Shown here in pieces: positions 1-57,527 of a stretch of DNA of 57,527 nucleotides; within the stretch, counting starts at the first letter, position 1; the number at the start of each line of letters is the position of its first letter. The stretch comes from a virus. The stretch spans positions 1 through 57,527 of the IMG/VR virus record IMGVR_UViG_3300032309_003728; one strand, written 5' to 3'. Position numbers and translations under genes: made by a program. A model generated the notes under the pieces. It did no database searches and was not told where the DNA came from. It saw only the letters and a list, made by a program, of their open reading frames with translations.

Positions 1-102
1 TTACTCCTTTTTATCTTCATCTAAATGAATAGACACCTCTTGATAAGATTTGTTCATTTTATTTTCTTTCATTTTTCGAACATATGTCCAATCATTTAAC
101 AT
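1..102 (-). CDS. Small hypothetical protein, 33 aa
   Basis: The frame runs from ATG at 102 to the TAA at the left edge of the window. An AGAGGA Shine-Dalgarno sequence lies 4 nt before the ATG, and a TATAAT box lies a little upstream, so this is probably a real short gene. The product is hydrophilic and charged, begins MLNDWTYVRK and ends in DEDKKE. It has no signal peptide and no domain I recognise. It is the only gene of the left cluster with a clear Shine-Dalgarno start, which sets it apart from its leaderless neighbours. Function unknown. Confidence 0.45.
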   Translation of the reverse strand: MLNDWTYVRKMKENKMNKSYQEVSIHLDEDKKE

Positions 103-118
103 AAAATCCTCTATTACT

Positions 119-147
119 ATTATAGGGTAAATTTTGTTTATATACAA
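119..147 (-). promoter_or_regulatory. Sigma70-like promoter for the 33-aa gene
   Basis: TTGTAT (142-147) and TATAAT (119-124) are 17 bp apart on the minus strand. The -10 box ends 16 nt before the ATG at 102, leaving room for the AGAGGA ribosome binding site. Confidence 0.45.
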
Positions 148-224
148 TTTTATTTAAACAAGCGCTACAAGATACGATTAAATTAAGCCCAACTAATATT
201 GTTTTCGATTTCCAATTCCAGAGT

Positions 225-1097
225 TTACTTAATATTTTTTTCACCTTCAGCTTGTTTGGCTTCAGTTTCTTGCTCTTTATTAAACATCACATAGTTGTGA
301 ATAGTAATCATATAGTCTTCTGCAAGTGCTGCCATTTGTTGTAAGAATGGTTCTGTAAGATTTTCTTTCACCATTGGATCATTTAATTTATTTAAAATGT
401 TTTGAGCGTGAACTTGAATCGAAGTGATAGAACCAACTATCATTTCATAAAAATCTTCTTTGTAATCTTCTAGGTCTTCAATTTCTTGTGCTTGAGATAA
501 GGAGGCATCAATTTTAATAAGTTCAGCTTGATCAAATTCTGTTTCTCCATCCCATTCATAATCTTCATTTTCATAATCTGAGCCTTGTGCTTTTTTAAGA
601 GCTTCTTGAGTTGGCCGATCTTTCGATCCTGGTTTTGCTGGACGATAGTTTTTTCCCATTCTTTTTTTCTTTTGTTGAATGTTGTACCAAAGACCTTTAT
701 TCTTAGCTTGAACATCTATTTCTAAAGTGACTTCTTCTTCATTTTGAACTGAACCACAATTTGGTTTACCGCATGATCCTGTGACTTTGCTAACTGGTTT
801 TGCGCTCCACATTTTGCAACTCCAATAATTAGCTTTATATTTTGGACCAGGATTATCGCAACCGTGCCTTGCTCTATAAGCTTTGCGCCTTTCGGGATTA
901 TCCCTTTTGATAGACATATTTGGATCGCCAAAAGTAACTTTTACAATATTACCTTTATCATTCTTTACATAAACGCCAAATTTCTTTTTGCTTCCAGAAG
1001 GAAGTCTAAAGGGTTTATTTAAAGGTGCTTTACCTTTTTTTGCCGCTTGAATATTGTTAGCAAAATCAATTTCCATAGAATGTTTAGGGATAGGCAT
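225..1097 (-). CDS. Conserved phage-type protein with cysteine-rich basic region, 290 aa
   Basis: The N-terminal third is basic. It holds a stretch at about residues 57-97 (FGDPNMSIKRDNPERR ... YWSCKMW) with cysteines 80 and 94, followed by Cys109 and Cys114, which could bind a metal. I recall similar text from phage proteins of unknown role near head genes, but cannot name the family. The C-terminal half (170-290) is acidic and probably helical. The ATG at 1097 has no Shine-Dalgarno sequence; a GTGTAAT motif at 1106-1112 ends 8 nt before it, as at several other genes here. It could be a scaffold or core protein, but that is only a guess. Confidence 0.6.
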   Translation of the reverse strand: MPIPKHSMEIDFANNIQAAKKGKAPLNKPFRLPSGSKKKFGVYVKNDKGNIVKVTFGDPNMSIKRDNPERRKAYRARHGCDNPGPKYKANYWSCKMWSAKPVSKVTGSCGKPNCGSVQNEEEVTLEIDVQAKNKGLWYNIQQKKKRMGKNYRPAKPGSKDRPTQEALKKAQGSDYENEDYEWDGETEFDQAELIKIDASLSQAQEIEDLEDYKEDFYEMIVGSITSIQVHAQNILNKLNDPMVKENLTEPFLQQMAALAEDYMITIHNYVMFNKEQETEAKQAEGEKNIK

Positions 1098-1105
1098 ACA
1101 TAATC

Positions 1106-1112
1106 ATTACAC
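1106..1112 (-). promoter_or_regulatory. GTGTAAT motif upstream of the 290-aa gene (candidate phage promoter)
   Basis: GTGTAAT on the minus strand sits just before the ATG at 1097. The same heptamer, or GTGTAAA, stands before the genes starting at 1999, 11869, 22489, 44564, 50177 and 55414. No -35 box is evident. Confidence 0.4.
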
Positions 1113-1277
1113 CTATTTTTTTTCTATGTAATAATTTTTCTTATTTTTTGGGGCTATTTTAGATATATAAGCTTGAGCTAATTTAAAGCCTTCTTTTGTG
1201 ACTGGAAAAACTCCATGAAGAAAATTATCATTTTTTGAGTAGACCCCATAATATTTTCTTTTTTTAGTTTTTGGCAT
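1113..1277 (-). CDS. Small basic hypothetical protein, 54 aa
   Basis: The frame could start at a TTG at 1298, but the ATG at 1277 (MPKTKKRKYYGVYSKND) is the better choice because it avoids overlap with the gene upstream. The product is lysine- and tyrosine-rich with no membrane segment. It is followed after 15 bp by the 290-aa gene, with which it may share a transcript. No family recognised. Confidence 0.45.
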   Translation of the reverse strand: MPKTKKRKYYGVYSKNDNFLHGVFPVTKEGFKLAQAYISKIAPKNKKNYYIEKK

Positions 1278-1288
1278 ATAAATTAATA

Positions 1289-1495
1289 TTAATTGCAATT
1301 ATTAATTGTTACTTGAAGTAATTCTTTTAATAGTTTAAGATGGTACAAATCCCATGAGTCTCCATTTTCTAGTACTTTTTTAGACTTAAAATCATCTATT
1401 TGTTTCTTCTCAATAATTTGGTCTAAAAGTTTAAAGACTTTATCAATATCAATCCCCCAAGTGCTTGGATTAATTTCATTATGACTTGTACTCAT
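1289..1495 (-). CDS. Small hypothetical protein, 68 aa, predicted leaderless
   Basis: The product is a hydrophilic, probably helical protein (MSTSHNEINPSTWGIDID...). The start is fixed by the promoter: the TATAAT box ends 5 nt before the ATG, so the mRNA should begin at or next to the start codon. No Shine-Dalgarno sequence is possible. It is transcribed divergently from the tmRNA gene, with overlapping promoters. Function unknown. Confidence 0.5.
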   Translation of the reverse strand: MSTSHNEINPSTWGIDIDKVFKLLDQIIEKKQIDDFKSKKVLENGDSWDLYHLKLLKELLQVTINNCN

Positions 1496-1500
1496 GTATT

Positions 1501-1529
1501 ATTATACAATAAAACTTGAATGTATTCAA
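1501..1529 (-). promoter_or_regulatory. Sigma70-like promoter, leaderless class, for the 68-aa gene
   Basis: TTGAAT (1524-1529) and TATAAT (1501-1506) are 17 bp apart, and the ATG at 1495 follows the -10 box by 5 nt. The -35 box overlaps that of the tmRNA promoter within a TTGAATGTATTCAA palindrome. Confidence 0.75.
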
Positions 1530-1544
1530 AATATAGTGTATAAT
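1516..1544 (+). promoter_or_regulatory. Promoter of the tmRNA gene
   Basis: TTGAAT (1516-1521) and TATAAT (1539-1544) are 17 bp apart. Transcription would begin near 1551, a little before the mature tmRNA 5' end at 1564, so a short leader must be removed, as expected for RNase P processing. Confidence 0.75.
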
Positions 1545-1563
1545 TTAATAGTTCTTTCTTATT

Positions 1564-1952
1564 GGGCGCGTACTGGTTTCGACTTTAGAAATCGAAATTA
1601 AAATGCAAGTGGAGGTTGAATCGAGGACTCCTTAAAAAGTTTCAATTTATATTAACTGCCAAAACAGCAAAATATAAAGGTCATATTTCAGCAAGAGTTT
1701 CTCTTGTTGAGATGACCGAATCTGTAGCTTAAGTTCTACAGCGTGATACCCTTGAAGCATCTATTGGGATATTGCGTAATTAGATGTCTTATTATTAATA
1801 GTTTTTTTATTCTATTATTATTAAGTATTAAAAATAAAATCGCTAAATATGTTTGTTGTTTATCTATATGAAGCTAAAATTAAAAATAACTAAACTTGTA
1901 GTATTTTATTTTAGATTTTTAAAACACGAAGGTTCAACTCCTTCCGCGTCCA
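1564..1952 (+). ncRNA. ssrA: tmRNA (ssrA), phage-encoded, with long atypical tag
   Basis: tmRNA rescues stalled ribosomes by acting first as an alanyl-tRNA and then as an mRNA for a degradation tag. The 5' end GGGCGCG pairs over 7 bp with CGCGTCC at 1945-1951. The T-arm text GGTTCAACTCC and the preceding CTAAACTTGTAG block match bacterial tmRNAs. CCA is not encoded. The likely resume codon is GCC in TTAACTGCCAAAACAGC; the frame then runs 24 codons, starts AKTAKYKG and ends TESVA before TAA. The usual end is LAA or ALAA and the usual length about 10, so the tag is long and ends differently, though long tags are known in mollicutes. The region after the tag is very AT-rich. The tag frame is less certain than the gene. 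Confidence 0.9.
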
Positions 1953-1963
1953 AGTCCAAAACG

Positions 1964-1980
1964 ATTCCCTCTAGCTCCAA
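1964..1980 (+). other. tRNA- or tmRNA-like 3' end remnant
   Basis: CGATTCCCTCTAGCTCCA reads like the T-loop, T-stem 3' strand and acceptor 3' strand of a tRNA or tmRNA ending in CCA, but no matching 5' half precedes it. It lies 12 nt after the tmRNA. It may be a relic of an earlier RNA gene or of recombination at such a gene. Confidence 0.25.
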
Positions 1981-1984
1981 TTTT

Positions 1985-1991
1985 GTGTAAT
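1985..1991 (+). promoter_or_regulatory. GTGTAAT motif upstream of the HNH gene
   Basis: GTGTAAT ends 7 nt before the ATG at 1999, with no Shine-Dalgarno sequence. It matches the motif before the giant virion genes. Confidence 0.4.
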
Positions 1992-1998
1992 TATAATT

Positions 1999-2541
1999 AT
2001 GATAACAAAAGTAAAAATAAAATGCAAACATTGTGGAAATGAAATTGAAAAAATAAAAGCTGAATACGACAGAAGGATAAAAAAGAAATCAGTTGGATTT
2101 TTTTGTAATTTAAAATGCTCTGGATTATTTTTTAAAGCTAAACATTTAGACAAATTCAAAGGAAATTACTCTCATTTAATTAAATATCAAAATAATAGAT
2201 TAGATCAATATAGTCCATTTAAATACCACGCAAATAAAGCAAGATCAAGAAGCAAACAAAAAGGTTATAAAACAGATTTAAATGCAGAATATTTAAAAGA
2301 AGTTTGGGATAATCAAAGTGGAATTTGCCCTTATACAGGAATAAAAATGGAAATTAGCAGAACAAGTAGAGACGAAGATATAAAAAAAACTCCAATAAAA
2401 GCGAGTCTTGATAGAATTGATCCTAATATAGGATATACAAAAGGAAATGTTGAATTTGTATGTTATTGCGTTAATGTAATGAAAAATGATTTCTCTAAAA
2501 AAGAAATGGTGAATTTTATTAATTTAATTAAAAATAATTAA
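1999..2541 (+). CDS. HNH-type endonuclease, 180 aa
   Basis: The N-terminus has a zinc-finger-like pair (CKHC at 9-12 and CNLKC at 36-40). The C-terminal half holds the form usual in phage HNH homing-type enzymes: SGICPYTG, then SLDRIDPNIGYTKGNVEFVC and a nearby N-x-MK. Such enzymes cut double-stranded DNA and often spread their own gene. It stands alone on the plus strand, directly after the tmRNA and tail-to-tail with purA, whose stop codon overlaps its own. That position fits a free-standing mobile gene inserted beside an RNA gene. The DNA target is unknown. Confidence 0.75.
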   Translation: MITKVKIKCKHCGNEIEKIKAEYDRRIKKKSVGFFCNLKCSGLFFKAKHLDKFKGNYSHLIKYQNNRLDQYSPFKYHANKARSRSKQKGYKTDLNAEYLKEVWDNQSGICPYTGIKMEISRTSRDEDIKKTPIKASLDRIDPNIGYTKGNVEFVCYCVNVMKNDFSKKEMVNFINLIKNN

Positions 2542-3551
2542 ATTTTACTTTTGTCGCCAGAGAATTTTATTTCAAAAGAATCTTCTATGTTTTGATATAT
2601 GTAGCTTTTTATAAAATCTTTCATATTTTGAAAAGAGTTGAAGTCTATTGAGTTGGGTCCTTCTTCTTTATTATCTAAAATAATTTTAAATTTACCAACC
2701 TTTTCTAAGACATCACATTTATTAATTATTAATTTATTTGTTCCAGATACTTTAATTGCTTTAACTAAATGATTTAATCTCAACCAATTAGCTAGCCTTT
2801 TTCTGCCAGTTGTAGATCCATATTCAACTCCTAAATTTATAATATTCTCTAAGTCTTTATCTTCCCATAATGAATTCGGGAATAAAGGATCTACCCCACT
2901 TTTTGTGTCATAAATTTTTGCTACACCAATTATATCTCTTATTTTTTTAGGACTAAAACCTAAAGAGCAAGCACTATATGGTAATGTTTCGCTGCTAGTA
3001 ACATAAGGATAATCACCATAATTGATGTCTAACCAAAAACTTTGAGCCCCTTCACATAAAATCTTTCCATGTAATTTTTCATCCCAAATATATTGTTTAT
3101 CAATATAATTTTTAGCTAATTTACCAACTCTTAACATTTTATCAGAATAGGCTGGAGCAATTCCTTGTCCAGTAGTTCCGAATATTTCTTTTAAATGAAG
3201 TTTATCGTAAATTAAATGTCTTTCAGTAATTATGTGAGCTTTTGGGCTGACCTTGACTAACGATGTATTGAACCCTTCTCTTTTTAGGTATTCAATTTCT
3301 TCGTAAAATTTTTCTACATTAACAACACAGTTTGGACCAATTACGCTTAATTTATTTTGAAATATACCACAAGGAATAATATGGGTTTTATATTTTTTTT
3401 CATTAATATATACAGTGTGTCCAGCATTTGGTCCACCATTCCATCTACATACTATATCATAGTCTTTTGAAATAGCATTACTAATTTTACCTTTTCCTTC
3501 ATCCCCCCATTGAAGGCCAAAAATAATGTCTACGTAATCAATTTGATTCAT
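2538..3551 (-). CDS. purA: Adenylosuccinate synthetase, short phage form, 337 aa
   Basis: The enzyme joins IMP and aspartate using GTP to give adenylosuccinate, the first step from IMP to AMP. Visible motifs in order are the GTP loop WGDEGKGK near residues 15-22, NGGPNAGHT (38-46), GTTGQGIAPAYSDK, VTSSETLPY, TTGRKRLANW and NKCDVLEKV. Cellular enzymes are about 430 aa; this length resembles short archaeal and phage forms. The phage diaminopurine enzyme PurZ is of similar size, but as I recall it lacks the catalytic Asp of the GDEGKGK loop, which is kept here. I chose ATG 3551, giving a 14-bp overlap with the gene upstream; a start at 3572 is also open. Confidence 0.9.
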   Translation of the reverse strand: MNQIDYVDIIFGLQWGDEGKGKISNAISKDYDIVCRWNGGPNAGHTVYINEKKYKTHIIPCGIFQNKLSVIGPNCVVNVEKFYEEIEYLKREGFNTSLVKVSPKAHIITERHLIYDKLHLKEIFGTTGQGIAPAYSDKMLRVGKLAKNYIDKQYIWDEKLHGKILCEGAQSFWLDINYGDYPYVTSSETLPYSACSLGFSPKKIRDIIGVAKIYDTKSGVDPLFPNSLWEDKDLENIINLGVEYGSTTGRKRLANWLRLNHLVKAIKVSGTNKLIINKCDVLEKVGKFKIILDNKEEGPNSIDFNSFQNMKDFIKSYIYQNIEDSFEIKFSGDKSKI

Positions 3552-3828
3552 TTGATGAACTAGATGATGCAAATGACTCTGAGGATTTTTCTAAGAAATT
3601 TGACAACATTTTATAACAAAAATTTCTCCCATCTTTTCCGCAACAATTTTTAAACTTTTTGTTTTCAAGAGAACAATATTCATTTCTACCAATTTTTGGT
3701 GCTATTCTATGGATTGGTCCACCCACAAAAGGACAGGTATATGGTTTTACTGAAGAAAAATCTACTTCTCCATTAGGAAGCTCTTGAGCTTCAACTTCTA
3801 TTGTCTTTTCTTCTTTATTGATATTCAT
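3538..3828 (-). CDS. SEC-C-like zinc-binding small protein, 96 aa
   Basis: Residues 47-65 (IGRNEYCSLENKKFKNCCG) follow the SEC-C motif, normally GRNDPCPCGSGKKYKKCCG, a zinc knuckle best known from the SecA tail. The second cysteine of the first pair is Leu here (CSL), so only Cys52, 62 and 63 remain; Cys32 may supply a fourth ligand. Ends rich in serine and acid flank the motif. The gene overlaps both purA and the 69-aa gene, so it is translated within the purA operon. Its partner is unknown; SEC-C motifs usually bind proteins or nucleic acid. Confidence 0.6.
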   Translation of the reverse strand: MNINKEEKTIEVEAQELPNGEVDFSSVKPYTCPFVGGPIHRIAPKIGRNEYCSLENKKFKNCCGKDGRNFCYKMLSNFLEKSSESFASSSSSNESN

Positions 3829-4024
3829 TCGATGGAGACCTTAAATCAAAAATAGAAATTTTCTCTATTTCTCCAAGAGGAGATCTTACATTTACATTAT
3901 ATTCATCTACCACAGATTCAATCATACCATAGTAGTAACTCTTCTTAATATGATCTTTTATGATTACCATCTTTCTACCAACAATTTTTTTAAGTACATT
4001 TAGTTTTAAATTATTTTTAAACAT
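3815..4024 (-). CDS. Small basic protein, 69 aa, predicted leaderless
   Basis: The C-terminal two thirds (VIIKDHIKKSYYYGMIESV ... EIEKISIFDLRSP) alternate in a way that suggests a small beta-barrel of SH3 or KOW type, but this is only a pattern impression. It is the first gene of the operon that includes the SEC-C protein and purA. The -10 box TACAAT ends 6 nt before the ATG, so the mRNA should start at the start codon. Function unknown. Confidence 0.5.
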   Translation of the reverse strand: MFKNNLKLNVLKKIVGRKMVIIKDHIKKSYYYGMIESVVDEYNVNVRSPLGEIEKISIFDLRSPSNEYQ

Positions 4025-4030
4025 AGAGAT

Positions 4031-4059
4031 ATTGTATTCTATATATTACGTTTGGTCAA
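4031..4059 (-). promoter_or_regulatory. Sigma70-like leaderless promoter of the purA operon
   Basis: TTGACC (4054-4059), 17 bp, TACAAT (4031-4036), then 6 nt to the ATG at 4024. The likely +1 falls on or next to the start codon. Confidence 0.75.
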
Positions 4060-4061
4060 CA

Positions 4062-4487
4062 TTATTTTTCTTCTTGATTCTTATTTTTTAGAAAATTTAT
4101 TATAATTAATAAATTCCTGACATCTTTCTCTTGAATCATTTTAGGGTCACAAAAATCTGTTTGGGTTTTAAATAGTTCACAAAAATGATTTATTGTTTCT
4201 GCTATTTTATTAGCAGTAGAATAAGAAATCTCTATTTCTTGATTTACATTAGACAGGGGCTTGTATAATGCCCATATTTGATTCTTCTTATTTGTAGAAA
4301 TTTGCCTTATTATAGAATTTTTTTCCATCTCCTGTAGGGCTAAGAGAATCATAGCTTTTTCTTCGTCTAGATCATTTTCTGTAACCCCCAATAAATCTCT
4401 ATAGTTTTCTATTTTAAAAATTGATTTCTTTTCAAAATAATTTAAAAAAATAATTATATAATCTACTATTGTTTTATTATTTTCCAT
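4062..4487 (-). CDS. Hypothetical protein, possibly winged-helix, 141 aa
   Basis: A TTG at 4493 is open, but ATG 4487 (MENNKTIVDYII) is preferred; it overlaps the end of the GuaB-type gene, so the two are co-transcribed. Helices alternate with a possible wing (NQIWALYKPL) near the middle, which resembles small winged-helix DNA-binding proteins without a family match I can name. The end is charged. It sits between the two purine genes, so a role in that operon's control is possible but unproven. Confidence 0.45.
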   Translation of the reverse strand: MENNKTIVDYIIIFLNYFEKKSIFKIENYRDLLGVTENDLDEEKAMILLALQEMEKNSIIRQISTNKKNQIWALYKPLSNVNQEIEISYSTANKIAETINHFCELFKTQTDFCDPKMIQEKDVRNLLIIINFLKNKNQEEK

Positions 4488-5583
4488 GAGCAAAGCTTTC
4501 GTACATATTATTAGCGGTAGTTTTTACTGCTATAATTTTATTAGTCCATAACCCTCCACGCATTTCTTCTATTGTTCTAAATCCAAGATAGCTCATAGCA
4601 CTTCTTAATCCGTTAGCAAAATCATATACTACATCTTCAATTGATCTGTTTTCTACAAGGGGAATCATTGTTTTTTCTCCTTCTACAAAAAGATTCTTTT
4701 TGCTACCATCATATAATTCGTAATCTTCTACAACATCTTTACTAGCCATTCCTCGATATACCGCGAATAATTTACCATCTTTTTCTACAATATTTTCTTC
4801 ATCGACAAGATCGCTAAGTCCAGCAAATATTCTTCCACAAATTACTCCATCCGCACCACTAGCAATAGCTTTAACTAAATCTCTTGGATTTCTAATTCCA
4901 CCATCAGCAAGAATACTTGGTCTATTTTCTTCTTTTGGGTTCTCTTGTCTAAAGTGATCTAAATTAGCTAATTGGTAATTTCTTATAGCAGTCCAAGCGT
5001 AAGATAAACCAGTTACGCTTGGGCATCCAATCCCAGTTTTAATTTGTGTCAGACACATACTTCCTGGTCCAATAAGATGCCTGAATCCATCGGCTCTTAA
5101 ATTAGCTAGCCTATGAACACTCGCCTTAGTAAGCGTGTTTCCAACAATAATATCTTGTTTATATTCAGATTGTTTGTACCATATTAAAAAGTCTTCAACA
5201 CTTTTCGCTAAACCATTTGCTGTATCTAAAAAGAATAGATCTGTATACCTAGATAATTCCTTGATTCTTTCTACCGCATCTTTTAAACCTATAGCAGATA
5301 TTGATTTACCGCTTTCATCTTTAATTTTTTTAGCTTTTAAAGATTGTTCCTCGATAGACATAAACCTATGCAAAACTCCAGCGCAGCCAATTTTATTGAC
5401 TTTAATACAAGACTTTACAGAAGATACTGTATCCATTGGTGACAATACTATTGGAATATCAATATAATTGTTTTTAGAAATTTTAGTTCTTGTGCTGACT
5501 TCTTTTCTTGAGACTATGTCTGAAAAATTAGGCAAAAGCGCGATATCATCGTATCCAATAGCTTCTTTAAAAGTTATTTGCAT
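4477..5583 (-). CDS. guaB: IMP dehydrogenase / GMP reductase family enzyme, 368 aa
   Basis: This is a TIM-barrel enzyme of the GuaB/GuaC family. Visible features are SPMDTVS (48-54), the catalytic loop GPGSMCLT with Cys177, ADGGI (226-230, phosphate site), the flap YRGM (277-280) and a C-terminal GLRSAMSYLG. There is no CBS pair between the barrel strands, which is usual for GMP reductase and for some short IMP dehydrogenases. The loop after the Cys (CLTQIKTGIGCP) differs from both standard forms, so the direction, IMP to XMP or GMP to IMP, cannot be fixed. With purA it places both branches from IMP under phage control. Predicted leaderless: the -10 box ends 7 nt before the ATG. Confidence 0.85.
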   Translation of the reverse strand: MQITFKEAIGYDDIALLPNFSDIVSRKEVSTRTKISKNNYIDIPIVLSPMDTVSSVKSCIKVNKIGCAGVLHRFMSIEEQSLKAKKIKDESGKSISAIGLKDAVERIKELSRYTDLFFLDTANGLAKSVEDFLIWYKQSEYKQDIIVGNTLTKASVHRLANLRADGFRHLIGPGSMCLTQIKTGIGCPSVTGLSYAWTAIRNYQLANLDHFRQENPKEENRPSILADGGIRNPRDLVKAIASGADGVICGRIFAGLSDLVDEENIVEKDGKLFAVYRGMASKDVVEDYELYDGSKKNLFVEGEKTMIPLVENRSIEDVVYDFANGLRSAMSYLGFRTIEEMRGGLWTNKIIAVKTTANNMYESFAHGK

Positions 5584-5590
5584 TGTAAGA

Positions 5591-5619
5591 ATGATAATAC
5601 TAATATATTAATTAGTCAA
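5591..5619 (-). promoter_or_regulatory. Sigma70-like leaderless promoter of the GuaB-type gene
   Basis: TTGACT (5614-5619), 17 bp, TATCAT (5591-5596), then 7 nt to the ATG at 5583. Confidence 0.7.
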
Positions 5620-6402
5620 GACCTTTTTTCCGTATTCAATAAGTGAATTTTTGCTTCTCATTCCATGAATAATCGCAGGGTTTACGATAAACTTCTCCAT
5701 CGTCATATAAGAAACCCATTCCCAAGGTCTATTTTTTGGGATACTATTATTAAAATTACTTGTCCAATCAGAAGCCCAATAGTTAAAATATTTTTCTGCA
5801 AATCTATTTTCTATATTTTTACTGGCTATATGAGATATATAACCTATTGATACTTCTTCTGGCACAATATGGTTTTTGCTTTTTAAATAATTGTGACATT
5901 TAAAAGCTAAATCAAAAGCTTCTTTTATAAAATCCTTTTTACATATCCAAAACCCACCATTAGTATTTCTTATCTCTTGATTAACAACTCCTAAATCTTT
6001 AAAATACAATTCTAGTTCATGATTTTTAATTCCCCACCAATCTTGTCTTTGAGTTTTGTAAGAATTAATTGGACTCTCTAAAAAAGAATGCCAAGAAGAA
6101 CCGTCGGATAAAATGTCTTTTATTTCTATTTCTGGTTTTCTAACAAAAAAATGATCAGCATCAATAAAAACAAATACATCATAATCTAATTTAGATATCT
6201 CTTTTAAGTAATGAAACTTAAAAAATTGTAATCTATCTAATTTTAGCGTAGGTATAAGATTATGATTTTCTGCATATTTTAATTTAATATCTGAGAAAAC
6301 ATGGAAATCTTCTTGCATTCCAACATCTTTAAATGATTTTAATAAAGATTGTAATATATAGCTATATTGTCCCCAAGATATTGACCAATAACATATCTTC
6401 AT
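5608..6402 (-). CDS. Glycosyltransferase with DxD motif, GT8-like, 264 aa
   Basis: The N-terminal nucleotide-sugar fold ends in VFVFIDADHFF, where Asp81 and Asp83 form the metal-binding DxD of GT-A enzymes. A later NTNGGFWICKKDF segment is typical of enzymes in the GT8-like group that work with a retained acceptor pocket. The start at 6402 overlaps the stop of the upstream transferase gene in an ATGA, so translation is coupled. A longer frame to 6426 exists but would overlap more. Donor and acceptor are unknown; with the next gene it probably acts on a surface or virion glycan. Confidence 0.7.
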   Translation of the reverse strand: MKICYWSISWGQYSYILQSLLKSFKDVGMQEDFHVFSDIKLKYAENHNLIPTLKLDRLQFFKFHYLKEISKLDYDVFVFIDADHFFVRKPEIEIKDILSDGSSWHSFLESPINSYKTQRQDWWGIKNHELELYFKDLGVVNQEIRNTNGGFWICKKDFIKEAFDLAFKCHNYLKSKNHIVPEEVSIGYISHIASKNIENRFAEKYFNYWASDWTSNFNNSIPKNRPWEWVSYMTMEKFIVNPAIIHGMRSKNSLIEYGKKVLTN

Positions 6403-7418
6403 AAAGATGAGAATATACTTTGCCAATCTTTTATGTGACTTTCTTTATCGCACCATATTTCTTTAGTTATTTTACTGCCTTTAAAACCCATTTCTTTTCT
6501 TAAAGAATAATTTTCTTCAAGCTCTTTACAGTGTGTTTTACATTCATCATAAGAATTATGAAGAAAACCTGTTTCTTTATCTATAATTTGTTTAGGAAAA
6601 TTATATTTATTTGGAGCGATAATCGGTAAGCCGTTTAAAGAGGCTTCTATAATTGCTCTACTTTGGTTTTCTATGAACGTATTGCAACTATTATAAACAT
6701 AAAGATCTAATGAGTTTAAAAAATTTGAAGTTTTTTCTTGGTTTGGCGCAAGCAAATCCCACTGATCATTGAAATTATGGGATACAAATCTTCTTTTGAA
6801 ATTATCAGAAACCCCCATGACTCTATATCTAGGATTTTTTAAGTTTAAATTCTCATAAAATAAAGGAAAATCATCTGAAAATTTTTCATCATCAGGTCTG
6901 CTATGTTTTCCTATAGTAAAAAAATTCCTGTTAGGTCTATCAAAATAATCGTAAGAATCTGCATCAAAATAATTAGGAATTATAAACTCTTTGGTTAAAA
7001 GTCTTGAGTCTTTTGTTTGCATTTTTTCTTTATGAAATTCACTAGTGTATAAATACGCATCAATCATTCCATCTCTTAAGGATTGGATTTCATAATCTGT
7101 GTGCCACATCATATCATTTGACCAAATAAATTTCAAGCCAGAGTCTTTAATTCTTTTGATTCTCCAATCTTCTGAAAATAACCTAAAATTACAAAAAGCT
7201 ATTCCTACTCCATCTAATTTTTTTGGAAGGTCGGACCAACTTAAATATTTAACGTTATATTTTTTAAAAAAATTAAGATTATCATTTTCTGATAATCTGG
7301 AATTATCATTTGGTATAGAGTATAGATTATGATCCTTACAAAGAAGTTTAATTAAATCTTTTAATCTTGTATCTGCCCCACCAAGTTCAGATATCCATTG
7401 AAAAAAATAAATGTTCAC
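6399..7418 (-). CDS. Glycosyltransferase, GT4-like (GT-B fold), 339 aa
   Basis: The C-terminal half has the GT4 pattern: a donor-site segment SLDLYVYN, then ENQSRAIIEASLNGLPIIA, where the E of the EA pair and the following GLP contact the nucleotide sugar, and a final KETGFL. The N-terminal half has the start expected of a GT-B acceptor domain (WISELGGADTRL). It starts with GTG at 7418, overlapping the stop of the gene before it. It is one of seven or so glycosyltransferases in the window. Sugar and acceptor unknown. Confidence 0.75.
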   Translation of the reverse strand: MNIYFFQWISELGGADTRLKDLIKLLCKDHNLYSIPNDNSRLSENDNLNFFKKYNVKYLSWSDLPKKLDGVGIAFCNFRLFSEDWRIKRIKDSGLKFIWSNDMMWHTDYEIQSLRDGMIDAYLYTSEFHKEKMQTKDSRLLTKEFIIPNYFDADSYDYFDRPNRNFFTIGKHSRPDDEKFSDDFPLFYENLNLKNPRYRVMGVSDNFKRRFVSHNFNDQWDLLAPNQEKTSNFLNSLDLYVYNSCNTFIENQSRAIIEASLNGLPIIAPNKYNFPKQIIDKETGFLHNSYDECKTHCKELEENYSLRKEMGFKGSKITKEIWCDKESHIKDWQSIFSSL

Positions 7419-7708
7419 TACAAATCAAATAAATGCTCGTTATTAATATTAATTATAATTTTATCTGTACCAATGTGATTTTTTAATTCTGTAATAATAT
7501 TTGAATCTCCATGAATATTTAATACTCTCAAGACTTCTAAGGCTTGAGATTCATTTTGAGTCTTCTTACAAGGACATCCACCATAAGCTATATCAAGAAA
7601 GTCTTTAATAATGCACATTTGAGGGTCTTTATAGATTATATCTTGGTTTTGGACTAATAAGGCGTATAAATCATTCATTGAATTAATTAAAATAGTTTTA
7701 TTGCTCAT
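7418..7708 (-). CDS. Hypothetical protein with CPC motif, 96 aa
   Basis: A soluble small protein with GGCPCKK at 43-49 and acidic ends. It overlaps its neighbours on both sides (ATGA at its start, TAGTG at its end), so it is translated as part of the operon between the membrane protein and the glycosyltransferase. No family recognised. Confidence 0.5.
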   Translation of the reverse strand: MSNKTILINSMNDLYALLVQNQDIIYKDPQMCIIKDFLDIAYGGCPCKKTQNESQALEVLRVLNIHGDSNIITELKNHIGTDKIIININNEHLFDL

Positions 7709-8040
7709 AAATAATTCTCCATTACTCTATAAGGAATTATAGAAAAAACATAATAAAATGGCAAATATAATATATCATTAAACAATAAACAAGAGCCAAC
7801 TGATATCCAGAAACCAATACAATAAGGACAAGTTATCAATTGGGTAAAGAAATTAGGGTATTTAATTTTTATAAAACTCAAATAATCTATAGAAGGATTT
7901 GTCTTCTTATACTCTTCAAAATTGATTATTTTAGTAATTTTTTTAATATTTAATAACGACATGTATTCTCTAAAAGCATTAGTTCTAAACCATATTAATA
8001 ATAGCATAATAATAAATGATATTTGATTTAAAATTTTCAT
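7705..8040 (-). CDS. Small membrane protein with CPYC motif, 111 aa
   Basis: A hydrophobic segment at about 5-20 (ISFIIMLLLIWF) and another around 75-105 flank a basic soluble stretch. The second begins at LITCPYCIGFWISVG; a CPYC just before a membrane helix with a GFW resembles the DUF1360 group of phage and bacterial membrane proteins, which I assign only loosely. It is the first gene of the leftward operon. A TATAAT box 17 nt upstream, without a Shine-Dalgarno sequence, marks its start. Confidence 0.55.
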   Translation of the reverse strand: MKILNQISFIIMLLLIWFRTNAFREYMSLLNIKKITKIINFEEYKKTNPSIDYLSFIKIKYPNFFTQLITCPYCIGFWISVGSCLLFNDILYLPFYYVFSIIPYRVMENYL

Positions 8041-8047
8041 AAAAATG

Positions 8048-8076
8048 TTGACATTAAATTATATTTAAAATAGAAT
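8048..8076 (+). promoter_or_regulatory. Sigma70-like promoter of the dCMP deaminase operon
   Basis: TTGACA (8048-8053), 17 bp, TAGAAT (8071-8076). The ATG at 8095 follows by 18 nt, so the leader would be only about 11 nt, without a Shine-Dalgarno sequence. Confidence 0.75.
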
Positions 8077-8085
8077 ATATTTCAA
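8058..8085 (-). promoter_or_regulatory. Divergent promoter for the leftward operon
   Basis: TTGAAA (8080-8085) and TATAAT (8058-8063) are 16 bp apart on the minus strand. They overlap the rightward promoter, so the two probably compete. Confidence 0.5.
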
Positions 8086-8094
8086 ATATTTTTA

Positions 8095-8502
8095 ATGAAA
8101 GAAAAATTCATAATAATGGCTAAAAAAATTGGCCAAGAAATAGCTAAAACATCAGAAGATCCGCATAAAAAGGTGGGCGCTGTAGTCTTGAGAGAAGATG
8201 GGAGAATATTGTCTACTGGATACAATGGTCTCATGCAAAGTAAAAATGTGCATAATAAATTTTGGATAAATAGAGACGCTAGAAGAAGTTTTATGATTCA
8301 TGCAGAAGTTAACGCTTTGTCATGTATTTCTAGATATGATAATCCACATTTTATATATGTGACTCTTTTGCCATGTGGATATTGTGCTAATTTAATAGCT
8401 TGCTATGGAATCAAACATGTGGTATACTCTGAAGAATATGACAAAGACTGCTCTTGTAAAAAAATATTTAAATTTTACAACATAAAATATCAAAAAATTT
8501 AA
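8095..8502 (+). CDS. Deoxycytidylate (dCMP) deaminase, 135 aa
   Basis: The enzyme converts dCMP to dUMP, the substrate for the ThyX encoded further right. The zinc site is complete: HAE at 69-71 and LLPCGYC with Cys94 and Cys97. The region DPHKKVGAVV and GYNG near residues 22-45 is typical of the family. The length fits phage dCMP deaminases. It overlaps the dNMP kinase gene by 1 bp and leads a plus-strand operon with the kinase and sigma-like factor. Confidence 0.88.
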   Translation: MKEKFIIMAKKIGQEIAKTSEDPHKKVGAVVLREDGRILSTGYNGLMQSKNVHNKFWINRDARRSFMIHAEVNALSCISRYDNPHFIYVTLLPCGYCANLIACYGIKHVVYSEEYDKDCSCKKIFKFYNIKYQKI

Positions 8503-9086
8503 TGAAAATTATAGGAATTTCTGGCGTAGCTACATCTGGTAAAGATACATTATGCTCTTTAATAGCAAGACATCTTAGTAGCAAGAATATTAAATCCCAA
8601 AGACTTGCTTTAGCTGATAATTTAAAAAATGATCTTAAAAATTTTATATGCGATAAATTTGATATTAATATATTAGAAGCATCATCACAAGAAAAAACTT
8701 TAATAAGACCAATTATGGTAGCTTATGGTAAAGTAAAAAGAACCTTATCTAAAGGTAAGCACTGGACTAATATGCTAGACTTATCTATAGAAGATTTAGT
8801 TAAAGAGGATACTGTTCCAATTGTTACTGACGTAAGATATATGGAGTATCCAGAGGATGAATTTTTTTGGCTTAAAAGTAGAAATGGTATTTTAGTGCAT
8901 ATTTCTAGATTAGATATGAACGGTAATTTAATTATGCCAGCTAATCTTGAAGAAAAAGAAAACGATACAAAAATAAAAGAGAAAGCAGATTTAAAACTTA
9001 TATGGGAAACAGAGGATGATATTGATTCTTTGTATTATAACCATTTAAATTTTTTAAAAAACATATATGAACAAATTATTTTATAA
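8502..9086 (+). CDS. Deoxynucleoside monophosphate kinase, 194 aa
   Basis: The P-loop GVATSGKDT (8-16) and the later TDVRYMEYPEDE segment match phage T4 gp1-type kinases, which turn dNMPs into dNDPs. It follows the dCMP deaminase with overlapping stop and start, and overlaps the next gene by 20 bp. It supplies the step between ThyX or scavenged dNMPs and the triphosphates used by the phage polymerase. Substrate range is unknown. Confidence 0.8.
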   Translation: MKIIGISGVATSGKDTLCSLIARHLSSKNIKSQRLALADNLKNDLKNFICDKFDINILEASSQEKTLIRPIMVAYGKVKRTLSKGKHWTNMLDLSIEDLVKEDTVPIVTDVRYMEYPEDEFFWLKSRNGILVHISRLDMNGNLIMPANLEEKENDTKIKEKADLKLIWETEDDIDSLYYNHLNFLKNIYEQIIL

Positions 9087-9678
9087 CCAAAAAAACGATC
9101 TTGAATTAATAGAAGAAGTTAAATGCCAAAATTGTAGCGAAGCTATGAAAGAGCTTGAAACTAGGCATAGTGGAGTATGCTTTTCTATGATTAAAAAATA
9201 TTACAACGCTTTATCTTCTACGGGTCTAGATCCAAATGAAGTAGCTAAAGAAAAAGATTATGTTATGTATAAATCTATATTAAATTTTGATCCTTCAAAA
9301 AATATAAAATTTTCTACTTGGGTTGGTAATCAAATGAGATTTCATTGTCTTAACTCAATGAATAAAAACAACAATTCGATATCTATGGATAATGAAAATA
9401 TAAAAAATATCATAGAACGAAAACAATGTTTAGAAACTGCTAGATCAATAAATAAAGACAATTACGAATACATTTTTAATATATTATCTCAATTTAAAGA
9501 TAAAAGAATAGAAGAAATATTCAAAATGAGATATTTTTCGGATAAAAAAGTTGTATCTTGGAGTAAGATTGCTAAGAAATTAAAAATAAGCACTCAAACT
9601 GTAATTAACTTACATAACAAGGCTTTAAAATTTCTTAAAAATAAATTAGAAAGTAATCAATTTCAAGATACTATTTAA
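9067..9678 (+). CDS. Sigma70-like transcription factor, 203 aa
   Basis: Residues 61-97 read as sigma region 2, with FDPSKNIKFSTWVGNQMR (74-91) close to the usual DPxKGxKFSTYAxWxIRQ that binds core polymerase and melts the -10 box. Residues 140-195 have a helix-turn-helix of region 4 type ending in LHNKALKFLKNKL. Region 1 and most of region 3 are missing, as in T4 gp55 and other phage late sigma factors. The GTGTAAT motif without a -35 box before the giant virion genes would suit such a factor; that link is inference. Start at 9067 overlaps the kinase gene by 20 bp. Confidence 0.75.
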   Translation: MNKLFYNQKNDLELIEEVKCQNCSEAMKELETRHSGVCFSMIKKYYNALSSTGLDPNEVAKEKDYVMYKSILNFDPSKNIKFSTWVGNQMRFHCLNSMNKNNNSISMDNENIKNIIERKQCLETARSINKDNYEYIFNILSQFKDKRIEEIFKMRYFSDKKVVSWSKIAKKLKISTQTVINLHNKALKFLKNKLESNQFQDTI

Positions 9679-9716
9679 AAGGAGAAAAAATAAACAACAG
9701 AAAGATAAATACAAGT

Positions 9717-10067
9717 ATGAATACAAATAATAATAACACTAAACAAAATGATTGGGCTAAGAGAGATGTTGGCGCTCTTTGGAAAAGAGAAGGTCAAAAT
9801 CAAAAGTATCTATCAGGCTATGTAAAAGTAGACGAACTAGGTATTGAAAAAGAGCTTAAAATCGTTGTTTTTTCTAACAAGAATAAGAACAACAATGAGA
9901 AAGCTCCTGATTACAGAATCTATCTATCTAAACCCATGGATAAAACATCTGCAATTAATGCTACCGAAACAGTAAAAACAACTGTATCTAAAAAGGTTGC
10001 TCCTACGAAAGTTAAGGTTGCAGAAGTAATCGAAGAGGCAGAAGAAGTAGAAGACACATTATTGTGA
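9717..10067 (+). CDS. Hypothetical protein with acidic tail, 116 aa
   Basis: After an Asn-rich start, residues 12-75 (WAKRDVGALWKREGQNQKYLSG ... KAPDYRIYLSKP) look like a small beta-rich domain, and the tail is acidic (EVIEEAEEVEDTLL). Similar short phage proteins are often left as hypothetical. An AAGGAG lies 34 nt before the ATG, too far for a normal ribosome binding site. It overlaps the following GT gene. The acidic tail might contact replication or DNA-binding proteins, but nothing proves it. Confidence 0.5.
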   Translation: MNTNNNNTKQNDWAKRDVGALWKREGQNQKYLSGYVKVDELGIEKELKIVVFSNKNKNNNEKAPDYRIYLSKPMDKTSAINATETVKTTVSKKVAPTKVKVAEVIEEAEEVEDTLL

Positions 10068-11158
10068 AACTTTGTTTAAATTTACCAATCAATTCAGTAA
10101 GTTTTGGTCAAATTTCTACTTTACTATTAAGAGAGATTTATGAGTCTAAAAAAATAGATTCACACATTTTCTTAATTGGTAATCAAGTAGATTTATCTAG
10201 CCAAGAGAACATTGATAAAGAATTTGCTGATTGGTTGAGTCTTAATTTAAACAGAAGTCTAAAAGATCATAAACGATCCATAGATTCATTTAAGCTTTGG
10301 CACTTAAACGGGTCTATGGAGAGTTTATCCAACAATCAAACCTTACTAACATTTTACGAACTAGATTCACCAACAGAAGAAGAAATTAATATCGCAAATA
10401 ATCAAAAACAGGTATTATTCTCTTCACAAGACACTGTTGATTTATTTAATAAACGTGGATGCAAGAATGCTAAGTATATTCCTTTAGCTTTTGATCACTA
10501 TAATTTCAAGCAAACAAATAAAAAATATTTTAATGATGATAGAATCGTATTTAATTTATGTGGAAAATTAGAAAAAAGAAAAAATCACGAAAAAATTATA
10601 AAAACCTGGATTAAAAAATACGGAAATAATAGCAAATACTTTTTACAATGCTCTATTTTTAACCCTTTCATGAAACAAGAAGACCAAGAAAAAATTATTT
10701 TATCTATTCTAAGGGGTGAAAAATATTTTAATATATCATTTCTTGGTGGGATGCCAAAAAATGCAATGTATAATGACTATTTAAATAGTTCAAACATTAT
10801 CATTGGTATGAGCGGTGGAGAAGGATGGGGATTACCAGAATTTCAATCAGTAGCTTTAGGGAAATATGGCGTAATCATGAATGAACATGGATACAAAAGT
10901 TGGGCTAACAAAAATAATTCTGTACTTGTAAATTCAAGTAATAAAATTGAAGCCTATGATCAAATTTTCTTTCAAAAAGGTTCTCCTTTTAATCAAGGAA
11001 GTATTTTTGATTTTAACGAAGATGAATTTATTTCAGCTATGGAAAAAGCAGAGCAAAAAGTAAAAGATAATCCAGTTAATGAAGAAGGTCTTAAATTACA
11101 AAAAGAGTTTTCTTCTAAAAAGTTTCTTGATAATTTAACATCTATATTAAAAGAGTAA
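10064..11158 (+). CDS. Glycosyltransferase, GT4-like, 364 aa
   Basis: GT-B fold glycosyltransferase. The C-terminal donor domain carries FNLCGKLEKRKNHEKII, then SGGEGWGLPEFQSVALGKYGVI; the Glu in GLPEFQ is in the position of the catalytic or binding Glu of GT4. The N-terminal half is the acceptor domain. It starts with GTG at 10064, overlapping the stop of the gene before it, so translation is coupled. Sugar and acceptor unknown. Confidence 0.75.
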   Translation: MKLCLNLPINSVSFGQISTLLLREIYESKKIDSHIFLIGNQVDLSSQENIDKEFADWLSLNLNRSLKDHKRSIDSFKLWHLNGSMESLSNNQTLLTFYELDSPTEEEINIANNQKQVLFSSQDTVDLFNKRGCKNAKYIPLAFDHYNFKQTNKKYFNDDRIVFNLCGKLEKRKNHEKIIKTWIKKYGNNSKYFLQCSIFNPFMKQEDQEKIILSILRGEKYFNISFLGGMPKNAMYNDYLNSSNIIIGMSGGEGWGLPEFQSVALGKYGVIMNEHGYKSWANKNNSVLVNSSNKIEAYDQIFFQKGSPFNQGSIFDFNEDEFISAMEKAEQKVKDNPVNEEGLKLQKEFSSKKFLDNLTSILKE

Positions 11159-11514
11159 TGCCTCAATATATTTATCAACACCCTAAAACTAAAAAAGTTA
11201 TAGAATTAACTCAAAGCATTCATGATAAACATGAATATATAGATAAAGATAGAGTTAAATGGAACAGAATATATACTGCACCAAAATTAAATACTGATGG
11301 AACATTAAAATCAACCTCGACACAGCAAGACTTTCTTGAATATACAAAAAATAAAAAAGGCACAATGGGCGACCTTTGGGATATGAGCGGAGAGTTGAGT
11401 GAAAAAAGATCTAGGTTATATGGAGGAGTAGATCCAGTAAAAACTGAGTATCAAAAGAAGTGGAGCAAAAAGAGAAAAGGTAAAAAGCATCCTGATAGTA
11501 AAAAAATAAATTAA
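11158..11514 (+). CDS. Phage protein with FmdB-like N-terminus, 118 aa
   Basis: The first 40 residues (MPQYIYQHPKTKKVIELTQS) look like the FmdB-type zinc ribbon start MPxYxYxCxxC, but the cysteines are replaced, so no metal can be bound. The rest is basic and ends in a lysine-rich tail (KRKGKKHPDSKK). Related short proteins occur in many large phages. It overlaps the upstream glycosyltransferase stop (TAATG), and is the last gene before the convergent pair. Function unknown. Confidence 0.5.
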   Translation: MPQYIYQHPKTKKVIELTQSIHDKHEYIDKDRVKWNRIYTAPKLNTDGTLKSTSTQQDFLEYTKNKKGTMGDLWDMSGELSEKRSRLYGGVDPVKTEYQKKWSKKRKGKKHPDSKKIN

Positions 11515-11533
11515 CTCCAATATTTTACACAAA

Positions 11534-11869
11534 TTATTTATCTTTTTTATTAATTAGAAAATTTTGAATAGACTCAAAATTTCTATCTAATTTAGACTCA
11601 ATTCTGTCGAAATAATCATCAAAAGATTCTTTTGTCACATAAGTTGTAGATATTTTTAAAGCTAAGTCAGCTATTTCTTGTTGATGTTTTCTGCCTTCAA
11701 TTTCCATCTCTTTTCTTAAAGCTATAAAATCATGAAAAGTTTTATCATTAATATCCTTTATAAGCTTTTCTTGTCTATCCATCATAGTAAAAATACGAGT
11801 AAAAACCCAACCAGAAAGAAAGGCTCCAATACCAAATGATATATTAAGCAACCACTGAAGATTATCCAT
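11534..11869 (-). CDS. Membrane-anchored coiled-coil protein, 111 aa
   Basis: One hydrophobic segment at about 5-27 (LLNISFGIGAFLSGWVF) is followed by a long charged helix likely to form a coiled coil, so most of the protein would project from a membrane. It could be a spanin-like or other inner-membrane phage protein, but no catalytic motif exists. Its own GTGTAAT motif ends 9 nt before the ATG, so it probably is expressed apart from the nrdAB operon, perhaps late. It is tail-to-tail with the FmdB-like gene, 19 bp away. Confidence 0.55.
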   Translation of the reverse strand: MDNLQWLLNISFGIGAFLSGWVFTRIFTMMDRQEKLIKDINDKTFHDFIALRKEMEIEGRKHQQEIADLALKISTTYVTKESFDDYFDRIESKLDRNFESIQNFLINKKDK

Positions 11870-11878
11870 ACTCTAATA

Positions 11879-11885
11879 ATTACAC
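11879..11885 (-). promoter_or_regulatory. GTGTAAT motif upstream of the coiled-coil gene
   Basis: GTGTAAT on the minus strand, ending 9 nt before the ATG at 11869, with no Shine-Dalgarno sequence between. Confidence 0.4.
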
Positions 11886-11911
11886 TATTAGAGACGAATT
11901 TTTTATAAATA

Positions 11912-12976
11912 TTATAGTTTTAAATCATTAAAGTCATCATCAGATATATCAGTCTTTCTTGCACCAACCTTATAGGATGATATCTCTGTTTCTTGGGGAG
12001 CAACTTGTACCTTACTACTATCTAAATAGCTGTCATGCCATCCACCAATAGGGTTATCTTTTTGGTTAAATATCTTCTTGTACCCCAAACTTCTTAGTCT
12101 GCTATCGCAAAGCCACTTAGAGTAGCCATCTAAAACCTCTGCATTTAATCCAAGTAAACTGCCATTACTAAAGAGGTACTCAGACCATTCACTTTCATTC
12201 TTAGCGGCTTGTTCATAGAAAGCGTAGATTTTATCTTCATTTTTCTTTACTATACTTGTAAAGCCTTCTTTATCTTCGTCTCTTAAAATTTTAAGTAAAT
12301 TTTGACTAACTGCAAAATGCAAGGCTTCATCTCTTTGAATAAATTTAATAATCTTAGAATTACCTTCCATTTTACCACGGTATCCAAAATAGAAAGAGCA
12401 AGCAAAAGAGACATAAAACACAAGACCTTCCATTACATTAATAGAAAGAATAGCGTCAAAAATCTTTTGTTTAGGATCTTTCTTGTCATCATCTCCAAGA
12501 ATTTTATCAAAGTTACTTCTAATTAATTCTGCACGACTTATAATTTCTTTGTCTTCCATAATGCTATCAAAAAATTTAGTCGCATCTGGATATACATTAT
12601 TTAAAAGATAAGAATAAGAATAACTATGAATACCTTCAAATTGAGCCCATGTATTCATGCAAATCTCAAGTTCTGGATTGGTAACATAATCTTTAAGAGA
12701 ATGAATACTTCTAGAAAGCATACTATCCCCAAGAGTTTGAAATCTTAAATTACTATCAAAAACAAATCTTTCTGTATCTGTTAGATTGTTGTAATCGCTA
12801 CGATCTTTTCCTAAAGCTATTTCATGGGGCCACCAGAAATTTTCATTTTGTTTTTTGAATAACTCAAAAAATATTGGATACTTGAATCTATCATATCTTT
12901 GAAGATTTAAATCTTCTCCAAGGAATAATGGTTGTTTTGTGTGGTCTATATTTTTTATATTTAAAACGCTTTTCAT
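11912..12976 (-). CDS. nrdB: Ribonucleotide reductase small subunit, class I, 354 aa
   Basis: NrdB holds the di-iron site and tyrosyl radical that start ribonucleotide reduction by NrdA. Ligands visible are Asp84 (QTLGDS), Glu114 and His117 (FEGIHSYSY), a later Glu in NVMEGLVFY, and the pair in RDEALHF. Tyr121 sits where E. coli NrdB has radical Tyr122. The length is close to that of the family. The C-terminus (SDDDFNDLKL) is acidic and ends as NrdB tails that bind NrdA do. The gene starts inside the end of the methyltransferase gene (overlap of 4 bp), so it is translated with it. Confidence 0.93.
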   Translation of the reverse strand: MKSVLNIKNIDHTKQPLFLGEDLNLQRYDRFKYPIFFELFKKQNENFWWPHEIALGKDRSDYNNLTDTERFVFDSNLRFQTLGDSMLSRSIHSLKDYVTNPELEICMNTWAQFEGIHSYSYSYLLNNVYPDATKFFDSIMEDKEIISRAELIRSNFDKILGDDDKKDPKQKIFDAILSINVMEGLVFYVSFACSFYFGYRGKMEGNSKIIKFIQRDEALHFAVSQNLLKILRDEDKEGFTSIVKKNEDKIYAFYEQAAKNESEWSEYLFSNGSLLGLNAEVLDGYSKWLCDSRLRSLGYKKIFNQKDNPIGGWHDSYLDSSKVQVAPQETEISSYKVGARKTDISDDDFNDLKL

Positions 12977-13593
12977 AAAATATTATGTATATAGTTATTA
13001 TTACACCATAGGTCGTCTACATGAATTAAATTTGATTTCTCTCCACCGTAAAGTTCTGCTACTAAGGTATAATTATTATTATTTAAAAATTCTCTAGATT
13101 TATCTTTTACTTCTGAGTCTCTATAATAGTCTACCTCAAAAGATATTATGTTAAAATTAAAATTTGATTCAAATATTTTATAAAGTGTTTTTAAGGTTAG
13201 TTCTGGAGGGTCTAAATCTATTGATAAGTAATCTATTAATTTAGGAGAGTTATATTTTTCTAATACGCTCTTATAATCTATAGTTAAAGCATCTTGATTA
13301 ATATAATAAGTATTTTTTCTATGCACTTCCCATCCTTGATTAAAAGATGGGTCTATTTCAACAGCGACACCACTCCAGGCTCTTTCTTTCTCAAGGAAGA
13401 AAGAATTGCTTATATGTCTATAATCGTGAGCGCCTACGTCTAGAAAAAAACCATTAGTTTTAAATTTTAAAAAATTATCTACTATTTTATCTTGACCAGC
13501 TCTATATTCATTATCACTTAATTTAAATGAATTTATTAAGTCTACATTTAAACTCTCTTTGAAGAAGAGATAAAATTCTTGAGATTGATTCAT
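12973..13593 (-). CDS. FkbM-type methyltransferase, 206 aa
   Basis: SAM-dependent methyltransferase of the FkbM group: the SAM-binding motif I GFFLDVGAHDYRHISNSFFL is followed by VAVEIDP (motif II with acidic residue) and DYLSIDLDPPE. FkbM enzymes usually O-methylate sugars or polyketides. The gene lies between nrdA and nrdB, 2 bp after nrdA and overlapping nrdB, an unusual position for a sugar-modifying enzyme. Either it is a passenger in the operon or it modifies a product made at the same time. The substrate is unknown. Confidence 0.72.
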   Translation of the reverse strand: MNQSQEFYLFFKESLNVDLINSFKLSDNEYRAGQDKIVDNFLKFKTNGFFLDVGAHDYRHISNSFFLEKERAWSGVAVEIDPSFNQGWEVHRKNTYYINQDALTIDYKSVLEKYNSPKLIDYLSIDLDPPELTLKTLYKIFESNFNFNIISFEVDYYRDSEVKDKSREFLNNNNYTLVAELYGGEKSNLIHVDDLWCNNNYIHNIL

Positions 13594-13595
13594 AT

Positions 13596-15860
13596 TTATA
13601 ATTTACATGCTCCAGAAGAACAGTCTTTATCCTCTTTCTCGTCTAAGGATTGCTCTCTGTCTCCATCATCTGTATTATTATAATAAAGGCTAATTAATCC
13701 AAGACTATATGCATATATAATTTCTTTCATAACTTTTGCGTCTGGAAGAATATTATTTTCATAATGGCTATAGTTGTAGTATACATTAGTTGATATGGCC
13801 ATGTCAATATATTTTTGAATAATAGCATTAATCTTTAATAACCCAATGTTATCTTTAAAGTCATATGCTAATTCATAATTTTCATCATATTTTCCTATGC
13901 CTGGAACTAGTACTGGAAGTTTACCCATTTTACTCATCTTATAAGTTATGAGACTTCTGATTGGTTCTACTCCATTTGTAGAAGATTGAATAACTGAACT
14001 ACTTTCGCATGGCATACAAGAAGATAGAGTTGAATGCCTTAAACCAAACTCTTTAATTTCTTTTCTTAATTTATCCCAGTCAAGAGAAAGTTTTCTTTTG
14101 CATAGTTCGTCTACTTTATCTTTGTATGTATCAATAGGTAATATACCTTTAGCGTATTTAGTTCTATCAAATTTTTCACATTTACCTTTTTCTTTAGCTA
14201 ATTCAAGACTTGATTTTAATAAATAAAATTGAAAATATTCCATCCATTCATCTAATACTGAAAGAGCTTTATCAGATGTATATTTTAATTCATTTTTCGC
14301 AAGAAAAGCGGCTAAATTAGTTATACCAACGCCAAGACTTCTTCTTTTTTTAGCAAAATTTTCAGCAGCAATATTAAAGTAATCTTGTAATTCAATAACT
14401 TCATCAAGAAATCTAACTATAAGATCACAAGTTTTTTCTAGATCTTGCCAGTTTTTAATCTCTAACATATTAACAGCAGAAAGAATGCACATGCCAATTT
14501 CTCCATCCTTGTCATGGTAATCTTTAAGTGGAATAGTAGGATGTATGACCTCAGTACATAAATTACTCATTGTCACTTTATCTAGCCAAGCGCCATGATC
14601 ATTAGCGTGATCAATGTTTAATATATAAATTCTTCCAGTTTCGACTCTTTCTTTAATAATGAGAGAGAATAATTTACGAGCAGATATTTTCTTTTTAATT
14701 TTAAGTTTTTTACTTTCGCACTCTTTATAGAGTTTGTCAAAATCTTTTGTGCCCCAAGCTTCGTAAAGTTCTGGTACTTCCGAATTATTAAACAAAGTAA
14801 TTTCTTCATCTTTTAGAACTCTATCATAAAACAATTTGCTCATACCAACCGTATAATCTAATTTGCGAACACGATTATCATCAGTACCAGCATTATTTTT
14901 TAATACTACAACATCTTCTATTTCGTAATGCCACCATTGAATATTACAAGTAGCACTGCCTCCTCTAAGACCATTTTGTTGCCAAGCTTTTACGCTACTT
15001 TCATATATTTTAAGAAAAGGTATAAGACCAGTATGAACGACTTCTCCATTTTTAATAGGAGAACCAATTGCTCTTATCTTACTAACGTCAATACCAATAC
15101 CGCATCTATTAGCAGTAGCCATACTAACAGCAGTAGCACTAGCTGTAATGCTTTCTCTGCTATCATCTACTCCAATTAAACAGCAACTAGCATAATTTTT
15201 ACTACTAGTGCGAACTCCTGCCATTACTGGTGTTGGAAGATTAATTTTATGCTTACTAATAGCGTCATAGAATTTTTTAATATAATTTATTCTAGTTTCA
15301 ATTGGATAATTCATAAAAGCATAAGCAGATATTAATATATAAGCAAATTGTGGAGTCTCATAAATAACATTAGTAGTTCTATTTTTAATTAAATATTTAT
15401 CACAAAGCTGTTTGATTCCAGCATAAGTAAAAATAAAATCTCTATCATGATCTATAAATTCTCCAATCTTGTTAAGCTCATCCTCTGTGTACTTAGAAGA
15501 AATTATTGGATCATAAATTTTATTCTTTATCCCGTTTTGGATTACTTCTATAAGTCGTGGTGCGTGTTTTCCTCTCCAAACATCTTTACGTAATTGATAA
15601 TTTAATAATCTGCTAGCTACATATTGATAATTTGGTTTTTCAACAGAAATTAAATTAGCAGCACTCTCAATTAATAATTTATGAATTTCTTTAGTTGTGA
15701 TTCCTTCGTGGATATTTATTTTAGCATTAATTTCAATATCAGTAAGACTTACTCCACTTAAGTTTTCTATTGCCCAATTTATTATTTTGTGAATTTTTTC
15801 TATATTAAATTTTTCTGAAACATTATTTCTTTTTTTAACATTTATAATTTTAGTCATCAT
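13596..15860 (-). CDS. nrdA: Ribonucleotide reductase large subunit, class Ia, 754 aa
   Basis: NrdA reduces ribonucleoside diphosphates with radical chemistry. An N-terminal ATP-cone (about 1-95, VKKRNNVSEKFNIEKIHKII) can sense ATP or dATP. Catalytic cysteines are seen in ASCCLIGVDD, in SNLCTEVIHP and in MCILSAVN. The two redox cysteines close the tail, CSSGACKL, almost as in E. coli (CESGACKI). The ATG at 15860 has a good AAGGGG Shine-Dalgarno sequence. The only strong promoter upstream is at 16282-16310, so the mRNA would carry about 415 nt of structured leader, or nrdA uses a weak AT-rich promoter nearer by. Confidence 0.95.
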   Translation of the reverse strand: MMTKIINVKKRNNVSEKFNIEKIHKIINWAIENLSGVSLTDIEINAKINIHEGITTKEIHKLLIESAANLISVEKPNYQYVASRLLNYQLRKDVWRGKHAPRLIEVIQNGIKNKIYDPIISSKYTEDELNKIGEFIDHDRDFIFTYAGIKQLCDKYLIKNRTTNVIYETPQFAYILISAYAFMNYPIETRINYIKKFYDAISKHKINLPTPVMAGVRTSSKNYASCCLIGVDDSRESITASATAVSMATANRCGIGIDVSKIRAIGSPIKNGEVVHTGLIPFLKIYESSVKAWQQNGLRGGSATCNIQWWHYEIEDVVVLKNNAGTDDNRVRKLDYTVGMSKLFYDRVLKDEEITLFNNSEVPELYEAWGTKDFDKLYKECESKKLKIKKKISARKLFSLIIKERVETGRIYILNIDHANDHGAWLDKVTMSNLCTEVIHPTIPLKDYHDKDGEIGMCILSAVNMLEIKNWQDLEKTCDLIVRFLDEVIELQDYFNIAAENFAKKRRSLGVGITNLAAFLAKNELKYTSDKALSVLDEWMEYFQFYLLKSSLELAKEKGKCEKFDRTKYAKGILPIDTYKDKVDELCKRKLSLDWDKLRKEIKEFGLRHSTLSSCMPCESSSVIQSSTNGVEPIRSLITYKMSKMGKLPVLVPGIGKYDENYELAYDFKDNIGLLKINAIIQKYIDMAISTNVYYNYSHYENNILPDAKVMKEIIYAYSLGLISLYYNNTDDGDREQSLDEKEDKDCSSGACKL

Positions 15861-15959
15861 TTCCCCTTATTTAAACAGTATAGTATGTTACATCATATTT
15901 ATACTTAAATAAAGAAAATTATTGTTTGTTATTAACAAAAGATATAACTTAACCAATCA
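15861..15959. other. AT-rich spacer between nrdA and the structured RNA
   Basis: It contains the nrdA ribosome binding site AAGGGG, TATACT-like boxes near 15880 and a short TTGTTA/TAACAA inverted repeat near 15925-15937. The inverted repeat is followed on the minus strand by a T-rich stretch and could be a weak terminator. I see no coding frame. Confidence 0.35.
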
Positions 15960-16275
15960 AGTGTATCAATACCTTAATATAAATTAACTTCCCAATGAGT
16001 TCTTCAAAGCGGAGCTTTCCCTGTGTTTTTCACAAAGTTAGCAAAGCCTATTAGTTCTACTTCCCAATTGAGTCTATAAGCCTTTCGGCCCCTAACACTT
16101 ATCGGATGTCGGTAGAATCATCCATCGCGCGTTAGCCCTTACACCTACACTCCCACTATTACTAGTGGTTATCTGGGTCGCAAGCTCCTATAGCGTTGCC
16201 CACGTTTCGAACTAATAAGACTTATCGTTTTTTTTGGAGTACGACAAACCTTATCCGCTAATTGGGCGGTATGTA
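15960..16275 (-). ncRNA. Candidate large structured RNA or nrdA leader
   Basis: A stretch of about 315 nt, clearly richer in G and C than its flanks and with no open frame, follows a near-consensus promoter. On the minus strand it can form CCACTA/TAGTGG with a GTAA tetraloop (16153-16168), CTAACGC/GTGTTAG (16129-16135 with 16092-16098) enclosing GGATG/CATCC, GTCG+CTCC with GGAG+CGAC (16236-16245 with 16177-16188), a GCC-GAAA-GGC hairpin, CTTTGTG/CACAGGG and AAAGC-TCC-GCTTT. Two copies of a TTGGGAAGT motif (15987-15999 and 16059-16072) can each pair with the loop of the first hairpin (CCCAAT, 16261-16266). It is not tmRNA, and I find no RNase P, group I intron or cobalamin riboswitch core. It may be independent or the 5' leader of nrdA. 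Confidence 0.7.
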
Positions 16276-16281
16276 TGCTCT

Positions 16282-16310
16282 ATACTATAAACTATTTATC
16301 TTTTTGTCAA
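16282..16310 (-). promoter_or_regulatory. Strong sigma70-like promoter for the structured RNA
   Basis: A perfect TTGACA (16305-16310), 17 bp, TAGTAT (16282-16287) on the minus strand. Transcription would start near 16275 and run through the structured RNA towards nrdA. Confidence 0.8.
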
Positions 16311-16318
16311 AAATTATT

Positions 16319-16347
16319 TTGACTTTAAAATATTTTTATTTTATAAT
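16319..16347 (+). promoter_or_regulatory. Leaderless promoter of the sugar operon
   Basis: TTGACT (16319-16324), 17 bp, TATAAT (16342-16347), then 6 nt to the ATG at 16354. It is divergent from the RNA promoter; the two -35 boxes lie 8 bp apart. Confidence 0.82.
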
Positions 16348-16353
16348 TTAAAT

Positions 16354-16992
16354 ATGCGAATTAAAGTAATACAACATTCAGATGATAGGTTTTTAAATGC
16401 TCTTAATATTACTAAACCTAAAAACATAGAATACTGTAAAAAGTATAATTACGATTATCAAGACTATATAGGAGATTTTGTACCAAAGGATATAACTAGC
16501 GAAAGAAGAGTTTACTGGAATAAGCCATATATTTTAAAATCTATAATAGAAAATGAAGATTATGATTGGATTTTTTATCTCGATGCAGATGCCGTATTTG
16601 TAGATTTTGATTTAGACTTAAAAAGATTCATAAATTTCTCTGATATTGGAACGGAATTTATAGTATGTTACGTTAATCAACAACCAGAATGTAGATATTT
16701 TAATTTTAATTTTGGGGTATTCTTTTGCAAATCTTCTAATTATATGAATTCTATAATGGAGGAGTTAATAAGAATATGCGAAGTAAACAATGGAGCCATA
16801 GACGATCAGCCCATTTTTCATCAATTATTAAGAACTAATTACAAAAACGTTGCTCAAAAAACAGCTATATTTCCATCTATAGCATTTAATCATCATGGAA
16901 GTTTTATATATCACGCAGTAGGATTAGATGGAGTAAATAATACTGGTAATGAAATTTCAAAATTAGATCAATTAAAACAAATTATTAAATAA
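16354..16992 (+). CDS. Glycosyltransferase, GT34-like, 212 aa
   Basis: The start RIKVIQHSDDRF, the block NIEYCKKYNYDYQDYIGDF and WNKPYILKSII ... WIFYLDADAVFVDF fit the GT34 galactosyl/mannosyl-transferase pattern, with the DADAVF motif near residue 75 as the metal-binding DxD. It opens the sugar operon and should be made from a leaderless mRNA. The next gene starts at TAATG over its stop. Donor unknown; gmd and glf next door suggest deoxysugar or galactofuranose chemistry nearby. Confidence 0.7.
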   Translation: MRIKVIQHSDDRFLNALNITKPKNIEYCKKYNYDYQDYIGDFVPKDITSERRVYWNKPYILKSIIENEDYDWIFYLDADAVFVDFDLDLKRFINFSDIGTEFIVCYVNQQPECRYFNFNFGVFFCKSSNYMNSIMEELIRICEVNNGAIDDQPIFHQLLRTNYKNVAQKTAIFPSIAFNHHGSFIYHAVGLDGVNNTGNEISKLDQLKQIIK

Positions 16993-18128
16993 TGAAAAAT
17001 TTTCAAGAAACATATTATGGTAAAAAAATAGATACCGCAAATATACTCAATATAGAAGACGCTGCAAAAATAATCAATAAAAGAAAAACAGTAGTGATCA
17101 CTGGTGTAACGGGTCAAGACGGAAGCATTATGGTAGATTTTTTATTAAAAAATACAGACTATTTAATATTTGGAGGAGTAAGAAGATTAAGTGTTTATAA
17201 CCATAAAAACGTAAAGCACATTAATTCAGATAGATTTCATTTGATAAATTTTGATCTAAATGATTCTCACGCTATATCTAGAACTGTTGAAAAATTGCAA
17301 CCAGATTATTTTATAAATTTTGCGGCTCAAAGTTTTGTTGCAAGTAGTTGGGATTTCGCTAGACAAACTTGGTCCACAAACTCAACTAGCGTTCTTGACA
17401 TATTAGAAGCAATTAGATTATATAAGCCTTCTTGCAGATTATATCAAGCTGGATCAAGCGAAGAATTTGGGAATGTATTATATACTCCACAGGACGAAAA
17501 CCATCCACTTAGGCCAAGGAGTCCATATGGTGCTAGTAAAGCAGCCTCGAGACAGCTTATAAAAGTTTATAGAGATTCCTATGGTCTTTATGCTATTCAA
17601 GGATGGTTATTTAATCACGAAGGCCCAAGAAGAGGAGAAGAGTTTGTCACAAGAAAAATAACTAAAAATATTGCAAGAATTCATGATGCTATAAAAAATA
17701 ATCAAGATTTTACACCAATGGAATTAGGAAACATTAACGCAAAAAGAGATTGGAGCGACGCAGAAGATTTTATAGAAGGCGTATGGATGATGCTTAATCA
17801 GGATATATATAATAAAAATTATAATGGAAATCCAAATGAATACGTTTTTTCTTCGAACGAAACTCACACTATAAAAGAATTCGTTCAAAAAGCTTTTGAA
17901 ATCGCTAGTATAAAAGGTAATTGGGTAGGAGAAAATGAAAATGCAAAATACATTTCTAATGACGGTAAAGTATTAGTTGAAGTTAATCCTAAATTTTATA
18001 GACCAGCAGAAGTAGAATTACTGTTGGGCAACTCTTCAAAAGCAAGAGAAGAGCTTTGTTGGCAACCAAAAATATCATTCGAACAATTAATTAAAAAAAT
18101 GGTAGAAAACGATATACAAAATTTATGA
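16992..18128 (+). CDS. gmd: GDP-mannose 4,6-dehydratase, 378 aa
   Basis: Gmd turns GDP-mannose into GDP-4-keto-6-deoxymannose, precursor of fucose, rhamnose and related sugars. The NADP site is GVTGQDGSIM, followed by GGVRRLS, FAAQSFVASSW, the catalytic SSEEFGN and YGASKAA (Y-x3-K), and FNHEGPRRGEEFVTRK. The length is close to bacterial Gmd (about 370). It overlaps its neighbours by 1 and 4 bp. No reductase or epimerase for the keto product is seen in the window, so the host or another region must finish the sugar. Confidence 0.93.
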   Translation: MKNFQETYYGKKIDTANILNIEDAAKIINKRKTVVITGVTGQDGSIMVDFLLKNTDYLIFGGVRRLSVYNHKNVKHINSDRFHLINFDLNDSHAISRTVEKLQPDYFINFAAQSFVASSWDFARQTWSTNSTSVLDILEAIRLYKPSCRLYQAGSSEEFGNVLYTPQDENHPLRPRSPYGASKAASRQLIKVYRDSYGLYAIQGWLFNHEGPRRGEEFVTRKITKNIARIHDAIKNNQDFTPMELGNINAKRDWSDAEDFIEGVWMMLNQDIYNKNYNGNPNEYVFSSNETHTIKEFVQKAFEIASIKGNWVGENENAKYISNDGKVLVEVNPKFYRPAEVELLLGNSSKAREELCWQPKISFEQLIKKMVENDIQNL

Positions 18129-18748
18129 ACTTTACAAACGCGGATTTAATAGTAGCTAGATACAATGAAGATATATCTTGGATAAAGTCTAATTACGATA
18201 ACGTTTTTGTTTATAACAAAGGGCAAGATAATTTAATGACAAATTTTAATTTAAAAAAATTAAATAATGTAGGAAGAGAGTCTCAGACTTATTTATATCA
18301 TATAGTGCAAAATTACAATAATCTTAACAAGATAAATATTTTTACTCAAGGAGCAATACTAGATCATGGCATGAATGAATCAGTATTATTTAATTATTAT
18401 ATCGAAGCAATAAAGTATGGAGCTTCATTAAATAAAAACTTTTATCCAGAATGGGTTGAAAAATTTGGTGGTTACAAGAATTTCAGGATTGATGAACATG
18501 CAGGTAAAAAAGTTTCTAAATCTAAATATTCATTATATGAATGGAAAAAGAATTTCAATATATCAGATGACGATCAACCATTTAAATGGTATCAAAAAGC
18601 TGTATTTGCAATTTCTAAAGATTCTATCCACACCAGAGATTTACAGTTTTATCAAAATTTACTAAATGACCCTGAACTAAACCAATTAGATCCAGAGATA
18701 GGGCATTACTACGAGAGATCTTGGGCCAAAATCTTTAATATAGAATGA
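18125..18748 (+). CDS. DUF3431-like protein, probable sugar-processing, 207 aa
   Basis: The pattern IVARYNEDISWIK, then FVYNKGQ, NVGRESQTYLYHIVQNYNNL and IFTQGAILDHG matches the DUF3431 family, which is often found beside glycosyltransferases and may be one. It overlaps gmd by 4 bp and glf by 4 bp (ATGA at both ends), so it is translated with them. The exact reaction is unknown. Confidence 0.65.
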   Translation: MNFTNADLIVARYNEDISWIKSNYDNVFVYNKGQDNLMTNFNLKKLNNVGRESQTYLYHIVQNYNNLNKINIFTQGAILDHGMNESVLFNYYIEAIKYGASLNKNFYPEWVEKFGGYKNFRIDEHAGKKVSKSKYSLYEWKKNFNISDDDQPFKWYQKAVFAISKDSIHTRDLQFYQNLLNDPELNQLDPEIGHYYERSWAKIFNIE

Positions 18749-19836
18749 TTTACGATTTCTTAATTGTAGGTTGTGGTTTGTTTGGAGCTACTTTCGCAAA
18801 TAGAGCTAAAGCTAAAGGCTATAAATGTATAGTGATTGATTCAAGAGATCATATTGGTGGAAACTGCTTTACAGAAGAAGTAGAGAAAATAAATATACAT
18901 AAATATGGCCCACATATTTTTCACACTAATAATTCAGAAATATGGAACTATGTTAATAAATTCGCTAAATTTAATAATTTTATAAATAGACCAAAAGTAA
19001 ATTATAAAAATAGAATATATTCTTTCCCTATAAATCTAATGACATTTCATCAGCTTTGGGGGATCAATACCCCAAAAGAAGCTGAAGAGAAATTGAACGA
19101 AATTAAAATAAAAATAGACAATCCCTCTAATTTAGAAGAATGGGTTTTGTCTCAAGTTGGTGAAGAAATTTATTATACTTTTATTCATGGCTATACCAAG
19201 AAGCAATGGAATAGAAACCCCAAAGAATTAAATAGCTCAATAATTAAAAGACTACCAATAAGATTGAGTTTTAATGATAATTATTTTTTCGACGTACATC
19301 AAGGCATACCTATTGGAGGATATACTAAAATGATAGAAAATATGTTAGAAGGTATAGACGTTTTAACAAATGAAAACTATTTCAATAGAAGAGACTACTG
19401 GAATACAAAATCTAAACGTATAGTCTACACTGGGAAAATTGATGAATTTTATGATTACAAATATGGAGAGTTAGAATATAGATCTCTCAGATTTGAAACA
19501 GAAAAACACTCAATAAAAGATTATCAAGGAAATGCAGTTGTAAACTATACGGAGGACAATATACCATTCACAAGAATAGTAGAGCATAAACACTTTGAAT
19601 TTGGAGATCATAATTATACATATATAACAAAAGAGTATCCAGAAGAATACTCTAAAGATAAAATTCCATACTATCCAATTAATGATGAAAAAAATAGTTA
19701 TACTTACAACAAGTATAAAGATTTAAATCAAAAAAGTAATATAATTTTTGGTGGAAGATTAGCTGAATATAAGTACTATGATATGCATCAAATAATAGGT
19801 TCGGCAATAAATAAAATGGAGAAATTAAATGAATAA
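18745..19836 (+). CDS. glf: UDP-galactopyranose mutase, 363 aa
   Basis: Glf interconverts UDP-galactopyranose and UDP-galactofuranose using FADH2. The FAD Rossmann site GCGLFGATFANRAK (9-22) is followed by RDHIGGNCF, HKYGPHIFHT, FINRPKVNYKNRIYSFPIN and a GYTKKQWNR segment, all typical of Glf. The C-terminal FGGRLAEYKYYDMHQIIGSA is the usual end. Length is normal (about 370). Phage genes for this enzyme are uncommon and imply galactofuranose in a phage or host glycan. The next gene starts 8 bp before its end. Confidence 0.94.
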   Translation: MIYDFLIVGCGLFGATFANRAKAKGYKCIVIDSRDHIGGNCFTEEVEKINIHKYGPHIFHTNNSEIWNYVNKFAKFNNFINRPKVNYKNRIYSFPINLMTFHQLWGINTPKEAEEKLNEIKIKIDNPSNLEEWVLSQVGEEIYYTFIHGYTKKQWNRNPKELNSSIIKRLPIRLSFNDNYFFDVHQGIPIGGYTKMIENMLEGIDVLTNENYFNRRDYWNTKSKRIVYTGKIDEFYDYKYGELEYRSLRFETEKHSIKDYQGNAVVNYTEDNIPFTRIVEHKHFEFGDHNYTYITKEYPEEYSKDKIPYYPINDEKNSYTYNKYKDLNQKSNIIFGGRLAEYKYYDMHQIIGSAINKMEKLNE

Positions 19837-20563
19837 CTTTATAGAATACCTAGAATCATTAAACAGCAAAGACTTATCAGACAGAAACAACCTTGAAGAC
19901 AAGGTCCTAATAGATTTAGGATTAAATAATGAAGCGCTGAATGAGCAGCCATCTCATCTAAGTGAATTTTACGGCAAAGGCCATGAGTTAAAAATTTGGC
20001 AGTATCCTAACCAATTTTCAAAATATTTATCATTTTTGTCAAAACACGCACATAAGATAAACTCTTATTTAGAGATTGGATGTAGACATGGAGGAACATT
20101 CATATTAACTTCAGAATTAATACATAAACTTAATTTTAATTTTGATAAATCTATAGCGTTAGATTTAATAGACGAAAGCGAAAACATACAAAAATACAGA
20201 GAAAAAAGAAAATTTATCCAATTTAAAAAAGAAGATTCAAATTCTGAAATTTTTAAAAATTATATTAAAACTAATTTTTTTGATTTAATTTTTATTGATG
20301 GTGATCACTCTTATGAAGGGGTTAAAAGCGATGGAGAAAATACAAGGGAGCATTGTAATATTCAAGTCTATCACGACATATCTAATGATGCTTGCCCTGG
20401 AGTTATTAGATACTGGAACGAATTAAAACACAGAAATAAAGATATTTATAATTTTTATGAATTTACTGATCAATATTATGAAGTTATAAAAAGAACAAAT
20501 CGTACATATTTAGGAATAGGTGTAGCAATTAAAAAAACTTTTGATAATTATCTTGCATTATAA
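19829..20563 (+). CDS. SAM-dependent methyltransferase or hydroxylase-like enzyme, 244 aa
   Basis: A Rossmann core with SYLEIGCRHGGTFILTSEL (motif I) and FFDLIFIDGDHSYEGVKSD places it in the class I methyltransferase fold near the Methyltransf_24 and cephalosporin-hydroxylase-like groups, which often modify sugars. It closes the sugar operon, 26 bp before the next gene. The last half is alpha/beta with an aromatic YEFTDQYYEV segment. Substrate unknown. Confidence 0.65.
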   Translation: MNNFIEYLESLNSKDLSDRNNLEDKVLIDLGLNNEALNEQPSHLSEFYGKGHELKIWQYPNQFSKYLSFLSKHAHKINSYLEIGCRHGGTFILTSELIHKLNFNFDKSIALDLIDESENIQKYREKRKFIQFKKEDSNSEIFKNYIKTNFFDLIFIDGDHSYEGVKSDGENTREHCNIQVYHDISNDACPGVIRYWNELKHRNKDIYNFYEFTDQYYEVIKRTNRTYLGIGVAIKKTFDNYLAL

Positions 20564-20580
20564 TTAAATATATGTATTAT
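20553..20580 (+). promoter_or_regulatory. Possible promoter of the recombinase operon
   Basis: TTGCAT (20553-20558) and TATTAT (20575-20580) are 16 bp apart. The -10 box ends 8 nt before the ATG at 20589. Weaker than the other leaderless promoters. Confidence 0.4.
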
Positions 20581-20588
20581 TATTAATA

Positions 20589-20939
20589 ATGACAAATCAT
20601 AAACTCTGTCAATTTATAGTTAAAAAATATCTTCAGAATAATGTTAATTGGGCAAGAGAAATAAAAATAGCTCAAAAATTAATAAAAAAACATAAAGATT
20701 ATAGCTTTTGGAATAATTTAAGACAGGTAAAATTGCCAAGTTTAGCTTGGCTTCTTACCGAAGAAGGCATAGCCTTTTTAAATATTGGGCATAAAGTCCA
20801 AGGGATGAAAGAGCAAGCTAAAGAAAAGCATTCAATATTAGATAATAAAATTGGAGAAGATAAAAAGACTTGCCAAAAACCTAAGAATATCATACAATTT
20901 ATAAGATCATGGGAAGAAGACCAAAAGAAGAAAACGTAA
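20589..20939 (+). CDS. Hypothetical protein, helical, basic, 116 aa
   Basis: A basic helical protein with WAREIKIAQKLIKKH, a LPSLAWLLTEEG segment and a charged tail. It precedes the UvsX-like gene and overlaps it by 31 bp, so it is translated with the recombination genes. Size and place suit a small replication or recombination accessory, but no family is recognised. Confidence 0.5.
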   Translation: MTNHKLCQFIVKKYLQNNVNWAREIKIAQKLIKKHKDYSFWNNLRQVKLPSLAWLLTEEGIAFLNIGHKVQGMKEQAKEKHSILDNKIGEDKKTCQKPKNIIQFIRSWEEDQKKKT

Positions 20940-22057
20940 CAGATCAAAATCTTGGACCATCTGCAAAGAGTCGATTAGCCTCTTTCTTGAAAGAAAACAA
21001 GGATGACCATTATAATTTTGAAGACGAAATACATTATAAAGTATCAACTGGTAGCTTAAATCTTGATATAGCAACTAGTGGAGGACTATGCCCAGGATTA
21101 CATAGATTTATCGGCATGAACGAAGGGGGGAAAACTTCTGAAGCTTTAGAGGTTGCAAAAAACTTTTTAAATAACATAAAAGATTCAAGAGCATTACTAA
21201 TCAAAGCCGAAGGAAGACTTGGCAAAGAGGTTAAGGAAAGATCTGGAATAAAATTTATTTCTAATCCAGATGAGTGGGAGGATGGAACATGTTTTGTTTT
21301 TGAGTCTAATATTTTTGAAACTATTTCAGAACTAATGAAAGATCTTATTCAAAATAATGATGAGAATAAGAGATATATATTTATTCTTGATTCAGTTGAT
21401 GGATTAATGACTAAGGGCGATTCTCAAAAAAGCATGACGGAAGCAACTAAAGTCGCTGGAGGAGCGGTCATCTCATCAATGTTGATGAAGAAGATTTCTC
21501 TAGCTCTTTCTAAACGCGGTCATATGGCGATTTTTATTAGTCAAGTACGATCAGATATTAAACTTGATCCCTACGCAGCAAACAAGGATATTAGACAAAC
21601 GACTGCAACTGGTGGAAATGCATTGTTGCATTTTGCTAATTGGATTTTGGAATTTGAACCAAGATTTAATAAAGATCTTATTCTAGAAAAGCCTAATGAG
21701 AGATATGATTCTATTAAAAATAAAATAATAGGACATAACGTAAAAATAACTATTAAAAAGTCTACAAATGAAACCACTAATTCAAAAATTCAATACCCAA
21801 TTAAATATGGCAGAAAGAATGGTTCTTCTGTGTGGAAAGAGTACGAAATAATTGATCAAATTCTTTCTTGGGAGTTTGCTACAGCCAAAGGTGCTTGGGT
21901 TACTTTTAACGATGAGATTATTGAAGAGCTTAAGAAAGAAAATATTGAGTTAAAAAAACAACACCAAGGAATTGACAATCTTCGCTTATATCTAGAAGAG
22001 AACAAACAGATAGTAGACCATTTTTACACAAAATTCATCAATACTCTAGCGTCATGA
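20909..22057 (+). CDS. uvsX: UvsX/RecA-like recombinase, 382 aa
   Basis: RecA-fold ATPase that coats ssDNA and exchanges strands. The Walker A loop is GMNEGGKTS (69-77). LIKAEGRLGKE gives the glutamate that contacts ATP, IFILDSVDGL is Walker B, and SQVRSDIKL followed by TTATGGNALLHFANW is the L2-like DNA-binding region. The pattern is closer to T4 UvsX than to bacterial RecA. It overlaps the gene before it by 31 bp and the nuclease after it by 4 bp. Probably acts in repair and recombination-dependent replication with the helicase and primase. Confidence 0.85.
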   Translation: MGRRPKEENVTDQNLGPSAKSRLASFLKENKDDHYNFEDEIHYKVSTGSLNLDIATSGGLCPGLHRFIGMNEGGKTSEALEVAKNFLNNIKDSRALLIKAEGRLGKEVKERSGIKFISNPDEWEDGTCFVFESNIFETISELMKDLIQNNDENKRYIFILDSVDGLMTKGDSQKSMTEATKVAGGAVISSMLMKKISLALSKRGHMAIFISQVRSDIKLDPYAANKDIRQTTATGGNALLHFANWILEFEPRFNKDLILEKPNERYDSIKNKIIGHNVKITIKKSTNETTNSKIQYPIKYGRKNGSSVWKEYEIIDQILSWEFATAKGAWVTFNDEIIEELKKENIELKKQHQGIDNLRLYLEENKQIVDHFYTKFINTLAS

Positions 22058-22473
22058 GGTTATTAAATATTAACGGAAAACTCGTTAATAAAAACGTAAG
22101 AAAAAACCTTGTAAATTGGGACACAAAAAGTAGAAGTAATTTGCAATATCAATTTAAACAATTTTTTCATATATATTGGAAGAATCATATAGTATATGAA
22201 GAGTTTCCAGTTTATGGGAGTATGCTTAAAGTCGATTTTTTAAATGCTACAAAAAAGATAGCGGTTGAAATACAAGGTAATCAACATGAATCCTTTAACA
22301 AATTTTTTCACGACAACTCAAGATTAAAATACTTACAAAGCATAAAAAGAGATGTGCAAAAAAGTAAATGGCTTGAAATGAATAATTTTAAATTTCTAGA
22401 ATTGTACGAAAATGACCTAAAAAAATTGTCACCACAATATATAGAAGAAAAATGCGGAATTTTAATTATTTAA
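22054..22473 (+). CDS. Vsr-like PD-(D/E)XK endonuclease, 139 aa
   Basis: The core EEFPVYGSMLKVDFLNATKKIAVEIQGNQH has the Glu, Asp and E-x-Q/K pattern of the very-short-patch-repair and DUF559 group of nucleases. It overlaps the recombinase gene by 4 bp (ATGA), so both are co-translated. It probably nicks or resolves DNA in repair or recombination. Whether it recognises mismatches cannot be told. Confidence 0.6.
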   Translation: MRLLNINGKLVNKNVRKNLVNWDTKSRSNLQYQFKQFFHIYWKNHIVYEEFPVYGSMLKVDFLNATKKIAVEIQGNQHESFNKFFHDNSRLKYLQSIKRDVQKSKWLEMNNFKFLELYENDLKKLSPQYIEEKCGILII

Positions 22474-22480
22474 GTGTAAA
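22474..22480 (+). promoter_or_regulatory. GTGTAAA motif upstream of the 92-aa gene
   Basis: GTGTAAA just before the GTG start at 22489 (gap of 8 nt), no Shine-Dalgarno sequence. It is close to the candidate late motif, but lies in the early region. Confidence 0.3.
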
Positions 22481-22488
22481 ACGATTTA

Positions 22489-22767
22489 GTGACTAATAAA
22501 AAAAAATTCACCTTTCCTAGTAATCTACTCAAGCAATTAGACGAATGCAGTTTCGGCGGATATATTTTATTTAATTTTAACTCCAAAGGTGATCCTCAAG
22601 TTTTTACCAAATTTGATAATCAAATGAATGCTATGGCCCTTTTATATTATGTAGGTTCATGGATAAGTACTGTTGATCAAATGAATATGGATGCAACAGC
22701 AGATGCTATAAATAAAGAAAACGATAAATACGATCAAAGTGAAGAGCGAGACGAAGATAACGATTAA
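22489..22767 (+). CDS. Hypothetical protein with acidic tail, 92 aa
   Basis: A GTG start at 22489 is supported by the good frame and the spacing to the motif upstream. The middle (GGYILFNFNSKGDPQVFTKF) suggests a small beta-rich domain, then a helix and a tail of alternating acid (DQSEERDEDND). The tail resembles acidic C-termini that contact replication proteins. It is placed between the nuclease and helicase genes. Function unknown. Confidence 0.45.
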   Translation: MTNKKKFTFPSNLLKQLDECSFGGYILFNFNSKGDPQVFTKFDNQMNAMALLYYVGSWISTVDQMNMDATADAINKENDKYDQSEERDEDND

Positions 22768-22779
22768 TATATACTTTAC

Positions 22780-22808
22780 TTGACTTTTAAAATATAAACA
22801 GTTATTAT
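22780..22808 (+). promoter_or_regulatory. Leaderless promoter of the helicase operon
   Basis: TTGACT (22780-22785), 17 bp, TATTAT (22803-22808), then 7 nt to the ATG at 22816. No Shine-Dalgarno sequence. Confidence 0.82.
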
Positions 22809-22815
22809 TATATAC

Positions 22816-24300
22816 ATGATTTATTCTCTTCAAATAGAGAGGCATGTATTAAGCGGCCTTATAAAATATCAGAATTTATTTCCAGATATAGATGTATTTT
22901 TATCTGAAGATGACTTTTATCATGAAGTCCATTCCACCATATATGCTGTATATAAAAACACTAAATACAAGGGAGAGAAAATAGATAAAGTTTTATTAGC
23001 TGAAAAAATTAAAAATCTTGGAATTTCATTTAAAGATGATATTAATATTTATGATTATATAGATAACTTGAGCTTTTCTCAAATTACAGAGGAAGCCACA
23101 ATGAATGCTTGTAAAGAGTTAATGAAACTGAGAATAAGAAGAGAAATAGGTCAAACCGCAGAAAAATTAAAACAATACGTAACCAAAAACGGAGAAGAGA
23201 CCATAGATAAAATAATATCCGAAGCAGATGCTATTTATAATAATAAAATCTCTTCTTACGAATCAAATGAAGAGCCAATTAATTTATTTGAAAATATAGA
23301 AGACATTATTGAAGAAATCGGAAACTCTCCAAGAGAAGAAGTCGGACTAGTAACTCCATATCAAGAGTTTAATAAATTATATGGAGGTTTAAAAAATGGA
23401 AACATTTACGCAATCGTAAGTAGACCTGGACAAGGGAAATCTACTTGGATAAATGATATGTGTTTTAATACAAGCAAGATCCCACAGAATAGAACTAAGA
23501 CTTTAGTTTTAGATACAGAAATGCAAACTTTAGATATTCAATTAAGAATGGTATCATCTATGACAGATGTTCCTATGTGGTATTTAGAAACTGGTAATTG
23601 GAGAAAAAATCCAGAAATGACAACAAAAGTAAGAGCTGCATGGGAGAATATAAAAGCTCATGATTATTTTCATTATCATGTAGGCAGTAAAAATATAGAC
23701 CAAATTTGTTCGATAATCAGAAGATGGTATCTTTCAAAAGTTGGTAGAGGAAATCAAGCTTTGATAGCTTATGATTATGTAAAATTAACTGGAGAAAAAG
23801 TTGGCCAAAACTGGGCAGAGCATCAAGCTATTGGTGATAAAATTGACAAATTAAAAAGAATATCCGAAGAAATACAATGCCCAGTTATCACGGCTATGCA
23901 GCTAAATAGAACAGGAGAGAATTTCAATCGTTCATCTACAAATGTTGTTGATGATAGCTCTGTCATTGCTTTATCAGATAGATTACAATGGTTCGCTTCT
24001 TTTGTAGCGATCTTTAGAAGGAAAACTTTAGATGAATTAGCCTTGGATGGACAAGAGTTTGGAACACATAAATTAATACCAACAAAGACAAGATTCCAAG
24101 GTAAAGAAGCTGCGGGGCATCAAGACTTAGTAAGAAGACTAGACCCAAGCGGTAAACAAGTCTGGTCACAGAATTATTTAAATTATAATGTCCACAATTT
24201 TAAAATAGAAGAAAGAGGCTCATTATTAACTATAACCCAAAGACAAAGAGAGCAGTATGAGCTTAATGATAGAAATCAAAATGATGGAGAAATCCTATGA
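22816..24300 (+). CDS. dnaB: Replicative DnaB-type helicase, 494 aa
   Basis: The N-terminal domain (IERHVLSGLIKYQN...LSEDDFYHEVHSTIY) is the DnaB_N primase-binding part. The C-terminal RecA-fold motor has Walker A RPGQGKST (203-210), VLDTEMQ (Walker-type H1a), ALIAYDYVK (Walker B) and AMQLNRTGENF, followed by DSSVIALSDRL. The helicase unwinds DNA ahead of the phage polymerase. The length is within the normal range. It leads an operon with thyX, the primase and a nuclease; thyX overlaps its stop by 4 bp. Confidence 0.92.
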   Translation: MIYSLQIERHVLSGLIKYQNLFPDIDVFLSEDDFYHEVHSTIYAVYKNTKYKGEKIDKVLLAEKIKNLGISFKDDINIYDYIDNLSFSQITEEATMNACKELMKLRIRREIGQTAEKLKQYVTKNGEETIDKIISEADAIYNNKISSYESNEEPINLFENIEDIIEEIGNSPREEVGLVTPYQEFNKLYGGLKNGNIYAIVSRPGQGKSTWINDMCFNTSKIPQNRTKTLVLDTEMQTLDIQLRMVSSMTDVPMWYLETGNWRKNPEMTTKVRAAWENIKAHDYFHYHVGSKNIDQICSIIRRWYLSKVGRGNQALIAYDYVKLTGEKVGQNWAEHQAIGDKIDKLKRISEEIQCPVITAMQLNRTGENFNRSSTNVVDDSSVIALSDRLQWFASFVAIFRRKTLDELALDGQEFGTHKLIPTKTRFQGKEAAGHQDLVRRLDPSGKQVWSQNYLNYNVHNFKIEERGSLLTITQRQREQYELNDRNQNDGEIL

Positions 24301-24956
24301 ACGTAAAATTAATATCATTAACAGATGCTAATATAGAGGGAGTTTTAAATTCAGAAGATCTTGTCGCTTATTGTGCTAGAGTCAGTAATCCGTCAAACCA
24401 AATGAATACTGAAACTGCACCAAAACTTTTAAAATTTTTAATCAAACACAAACATTGGTCACCATTAGAAATGGTAGACATGACAGTAGAAATTAAAACG
24501 AGCAGAGCGATAGCTGCTCAAATTTTAAGACACAGATCATTTTCGTTTCAAGAATTTAGTTTAAGATATAGTTTAGCTACAGAATATGAAGATATAGAAC
24601 TCAGACTTCAGGGTGATAAAAATAGACAAGTAGGAGAAAATTTATTGCCAAAAAAAGACACAGCTTATAATTCTATTACAAATTTAATTTCAGAAAGTTT
24701 AGCTTTAAGCGAGCACTGTTATCAAACTATGATTGATAATGGAATAGCGAAAGAAGTTGCCAGAATGATTCTACCATTGACTACTCAGACTACTATGTAT
24801 ATGAAAGGAACACTGAGGTCTTGGATACATTATATAGAATTGAGAACAGAGGAAAATACTCAAAAAGAACACAGGCTTATAGCGGAAGAATGCAAGAGTA
24901 TTTTTATGAAAAAATTTCCAATCATATCGGAGGCATTAGAATGGAAGAAAACGTAA
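24297..24956 (+). CDS. thyX: Flavin-dependent thymidylate synthase, 219 aa
   Basis: ThyX makes dTMP from dUMP with FAD, methylene-THF and NADPH. The signature RHR-x7-S is present exactly as R78-H79-R80 to S88, followed by LRY. The length and fold are typical. It overlaps the helicase gene by 4 bp and the primase by 16 bp. Together with the dCMP deaminase it gives a complete pathway from dCMP to dTMP. Confidence 0.94.
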   Translation: MNVKLISLTDANIEGVLNSEDLVAYCARVSNPSNQMNTETAPKLLKFLIKHKHWSPLEMVDMTVEIKTSRAIAAQILRHRSFSFQEFSLRYSLATEYEDIELRLQGDKNRQVGENLLPKKDTAYNSITNLISESLALSEHCYQTMIDNGIAKEVARMILPLTTQTTMYMKGTLRSWIHYIELRTEENTQKEHRLIAEECKSIFMKKFPIISEALEWKKT

Positions 24957-25852
24957 ATAGCATATACCAAATATTAACTAATATAGGATATTCCCTAAAA
25001 GATTGTGGGAAAGAGTATAGGACTAAACCTATTTATAGGGATAGTGATAATGATACTGTGCTAAGGATATATAAGGATACAGGATTTTGGGTAGATTTTA
25101 AAGAAAATATAAGTGGAGACTTTCCCTCGTTAATTAAAAAAAGTTTAAAACTTGACACAGAAGATCAAGCTAAAAGTTGGCTTAAGGACAAAAACTATTC
25201 AACTATAAACTATCAATCAGAAATTCAACCTAAAATAAAAGAGAAAAAGACGTTTGATAAAGAACTTCTTTTAAAGCTTGAGAAAAAGCACGAGTATTGG
25301 ATAAATAGAAATGTGAATGAAGAAACCTTGCATCTTTTTAAGGGTGGATTAGCCAAAGCTGGAAAGATGAAGAATAGGTATGTATTCCCAATTTTTAATA
25401 ATAAACAAGAGATAATAGGATTTTCTGGAAGAGATGTAACGAATGAAAGTAAAATTAAATGGAAGCATTTAGGGGATAAATCTAATTGGTGCTATCCTTT
25501 GTTCTTGAATCTAGAAACCTTAAAACAAGAAAAAGAAATTTTTATAATAGAAAGCATAGGAGATTGCTTATCCCTATGGGATGCTGGTGTACAAAATACT
25601 ATTGTAACATTTGGTTTAGAAATTAGTACTGCCATATTAAATGTATTACTAAAAATAGATCCAAATAAAATTTATATATCATTCAATAATGATTCAAGCA
25701 AAAACAACGCAGGAAATAATGCTTCTGAAAAAGCCGTGAATAAACTTTTGAGATATTTCGATAAGAATCAAATTAAAATAAAATTACCTGTTAAAAAAGA
25801 TTTCGGAGAAATGTCCATAGAAGAAATAAAAGAATGGAAAATTAAAACTTGA
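24941..25852 (+). CDS. DnaG-like primase, small, altered Toprim, 303 aa
   Basis: The usual Toprim strand IFIIESIGDCLSLWDAG places a Glu near residue 204, and ISFNNDSSKNNAGNNA occupies the place of the DxD acidic strand, but one Asp is Asn. The zinc-ribbon domain of DnaG is missing; residues 27-55 form a short piece in its place. I choose the ATG at 24941 since a GGAGG Shine-Dalgarno lies 8 nt before it; a frame start at 24821 lies inside thyX. It would prime lagging-strand synthesis with the helicase. The altered metal site should be tested. Confidence 0.75.
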   Translation: MEENVNSIYQILTNIGYSLKDCGKEYRTKPIYRDSDNDTVLRIYKDTGFWVDFKENISGDFPSLIKKSLKLDTEDQAKSWLKDKNYSTINYQSEIQPKIKEKKTFDKELLLKLEKKHEYWINRNVNEETLHLFKGGLAKAGKMKNRYVFPIFNNKQEIIGFSGRDVTNESKIKWKHLGDKSNWCYPLFLNLETLKQEKEIFIIESIGDCLSLWDAGVQNTIVTFGLEISTAILNVLLKIDPNKIYISFNNDSSKNNAGNNASEKAVNKLLRYFDKNQIKIKLPVKKDFGEMSIEEIKEWKIKT

Positions 25853-26793
25853 AAGTTCTATCAGCTTCAAGAATAAAAACCTTAGAAACCTGTTCATGGG
25901 TTTATTGGAATAATTATCACACTAAAGTTCCACAGACTCAAAATGATGGAGCCTTGAGGGGTACTATTTGTCATACAGTCTTTGAATTGCTTTTGAATCC
26001 AAAACATAAGAAGCATTACAATAAAATTATAAAACAAAATTCTATCACTGGAAGCAAAGCGATGGAAAGATTAGTTAAGAAATTAAAAGCAAAAGTTGGG
26101 CTAGATCCCTCTAATTTTGAAATATTAGACCAAATGATTATGGTTGGATTAAAGCATGACTTTTTTGGAGAAGGAGGCAAAATAGTAAAACCTGAATTTC
26201 CTTTTGAGATAAAGAATGATAGTCCAAAATATCATATTAAAGGTTTTATAGATAAACCAATTAAAAAGAAAAAAGAAATGCATATAGTTGATTATAAAAG
26301 CTCTAAATATAAATTTAGAGGAGATGACTTAGAAGCTAATATTCAAGCTATGATGTATAGTTTGGCTAGTTTAAAAATTTGGCCAAAGTTAAAACCTATA
26401 GTTAAATTTTTATTTTTAAGATTCCCAAAACAACCAATACAACAGCTTTCTTTTACAGAAGAACAAATTAAAGGTTTTGAATATTATTTAGAGCATATAA
26501 ACAATTATATAAATAATTTTGATGAAGATACTGCTCAAGCAAATTTTGCTGCGGATAACGAAAAGAATAAATGGATGTGTCAAATTGGTGGATGGAAATG
26601 CCCATACAAGGATTCATATGAGTATTATGTAAAATTAAACACAGAAGGAGAAGTGATTGAATCTAATTTTGATGGAAATTTTAAAGAAACAAAAGGGTTT
26701 GTAATAGAGAAAAGATCTTATGAAGGTTGCCCAAAGTGGAAACGAAGTCCAGACACACCTAACACAATTATTAAAGACGAATTTTTAGATTGA
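25849..26793 (+). CDS. PD-(D/E)XK nuclease with possible Fe-S cysteines, 314 aa
   Basis: The RecB/Cas4-type fold shows GTICHTVFELLL near the start, then KGFIDKP, HIVDYKSS (the D and ExK-like centre) and an EANIQAMMYSLA helix. Cys15 near the N-terminus and three cysteines at the C-terminus (MCQIGGWKC, then EGCPKW) have the spacing expected of the Fe-S cluster in Cas4 and AddAB nucleases. The start is TTG at 25849, overlapping the primase stop. It probably processes DNA ends in recombination or repair. Confidence 0.72.
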   Translation: MKVLSASRIKTLETCSWVYWNNYHTKVPQTQNDGALRGTICHTVFELLLNPKHKKHYNKIIKQNSITGSKAMERLVKKLKAKVGLDPSNFEILDQMIMVGLKHDFFGEGGKIVKPEFPFEIKNDSPKYHIKGFIDKPIKKKKEMHIVDYKSSKYKFRGDDLEANIQAMMYSLASLKIWPKLKPIVKFLFLRFPKQPIQQLSFTEEQIKGFEYYLEHINNYINNFDEDTAQANFAADNEKNKWMCQIGGWKCPYKDSYEYYVKLNTEGEVIESNFDGNFKETKGFVIEKRSYEGCPKWKRSPDTPNTIIKDEFLD

Positions 26794-26817
26794 CAAGATA
26801 TATATTATAATTATAAT
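26790..26817 (+). promoter_or_regulatory. Leaderless promoter of the polymerase operon
   Basis: TTGACA (26790-26795), 16 bp, TATAAT (26812-26817), then 6 nt to the ATG at 26824. The -35 box overlaps the end of the nuclease gene. Confidence 0.82.
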
Positions 26818-26823
26818 AAGGTT

Positions 26824-27588
26824 ATGGATATTATTCCTTTATTTAAATCTCACTATAGTATAGGAAGGTCTATACTTACTCTTGAGGATGAAGACCATAA
26901 TAATACTTATCCAGATTCAATTATTAATATAATAAAAGAAAATAACTTAAAAAGCCTTTATCTTGTAGAGGATAATATGTCCTCTTTTCTACAAGCTTAT
27001 ACTAATACTAAAAAGAATAATATAAATTTAAGATATGGATTAAGAATTACTGTCACAGATAATATGGAAGATAAAAGCGATGAGAGTAGAGTCAAAAATT
27101 GTAAATTTATTATATTTTTTAAAAATAATGAAGGCTACAGAAAATTAATTAAAATATTTAGTATAGCTGCAAAAAACGGTTTCTATTACGAACCAAGAAT
27201 AGACTACAAAACCTTGAAATCATTATGGGATAATAAAGACTTACTTTTATGCGTGCCATTTTATGATTCATTTATTTTTAATAATTTATTAAGAAATTCG
27301 CTGTGCACACCCCAACTCGATTTCTGTTCACCGACTTTCTTTATAGAAGACAATGGCATCCCTTTTGATTCTTTAATAAAATCAAAAGTATTAGATTATT
27401 GTGATAAAAATAAAAACGATACAATGAACGTAAAAAGCGTATTTTATAAAACAAAATCTGACTTTAAAGCTTATTTAACTTTTAGATGCATAAATGTCAG
27501 AACAACTTTAAATAAACCAGAAATAGAGCATATGACAAGTGATACTTTTTGCTTTGAAAGCTGGATGGAGAAAATCAAAAATGGATGA
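26824..27588 (+). CDS. DNA polymerase III alpha PHP domain, separate protein, 254 aa
   Basis: The start PLFKSHYSIGRSILTLED, then LYLVEDNMSSFLQAY, LRYGLRITVTD, FKNNEGYRKLIKIFSIAAKNGFYYEPRIDY and a final FCFESW follow the N-terminal PHP domain of DnaE. Typical ligands are not kept: the HxH start reads KSH, the DH of the second motif reads EDN, and the E of the third is missing. So this domain is probably no longer a metal enzyme. The polymerase core is in a different gene 0.8 kb on, and the exonuclease gene starts within the last bases of this one. Confidence 0.78.
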   Translation: MDIIPLFKSHYSIGRSILTLEDEDHNNTYPDSIINIIKENNLKSLYLVEDNMSSFLQAYTNTKKNNINLRYGLRITVTDNMEDKSDESRVKNCKFIIFFKNNEGYRKLIKIFSIAAKNGFYYEPRIDYKTLKSLWDNKDLLLCVPFYDSFIFNNLLRNSLCTPQLDFCSPTFFIEDNGIPFDSLIKSKVLDYCDKNKNDTMNVKSVFYKTKSDFKAYLTFRCINVRTTLNKPEIEHMTSDTFCFESWMEKIKNG

Positions 27589-28219
27589 ACATCTTTTAAG
27601 ATACGATAAAAATAAAAGCTTTATTTTTATAGACTTTGAAACTTTTAATCTATGTTTAAATTTTTGCCATAATTTACCTTGGCAGATTGGAATGCTTAAA
27701 GTAAAAGGCGACACAAAAATGGACAGTAAAAACTATTATATAAATTGGGATACTGCTTTAAGAATAAGTGATGACGCTGCAAGAATCACCAGATACGATC
27801 ATAATAAAGTTAAAAAATTAGGAGTAAAAATAGAAGAGATATTTCCAACAATTAAAGATTGGTTAGATCATACCGATTATATTGTGGGGCATAATATATT
27901 GGGTTTTGATTTATATTTAATAAAAGAGCTTTATAAAAAAATGGGATGTCATTGGGAGCATTTGACCGAAAAAATAATAGATACAAATTGTGTCGCCAGA
28001 GGTATTAAATACAACTTACCATACAAAAGATCAGATAATTTCTTAGAATATCAATACAAAATTTATCATACCAGAAGAAAAGACGTAAAAAGTTCTCTTA
28101 CATTTTTAGGAAAAGAATCTGCGATAGATCATGATTACGAAAAGCTTCATGACGCATTAAATGATCTTGACTTAAATTTAAAAATATGGAATAAATTGAA
28201 ATGGCAGGTAGACTTATAA
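27581..28219 (+). CDS. DnaQ-like 3'-5' exonuclease, 212 aa
   Basis: DEDDh proofreading nuclease: IFIDFET (Asp18, Glu20), VGHNILGFD (third acid) and HDYEKLHDALNDLDLNLK (His and last Asp). I prefer ATG 27581, which overlaps the PHP gene stop in ATGGATGA, to the longer frame start at 27539. It sits between the PHP and polymerase genes, as the exonuclease is inserted between or within the same domains in PolC. It probably edits errors of the nearby polymerase. Confidence 0.8.
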   Translation: MDEHLLRYDKNKSFIFIDFETFNLCLNFCHNLPWQIGMLKVKGDTKMDSKNYYINWDTALRISDDAARITRYDHNKVKKLGVKIEEIFPTIKDWLDHTDYIVGHNILGFDLYLIKELYKKMGCHWEHLTEKIIDTNCVARGIKYNLPYKRSDNFLEYQYKIYHTRRKDVKSSLTFLGKESAIDHDYEKLHDALNDLDLNLKIWNKLKWQVDL

Positions 28220-28220
28220 T

Positions 28221-28436
28221 ATGGCTTCACTAGATGACATTTATGACGCGCTAGATGTATTAGACAAAGCTGATGCAGAATACATGCTTATAACTATACA
28301 AAAAGGAAAAAAGCAAGGAAAGGCAGATGTATTTTTTAATCTAAAAAATGAAGATTCCTTGAAAATACTTTCTAAAGGATTAAAAACCTTTAGCGAGGAA
28401 ATAGATAGAAAGAAAGAAAATGGAGACTTTAATTAA
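28221..28436 (+). CDS. Small acidic/basic protein between exonuclease and polymerase, 71 aa
   Basis: Helical, with alternating charges: DDIYDALDVLDKADAEYML, then KKQGKADVFFNL and a helical tail. It begins 1 bp after the exonuclease stop and overlaps the polymerase start by 17 bp, so it is translated with both. It may link subunits of the split polymerase. No family recognised. Confidence 0.5.
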   Translation: MASLDDIYDALDVLDKADAEYMLITIQKGKKQGKADVFFNLKNEDSLKILSKGLKTFSEEIDRKKENGDFN

Positions 28437-30993
28437 CTCAAAAAAATTCGAAGAGAACTTCTCTCAAGTAAACTTACCCCTTCATGGTGTAAGGCTCCCT
28501 GAGTTTCATATAGACAATAAGTACAAGCACGAATTAAATATAAGCGAAGATTCTTCGAATTATGATTTTCTTCGAGCTTTAACATTAAAAGGTTTAAAAA
28601 ACTTAAATCTAAAAAATGATTCTAAAGAATACCATAATTATATTAGTAGAATCAAACATGAGTTAGACACAATTAAAGAGCTTGGATTTATTGATTATAT
28701 ATTACTGGTTTGGCACGTTATCAACTATTGCAAAGAGAATAATATACCAGTTGGTCTTGGCAGAGGGTCTGCTGCGGGTTCATTAATTTTATTTTTAATA
28801 GGCGTGACAAGAATAGACAGCTTAAAATATAACCTTTATTTCGAAAGATTTATATCCAAGATTAGAGCTAAAAAGCAAGAAGTCGATGGGGTAATGTACT
28901 TGGATGGTACATTAATGTGCGACGTAGATTTAGATATATGTTATTATAATAGACAAAAGGTTCTACAACATTTAGAGGAAAAATTCAAAGGAAAAACAAG
29001 TAAGATTTTAACTCTTAATAGTTTAAGTGGAAGGCTTTTGATGAAAGAGTGCGGGAAAATAATTGGAGAAAAATCAGACCAAGAAATGACTGAGATATCA
29101 GCCCTAATACCTAAAGTTTATGGTCAAGTCAAAGATATTCAAGAAGCTTATGAAGATGTACCCAAGTTTAAAAAATGGTGCGATGAGAATAAAGAAATTT
29201 ATGGAACTGCTCTTAAGTTAAGAAACCTTATTAAGAATAAGGGTGTTCACCCTTCTGGAGTTTTGTTGTCTTATAATAAGTTAGAGGAATCTTGCCCGAC
29301 TGAATTTTCTAGCGACAAAGAACCTGTATCATCTTTCGATATGAATTGGGTTTCTTTATTCAATATCAAATTAGATATATTAGGCTTGAGAAGCGTTTCT
29401 GTTGTTGATGACGTTTGCAAGCAGATAGGCGTAAAAATAACTGATATAGATTTAAATGATTTGTCAATATACAGATCTTTGCAAGAGCTTAAAACCCCAC
29501 ACGGATTATTTCAAATTGAAGCTGATACAAATTTTAGAGTCTGCAAACAAGTAAAACCAAAAAATCTAGAAGAATTAAGTGCTGTTTTGGCTTTGGCTAG
29601 ACCTGGGGCTTTACAATTCGCAGAAACGTATGCTCGTTATACTAATACTCAGCAATACGAAGGTATACATCCATTCTTCGATGATATTTTAAAACAAACA
29701 GGTGGAGTTGCTTTGTATCAAGAACAATTGATGCAAATGGCAAATAAAATTGGTTTTACTCTAGATGAAGCGGAAATCTTAAGAAGAATTGTAGGCAAGA
29801 AGAAAACTGAAGAGATCAAAACTTGGAAAAAGAAAATCGAAAATAAGATTAAAGAAAATAACTTGCCAAAAGAAGTAGGAGATATTTTATGGAAAATTTT
29901 AGAAGACTCAGCGAATTATTCGTTTAATAAATCTCATTCAATTGCTTATGCGGCTTTGGCTGCTTGTACTGTGTATTTAAAATTTAATTATCCAAAAGAA
30001 TTTTTCTTGTCTCTATTAAAAATGACTAGGCACGAACCAGATTCAATAGGAGAGATTTCAAAAATTCAAAAAGAAATGAGCGCCTTCAATATCAAGTTGT
30101 TGCGCCCACACATTATAAAATCTGATATGGATTTTTCTATTGAAGGAAATGATATTAGATTTGGATTACTATCTGTTAAAGGGATTTCTGATAAATCAAT
30201 TGAAAAGTTGAACAGCTTTAGAAATAGATACTCTAATAAATTTGAAATCTTTCAAGCTGCTGAAGAGGCAGATTTAAATATTGGAGTTCTTTGCTCTTTA
30301 ATTCAAGCAGGTGCTTTGACTGGATTCAAGCAATCAAGAAGTAAGATTGTTCTAGAGGCTCAATTATGGAATATTTTAAATGCAAAAGAAAAGAAGTTCT
30401 GTATTTCTTTTGGTGAAAGATTTGAATATGATTTAATTAAAATTATAAAACATTTAAACAAGTTTACTGATGAAAAAAATAAGGTAGTAATAAAGGACTC
30501 TAGATTAGAGACTATTAAAAAGAAGTATGATCCATACCTAAATATATATAACCAAAATAGTAAAAGCGAAAGTTTCGCTAATTGGTATTACGAAAGAAGA
30601 TTATTAGGGTATACTTATGAAAAAACTTTAAAAGATATTTTCCATGATAAAAGACAAAATCTTCAAACCGTGGAAGAGATTTGGGATACTCCAGCTGGCT
30701 CAAAAGTGTTTTTTGTTGGAGAAATAGTTGATGTATATAATGGAATAGCTAAAAACGAGAGAAAGACTAAATTTTGTAGAGTATCAATTACTGATGAAAC
30801 AGATACTATTGATACTCTTTTATTTAATGATTTTATTGAAAGTAATAAATCTTTAAACAACAATAAGAATTACGAAGAAAAGAATATAGTCATAGTAAAA
30901 GGTACTAAAAAGGAAGATGCTGTATTTGGAGAAATTATAGCAATACAAGACCAAAGAATATATATGAAATTAAGTGAATTAAAAATCAAATAA
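28420..30993 (+). CDS. dnaE: DNA polymerase III alpha catalytic core lacking PHP, 857 aa
   Basis: The C-family polymerase core is clear. GRGSAAGS (114-121) lies in the palm, catalytic acids are Asp168/170 in CDVDLD and Asp319 in KLDILGLR, and VLALARPGALQ, YQEQLMQMANKIGF and FNKSHSIAYAALA follow. A tandem HhH-like region is near 565-600, and a C-terminal OB fold (about 750-850) begins KVFFVGEIVD. No PHP domain is present; it is in the gene at 26824. The N-terminal residues 1-60 correspond to the linker after the PHP domain. No tau- or clamp-binding tail is certain. It should be the replicative polymerase of the phage. Confidence 0.9.
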   Translation: METLINSKKFEENFSQVNLPLHGVRLPEFHIDNKYKHELNISEDSSNYDFLRALTLKGLKNLNLKNDSKEYHNYISRIKHELDTIKELGFIDYILLVWHVINYCKENNIPVGLGRGSAAGSLILFLIGVTRIDSLKYNLYFERFISKIRAKKQEVDGVMYLDGTLMCDVDLDICYYNRQKVLQHLEEKFKGKTSKILTLNSLSGRLLMKECGKIIGEKSDQEMTEISALIPKVYGQVKDIQEAYEDVPKFKKWCDENKEIYGTALKLRNLIKNKGVHPSGVLLSYNKLEESCPTEFSSDKEPVSSFDMNWVSLFNIKLDILGLRSVSVVDDVCKQIGVKITDIDLNDLSIYRSLQELKTPHGLFQIEADTNFRVCKQVKPKNLEELSAVLALARPGALQFAETYARYTNTQQYEGIHPFFDDILKQTGGVALYQEQLMQMANKIGFTLDEAEILRRIVGKKKTEEIKTWKKKIENKIKENNLPKEVGDILWKILEDSANYSFNKSHSIAYAALAACTVYLKFNYPKEFFLSLLKMTRHEPDSIGEISKIQKEMSAFNIKLLRPHIIKSDMDFSIEGNDIRFGLLSVKGISDKSIEKLNSFRNRYSNKFEIFQAAEEADLNIGVLCSLIQAGALTGFKQSRSKIVLEAQLWNILNAKEKKFCISFGERFEYDLIKIIKHLNKFTDEKNKVVIKDSRLETIKKKYDPYLNIYNQNSKSESFANWYYERRLLGYTYEKTLKDIFHDKRQNLQTVEEIWDTPAGSKVFFVGEIVDVYNGIAKNERKTKFCRVSITDETDTIDTLLFNDFIESNKSLNNNKNYEEKNIVIVKGTKKEDAVFGEIIAIQDQRIYMKLSELKIK

Positions 30994-30998
30994 TAAAC

Positions 30999-31027
30999 TT
31001 GACAAAAATTCAAATTAATTATATTAT
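30999..31027 (+). promoter_or_regulatory. Leaderless promoter of the SSB-like gene
   Basis: TTGACA (30999-31004), 17 bp, TATTAT (31022-31027), then 6 nt to the ATG at 31034. Confidence 0.82.
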
Positions 31028-31033
31028 CTAAAT

Positions 31034-31579
31034 ATGTTAGCATTTTATAAACCTAATAGTAAAAACACTGGTACAGCTTGTAGCTTTTCTGTTAATCCAA
31101 GAGATTGCTCTATATGGAGCTCCTTAATTAAGCAAAGCTCATGGAATGAATCTAAAAAAATAGGATCATTTTTGGAAAATCAAAATAATCCAAATAAAAG
31201 TGTAAAAATCAAATTCACACTTACCGAAACAGCTGGTCTTTTGGATGCTCTAGAAAGAAATACAGAATTTTCAGCTTATCATACCTCAGAAAAACAATCT
31301 ACACAAATTAAATTATCCCCTTATATTAGAGATAATAAACAGGTTGGTTTCTCTTATATAGTTAATAAAACTGATAAACAAAATAGTGAAAATAAACAAA
31401 GTTATTTAATAGGCTTTTATTTTAATGAATCAAGGCTTTTAAAACAATTTCTAGAATATTCTTTAAATACAGTTTTTGAATCCCAAAGGATAGAAGCAAT
31501 CAAAAAGATTAAAAATAATAAAAATAATTATAAAGAAAATGAACCAGATGCTGTTGCTGAAGAATCCGATCTTTGGTAA
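31034..31579 (+). CDS. Candidate single-stranded DNA-binding protein, 181 aa
   Basis: Residues 1-135 are beta-rich, with CSFSVNPRDCSIWSSLIKQSSW, KVKFTLTETAGLLDALE and ISFGFSYIVNK-like strands. A Lys-rich linker is followed by an acidic tip ending in an aromatic (EPDAVAEESDLW). Such tails mark many SSB proteins, which use them to recruit replication partners. A leaderless promoter of its own suggests strong early expression. The fold itself is not one I can name, so the SSB call rests on the tail and the place between polymerase and later genes. Confidence 0.5.
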   Translation: MLAFYKPNSKNTGTACSFSVNPRDCSIWSSLIKQSSWNESKKIGSFLENQNNPNKSVKIKFTLTETAGLLDALERNTEFSAYHTSEKQSTQIKLSPYIRDNKQVGFSYIVNKTDKQNSENKQSYLIGFYFNESRLLKQFLEYSLNTVFESQRIEAIKKIKNNKNNYKENEPDAVAEESDLW

Positions 31580-31584
31580 AATAA

Positions 31585-33504
31585 ATGTCGAAAAAAAAGA
31601 AATTAGTATATCAATCCGATTTTAGTTTAGCCAAAACAGGTTTTGGAAGAGCAGCAAAAACCCTGCTTTCTTATTTGTATTCTACTGGAAAATATGACAT
31701 AACTCATTATTCTTGCGGTCTCCCATATAATCATCCAGAATTCGAAAAGACTCCTTGGAAAACAATTGGCTCTTTGCCGAATAATCAAATGGAAATCCAG
31801 GAAATAAATAAAGACCCAAATCTAGCCAGACTAGCTAGCTATGGTTCGTATTATTTAGATAAAGTAATACAAGACGAAAAACCAGACATTTATATTGCTG
31901 TTCAAGACATATGGGGAATAGACTTTGCTGTTAATAAAAAATGGTTTAAAAAGATAACGTCTGTTCTGTGGACGACGTTAGATTCACTACCAATTTTGCC
32001 TACTGCTGTAGAAGCTGCAAAAAAAGTTAAAAATTATTGGATTTGGAGTAAATTCGCAACAGATGCTTTGCATGACATGGGATTTAAGGACGTTAAAACT
32101 GTTCATGGACCATTAGAGACTAAAAGTTTTTTTAAATTAAGTAATGAAAACAAACGAAATTTAAGATCAAAATTCAATATACCTGAAGACGCATTTATAG
32201 TAGGATTTGTTTTTAGAAATCAATTAAGAAAAAGTGTGCCTAATTTGCTAGAAGGATACGCTTTATGGAAAAGATCTAATCCAAGTATTAAAAATTCTTT
32301 TCTATTATTACATACTCATTGGGGCGAAGGATGGAATATTTATAAGCTAGCGGATGAATATAATGTTGATAAAAGAGAGATTTTGACTACCTATGTATGT
32401 AAAAATTGTGGTGATTATGAAATTAAAAATTTTCAAGGACAAGATTTAAATTGTAAATTTTGTGGAACCGAAAAAGCTCAAATAACTACAAACGTAGGAC
32501 TAGGCGTAACAGAAGAGCAACTTAATGAAGTTTATAATTTGATGGACGTTTATTGTCATCCTTTTACGAGTGGTGGGCAAGAAATACCAATACAAGAAGC
32601 AAAACTAACCGAGTTAATAACTTTGGTAACAAATTATTCATGCGGAGAAGAGTTGTGCGACAACGAAGCCGCTTCTCTTCCATTGGAGTGGTCTGAATAT
32701 AGAGAGCATGGAACAGAATTTAGAAAGGCTTCAACTAAACCAAATTCTATAGCTAAACAATTAAATAAAGTCTATAATATGACTAAGCAAAAAAGAGATG
32801 AAATGGGTAAAAAAGCTAGAGATTGGACCATAGATAATTATTCCATAGAAAAGATCGGAAAAGATTTAGAAGACTTTATTGACAATGCTCCTTTTACAGA
32901 ATACGATTTTTCATTAAAAGAAGAAAAAAGAGACCCAACTCATGTGATTCCAAAAATAGAATCTAATAGTGATTGGATTATTTACATGTATCATAACATT
33001 CTAAAAATGAAAGATGTAAACGAAAATGATGAAGGTTTCAAATATTGGATGGATCAATTAAGCAAAGGCGCTAATAGAAATGACATAGAAAAATACTTTA
33101 GACAAATGGCAATAAAAGAGAATCAAGAAAATGAAAAAGTATTATTTGATCACCTTTTAGATCCAGACGATGAAGGCAAAAGAATTTTATTAGTAATGCC
33201 TCAAAGTGCTGGTGACGTCTTCTGGTGTACATCATTATTTCCTTCTATTAAAGAAACTTATCCAGATTATAATTTATATTTTGCGACAAAAAAAGAGTAT
33301 ATGGAGATTTTAGATGGCAATGAATATCTTCATAAAATCATAGAGTATAATCCTGTAATGGATAATTTAATTTGGTCGGAAGGGCAAGGAAACCATAAAG
33401 GGTATTTTGATATCACATTTTTGCCATATATAGGCACACAAAAGATTTTAAATTATCTTCATAATGGAAAAGATAAATTAGCTTTTGATATTAAAGCTTT
33501 TTGA
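31585..33504 (+). CDS. GT4 glycosyltransferase fused to DUF4214-like and GT9 N-domain, 639 aa
   Basis: Residues 1-430 have a GT4 fold, with FRNQLRKSVPNLLEGY and YCHPFTSGGQEIPIQEAKL as the donor site. A zinc ribbon (CKNC ... CKFC) is inserted near 272-295. Residues 465-515 (MYHNILKMKD ... YWMDQLSKG) resemble DUF4214. Residues 530-639 start KRILLVMPQSAGDVFWCTSLFPSI, the N-terminal half of a GT9 heptosyltransferase, and stop at TGA 33502. The missing GT9 C-half is found 385 bp on, in the same reading frame. The start is ATG 31585. Confidence 0.75.
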   Translation: MSKKKKLVYQSDFSLAKTGFGRAAKTLLSYLYSTGKYDITHYSCGLPYNHPEFEKTPWKTIGSLPNNQMEIQEINKDPNLARLASYGSYYLDKVIQDEKPDIYIAVQDIWGIDFAVNKKWFKKITSVLWTTLDSLPILPTAVEAAKKVKNYWIWSKFATDALHDMGFKDVKTVHGPLETKSFFKLSNENKRNLRSKFNIPEDAFIVGFVFRNQLRKSVPNLLEGYALWKRSNPSIKNSFLLLHTHWGEGWNIYKLADEYNVDKREILTTYVCKNCGDYEIKNFQGQDLNCKFCGTEKAQITTNVGLGVTEEQLNEVYNLMDVYCHPFTSGGQEIPIQEAKLTELITLVTNYSCGEELCDNEAASLPLEWSEYREHGTEFRKASTKPNSIAKQLNKVYNMTKQKRDEMGKKARDWTIDNYSIEKIGKDLEDFIDNAPFTEYDFSLKEEKRDPTHVIPKIESNSDWIIYMYHNILKMKDVNENDEGFKYWMDQLSKGANRNDIEKYFRQMAIKENQENEKVLFDHLLDPDDEGKRILLVMPQSAGDVFWCTSLFPSIKETYPDYNLYFATKKEYMEILDGNEYLHKIIEYNPVMDNLIWSEGQGNHKGYFDITFLPYIGTQKILNYLHNGKDKLAFDIKAF

Positions 33505-33507
33505 AAC

Positions 33508-33885
33508 ATGAATTTGTATTCTGAAATATCTGCTGGAGAATTAATAGATAAAATTTCTATACTTGAAATAAAATCTGAAAAAATAAAAGATCAAGTTAAA
33601 TTAGATCATATAACCAGAGAAAAACATACCCTTCTTAAAGAGGCTCAAAAACTAAATCTTTATGAAAAATGGTTAGATAAAATAAAAGAAGTCAATTTGA
33701 AATTGTGGAAAATAGAAGACGATATCAGAGAGAAGGAAAGAAAAAAAGAGTTTGACCAAGAATTTATTGAATTGGCTAGAGCCGTTTACTTCACCAATGA
33801 CGAAAGGTTTAATATAAAGAATCAAATTAATTCATGGTACAACTCAAATATAGTAGAACAAAAGAGCTACGAAAAATATAATTAA
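33508..33885 (+). CDS. DUF6165-like helical protein, 125 aa
   Basis: The start SAGELIDKISILEIKSEKIKDQVKL and the helical remainder resemble DUF6165, found beside sugar-transfer genes in several bacteria and phages. The gene begins one codon after the stop of the GT gene and ends one codon before the GT9 C-half, all three in frame 1. It therefore sits precisely within a split GT9 reading frame. Its role is unknown; it could be a linker or a chaperone. Confidence 0.6.
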   Translation: MNLYSEISAGELIDKISILEIKSEKIKDQVKLDHITREKHTLLKEAQKLNLYEKWLDKIKEVNLKLWKIEDDIREKERKKEFDQEFIELARAVYFTNDERFNIKNQINSWYNSNIVEQKSYEKYN

Positions 33886-33888
33886 TAT

Positions 33889-35070
33889 ATGCACATACTA
33901 GAGCAGTACGCAGTAAATTGTGGAGTAAAAATTGGTAAACCTTTTATATCTCCAGAATTTTATCCTTTAAATTTTCAAGGAAAATACATATGCCTTCATG
34001 CAGGTAGTGGTATGGATTCTAAAAATTATGATTACTTCGATGAGGTAGTTGATTTAATTCGACCTCATTTGGAGCAAAAAAATATTAAAATAGTACAAAT
34101 AGGTGGACCAAAAGAAAGATTAGTCAAGGGTTGCTATCCAGCACTTGGTTCGACTAAAAGACAAATGGCTTATTTATTGCAAAATTCAGAATTATATTTT
34201 GGTAACGATACAATGAGTTTACATTTCGCTTCCCATTTTCAAAAGAAAATAGTATGCGTATCAACAGTTTTGTACACATCTAATTTTTATCCCTATTGGA
34301 GTAGAAAAGATGACTACTCTATTATTGAGTCCCATAGAAACGGAAATAAACCAACATTTTCTGCTTTTGAATCTCCTAAGTCAATAAACTTCATAAACCC
34401 AGAAGAGATAGCCAAAGAAATATTAAAGTTTTTAAATATAAAAAACAATTTAGAAATTTACAAAACACTCAATATTGGACAATTTTATAACACAAAAGGA
34501 TTTAATGTAATACCAGATCATGTTGTCTCTCCTGAGTTTACACAAAATGTAGTATATAGAATGGATATAGCACATAATGAAGAGAATTTATATAACCAAA
34601 GTAAAATATTAAAAACAGTTATAAACTGTAATCAAAAAATAGATTTAAATATATTAAAAGAAAATAAAGATAATATTGTTGGAATAAATGTATTTGTACA
34701 AGATGATGAGAATTTAGACTTTGTAAAAGAAATTAAAAAATTAAATATAAAATATCAAATATTCTCTTATTTAGATGATAAAGATTTAAATAAATATAAA
34801 ATAAAATTTATTGATTATGGAGCTATTTTGAAGCTGAAGACAAGTTTTCCTGAACTTGAAGAGAAGCTGAAGAACGTAAAAACGCCACTTTTTTATAAAA
34901 GTAATACCTTTATATTAAGCAAAGGGGATATTTATTTGAGTGAAAAAGCATTTTTCGACCAAAAACCAATATCATCTTTTAATGAAAACATTCAAGAGTT
35001 TTATGATTTTAATATTCTAAGAGAAAATCCAGACAAATTTTATATATTCACAATGGACTTGACAAGTTAA
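33889..35070 (+). CDS. GT9-like heptosyltransferase C-domain plus extra domain, 393 aa
   Basis: Residues 1-195 follow the GT9 C-terminal half: MHILEQYAVNCGV, ICLHAGSGMDSKNYDYF, IVQIGGPKER, then a SELYFGNDTMSLHFASHF motif with the Asp and Thr that bind ADP in GT9. The first half of the GT9 lies in the gene ending 33504. Residues 200-393 form a second part with a changed alpha/beta pattern of unknown function. Both parts may form one heterodimeric enzyme or a readthrough fusion. Confidence 0.65.
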   Translation: MHILEQYAVNCGVKIGKPFISPEFYPLNFQGKYICLHAGSGMDSKNYDYFDEVVDLIRPHLEQKNIKIVQIGGPKERLVKGCYPALGSTKRQMAYLLQNSELYFGNDTMSLHFASHFQKKIVCVSTVLYTSNFYPYWSRKDDYSIIESHRNGNKPTFSAFESPKSINFINPEEIAKEILKFLNIKNNLEIYKTLNIGQFYNTKGFNVIPDHVVSPEFTQNVVYRMDIAHNEENLYNQSKILKTVINCNQKIDLNILKENKDNIVGINVFVQDDENLDFVKEIKKLNIKYQIFSYLDDKDLNKYKIKFIDYGAILKLKTSFPELEEKLKNVKTPLFYKSNTFILSKGDIYLSEKAFFDQKPISSFNENIQEFYDFNILRENPDKFYIFTMDLTS

Positions 35071-35087
35071 TAAAAGTAGTTTAATAT
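35059..35087 (+). promoter_or_regulatory. Leaderless promoter of the 259-aa gene
   Basis: TTGACA (35059-35064), 17 bp, TAATAT (35082-35087), then 6 nt to the ATG at 35094. The -35 box lies in the last codons of the GT9-like gene. Confidence 0.8.
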
Positions 35088-35093
35088 CGTTAA

Positions 35094-35873
35094 ATGGATA
35101 ATAAAACTTCTACAACAGTAATTGGACCAAATATAGAGATCCTTAATCAAGACTCATCAAACCCTTGCAAGAATTGCCCTCCTAAAACTGTTACAAGAAA
35201 CATTTATGGTCTTCTAGAAGATCAAGAAATAAATTATATATTCAATGATGATGGCCAAATAAATTGGAGAGGTATGGTAAAGCACCAATATCTTGTTCCA
35301 AATAGACAAAGAACTCAAGAAACAGATGTATCTAAATTAGAAGATAAAGATCTATTAATCCTTTTGGGTGGAATTAAAGAGTTAGCTCAAATAAGAGGAT
35401 ACACAGATGTATCTTATAAAGTTGTAGCTGCATCAGAAAATTATTTCGCTACAAGTTGCAAAATAACTTGGATACCAAATTATGAAACTCAAGGAAGAGT
35501 AGTCACCTTTGAGGCTTTGGCAGATGCATCAATGCAGAATACGAAAAGTTTTGCAAGGTTTTTCTTGGCTGCAATTGCAGAAAATAGAGCTTTCGTAAGA
35601 TGCGTGAGGAACTTTCTGAAAATCAATATTGTGTCTCAAGAAGAACTTGGAGACGCGAAATTAATCGAAGACACTGTAGTAGTAGAAAATCCTACTTCTC
35701 CTCATGCTCTATTAGAGAAGATAATGAAAGAGAAAAGTCTATCTTTAGATGCTTTAAAAAATAAATTGATTAAAGAGAATTTTGAGAATGCAGAAGGTAT
35801 TAATAATATAACAGATATACCAAAGACAAAAATATTTGAGCTGATAGAAAGAATTAAAAAAATTAAAAAATAG
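35094..35873 (+). CDS. Possible ssDNA-annealing or Rad52-like protein, 259 aa
   Basis: The middle (DVSYKVVAASENYFATSCKITWIPN, then VVTFEALADASMQNTKSFARFFLAAIAENRAFVRCVRNFL) recalls the beta-sheet and helix of Rad52-type annealing proteins with their repeated AETRAxxRALR. The family is not certain. A CKNC pair near residue 26 could bind a metal. The C-terminus (about 200-259) is helical and may be a partner-binding end. With the UvsX-like and nuclease genes it would complete a recombination set. Confidence 0.45.
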   Translation: MDNKTSTTVIGPNIEILNQDSSNPCKNCPPKTVTRNIYGLLEDQEINYIFNDDGQINWRGMVKHQYLVPNRQRTQETDVSKLEDKDLLILLGGIKELAQIRGYTDVSYKVVAASENYFATSCKITWIPNYETQGRVVTFEALADASMQNTKSFARFFLAAIAENRAFVRCVRNFLKINIVSQEELGDAKLIEDTVVVENPTSPHALLEKIMKEKSLSLDALKNKLIKENFENAEGINNITDIPKTKIFELIERIKKIKK

Positions 35874-35887
35874 TTAAAACTTACACT

Positions 35888-37210
35888 TTAACCTAATGGA
35901 AAATTCTTAGGCGGACTCACTGGCAGAGTAAGTGCTTCGGAGCTATATCCACCTGTTCCAATAGCTAATGGGAAAAAAACTCCAGCTGATGCAAGAAGAA
36001 TTACTAACATTTTAAATGGAAATTCACCTAAATTTACTACTGGCACAACTCCGCCAAATAAATATAGTCCCCCTTTATACTCATTGCCCATAATATTTAA
36101 AGGCTTCCAAGTACTCCAACTTGGACAAGATATATATATTCTTGGATATATTAGCCAACTGGATCTTGATCTGCAAATATATGGACCAAAAATAGATTTC
36201 TCTTTTGAAGGATTTGCCAAATCTTTTCTTAAAGGCCTTGTTAAGAAACTTAGGCCAAGATCTCTTTTAGCTACAATATAATCTGTAAAATCTATATCTA
36301 TAGATAGAGAACTTTTAGCGCTCCATCCAATACCAACTCCAGTTAAATAGTTTTTTTTCATAGATTCCAAAAGGTTTTCCTCATTACTTTTGTAAGTTGC
36401 TGTAGGCTTGATTGACCATTTATTCATATTAGTACTATATTTTTTATTTAGGTTTGCTTTGAGATTATTTATATACTTTATAAAATTTGCAGCGTCGGAA
36501 CCTTTAGTGTCAAAAGATTTTCTTATTATATCTGTGCTAAAACCAGATCCACCTAATAATTCTGATTTACTCATTGCTGAATCTAAATCAGCTTGGCCTA
36601 AATTTTTAATAAATTCATCAAACGTACTTAAATTAATAATTTTTTTCTTAAATAAATTAACTCCATCTGCGGCTAAATTATTTCTATTAATCATTTCACC
36701 ATCTCTTTTATAAGCATACATACGGCTTGTTCCTATTTTTGGTATTTTAGCTCCGACAAAACTATAAAAACTAGAGAAAAATGCAGCTTCTAGCATAAGT
36801 TTAACTTGCATAGCTATTAATAAACCCATCATATTGCCTGTAGGTATACCAAAAAAAAGAGCTACAATAAATACGTCAAGAAATCCAATTGGTATAGAAC
36901 CCGCTAAAAAATTAAAATCTTCAGAATTATAATAATAATCTGAAAATTGCTGTTCGCTAAAAGATAATGGACGTAAACTGAGTGGGCCATATCTTGTAGC
37001 TTCTACTCTTTTTGATTCTTTATCTATAGATTCTTTTAATTCAGGTGGAATTAAATCTCCATTTAAACTTTTTTTATAGGATCCATTTTTAAAATACATA
37101 TAAGAATTATTAATTGGAATATTCCCAAAAGCAGAACTCTTGCTATAATTTTTTGTATTTTTTGTTCCGCAACTATTATTCCAAACAGAAGATATGATTG
37201 ATTTACTCAT
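35888..37210 (-). CDS. Hypothetical protein with hydrophobic segments, 440 aa
   Basis: A soluble polar N-terminal part (1-100) is followed by at least two hydrophobic segments at about 105-160 (IPIGFLDVFIVALFFGIPTG and FSSFYSFVG) and another near 400-420 (FPFKMLVILLASAGVFFPLAIG). The remainder is polar. It stands at the end of the virion operon, overlapping the next gene by 1 bp. It may be a membrane-penetrating virion protein, but that is only a guess. It ends 15 bp from the convergent gene on the plus strand. Confidence 0.5.
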   Translation of the reverse strand: MSKSIISSVWNNSCGTKNTKNYSKSSAFGNIPINNSYMYFKNGSYKKSLNGDLIPPELKESIDKESKRVEATRYGPLSLRPLSFSEQQFSDYYYNSEDFNFLAGSIPIGFLDVFIVALFFGIPTGNMMGLLIAMQVKLMLEAAFFSSFYSFVGAKIPKIGTSRMYAYKRDGEMINRNNLAADGVNLFKKKIINLSTFDEFIKNLGQADLDSAMSKSELLGGSGFSTDIIRKSFDTKGSDAANFIKYINNLKANLNKKYSTNMNKWSIKPTATYKSNEENLLESMKKNYLTGVGIGWSAKSSLSIDIDFTDYIVAKRDLGLSFLTRPLRKDLANPSKEKSIFGPYICRSRSSWLIYPRIYISCPSWSTWKPLNIMGNEYKGGLYLFGGVVPVVNLGEFPFKMLVILLASAGVFFPLAIGTGGYSSEALTLPVSPPKNFPLG

Positions 37211-38493
37211 TATATTTTGTTAAACATTGGGCCAATTGGAGCTTCTAAAGGATAAGCTACAGGCTGTCCGTCATACAAGAAAGTATGCATCATTAAATTA
37301 TTACACAAAACCCTAACTAAAACTTGTTGTTTTTTACCAGCATTAAAACTAACAGATTCTCCTTCTTGATTTAAATCATCAGTCAAATATGCTATTGGTA
37401 TAATCGCAGAAGTTTGTCTTCTATAAGAATAGTTTCCTGTATCGATTCCAGCAGATTGGTCTATGATTAAAGGGGGATTGTATATAAATGGATCAGGATA
37501 TCCAGGCCAGGAAGCGCTACTTAATATTTCTGCTCCAGTAGGATATAAATTAGGATTTACCGAAACTTTTAAATAAACTATATCATTAGGGTTTATTCTT
37601 ATATTTTGAAGAAGGTTATTTATAGCATGCCCACTTATAGATCCTTCTGTGGCCTCTACTTTACTTTTCATATCATCAGAAATGAACCCAGTCCAAACCA
37701 TCATATCTTTTAAATTAAAAGATCTATAAACAACTCCAGGTTCAACATTAACGTAATTGTCTTGTCCAGAAACAACAACATTTGGTCTAAACCAATCACA
37801 ATCACAAAATGATCCTGCGTTTAAATTCATGCCAGATACTTTATAAGAATTAAAAAATGGACCTATAGTAGTTTCTAAAGGATAAGACACAAATTGTCCA
37901 TCATAGATAAAATTATGCATCATTAAATTGTTGCATAAAACTCTAACTAAAACTTGTTGATCTTGACCAGCGTTAAAATTAACAGATTCTCCGTTTTGAG
38001 TTAAATCGTTAGTCAAATACGCTATTGGAACCATACAATGAGTTGGTCTTCTATTTAAATAGTCTCCAATCGGAATATATGTATCTGGATCAACCTTAAG
38101 TGGAGGACTATATATAAATGGTTCAGGGTATCCACTCCAAGGAGAGCTATCTTTATAATTACCAGCTAATACTTCTGCTCCAGTAGCAAAAAGATTTGGT
38201 CCTATGCCAATTTTTAAATAAATAACATCATAGGGTTTTATTTTTATATTTTCTAGAAGATTATTTATAGCATGTCCGCTTATTGTTCCTTCGCTTGATT
38301 GTAATTGACTTACTCCACTTGGAGGAATTATTCCAGTCCAAACCATCATATCTTTTAAATTAAAAGATTTATAAATTACCCCAGGATTAATATTTACATA
38401 ATAATCTTGCCCAGAAAAAATAACATCTGGCTTAAACCAATCTGAATCACAACATCCTCCCTGAGTGTAAGTGCTTAGTGCTTTAAAAAACAT
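37210..38493 (-). CDS. Phage structural protein with two tandem copies of a ~200-aa domain, 427 aa
   Basis: The protein is made of two copies of one domain of about 200 aa. Each has DWF(K/R)P(D/N)V with SGQDYYVN or SGQDNYVN, GV(I/V)Y(K/R)SFNLKDMMVWTG, SGHAINNLL, PFIY(S/N)PP, ITYLT-like and VLVRVLCNNLMMH. The same domain occurs once in the neighbour at 38500. Beta-rich with no catalytic motif; probably a virion or adhesin part. Copies have diverged only a little, so they are likely recent duplicates. Confidence 0.6.
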   Translation of the reverse strand: MFFKALSTYTQGGCCDSDWFKPDVIFSGQDYYVNINPGVIYKSFNLKDMMVWTGIIPPSGVSQLQSSEGTISGHAINNLLENIKIKPYDVIYLKIGIGPNLFATGAEVLAGNYKDSSPWSGYPEPFIYSPPLKVDPDTYIPIGDYLNRRPTHCMVPIAYLTNDLTQNGESVNFNAGQDQQVLVRVLCNNLMMHNFIYDGQFVSYPLETTIGPFFNSYKVSGMNLNAGSFCDCDWFRPNVVVSGQDNYVNVEPGVVYRSFNLKDMMVWTGFISDDMKSKVEATEGSISGHAINNLLQNIRINPNDIVYLKVSVNPNLYPTGAEILSSASWPGYPDPFIYNPPLIIDQSAGIDTGNYSYRRQTSAIIPIAYLTDDLNQEGESVSFNAGKKQQVLVRVLCNNLMMHTFLYDGQPVAYPLEAPIGPMFNKI

Positions 38494-38499
38494 ATTATA

Positions 38500-39204
38500 T
38501 TATGGAGTAAATAAACCGCTATTTGTTCCGCTTTCATATACAAAATTAAAAAATGGTCTTTGGATTGGAGCTTTTACTCCATAAGTAACACTATTTCCAT
38601 CGTAATTAAATTTTTGCATTAATATATTATGGCACAAAGTCCTTACTAAATATCTTTGTTTTGGAACCTCTTTAGTCCCAAAATCTATTGATTCTCCTTC
38701 TTGTTTGCCATTTGCTGTTAAATACGCTATAGGAAATATTGCACTTTTTTGCATATTTTTCTCTATTTTATTTACTTTTCCGTCATCAGAAACATCTAAA
38801 GAAGGATAAAAAGTAAAAGGTTCTGGAAAGCCTGACCAACATTTTCCTGTAACAATTATTTCGGCGCTACTTGGATCCCTTGCGTTTTTATTAATATTAA
38901 CATTCAAATAAATAATATCATCTTCTTTTAATTGTTTATCTTCCATTAAACCACTGATTGAAAAATTTTTTAATATTCCTGAACTATTCAAAAAGTCTAT
39001 TGTATTTTGATCCATGTATCCTGTCCAAGTCATAAAATCTTTAGGATTTAAAGATCTATATATAACTCCTGGTAAAATTTTCACATAAACAGTCGAACTT
39101 GTTTCTGATCCACTTACAGTTACTTCAGGTTTAAACCAAGAGCACTGACAATAATTTGATCCTCCTCCTATTGTCCAATTACCGCTAAAATTAGTAGTAG
39201 CCAT
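38500..39204 (-). CDS. Single-domain paralogue of the tandem-domain structural protein, 234 aa
   Basis: It shares CSWFKPEVTVSG, PGVIYRSLNPKDFMTWTGY, GFPEPFTFYPSLDV, FPIAYLT and YLVRTLCHNILMQKFNYDG with the two domains of the next gene. So it is a third copy of that domain, more diverged. It is separated from that gene by 6 bp. Probably a subunit of the same virion feature. Confidence 0.6.
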   Translation of the reverse strand: MATTNFSGNWTIGGGSNYCQCSWFKPEVTVSGSETSSTVYVKILPGVIYRSLNPKDFMTWTGYMDQNTIDFLNSSGILKNFSISGLMEDKQLKEDDIIYLNVNINKNARDPSSAEIIVTGKCWSGFPEPFTFYPSLDVSDDGKVNKIEKNMQKSAIFPIAYLTANGKQEGESIDFGTKEVPKQRYLVRTLCHNILMQKFNYDGNSVTYGVKAPIQRPFFNFVYESGTNSGLFTP

Positions 39205-39209
39205 ATAAA

Positions 39210-42143
39210 TTAAATACTATTACCAGTTATATCAATATATTTATAAATAACATCATTTAATCCAATTTTTAATTGAGCAACATCTTTTTCTAAAAATCCT
39301 TGGTTATTGTATCCTATTCTTACATTATAACTATTAACTGTAGGATCATCTATAAAATCTCCAGTAAATCTAATTCCTGTTAGAGATTTCCTATTTGGAC
39401 TATTAAGAGCTAAATAGGATATATTATCATCTGATACTAAAATATTCCATATTCTTCCAGATTCTTGATTGAATGTTCTATATCCAACTATTCCTGATAC
39501 ATTTCCTGTTATAATATCTGAATAATTCTCCAGCATATATCCAGTTGCAAGTACTTGCTCAAATATATATCCTGTTAGTAATCCTGTAAAATACATATTT
39601 GGATAGAAATTTTGACCACTAAATAAAGTTTCGCCTGTTTGTAAAATTGGTCTAGTTTCTCCGCCAAAGGTTGTTATAGATATATTATCTCCTAAAGTTC
39701 CAGAATCTAAAGCTGCAGAAAGTTTTAATCTGTTATTAGGTAAATCTAATTCAGAAGCTATTCCGTATTCATCTTTACCAGAATTAATAATATTATGTAA
39801 TTCAGTAATATTTTTAAAATAATCAGGAGGATTAAAGAATGTTTCTGGAGAATATATTAAAGTTTTTATAGTATCTCTATTTGAATTTTGTATAGTAATA
39901 GAGTCTAATTCTACAGGATTATTATAACTTAAATAATTGAATGAATTAATATATCCTGTTGCTTGGTTTTGTTTTCCTATTAATTTATATCCTGTGATTA
40001 TTTGATCAAAAATAAATACTCCGCTATTTATATAGTCTACAAATCCAGTGAGTTTTCCTGTTATGTAATTAAATCCAGAAACATTTTTTCTTAATATACC
40101 AACAGAAGGTATATATCCCACAACATTTTCATATCCACTTTTATGAATATAACCGCTTCCTTCTAATAAAATTTTATTTAAAATATTAATTCCTGGTACT
40201 TCTCCAAGACTCTTAGCTTCTCTACTAACCACTAATTCTGAAGTTTCCCATCCGCTTCCTCCTACAACAACATAACTTACATTTTTAAAGAAATTAACTT
40301 TATAAGATTCTGGATCATAAAAGTTTTCTGTTATAGTTTGAATTCCACTGTATTTTCCTGTATAAAGGTTTTCTCTATACAAAGAGAAAGGAGGCAAGGT
40401 TACATCTTCATTTTTAGAAAATTCATTGAACTCTTCTGGTTTTAAATCAGTTCTATTTAAAAGATTTCCACTCTCTAATAAACTAGCTCTAGGTTTATAA
40501 CGAGCAGCATTTTGTTTTATTATATAGTAATCTTCTATAGGAGTTATTTTTCTATTTTTTGAATCTACAAAATTTTGATTATTTAATAATTTTCCTGTTG
40601 TGTAACCAGAAGCATTTAAGACTCCAAATGAATCTGTTGGGCCTATATCTCTATATTCAACAAACCCTTTGATTCTATGGAAAATATCTCCAGAATAATA
40701 AGAGTTATTAATATTATCTACTCCTGTTAAAATAATTGAATTTATTTCTGGATTAAAATTATATTTTGAAAAAAGACTTATGTTTTTGACTATTAATTTA
40801 TTTACTAATTGTTCCTTATATTCCTGATTTTCTGTTTTTTTAATAACAGGAGCAGTTCTAAAACCGCTCATGTATACTCTTGCGTATTTATATTTATTTG
40901 AAAATTCAGTAGGCTTTTCTGGCAAAAACACAAAATTGTTTGAAGAAGAACTACTTGAAGAAGAACTACTTGAAGAAGAACTTGAAGAAGGACAAGCTGG
41001 AGGATTAACTTGACCCCAATCATTATGTCCCCAAGCAGTTACGCTGCCATCTTTAAGAAGAGCAAGAGAATGACGATCTCCTGCAGCTATTTCTACTGCA
41101 TTAGTTCCTATACCAATTGGAATAGTAGTTTGGCCATAAGCATTATAGCCCCAACCAGTTACAGACCCATCTTTAAGAAGAGCAAGAGAATGACTACTTG
41201 CAGCAGCTATAGCTGTAGCATTATTTCCTATTCCAACTGGAATATTAGTTTGACCATTAAAATTATACCCCCAACCAGTTACTGTTCCATCTTTTAATAA
41301 GGCAAGAGAAAAATTATATCCTGCAGCTATTCCTGTCGCATTATTGCCTATTCCAACTGGAATATCTATTTGACCATAATTTTCCTCACCGACTACTCCC
41401 CACCCAGTGACTCTACCATCTTTTAGTAATGCAAGAGAATGAAACTTTCCACCAGCTATTCCTGTTGCGTTGTTGCCTATTCCAACTGGAATAGTAGTTT
41501 GACCATAAGTATTATCTCCCCAACCAGTTACGCTGCCATCTTTAAGAAGAGCAAGAAAATGAAAAAATCCAGCAGCTATTCCTGTTGCGTTGTTGCCTAT
41601 TCCAACTGGAATATCTATTTGACCATAACTATTAATTCCCCAACCAGTTACGCTGCCATCTTTAAGAAGAGCCAAAGAATTAAATTGTCCATAAGCAGCT
41701 ATTTTTGCAACATTACCTTGTATATCTTGGGGAACATTTAATTGGCCCTCGTTATTATATCCATAACCAACCACAGTCCCATCTTTTAGAAGTGAAAGAG
41801 AATAATCCTGTCCTGCAGTTATTGCAGAAACATTATTACATTTAGAAACAATGTTTATAGTCCCAGCCATGAGACTATGATGTTCACAGTTGTAATATAG
41901 AATACTTGGAGCACTAGCGTCAACAGTAAATGTTAATGTGCTATTAGTAGTTCCGTTATTTGTGATCCCTATATTGTATTGATTTATTGATCCTATATTC
42001 TTGGTTGTTTTGATCCAGAAAGGATGATTAGGAGCATTAATAGTAAATGTATATGTTTGTCCTCGAATTAACGTTAATACAGGATTACTAGCTCCATCTA
42101 TGATGTAAGCTGCGGCACCATTATTTGTTACTGAAAAATTCAT
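39210..42143 (-). CDS. Giant virion protein: cupredoxin-like domain, RCC1 propeller, Ser linker, 977 aa
   Basis: Residues 1-100 form a cupredoxin-like domain with a complete type-1 copper set: His40 (NAPNHPF), then Cys86-x2-His89-x2-Met92 (CEHHSLM). Residues 101-386 hold seven RCC1 blades (LALLKDGxVTGWGxN), just enough for one propeller. A serine linker of about 16 residues follows. The remainder (410-977) is a long beta-rich part with phage tail-type repeats and no known fold. It is probably part of an adhesive fibre or decoration. The ATG has an AAAGGA Shine-Dalgarno sequence. Confidence 0.7.
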   Translation of the reverse strand: MNFSVTNNGAAAYIIDGASNPVLTLIRGQTYTFTINAPNHPFWIKTTKNIGSINQYNIGITNNGTTNSTLTFTVDASAPSILYYNCEHHSLMAGTINIVSKCNNVSAITAGQDYSLSLLKDGTVVGYGYNNEGQLNVPQDIQGNVAKIAAYGQFNSLALLKDGSVTGWGINSYGQIDIPVGIGNNATGIAAGFFHFLALLKDGSVTGWGDNTYGQTTIPVGIGNNATGIAGGKFHSLALLKDGRVTGWGVVGEENYGQIDIPVGIGNNATGIAAGYNFSLALLKDGTVTGWGYNFNGQTNIPVGIGNNATAIAAASSHSLALLKDGSVTGWGYNAYGQTTIPIGIGTNAVEIAAGDRHSLALLKDGSVTAWGHNDWGQVNPPACPSSSSSSSSSSSSSSSSNNFVFLPEKPTEFSNKYKYARVYMSGFRTAPVIKKTENQEYKEQLVNKLIVKNISLFSKYNFNPEINSIILTGVDNINNSYYSGDIFHRIKGFVEYRDIGPTDSFGVLNASGYTTGKLLNNQNFVDSKNRKITPIEDYYIIKQNAARYKPRASLLESGNLLNRTDLKPEEFNEFSKNEDVTLPPFSLYRENLYTGKYSGIQTITENFYDPESYKVNFFKNVSYVVVGGSGWETSELVVSREAKSLGEVPGINILNKILLEGSGYIHKSGYENVVGYIPSVGILRKNVSGFNYITGKLTGFVDYINSGVFIFDQIITGYKLIGKQNQATGYINSFNYLSYNNPVELDSITIQNSNRDTIKTLIYSPETFFNPPDYFKNITELHNIINSGKDEYGIASELDLPNNRLKLSAALDSGTLGDNISITTFGGETRPILQTGETLFSGQNFYPNMYFTGLLTGYIFEQVLATGYMLENYSDIITGNVSGIVGYRTFNQESGRIWNILVSDDNISYLALNSPNRKSLTGIRFTGDFIDDPTVNSYNVRIGYNNQGFLEKDVAQLKIGLNDVIYKYIDITGNSI
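40941..40988 (-). repeat. Poly-serine linker of the 977-aa protein
   Basis: About 16 serine codons made from TCA, TCT and AGT in a repeating order, between the propeller and the C-terminal part. Confidence 0.85.
40990..41843 (-). repeat. Seven RCC1 blades in the 977-aa protein
   Basis: Seven units of about 40 codons each, with near-identical DNA. They follow the cupredoxin domain and precede the Ser linker. Confidence 0.85.
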
Positions 42144-42188
42144 TTTTTATTTTCCTTTAATATGTTATATGGATAGTTCATTTTAATT

Positions 42189-44564
42189 TTATAGACTAAC
42201 TGTTAAAACTTTAGAAACTGTGACTGGATCATAATTAATATTTCCAGCTTGACTAGCAGTAATAGTCGTATTTCCAGCCGCTAATATAACAACAGTTCCA
42301 TTAGAATTTACTGTAGCCACACTAGTGTTACTACTCGAATATGTTATTGGTATACTATTATTATCACTTGTGACGTTAAGATTAAAATTAGCATTATTAA
42401 TATATTTTTGAGCTATATTTGGAAAAGTTATAGTTTGAGCAATTTTTCCTATTATAAATATTTTGCTTACAGATTGGTCACAAAACTCATTGTAACCAGA
42501 TACTGTAGCACTAATCACAGATAATCCTCCCCCTACAACCGTAAGAATTCCTTCAGGACTTACTGTTGCTACGCCTGTATTACTACTTCTATAAACTATT
42601 GGAGCCCCATTAGTGTTGTTAACTACCCCAAGATCAAATGGTGGAGAATTATAAGTTTTAGCTGGTATATCTGGGAAAGTGAGTCTTATAGTTTTATAAG
42701 TATTATAATCATTTAACTCTTTAAAACTTTGATTTACTAAATAAACAGAGTCTTTGCCAAAGATTCCTTCTCCAAGTTGTGCAATTTTTTCAAAAAATAA
42801 AGTATCTTCATTTGGTTTTTGGCTAGTGTAAATTACATTTATTTTTAAATTACTTAAATTAGTTTTGAGAGTTTTTATTTTATTTAAAACGCCAGAATAA
42901 GATATACTAATTGGTGGGCTAAATAATGGATCTTTTGATATACAATCTTCTTGGTTGTATTCGGGTAATAACAATGGAGAATTATTCGTGAAGATATTAA
43001 TTACTTTAGTATAATATGGTGTCCAAGATAAACCTGTGGCATAATCTAAAGCGCCAGTTAAATCTGACCCTTCATATCTTTTTTGCTTTTTTAAAGTTAA
43101 ACCTGAAATAGAAGAAAATAATAAATCCTTATCATTGGTGAAATCATTACCAGTCAAAAGATTTGGATCATCAGAGTACCAAATGTTTCCTACTGAATTA
43201 AAACAATTTTGATCTAGAAAATCATTTAATAAACTTCTAAAACCATTTTTAAACAAACAAAGGCCTTTTTCATTTCCGTAAGAGTAATCAACAATATTTA
43301 AAATTTCTATACCTTTATTTTCTTGATTTATAAATTCTGAATTATCATTATATATTGTGCGTACTTGGGTTTTAAAATTTCCTGAATTAAATATTCCCGA
43401 ATATGAAACTATTTCATCCTGGTTATATTCAGTATATGGACTCTCGTAAAATGGAAGATAACCACTAGAAGAGTTTTTTAATAATACTAATTTATGTTTT
43501 GAATCGTATAATGGAGTAAAATCTTTTTCTCCTTTTAAAGTGATACTAAAATTATTTTTTAATTCATTACAGTTATCAGAAGAAGAACTACTTGAAGAAG
43601 AACTTGAAGAAGAACTTGAAGAACTACTTGAAGAAGAACTTGAAGAAGAACTTGAAGAACTACTTGAAGAAGAACTTGAAGAAGAACTTGAAGAAGGACA
43701 AGCTGGAGGATTAGTTTGACCATGAGTATTCTCTCCCCAACCAGTTACAGTTCCATCTTTTAATAAAGCAAGAGAATAAGAGAATCCAGCATCTATAGCT
43801 ATTGCATTGGTTCCTATTCCAACTGGAGTAGTACTTTGACCAAAAACATCACTTCCCCAACCAATTACAGTTCCATTTTTGAGAAGAGCAAGAGAATGAT
43901 AAAGTCCAGCGCTTATTCCTGTTGCATTGTTACCTATTCCAACTGGAATATCTATTTGACCAAGATCACTTCTTCCCCAACCAATTACAGTTCCATTTTT
44001 GAGAAGAGCAAGAGAATGAAAACCTCCAGCAGCTATTCCCACTGCATTAGTTCCTATACCAACTGGAATATCTATTTGACCATTGGATGCGACCGATGTG
44101 ACTCCCCAACCAGTTACCCTACCATCTTTTAATAATGCAAGAGAATGATACCACCCTGCACTTATAGCAGCAGCATTAGTTCCTATACCAACTGGAATAT
44201 TTAATTGGCCATAAGAGTTATTTCCCCAACCAATTACAGTTCCATTTTTGAGAAGAGCAAGAGAATGTGAGAACGTCGAGGATGAAAATGCAGCAGCTAT
44301 TCCTGCTACATTACCTTGTATTTCCTGTGGAATATTAATTTCATCTGCCACCAGACCTCCCCAACCAGTTACCCTACCATCTTTTAATAATGCAAGAGAA
44401 TGATCAAATCCAGCAGCTATTTCCACTGCATTAGTTCCTATACCAACTGGAATATTTATTTGACCAAGATCATTTCTTCCCCAACCAGTTACAGTTCCAT
44501 CTTTTAATAACGCAAGAGAATAAAAACCTCCAGCAACTATTTTAGCATAATTATAACAACTCAT
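42189..44564 (-). CDS. Giant virion protein: RCC1 propeller, long Ser linker, Ig-like ends, 791 aa
   Basis: Seven RCC1 blades fill residues 1-290, again one propeller. A serine stretch of about 39 residues follows. The middle (320-640) is a beta-rich part shared in style with the 977-aa protein. Two Ig-like repeats close the protein, each with an ITYSSSNTSVATV-like core and a VTITASQAGN-like end. It should be an adhesin or decoration. A GGAAAAAGGAA ribosome site and a GTGTAAT motif stand before the ATG. Confidence 0.7.
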   Translation of the reverse strand: MSCYNYAKIVAGGFYSLALLKDGTVTGWGRNDLGQINIPVGIGTNAVEIAAGFDHSLALLKDGRVTGWGGLVADEINIPQEIQGNVAGIAAAFSSSTFSHSLALLKNGTVIGWGNNSYGQLNIPVGIGTNAAAISAGWYHSLALLKDGRVTGWGVTSVASNGQIDIPVGIGTNAVGIAAGGFHSLALLKNGTVIGWGRSDLGQIDIPVGIGNNATGISAGLYHSLALLKNGTVIGWGSDVFGQSTTPVGIGTNAIAIDAGFSYSLALLKDGTVTGWGENTHGQTNPPACPSSSSSSSSSSSSSSSSSSSSSSSSSSSSSSSSSSSSSSSDNCNELKNNFSITLKGEKDFTPLYDSKHKLVLLKNSSSGYLPFYESPYTEYNQDEIVSYSGIFNSGNFKTQVRTIYNDNSEFINQENKGIEILNIVDYSYGNEKGLCLFKNGFRSLLNDFLDQNCFNSVGNIWYSDDPNLLTGNDFTNDKDLLFSSISGLTLKKQKRYEGSDLTGALDYATGLSWTPYYTKVINIFTNNSPLLLPEYNQEDCISKDPLFSPPISISYSGVLNKIKTLKTNLSNLKINVIYTSQKPNEDTLFFEKIAQLGEGIFGKDSVYLVNQSFKELNDYNTYKTIRLTFPDIPAKTYNSPPFDLGVVNNTNGAPIVYRSSNTGVATVSPEGILTVVGGGLSVISATVSGYNEFCDQSVSKIFIIGKIAQTITFPNIAQKYINNANFNLNVTSDNNSIPITYSSSNTSVATVNSNGTVVILAAGNTTITASQAGNINYDPVTVSKVLTVSL
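43578..43694 (-). repeat. Long poly-serine linker of the 791-aa protein
   Basis: About 39 Ser codons with internal repeats of a short block. The DNA repeat could change length by slippage. Confidence 0.85.
43695..44550 (-). repeat. Seven RCC1 blades in the 791-aa protein
   Basis: Seven blades with the core LALLKDG or LALLKNG, each followed by a GWG segment and an IPVGIGTNA-type or IPVGIGNNA-type loop. Confidence 0.85.
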
Positions 44565-44592
44565 TTTATATTTTTTCCTTTTTCCATCATAA

Positions 44593-44599
44593 ATTACAC
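44593..44599 (-). promoter_or_regulatory. GTGTAAT motif upstream of the 791-aa gene
   Basis: GTGTAAT on the minus strand, 28 nt before the ATG at 44564. A purine-rich ribosome site lies between. Confidence 0.45.
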
Positions 44600-44606
44600 C
44601 CTTAAA

Positions 44607-47600
44607 TTATGAATTATAATCATAAAATCCTAGTCTAAATACATTAACATCTTTCTTTACCTCTATGGTTTCTTCCTTTTTATTTTCGTCAACTGGGGCA
44701 TCAGTAATATCTTCGCATGGTTTACATCCAATTTCATTTACTCCATTTTGATATATACCAGAGCAACACCAACCAGTAGGTCTTTTTATAGGATCGTATA
44801 TTCCTGAGCAACAATTTCCACTATATCCTAAATATTTAGGCTTATTAATTAATTCTGGATCACACTTCAAGGATAAATAATCTCCACTAGGTTTCCAAAT
44901 TCCACAATCTTCTGGTTCTTCTTCTGATACAGTACATTTAAATCCTCCTTTTTCAGAAACGTTACCTATTATAAAGTCTGTATATCCCTTTCCACAAAGA
45001 ATACCTGACCCAGTAATTGAAGGAATACATATTAAACTGTTATTATTACTACTGTTACCTAAATAATTCTTGTTGCCTGTGTTATATGGAGAGACGCTCC
45101 ATAATCCAGTAGCTAATCCAGAAAGATCTTCGATATCTGAAGTGTTTTTATTTTGAGAAGATGTTTCTGAAGATATGGTAATTTTTTGGGTTATAGTAAT
45201 AGTCTCGTCTTGTAGATTTTCGTATTTGATATTAGTATCTTCTATAGGTGGAAAAACGGTATCATTAGGAGAGTTTAAGTAAGTATTAATAGGTTGTCTA
45301 TCTTCTGAGGAAACCACATCAATCCAATTTTCTCCATCTTCAGATATTTGAAGTTTTATAATTTTAGGAACCATATAACTATAAACTTTATTTCTAGGAG
45401 TTAATTCTAATTTGATATTAAAAGCTCCAAATTTTCCGCTATTTAAAGCAACCAAATTTATTATCTCTTCATTGTTTGAATTAAGTCCTCCGTTTTGACC
45501 ACTTAATAATGGGCCATAATTGAATTCAATATTTGGATTGTTTTTGAATGGAATCCAAGTATAGTATTTTTTAAAAGCCAATTCATTATTAATTTTATTA
45601 ATCAGATCATTTTTACCACTAAAGTAATTTTGTCCAGTTAAATTTTCTGAAAAGATAAACTCTTTTGCAACAGCTTGTTTTTCAAAAGGTATATCATCTA
45701 CATCATATACGCCTTTAAATACAGCATTAAAATCAAATTGATATTGATTAAATAGTACCTTATCTCCTTCTTCAAATGCTTTATAAGTGATTTGTCCAGA
45801 ATAGTAAGAGTTGTTGTATTTTAAGTCTAAACCTTTTGGACTTATATCATCCATAAAATATACATTATTGTATATTGCATCTCCACTATCTGAAACTGAA
45901 ATTCCACTATATATTTGTCCTTGTATATAAGCAGTTGGATCTTCCCAATCATCTTCTCCTTTACAATAACAGCATGTATCTTTTAAGTTGTCATCAATAG
46001 CTATAGTATAATAATTAGGATCAGCAGGATCCTCTAAATAAGTTAATAAAGTTCTTTCTAAAGTATCTGTTTCTAATTGTTTTGTAATATCTGTTGATGT
46101 ATTAATTGGAGAAGGACCTATTACATTATATTTAGATTTAGGAAAGTTGTTTCTTGGTATGTCCATTTGTCTAAAACCAGAAAGTTCATAACTAGCGCCT
46201 AATCTGCAAATAAACCGTAAAGATTTAGTGCATATAGGATCTGAAATTATTATTCTTGTAGAAGAGCTGCAATTATTTTCGTAATACCCAGTATATTCCT
46301 TAAAAGATAAACTTGGAGACTCAATACTTCCACTAGTATTTCTTTCAAAATCAATATTAAAAGCAATTGGCGCTTGATTATTTAAAGCATAAGATCCAGA
46401 AGGAAGATCTCTGTAATCCAAATAATAACTTGCCCAAACTTCATCGTAATTCTGCTTGTATATTTCTCTTATTTTTTGTTCTGTAAGAGATTTAATATTT
46501 AATGAAACAGCATGTAAATTTTCATTCTTTTTATTTCGATTTGTTTCATTTATTAAAAAGTCTTTTTCGTTTCCAGATAGAATTAAATTATATTTTCCAG
46601 GATTTAGAAAAGTGAAAAATCCAGTTTCAGTTCCTGTTATAAAATTCCCATCTTTAATTTTATTATCATTTTCATCAAATATAGCAAGAGAGTATTCGCC
46701 GATATTATAAGCTAAATTACTTACTGGATTTTTGTATTCAAAAAGTAAAGGATAAGGTATATTCTTTCCCCTAGAAGCTGCTGGTTTTGATATAAATATT
46801 TCATTTTTAATAAAATTAAATCTTTTATCTGAATATATGGTATTATTTTTATAATAAGAAGTATTATAATGTAAAGTGTTATTTACTTGAATGTTCTTGA
46901 GAATGTTTCTTTCTTTTAAGATATCATTTATATCAAATAAAATTCCAGTTGGAGGCAGAAGATTTTTTATTTCAACATTTAAAATGGTTGGATTTTTTAC
47001 AACTTCGCCAAAGAGACCTGTTTTTAAAATAAAAGCATTCATCTCTATATCACAATCTGCCATGTCGTCCTCATCAAACCCATAAAGATTAAGATCTAAT
47101 AATAATGTATGAGACTCATAAGCTTTTGGTAAATATAAATTATAAATTTCATTATCAATTCTATTTGAATATTTTTGAGCACTATAATTTGTATAAAAAC
47201 GAGACTGCTCTATAGGCTCTATAGTTAATAGACTTTTATCTATAAAAAGTTCTCTTGAAATTGAATTTTGAAAAAATGAAGTAGTTTCATTTTGTTTTGC
47301 TGTTATCGTAACTGTTCCAGCTTTTAGGATAGTAACATCTCCGATAGAGGAAACTTGAGCTATGCTACTATCAGAACTTTGATATTGTATATTAACTTCA
47401 TTATTATCAGTAGTAACATTTAAGTTAAAAGATGGATCTTCTAATTTTTTATATTCTATTTTTGGAAATTCTAATTTAGAAGTTTTTTTAATTACAATTG
47501 ATGCAGTAGTTTCAGCGGCGATCCAATTTTGATCGTCTTCTTGATAAGCTGTAATTGCAACTATTCCAATATCATTTATAGTTGCTAAATTACCTTGTAT

Positions 47601-50177
47601 AGTAAGGATTGGATTATTGGATGAAAAATAAATAGGTAAATTTGAATTAGAATTAGCTTGTAAATTAAAAGGTAAATCACCTAAACTTTTAAAAGATGGA
47701 ATATTTAATTCTATAAATTGATTTTTTTTGTTTATTGTTAAATTTTGACTAACAGAAACAGCGCTATTATAGTTACTATTGCCCGCTTGACTTGCTGTTA
47801 TAACAACACTTCCTACACCCACAACAGTAACAGTACTTCCGTTTATGGTTGCAACATTGGTATTGCTACTAGTATAAGTTACTGGAAGACTTGAGCTTGC
47901 TGTTGCAGTTAAAGAGAAAGAAGAATCTCCGTAAGTTTTAGTTGGTATACTTGAGAAAGTGATAGTTTGGTTGAGTTTATTAACACTAAAACTTCTGCTT
48001 ACTGGAATTGCTGGTTCAAAATTTGAATTCCCAGTTTGACTTGCAGTTATAGTAACATTTCCAACATTGTTGACTTGTATGCCACTGCCACTTATTATGC
48101 TTGCTATACTAGAATTACTACTGCTATAAGTTAATGGCAAATTAGAATCAGAAAATCCAGAGAGATAAAAAGGAGAAGTTCCGTAATTTTTATCTGAGAT
48201 CTCTGGGAAAGTTATGTTTTGATAAGGTTTGCCAAAAGTACAGTTTGCGACTTTAGGAACATTGAGTTGACCTTGAGTATTATGTCCCCAACCAGTTACT
48301 ATTCCATTTTTTAGTAACGCAAGAGAATGATAATGTCCAGCGACTATGCTAGTCGCATTATTTCCTATTCCAACTGGAGTAGTACTTTGACCAAACGCAT
48401 TATTTCCCCAACCAGTTACTCTTCCATCTTTTAATAGCGCCAAGTTATGATTTTCTCCTCCATCTATACCAACTACTCCAGTTAAACTATTTCCACCTAG
48501 AACTTGGCCATACCCATTATATCCCCAACCAGTAACTCTTCCATTGTCTAATAGCGCCAAGCCATGTATCCCTCCTGCACTTATACCAACTACTCCAGTT
48601 AAACTATTTCCACCTAGAGCCTGACCAAACGAATTATCTCCCCAACCAGTAACTCTTCCATTGTCTAATAGCACCAAGCCATGAAAATTTCCTGCACTTA
48701 CACTAACTACTCCAGTTAAACTATTTCCACCTAGAGCTTGGCCACGACTATTATCTCCCCAACCAGTAACTCTTCCATCTTTTAATAGCGCCAAGCTATG
48801 ATCGTATCCTAAACTTATATCAACTACTCCAGTTAAACTATTTCCACCTAGAGCCTTGTTAAACTTATTATCTCCCCAACCAGTAACTCTTCCATCTTTT
48901 AATAGCGCCAAGCTATGATATTGTCCTGCAGTTACACCAACTACTCCAGTTAAACTATTTCCACCAAGAGCTTGACCACTATTATTCAATCCCCAACCAG
49001 TTATCCTTTCATTTTTAAACAGCGCTAAACTATAAGCATATCCTGCAGCTATTTTTTTTACATAATCACAAACTACATTAAAACTTCTGCTTACTGGAAT
49101 TGCTGGTTCAAAATTTGAATCTCCATTTTGACTTGCAGTTATAGTAACACTTCCAACATTGTTAATCTTTACTTCAGTTGCGCCAGATATACTTGCGATT
49201 AGAGGATTACTGCTACTATAACTTAGCGGCAAGTTAGAGTCTGAAAAACCTGAAAGAAGAAAAACAGGGTCTGCAAAACTCTTGTCTGAGATTTCTGGAA
49301 AAGTTATAGATTGAATACATTTAGGATTAAAAATATTAGTTTGACCAAACTCATTGTATCCCCATCCAGTGACTCTACCATCTTTTAATAACGCAATAGA
49401 ATGCACTAATCCCGCACTAATTTGAGCAGCACCTGTTCCTATACCAACTGGAATAGTAGTTTGACCATAATCACTCCTTCCCCAACCAGTGACCTTGCCA
49501 TCTTTTAGTAATGCAAGAGAAAAACGATATCCTGCTGCAATTTGTATAACACCAGTTAAATTATTCCCTTCTAGAGCTTGACCACCATTATTACTTCCCC
49601 AACCAGTTACAGTTCCATCTTTTAATAACGCAAGAGAATGATCATATCCTGCAGCTACTCCAGCAGCATTAGTTCCTATACCAACTGGAATAGTAATTTG
49701 ACCAAAATCATTACTTCCCCAACCAGTTACTCTACCATCTTTGAGTAACGCAAGAACATATTGATTTCCAGCAGCTATTCCTGTTGCATTATTTCCTATT
49801 CCTACTGGAATAGTAGTTTGACCATCAAGATTATTTCCCCAACCAGTTACTCTACCATCTTTTAGAAGAACGATAGAAAAAGAATCTCCAGCACTTACTG
49901 CTATTGCATTATTTCCTATTCCTACTGGAATATTATTTACATTATAATTATTATTTCCCCAACCAGTTACAGTTCCATTTTTTAATAATGCGATAGAATT
50001 ACTGTCTCCACCAGCTATTGCTGCAGCACCAGTTCCAATACCAATTGGAATATTAATTTGACCACCATCATTTCTTCCCCAACCAGTTACTCTTCCATCT
50101 TTAAAAATAGCAAGAGAAAAAAAATCTCCAGCAGCTATTTTAACAAAATTACCACATACATGACTTTGATAACTCAT
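44607..50177 (-). CDS. Giant virion protein: two RCC1 propellers, five Ig-like repeats, 1856 aa
   Basis: The first propeller has seven RCC1 blades (about 1-275), followed by one Ig-like repeat. A second block of seven blades (about 368-645) is followed by four more Ig-like repeats (650-1000) with ITYSSSNxxVATI and VTITASQxGN-like cores. A long beta-rich C-terminus (1000-1856) has segments rich in Cys near the end (CGIWKPSGDYLSLKCD, GNCCSGIYD, WCCSGIYQ, GCKPCED). Probably a tail fibre or decoration; the Cys-rich end could be cross-linked or bind metal. Confidence 0.75.
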   Translation of the reverse strand: MSYQSHVCGNFVKIAAGDFFSLAIFKDGRVTGWGRNDGGQINIPIGIGTGAAAIAGGDSNSIALLKNGTVTGWGNNNYNVNNIPVGIGNNAIAVSAGDSFSIVLLKDGRVTGWGNNLDGQTTIPVGIGNNATGIAAGNQYVLALLKDGRVTGWGSNDFGQITIPVGIGTNAAGVAAGYDHSLALLKDGTVTGWGSNNGGQALEGNNLTGVIQIAAGYRFSLALLKDGKVTGWGRSDYGQTTIPVGIGTGAAQISAGLVHSIALLKDGRVTGWGYNEFGQTNIFNPKCIQSITFPEISDKSFADPVFLLSGFSDSNLPLSYSSSNPLIASISGATEVKINNVGSVTITASQNGDSNFEPAIPVSRSFNVVCDYVKKIAAGYAYSLALFKNERITGWGLNNSGQALGGNSLTGVVGVTAGQYHSLALLKDGRVTGWGDNKFNKALGGNSLTGVVDISLGYDHSLALLKDGRVTGWGDNSRGQALGGNSLTGVVSVSAGNFHGLVLLDNGRVTGWGDNSFGQALGGNSLTGVVGISAGGIHGLALLDNGRVTGWGYNGYGQVLGGNSLTGVVGIDGGENHNLALLKDGRVTGWGNNAFGQSTTPVGIGNNATSIVAGHYHSLALLKNGIVTGWGHNTQGQLNVPKVANCTFGKPYQNITFPEISDKNYGTSPFYLSGFSDSNLPLTYSSSNSSIASIISGSGIQVNNVGNVTITASQTGNSNFEPAIPVSRSFSVNKLNQTITFSSIPTKTYGDSSFSLTATASSSLPVTYTSSNTNVATINGSTVTVVGVGSVVITASQAGNSNYNSAVSVSQNLTINKKNQFIELNIPSFKSLGDLPFNLQANSNSNLPIYFSSNNPILTIQGNLATINDIGIVAITAYQEDDQNWIAAETTASIVIKKTSKLEFPKIEYKKLEDPSFNLNVTTDNNEVNIQYQSSDSSIAQVSSIGDVTILKAGTVTITAKQNETTSFFQNSISRELFIDKSLLTIEPIEQSRFYTNYSAQKYSNRIDNEIYNLYLPKAYESHTLLLDLNLYGFDEDDMADCDIEMNAFILKTGLFGEVVKNPTILNVEIKNLLPPTGILFDINDILKERNILKNIQVNNTLHYNTSYYKNNTIYSDKRFNFIKNEIFISKPAASRGKNIPYPLLFEYKNPVSNLAYNIGEYSLAIFDENDNKIKDGNFITGTETGFFTFLNPGKYNLILSGNEKDFLINETNRNKKNENLHAVSLNIKSLTEQKIREIYKQNYDEVWASYYLDYRDLPSGSYALNNQAPIAFNIDFERNTSGSIESPSLSFKEYTGYYENNCSSSTRIIISDPICTKSLRFICRLGASYELSGFRQMDIPRNNFPKSKYNVIGPSPINTSTDITKQLETDTLERTLLTYLEDPADPNYYTIAIDDNLKDTCCYCKGEDDWEDPTAYIQGQIYSGISVSDSGDAIYNNVYFMDDISPKGLDLKYNNSYYSGQITYKAFEEGDKVLFNQYQFDFNAVFKGVYDVDDIPFEKQAVAKEFIFSENLTGQNYFSGKNDLINKINNELAFKKYYTWIPFKNNPNIEFNYGPLLSGQNGGLNSNNEEIINLVALNSGKFGAFNIKLELTPRNKVYSYMVPKIIKLQISEDGENWIDVVSSEDRQPINTYLNSPNDTVFPPIEDTNIKYENLQDETITITQKITISSETSSQNKNTSDIEDLSGLATGLWSVSPYNTGNKNYLGNSSNNNSLICIPSITGSGILCGKGYTDFIIGNVSEKGGFKCTVSEEEPEDCGIWKPSGDYLSLKCDPELINKPKYLGYSGNCCSGIYDPIKRPTGWCCSGIYQNGVNEIGCKPCEDITDAPVDENKKEETIEVKKDVNVFRLGFYDYNS
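48244..49074 (-). repeat. Second set of seven RCC1 blades in the 1856-aa protein
   Basis: Blades here use a GQALGGNSLTGVV loop rather than the IPVGIGNN loop, so they expanded separately from the other sets. The last two return to other loops. Confidence 0.8.
49352..50153 (-). repeat. First set of seven RCC1 blades in the 1856-aa protein
   Basis: Seven blades with mainly the IPVGIGNN loop, close to those in the 977- and 791-aa proteins. Confidence 0.8.
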
Positions 50178-50207
50178 CTTATTTTATTTCCTTTTACCTT
50201 TTATTAA

Positions 50208-50214
50208 ATTACAC
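50208..50214 (-). promoter_or_regulatory. GTGTAAT motif upstream of the 1856-aa gene
   Basis: GTGTAAT on the minus strand followed by an AAAAGG/AAAAGGA-type ribosome site and the ATG at 50177. Confidence 0.45.
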
Positions 50215-50225
50215 TTCATGGTTTT

Positions 50226-51911
50226 TTAATTACTAGAAGAACTAGAAGAAATAATACTATTATAAAACTCTGTGTTATTATTTTTATAAATTTTTGGCAA
50301 ACCATCAAAATCTGAATCATACTCTAATGGCTCTATTCCTTTGTACAAACCACTATATATGTGTCCAAAATAACCTTCTAATGGTATAAAAGATATATCT
50401 TCTAGTATTTTGTATCCTCTTAGATTTAAATATTCAAGCTCATAAGGTGAGTTTACATATTTTACAATATCATTTTTATTTTCATTTATTTGGCCAGTTG
50501 TATAATTGTTGTATTCATTATTTTTGTATAAAGGTTTTAGTTTTTTATTAGGGATTTGAATATTACTTAAAAGTAAAAATTCTCCTGAATTATTTAAATC
50601 AAAACCAAAATTTATGCTACTTGAACTACTCGAACTACTACTTGAACTACTACTACTACTACTCGAACTACTACTAGAAGATTCTTGGTATCCAGAAAAA
50701 ATATAAGCAGATCCTGCGACAACTATACCTGGTGCGTTTGCGTCTGCTGCTCCAATCAATAAAATATTACCTTCAGAGTTTATACTAACACTTCTACCAA
50801 AAGCGTTATACGCTGAAGTATCGTTTGCTGTTATTTTTTTAATCTCAACCCAATTATTTCCATTTTTTGAAAAAATATAACAACTACCCCCATCAATAAT
50901 TCCTCCTATATTATCTAAAGGCGCACCAATAACAACAGTATCTCCAGCCTCATTTATATCTACATCTCTGCCAAAACGAGTCTCAGTTTTTCCTCCTAAA
51001 TCAAAATCACTTCCTTCTAAATTAGCTGTTTCAACCCAATCATTTTGATCATAAGAGAAAATATAAGCTCCTCCAGCTCGGCTCATTCCTTTTACGTCTT
51101 TGAAATAACACCCAATCGCTAAAGTATTTCCAGCTGTATTCATAGAACAACTTCTTCCAAAACGAGCATTTTGCAATTTGTCGCTTGCTGTTATCTTTTT
51201 ACTTTGAGTCCAATTTGTTCCATATCCTGTAAAGATATAAGCGCACCCTGCGTTTGTGATACCATCAGGATCTGCGCTATAAGCTGTTATTGCTGCAACA
51301 TTACCTTGACCATTCAAACAAACGCTTGTTCCAAAATTATCATCAGCTTTAGAGTCACTTCCTGTTATTTTTGCTACTTGAGTCCAATTTAATCCATATC
51401 CTGTAAAAATATAAGCGCTACCTGCATTTGTGGTATTATTTGGGTCAGAAAAATATGATCCAATTACAGCAACATTTCCAGCGGAATTCAAAGCCACACT
51501 AAAACCAAATTCATCATAAGCTTGAGAGTCACTTGCTGTTATTTTTGCTACTTGAGTCCAATCATTTCCATTTTTAGATCCAGTAAATATATAAGCCGCA
51601 CCAGCTCTTATTAAATTATTTACAGTTTTATAATGTGCTCCAACAATAGCAATATTTCCAGAAGAATTTAAAGCGACACTAAAACCAAATCCATCATTAG
51701 CTACAGCATCATTAGACTTTAATTCTGCTACTGAATACCAATTATCGTAGTAATTACTAAAAATATAGGCGCCGTTAGGAGTTGTAGCCTCATCTTCTGT
51801 TCCTATAATCGCTATATCGCCCAATCTATTAAGAGATAATGATTGACTAAATGTTCCATTCGCTTTTGGTGAAGGGCTTTGTATTTTATATTTTTGTATA
51901 TAATTTTGCAT
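50226..51911 (-). CDS. Virion protein: FG-GAP-like seven-bladed propeller and Ser linker, 561 aa
   Basis: Seven units of about 56 aa fill residues 1-400. Each has SVALNSSGNIAIVGA-like and AYIFTG strands, a pattern close to FG-GAP or integrin-type propellers. A serine run of about 24 follows, then a C-terminal part of about 130 aa with a YNNYTTGQINENKNDIVKY segment similar to the style of the 791-aa protein middle. It ends in another short Ser run. It lies 3 bp from the next gene of the operon. Probably adhesive. Confidence 0.7.
   Translation of the reverse strand: MQNYIQKYKIQSPSPKANGTFSQSLSLNRLGDIAIIGTEDEATTPNGAYIFSNYYDNWYSVAELKSNDAVANDGFGFSVALNSSGNIAIVGAHYKTVNNLIRAGAAYIFTGSKNGNDWTQVAKITASDSQAYDEFGFSVALNSAGNVAVIGSYFSDPNNTTNAGSAYIFTGYGLNWTQVAKITGSDSKADDNFGTSVCLNGQGNVAAITAYSADPDGITNAGCAYIFTGYGTNWTQSKKITASDKLQNARFGRSCSMNTAGNTLAIGCYFKDVKGMSRAGGAYIFSYDQNDWVETANLEGSDFDLGGKTETRFGRDVDINEAGDTVVIGAPLDNIGGIIDGGSCYIFSKNGNNWVEIKKITANDTSAYNAFGRSVSINSEGNILLIGAADANAPGIVVAGSAYIFSGYQESSSSSSSSSSSSSSSSSSSSSSINFGFDLNNSGEFLLLSNIQIPNKKLKPLYKNNEYNNYTTGQINENKNDIVKYVNSPYELEYLNLRGYKILEDISFIPLEGYFGHIYSGLYKGIEPLEYDSDFDGLPKIYKNNNTEFYNSIISSSSSSN
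50615..50684 (-). repeat. Poly-serine linker of the 561-aa protein
   Basis: About 24 Ser codons, mostly AGT with some TCA/TCG, between the propeller and the C-terminus. Confidence 0.8.
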
Positions 51912-51913
51912 AA

Positions 51914-54900
51914 TTATAACTTTCTTTCAATTTGATAATTTTCGTCAGAGTAAAATTCTTTTTCGTATTTAAAAATTCCGCTTAATTTTTGATTGAAGAA
52001 TACAAAATCTCCTGTTTCAATGTTTTCTTGATTAATATTAAGTAATTTATTAACTGTATAATCATTTATTATTTTTGTTGGGTTATAGTATATTTGTATA
52101 TCTCCAGAAAACATATTATTTAAACCTGTTGTTAAACTAATTCTTGAAACACAATTTGGGCAATATGAAAGCTTATAACCTGGAGGTTGGTAAAGATTGT
52201 CTTCATCAAGACTATTATAACTAGAAAAGGTAATATTTGACACTATATCATAAAGCTGTTTAATATCTTTAAATTCATAAGTGTATTTTCCAGTAGGATT
52301 TAAAGTATAATTTAAAGATTGCCCAAAATAATCAAAAGAAAATGGATAATCTATAATAGCACCATCATATTTCACTAAATTAACACTTAATGTATCTTTT
52401 CTATTGTATAGATTAGACTCAAAAGTATTTCCACCTGTTGGTGTAGATAAAAGAGCAAGAACACCAACTTTATTAGAGCTTATAAAAGAATTTTCTTCTG
52501 AAACAAGAAAAGAAGACGCAGATAGTAATTTGTTTGGTATAAAATATCTTGAACCATTATGTTGAGCCCCAAAGCAAAGTAATTTAATATTATGTTTTAA
52601 TTTATATTCTTTAGATATAATTTTTATTTCTCCTCCAAAATAATCATTATTTTCGCTCATATAATACAAAGTTTTAGTTGATTTAAATTCTTTTGGTATA
52701 TTAATTGTTAAAAGCCTATCTACACCAGGAGATCCTTTTATAGTTATGTATTTGTCTAGTTTTTTATTTTTTAAAGGGTCAAAATATATATTCAATGGAT
52801 TACTAGAATTACTAGGGTCTAATTGATCTATTATATAAGTTTTGCCTTTTTCTAAATAAATAATTGGGGCTTCTGTATCGTTGATTGAATAAGTCTGTGG
52901 ATGGCCCATTTTATAATATATATTACCTGCTGTTTTATTAAAAACCCTAACTGTGAAATTAGCGCCAACATAAAATAATAAAGTTTTACTTGATTGTCCT
53001 TCGTCGTTGTAACATGTTATTTGTACATTGTAAGACCCAATATGTCTTGGTTGGCACATTCCTGATATTAGACCAGTTAATTGATTAATTTTTAATCCTA
53101 TAGGTAAATTTTGAGCGATAAATTTTTTAGCTCCAGGAGCATCTACTTGATAGGAAAATTTTTTTTCAATATACGCTTGTATTCTATTTCCATCATAACT
53201 TATTAAAGGTGGAATTTTTAATATAATATTTTTTTGAGAAGATATATTATTTCTTGTAGCAGTAATTATAACTGTGTATTTTCCATTTATTAATTTGCTT
53301 GTTATTTTTCCTGTTATTAATTTTGTTGTTTGATTAAAGCTTAAACCGTTTGGTAGGTTCTGAACGATAATAATTGTTTCACCGTCAAATTCGGTACCAT
53401 TATTATCGTATGATATTAGTAAATTATAGTTTTGATTATGGATTATAGCTATTTCTAATTCACTATTTAATATTCTTGGAGCAACAGAAATATTTAAATC
53501 TTTTGTATATTCAATATTATTTTTTGTTATTTTTAAAGTTATAGGTTCTAGAGTCTGTCCAGCTTCTGCGTTTAAGATGCCAGTTATTTTTTTTGTTGAA
53601 TTATCAAAATTTAAAAATGAATGTAAATTATCTACTTCAAAAGTATCTGGTTCTCCTAAAGCTTTAATTTCATAAGAAAATAATTCGTTGGTTGCAGATA
53701 TCACATTAGAAGCGCTAATAATATCTAAAAAATATAATTTAAGTATTTTTGTAGCTTCAATATCATTAAATTTTGCTTTAATTTCTATCTCATATGTTCC
53801 TGGTTGATTTAAAATCCCAGATATAACTCCATTATCTTGGTCTATATCTAGTCCTAAAGTATTTATATTACTTCCATTTTTAAGTTTAGCTTCATATTTG
53901 GTTGCTGAACCTTGTACTTCTATATTATACTCTACTTCTCCATTTACTAACGAAACGGCTTCAAGTGAACTTATAATTTTAGGCTTTATTTTTATATTTA
54001 AAACTTTTGTGTCACGATAAACTTTATTGTTTTCTTCTTTTTCTACGCTCAATAGAATTGAAAATTCTCCAACATCTGAAATTGATCCAATTATTTTATC
54101 GTTGTTTAATACCAAACCGTTTGGAAGATTTCCAATGACTGAATATTTTGTGGGCATTCCTTCGGCTATTATGTTGTATTCTATTTGTTCGTTGTATTCA
54201 TATTCTACATTTAATGGACTTATAATTTGTATTTTATCTGTTCTAAAAGCTATAGAAATATTTTTATAAAAATCTCTGGTTTTTATATCTATTCCTTTTC
54301 CAGGAATAAAGTCTCCTTGTCTTTTAATGCTATTTTCTCCAGCAAAAGCTATAGCTTTAAGATTAGTATTATTGGTGCTTGTAGTTAGATTTATTTTTAT
54401 TATCTTTGATTCTTCTGATTGGCTGCTTTTTTTACATGTGTATAAATTTTGTTCGCGATCATCTAAAATTATTTTTGAATTTACGCTAAAAACATCTCCT
54501 TCTCCAAAAGTTTCGCTTTCTTTTTCTATATTTACTATATAATTAGTTTTAAGCATTTCTTTCGCGGCTAATTCTGGAGAAGCTGAACCTAATATAAAAT
54601 TTAAATTTATTTTTCTTAATTTTAAATCTTTGGATACAAAATAGAGATCTCCATTTTTTGATACTACAAAATCCACAATATAGTTAGAAGAATTTATAGT
54701 TTTTACGTTTCCATTTAAATCTATTCTTCTTAGTTGACGATTATCATTGTCTAAGATATATAAATAATTATTAAAATATTTGATGTTTTTAGGGCTATAG
54801 AATAAAACGTTATCCTTATTGCCATCTTTATATTGATTGTATTGAGCTAATAATTCATTTGGTCCAAGAAATGTATCAGATGGTTGACCACATAATTTTG

Positions 54901-55414
54901 ATATTACCCCAGAAGATATTTTATAAATAGCATAAGATCCATTTAATATAACATAAATATTATTGTTATCATCTACAGCTATACTTTCTATAGATGTTAA
55001 ATCAGGAAAATTTGTATCGTATTCTTTTTTATTATTAACGTATCCTCCTACATCTGAATTATTATTTTTATCATAATAAGTAGGATAATTAAAAATAGTA
55101 GATATATTATTATCAATATCTATTTTATTTATTTTTCTATCTATAGAGGAACAAGTATATAAGTTTCCATATTTATCTGAGCAAATATTATTTGGGTTTC
55201 TTGCTAAACCATCTTTAGCTACAGTAATTAATCCATTACTTCTAGTAGCACAAATTAAATAATTTTTATTAGTAACTTGCCAATTTTCATTAATTATAGG
55301 AGAAGAGCACAGATTATCCTTTACTTTCCATAAAATTCCTACTGAATTTATAGGGCTATTCCCATTATAAATAGGGTCTAAGCCTAATCTATCATCAATT
55401 ACATATAATGCCAT
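51914..55414 (-). CDS. Virion protein: NHL-like propeller, Ig-like domains, degenerate cupredoxin-like domain, 1166 aa
   Basis: Residues 60-360 carry repeated units of the NHL type (NPNNICSDKYGNLYTCSS, IAVDDNNNIYVI, PKNIKYFNNYLYILD), a propeller often used in adhesion. Several putative Ig domains follow at about 395-850 with NLPNGL-like and GLISG-like cores. Residues 860-975 form a cupredoxin-like domain in which the copper ligands are replaced (YYMSENNDYFGG instead of C-x2-H-x2-M). A further part ends with CPNC. It starts the run of virion genes after the partial Ig protein. A GTGTAAA motif and an AAGGA site precede the ATG. Confidence 0.7.
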   Translation of the reverse strand: MALYVIDDRLGLDPIYNGNSPINSVGILWKVKDNLCSSPIINENWQVTNKNYLICATRSNGLITVAKDGLARNPNNICSDKYGNLYTCSSIDRKINKIDIDNNISTIFNYPTYYDKNNNSDVGGYVNNKKEYDTNFPDLTSIESIAVDDNNNIYVILNGSYAIYKISSGVISKLCGQPSDTFLGPNELLAQYNQYKDGNKDNVLFYSPKNIKYFNNYLYILDNDNRQLRRIDLNGNVKTINSSNYIVDFVVSKNGDLYFVSKDLKLRKINLNFILGSASPELAAKEMLKTNYIVNIEKESETFGEGDVFSVNSKIILDDREQNLYTCKKSSQSEESKIIKINLTTSTNNTNLKAIAFAGENSIKRQGDFIPGKGIDIKTRDFYKNISIAFRTDKIQIISPLNVEYEYNEQIEYNIIAEGMPTKYSVIGNLPNGLVLNNDKIIGSISDVGEFSILLSVEKEENNKVYRDTKVLNIKIKPKIISSLEAVSLVNGEVEYNIEVQGSATKYEAKLKNGSNINTLGLDIDQDNGVISGILNQPGTYEIEIKAKFNDIEATKILKLYFLDIISASNVISATNELFSYEIKALGEPDTFEVDNLHSFLNFDNSTKKITGILNAEAGQTLEPITLKITKNNIEYTKDLNISVAPRILNSELEIAIIHNQNYNLLISYDNNGTEFDGETIIIVQNLPNGLSFNQTTKLITGKITSKLINGKYTVIITATRNNISSQKNIILKIPPLISYDGNRIQAYIEKKFSYQVDAPGAKKFIAQNLPIGLKINQLTGLISGMCQPRHIGSYNVQITCYNDEGQSSKTLLFYVGANFTVRVFNKTAGNIYYKMGHPQTYSINDTEAPIIYLEKGKTYIIDQLDPSNSSNPLNIYFDPLKNKKLDKYITIKGSPGVDRLLTINIPKEFKSTKTLYYMSENNDYFGGEIKIISKEYKLKHNIKLLCFGAQHNGSRYFIPNKLLSASSFLVSEENSFISSNKVGVLALLSTPTGGNTFESNLYNRKDTLSVNLVKYDGAIIDYPFSFDYFGQSLNYTLNPTGKYTYEFKDIKQLYDIVSNITFSSYNSLDEDNLYQPPGYKLSYCPNCVSRISLTTGLNNMFSGDIQIYYNPTKIINDYTVNKLLNINQENIETGDFVFFNQKLSGIFKYEKEFYSDENYQIERKL

Positions 55415-55437
55415 ACATCCTTTTTCCTTTAATGTAA

Positions 55438-55444
55438 TTTACAC
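55438..55444 (-). promoter_or_regulatory. GTGTAAA motif upstream of the 1166-aa gene
   Basis: GTGTAAA on the minus strand, followed by an AAAGGAAAAAGG ribosome site and the ATG at 55414. Confidence 0.45.
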
Positions 55445-55451
55445 TTATAAA

Positions 55452-57527
55452 TTATACTCTATTTCCATCTTGATTAAATAAATACCAATCCTGACTTACT
55501 CCTGAAGGGTTATTAATTGATGTGTCTTTAGTATAATAATAAGCAGGACGACCATTTATTGTTAAATAATTTGCGTTGATAACTTCAGAATATGCATATC
55601 CAATATTTGCGTTTACATCTGCTTCTTTGTCTAGGGTGCCTTCTACTATTACGAGATTCCAAGGGTTTGTAGTAACACTTATAGATAAATCAAAATTAAA
55701 TGCTTGATAACGTATTTGGTCATTTGGGATAAATCTTGCTGGATAAATAAAAGTTCCTAAGTTTAAAACTCTTAAATTAGTATTTGCCCAAACAAAAGAT
55801 CCAGGAACACTTGCGGCACCACTTAAAATTAGAGAATAAGACAATTTTTGTCCATTAAAAATTGATTGAGCTTGAGGTTGAGTAGTAATAGTAGGTAATC
55901 TTTTTAAAATATTTAAATTTTGAATAACTGGAGTTGCAGCATTGTAAAGATCGTTACCAGTTTGACTAGCAGTTATTTGAACTAATCCAGGTTCTAATAC
56001 TGTTGCTATATTTCCATTTATTGTTAAAGAATTTGTGTTATTACCACTATATGTTATAGGAAGGTTTGAGTCTGAAGATCCTTGCAAAATAAAATCTGGA
56101 TCTAAATAACTTTTATTTGATAAGGCGGAAAATGTTATGATTTGATCGCCTTTTGTGATAGTTAATCTTTGAGATACAGGATCAGCTATATTATAATTAT
56201 TATTACCAACTTGATAACCAGTCAAATCCACAACTCCTGTATTTATGAATTTAATGAAAGTATCATCTAATACTCCACTAGCAATACCAGAGTCGCTACT
56301 AGTATAACTAACTGCTAAATTAGAAGAAGCAGATGCTCCAGGATTATATGGTATATCAACAAATTTTGTAGTTGCTACGCTTGTGAAGGTTAAAGTTTGA
56401 TTTAATTTATTAACCAATAAATCTTGAGTTACAGGCTGTGAGGTTTTATAAAAAATATTTCCAACTTGAGTAGCAGTAATAGTAGTAGTCCCAGCTCCAA
56501 CGATACTAACAGTACTTCCATTTATGGTTGCAACATTGGTATTGCTACTAGTATAAGTTACTGCAAGATTCGAACTTGCTGTTGCAGTCAAAGAAAAAGC
56601 GGTGTCTCCGTAAGTTTTGTCTGGTATACTTGAGAAAGTGATAGTTTGATCTAATTTGTTAACAAACAAATTTCTTACTGAAGATGTTGGATTGTAAATA
56701 CTATCTCCAGCTTGAGTAGCAGTAATAATAGTAGTACCACCTCCAACTATTGTAACAGTACTTCCATTTATGGTTGCAACATTGGTGTTGCTACTAGTAT
56801 AAGTTACTGGAAGACTTGAGCTTGCTGTTGCAGTTAAAGAGAAAGCGGAATCTCCGTAAGTTTTATCTGGTATATCTACAAAGTTTATAATTTGGTTAAG
56901 TTTATTAACTGTAAAAGTTTGACTTACTGAAGTTGCAGCAGCGTAACTACTATCTCCAGCTTGAGTAGCAGTTATAGTTATTATTCCAACATTAACAATA
57001 GTAACAGTGCTTCCATCTATGGTTGCAACATTAGTATTGCTACTAGTATAAGTTACTGCAAGATTTGAGCTTGCTGTTGCAGTTAAAGAGAAAGGAGAAT
57101 CTCCGTAAGTTTTATCTGGTATACTTGAGAAAGTGATAGTTTGATTTAGTTTATTAACTGATAAAGTTTTTGTTAAAGAAACTTGATCGTAAGAATCATC
57201 TCCAGCTTGAGTAGCAGTAATAATAGTAGTACCACCTCCAACTATTGTAACAGTACTTCCATTTATGGTTGCAACATTGGTATTGCTACTAGTATAAGTT
57301 ACTGGAAGACTTGAGCTTGCTGTTGCAGTTAAAGAGAAAGGAGCGTCTCCGTAAGTTTTTGATAAATCTGTAAAGTTTGTTAAACTTTGAGGAATTCTAC
57401 TAATATAAACTCCTTGGTTTGTGATTATTTTATCTCCGCTTCCAACAACATCAAAATATTTACCAAATTGAGTGTTGTATCCACCTGCACCTGTTATTTT
57501 GTGACATAAAATCCAATTATTATTTTG
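55452..57527 (-). CDS. Ig-like repeat adhesin, partial (N-terminus beyond window), at least 691 aa
   Basis: The frame is open to the right edge, so the start lies outside; a TTG at 56669 is only an internal codon. After a domain with a WILCHKITGAGGYNTQFG start come at least six Ig-like repeats of about 80 aa, each with KTYGD, a SLTATASS strand, TYTSSNTNVATING and an ITATQAGD-type end. The DNA of the repeats is close to identical, so they are recent. The last repeats are more diverged, and the C-terminus (YYYTKDTSINN...WYLFNQDGNRV) is a separate domain. Probably a fibre or decoration protein. Confidence 0.75.
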   Translation of the reverse strand, partial: QNNNWILCHKITGAGGYNTQFGKYFDVVGSGDKIITNQGVYISRIPQSLTNFTDLSKTYGDAPFSLTATASSSLPVTYTSSNTNVATINGSTVTIVGGGTTIITATQAGDDSYDQVSLTKTLSVNKLNQTITFSSIPDKTYGDSPFSLTATASSNLAVTYTSSNTNVATIDGSTVTIVNVGIITITATQAGDSSYAAATSVSQTFTVNKLNQIINFVDIPDKTYGDSAFSLTATASSSLPVTYTSSNTNVATINGSTVTIVGGGTTIITATQAGDSIYNPTSSVRNLFVNKLDQTITFSSIPDKTYGDTAFSLTATASSNLAVTYTSSNTNVATINGSTVSIVGAGTTTITATQVGNIFYKTSQPVTQDLLVNKLNQTLTFTSVATTKFVDIPYNPGASASSNLAVSYTSSDSGIASGVLDDTFIKFINTGVVDLTGYQVGNNNYNIADPVSQRLTITKGDQIITFSALSNKSYLDPDFILQGSSDSNLPITYSGNNTNSLTINGNIATVLEPGLVQITASQTGNDLYNAATPVIQNLNILKRLPTITTQPQAQSIFNGQKLSYSLILSGAASVPGSFVWANTNLRVLNLGTFIYPARFIPNDQIRYQAFNFDLSISVTTNPWNLVIVEGTLDKEADVNANIGYAYSEVINANYLTINGRPAYYYTKDTSINNPSGVSQDWYLFNQDGNRV
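55900..57400 (-). repeat. Tandem Ig-like (MBG/BIG_2-type) repeats
   Basis: At least six units of about 240 bp. The right-hand units share long identical DNA stretches, for example the block that codes for TYTSSNTNVATI. The same unit is found at 47750-47990 in the 1856-aa gene. Confidence 0.85.

Follow-up and report, generated by a model that had tools for sequence, protein, structure and literature searches.

A conserved structured phage RNA with co-varying direct repeats and a possible link to its own template DNA

What is encoded in the non-coding stretch that lies upstream of nrdA in the genome of an uncultured phage? The locus, about 300 nt long, occupies the minus strand at about 16275–15985 of the window, by which we mean the whole 57,527-nt stretch of IMG/VR phage DNA that was analyzed. 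The original prediction offered two answers, a free RNA of a phage or a long nrdA leader with ligand control. Its description of the position, the non-coding character and the base composition holds: GC content is 0.45–0.47 across 16000–16249 versus 0.17–0.28 in the flanks. A hidden coding frame, named as one of the findings that could overturn the prediction, did not appear, as no open reading frame of at least 40 aa is present on either strand from 15861 to 16353. The RNA gene was placed at 15985–16276 (minus strand; cmsearch match 15983–16279, E 1e-103), with ends conserved in 40 homologues. Its 5′ end would lie about 7 nt past the −10 box, and its 3′ end at or just past the second copy of a direct repeat, X2. 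The folding energy of the locus is only mildly unusual taken alone (z = −2.5), and comparative analysis was therefore needed.

A promoter spans 16310–16282 on the minus strand. Its −35 box, TTGACA (16305–16310), and the 17-nt spacer recur in nearly all of the 40 homologues, and its −10 box, TAGTAT (16282–16287), is conserved in the homologues with the family pattern TAnnAT. The promoter had been called perfect; this is right for the −35 box and the spacing and wrong for the −10 box, the total being 10 of 12 consensus bases. A single match of this kind is not unusual in such AT-rich DNA (28 found, 28.3 expected). Upstream of the homologues, the mean best promoter score was 10.3 versus 8.3 in shuffled upstream DNA, and the TTGACA-17-TAnnAT promoter is retained while the genomic setting of the RNA changes. 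Comparison establishes the RNA gene itself, and from the promoter sequence we infer that it is transcribed on its own. Elsewhere in the window, positions 9067–9678 may encode a phage sigma factor, the match to PHROG 351 (RNA polymerase sigma factors) being weak (E 1e-11).

The first homologues, with 74–90% identity, came from the surroundings of IMG/VR genes related to nrdA and to the neighboring glycosyltransferase gene, and a pattern scan enlarged this set. A covariance model of 17 family-1 sequences (R1) retrieved a second, divergent set at E values of 1e-8 to 1e-17. More pattern scans and a model built on the divergent set (R2) widened the family, and about 70 distinct RNA sequences, including one truncated where its contig stops, were gathered from IMG/VR phage contigs. 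The homologues are confined to phage contigs. R2 found exactly one copy per contig in 15 of the 15 larger contigs of the clade. The same model found no RNA in three contigs outside the clade (two with a more distant nrdA, one retrieved by a short repeat pattern alone) or in the Pelagibacter phages HTVC008M and Mosig, which are the closest named phages when nrdA is compared (about 52% identity). A blastn search of named phages yielded no homologue, with two weak matches at chance level, and bacterial genomes scanned for the repeat pattern of the divergent family (X1...X2, described below) contained none. At the gathering cut-off, the 4227 families of Rfam 15 matched the window at its tmRNA gene alone. 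When the search was relaxed to E ≤ 10, the best match to the RNA reached 16.4 bits against a cut-off of 115 and lay on the opposite strand; searches with the L035 and L004 homologues were also negative. Literature searches on phage structured RNAs and co-varying repeats, confined to open-licence papers, found no description of it. The RNA is unlike every Rfam 15 family and its class is previously undescribed, in agreement with the original prediction, which recognized no class in it by sequence.

The fold was derived from two alignments, and all coordinates that follow are on the minus strand. Read from the 5′ end, the hairpins H1 and H2 precede a multibranch domain closed by H3, which encloses H4, H5, one strand of a pseudoknot, H7 with H8 inside it, H9 and the first repeat copy, X1; H10, H11 and X2 follow. 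The family-1 alignment has 63 pairs, 96.7% paired, and 19 of these pairs show changes on both sides, compared with 8.0 ± 1.5 in shuffles and 0–5 in slid structures. In the divergent family the count is 37 of 63, compared with 27.4 ± 2.3 in shuffles and 8–16 in slid structures. We regard these compensatory changes as decisive for a structured RNA, the individual helices being predicted from the alignments.

H1 is a 5′ hairpin (16255–16269, CCGC/GCGG) that covaries in both family 1 and the divergent family, and H2 (16222–16247, TTGTCGT/ACGATAA) is 100% paired with two compensatory pairs in family 1. H3 pairs its 5′ strand (16209–16219) with its 3′ strand (16047–16057); half of its 10 pairs are compensatory in family 1, and its sequence CUUAUUAGUUC/GAACUAAUAGG is replaced by UAUCAAUCC/GGAUUGAUA in the divergent family. 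Both alignments contain H4 (16174–16202), a hairpin of UGGG/CCCA with an inner CGC/GCG and a conserved GCAACG...GCGAC. H5 (16153–16168, CCACTA/TAGTGG) has compensatory changes in four of six pairs in family 1. Within H7 (16092–16135), CTAACGC at 16129–16135 pairs with GTGTTAG at 16092–16098; this helix had been proposed from the single sequence and passed the covariation test, with compensatory changes in family 1. The same kind of change supports H8 there, where GGATG (16119–16123) pairs with CATCC (16104–16108). A second helix of the original prediction, 16236–16245 with 16177–16188, did not survive: 5 of 17 homologues disrupt it, and the covarying helices H2 and H4 are in competition with it. 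H9 (16079–16090, GGCC-GAAA-GGCT) is the GNRA hairpin that had been anticipated, and 7 of its 8 pairs covary in the divergent family; its forms are GCC-GAAA-GGC, ACC-GAAA-GGU in L065, and a GCAA loop in the L003/L004 group. H10 (CTTTGTG/CACAGGG) and then H11 (AAAGC/GCTTT) fill 16006–16037 and are present in both alignments. The pseudoknot joins GTAGG at 16144–16148 to a 3′ strand in the H8 loop (16112–16116). It is supported by covariation and takes at least five consistent forms across the family (GTAGGT/ACCTAC, GTAGCT/AGCTAC, GTAGTT/AACTAC, GTGGCT/AGCCAC and GTGGAT/ATCCAC). No features of the RNA are more unusual than this pseudoknot and its co-varying direct repeats, and both had been missed.

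The repeats are two copies of a 10-nt purine-rich element, X, about 70 nt apart, the distance varying from 65 to 75. In the window both copies read ATTGGGAAGT: X1 at 16059–16068, preceded by GACTCA, and X2 at 15987–15996, closing the conserved region on its 3′ side. X1 equals X2 in 40 of 40 RNAs although X differs among phages. The variants ATTGGAAAGT, ATTGGGAAAT, ATTGGGAAGA, ACTGGGAAGT, AAAGAAAAGT and AGGGAAAAAG occur in other phages, always in both copies. On a tree of the 40 RNAs built without the X columns and the columns of the preceding pyrimidine, all 16 substitutions (12 in X and 4 at that pyrimidine) were common to both copies on the same branch, and they include transversions and single-base changes between close relatives. 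One divergent set was retrieved by the X2 pattern, so that X2 was fixed there by selection of the sequences and X1 was not; nrdA led to many of the divergent members, and nrdA or unrelated patterns led to family 1. The H2 and H11 patterns brought in L258 and L246, which carry a further variant, ATTGGGAATT, in both copies, an out-of-sample confirmation of the rule. The surroundings of the copies are not alike. In copy 1 the step from the pyrimidine to X is one nucleotide longer, the additional base usually being A, and the nucleotides directly upstream of X differ between copies, with a GGA a few positions further upstream common to both. Nearby loops are invariant, yet X varies widely from family to family, which is what equality of the copies as its sole constraint would lead one to expect.

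Two equal strands cannot pair together, and their equality implies either a third, complementary strand or a shared binder. Judged from this pattern of substitution, it is fairly probable that the X copies function through base pairing. A partner was sought within the RNA, and no column pairs with X in at least 60% of the sequences. Complements of X in the window and six larger relatives were scattered, occurred at about chance level and did not recur; the best one elsewhere, in G003 at 20226, lies within a coding sequence on the same strand. The phage tmRNA was rejected as the partner, giving U-rich matches only and inconsistently. A role as the RNA partner of a retron- or DRT-type reverse transcriptase was discarded as no RVT_1 domain, a sign of an enzyme that might switch between the equal copies, was found in 10 contigs, several of them fragments, and one as the reRNA (omega RNA) of TnpB as PF07282 was likewise missing from 10 contigs.

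The template DNA of the RNA itself is the simplest partner that remains, since it requires no other evolving sequence and leaves X free to drift; we name it tentatively. The full proposal, a free phage RNA with its own promoter and a fold whose X1 and X2 arms pair with its own template DNA, has in our estimate a probability of roughly 35%. The RNA would be transcribed from its sigma-70-type promoter, and the H3-closed multibranch domain and the pseudoknot would hold X1 beside the closing helix, with X2 ending the RNA. X1 and X2 would be base-pairing arms, as their strictly linked evolution suggests. While X2 is transcribed, X1 of the folded transcript would pair with the template strand at X2, and the resulting R-loop, in DNA very rich in AT, would keep the transcript attached to its template. 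Such an R-loop could prime phage DNA synthesis or stop transcription, much as in ColE1 RNA II. The transcript would then be self-addressed: by invading the template at X2, X1 would provide a tailed phage with an RNA-encoded, protein-independent site for R-loop replication priming or for formation of the transcript 3′ end, a possibility that we consider rather doubtful.

Several observations bear on this template-DNA proposal. The length of purine-rich X approximates the hybrid of about 10 nt inside a transcribing polymerase (PMC5043065). An element expected of a replication pre-primer is present in 40 of 40 RNAs, as internal X1 is identical to downstream X2 and able to pair with the template DNA. 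The 60 nt after X2 have a GC content of 20.5% versus 29.5% for the window; AT-rich DNA is common in these genomes, which counts against the reading. In its favor, a terminator-like hairpin after X2 was found in none of the 22 contexts inspected. Strand skew tracks the direction of the genes and gives no sign of an origin at the RNA; in G004 it changes sign 8 kb away from the RNA, at about 88 kb. RNase H (PF00075) was not found in nine phage contigs, and a host RNase H could serve instead. The replication genes of the window also weigh against the proposal, since they encode DNA polymerase III alpha, DnaB, a DnaG-like primase and RecA and are not T4-like. Their block extends over 20909–30993 and includes a split PHP domain; the nrdA of the window is closest to that of Kyanoviridae among named phages despite this Pol III alpha-type block. 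At 39210–50177 are very large minus-strand proteins with RCC1-like repeats (ALLKDGRVTGWG...) and long serine tracts, probable tail or adhesion proteins.

The RNA II hybrid of ColE1 involves an interaction between a G-rich loop and a C-rich template. RNA II resembles the new RNA in the proposed mechanism only, as a structured transcript in which an internal element pairs with the downstream template to form a persistent hybrid (PMC5043065). It differs in being about 550 nt long, plasmid-borne and controlled by RNA I, and it has no sequence or structure match to the new RNA. Within 150 nt after X2, antisense promoter-like sites, such as an RNA I-like inhibitor would need, showed no excess (8.7 versus 8.8 in shuffles). 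The T4 origins oriF and oriG offer another likeness: there a phage promoter precedes an AT-rich unwinding element, the place of R-loop formation by the transcript (PMC3016281). Their promoters are MotA middle promoters and no particular RNA sequence is required, whereas the new RNA has a conserved fold and a promoter of sigma-70 type.

We favor the RNA's own template DNA only slightly over a host RNA target or a two-site protein. If the RNA acts in trans, X1 and X2 would be two identical seeds that pair with, or sponge, a host RNA or DNA, and X would track its host target. This alternative is possible, though we would not expect it. A pair of identical seeds is a usual trait of sponges and multi-site sRNAs, and the strong host-type promoter suggests early expression. 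Family-1 X also contains, on our own reading, what we take to be the complement of the tRNA-Gly(CCC) anticodon loop; the X of the divergent and other families does not fit, and the tRNA idea was rejected. The phage genomes examined hold no recurrent complementary site, pairing with the phage tmRNA is inconsistent, and the transversions between close relatives would demand that the host target change too.

An unlikely but coherent explanation is that the copies are two sites bound by an RNA-binding protein or nuclease that is homodimeric or multivalent and whose specificity drifts, the module being a hairpin, GGA, 4 nt and X. Each copy does lie 3′ of a hairpin with GGA at a fixed spacing upstream of X, which resembles a repeated binding module and is unnecessary for template pairing; the distance of 65–75 between copies means that the two need not be held rigidly. 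Protein sites normally tolerate unequal variants, however, and here every one of the 16 substitutions is shared, including single-base changes between close relatives.

It is improbable that the copies are kept identical by copying at the DNA level, through gene conversion or template switching, with no base-pairing function. Recombination is frequent in phages, and direct repeats of 11 nt are able to mispair. Nevertheless, the flanks within 3–4 nt of X stay different between the copies, recombination between direct repeats would mostly delete the intervening ~70 nt, and no reverse transcriptase turned up in the 10 contigs.

The genomic setting bears on the second answer to the opening question. 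The RNA precedes nrdA and points into it in four settings: the window, family 1, the L012 group and L063. Members of the L035 and L003/L004 groups carry it away from nrdA, on the strand opposite to nrdA and divergent to the tmRNA gene at a distance of 105–304 nt, and in L061 it sits inside a glycosyltransferase operon, ahead of a glycosyltransferase. A leader acting in cis would keep a constant position on the same strand ahead of its gene, and that gene would have no other promoter region; the RNA occupies other positions and strands in relatives, and the region upstream of nrdA is conserved where no copy of the RNA is nearby. This region lies outside the RNA (15861–15970, minus strand) and contains TACACT, TGTTAATAA, TTTTCTTT and TGTAACATA. 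It is retained in many relatives without the RNA near nrdA, and its elements are absent from the L061 RNA, located away from nrdA. A long leader through which a ligand or NTP would control nrdA fits the first four settings named above and is rejected on this synteny, the likelihood left to it being negligible.

Across relatives, the conserved sequence upstream of nrdA comprises TACACT, TGTTAATAA, a box of TTTTCTTT or TTTGCTTT, and TGTAATATA before nrdA, and it resembles a T4 MotA-box middle promoter. The tmRNA gene is likewise conserved in these phages and, in two subgroups, is a divergent neighbor of the new RNA; it is a separate gene with its own Rfam match and no consistent pairing with X. 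In the window it lies at 1564–1953 (RF00023, 89 bits; ARAGORN tag AKTAKYKGHISARVSLVEMTESVA), and it is present in five of five other large relatives scanned. Adjoining it, positions 1999–2541 encode an HNH-type endonuclease (PHROG 3322), and similar HNH-type proteins (KCxxCG...YNRRI) occur near the tmRNA/RNA pair in L035, L030, L042 and L152. Such a protein may be a homing endonuclease that moves the tmRNA/RNA region. In L050 (13886–14202), the RNA is found between two similar copies (282 and 274 aa) of one protein gene (MPCPLTSDLEYPDYVKKILKEIE...), as if it had landed in the gene or duplicated it.

The lack of an Rfam match, the phage-only homologues, the conserved promoter of its own and the many settings unrelated to nrdA support the first answer, a free and undescribed RNA of a phage, and the locus almost certainly belongs to a free-standing structured phage RNA family. 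In being free-standing, highly structured, phage-encoded and of unknown function, it is like GOLLD and ROOL (PMC12286853). Those RNAs are larger, GOLLD often exceeding 800 nt and the ROOL of the cryo-EM structure having 659 nt, and both are often near tRNA islands, compared with about 300 nt for the new RNA. The covariance models of GOLLD, ROOL and OLE did not match it at the gathering threshold or at E ≤ 10. The GOLLD and ROOL report mentions no counterpart of the paired repeats, the term "direct repeat" being absent from its text (PMC12286853).

Herein, we describe a sizeable class of structured RNA, present once per genome across a clade of uncultured phages and missing from Rfam. Its direct repeats evolve as a pair, a signature outside the scope of standard covariation screens: a stem needs complementary strands, and equal strands need a third, complementary one. 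The rules governing R-loop formation are listed as open for the T4 origins (PMC3016281). If the third strand is the template DNA, this RNA would offer a compact and easily testable system for an RNA fold that programs an R-loop.
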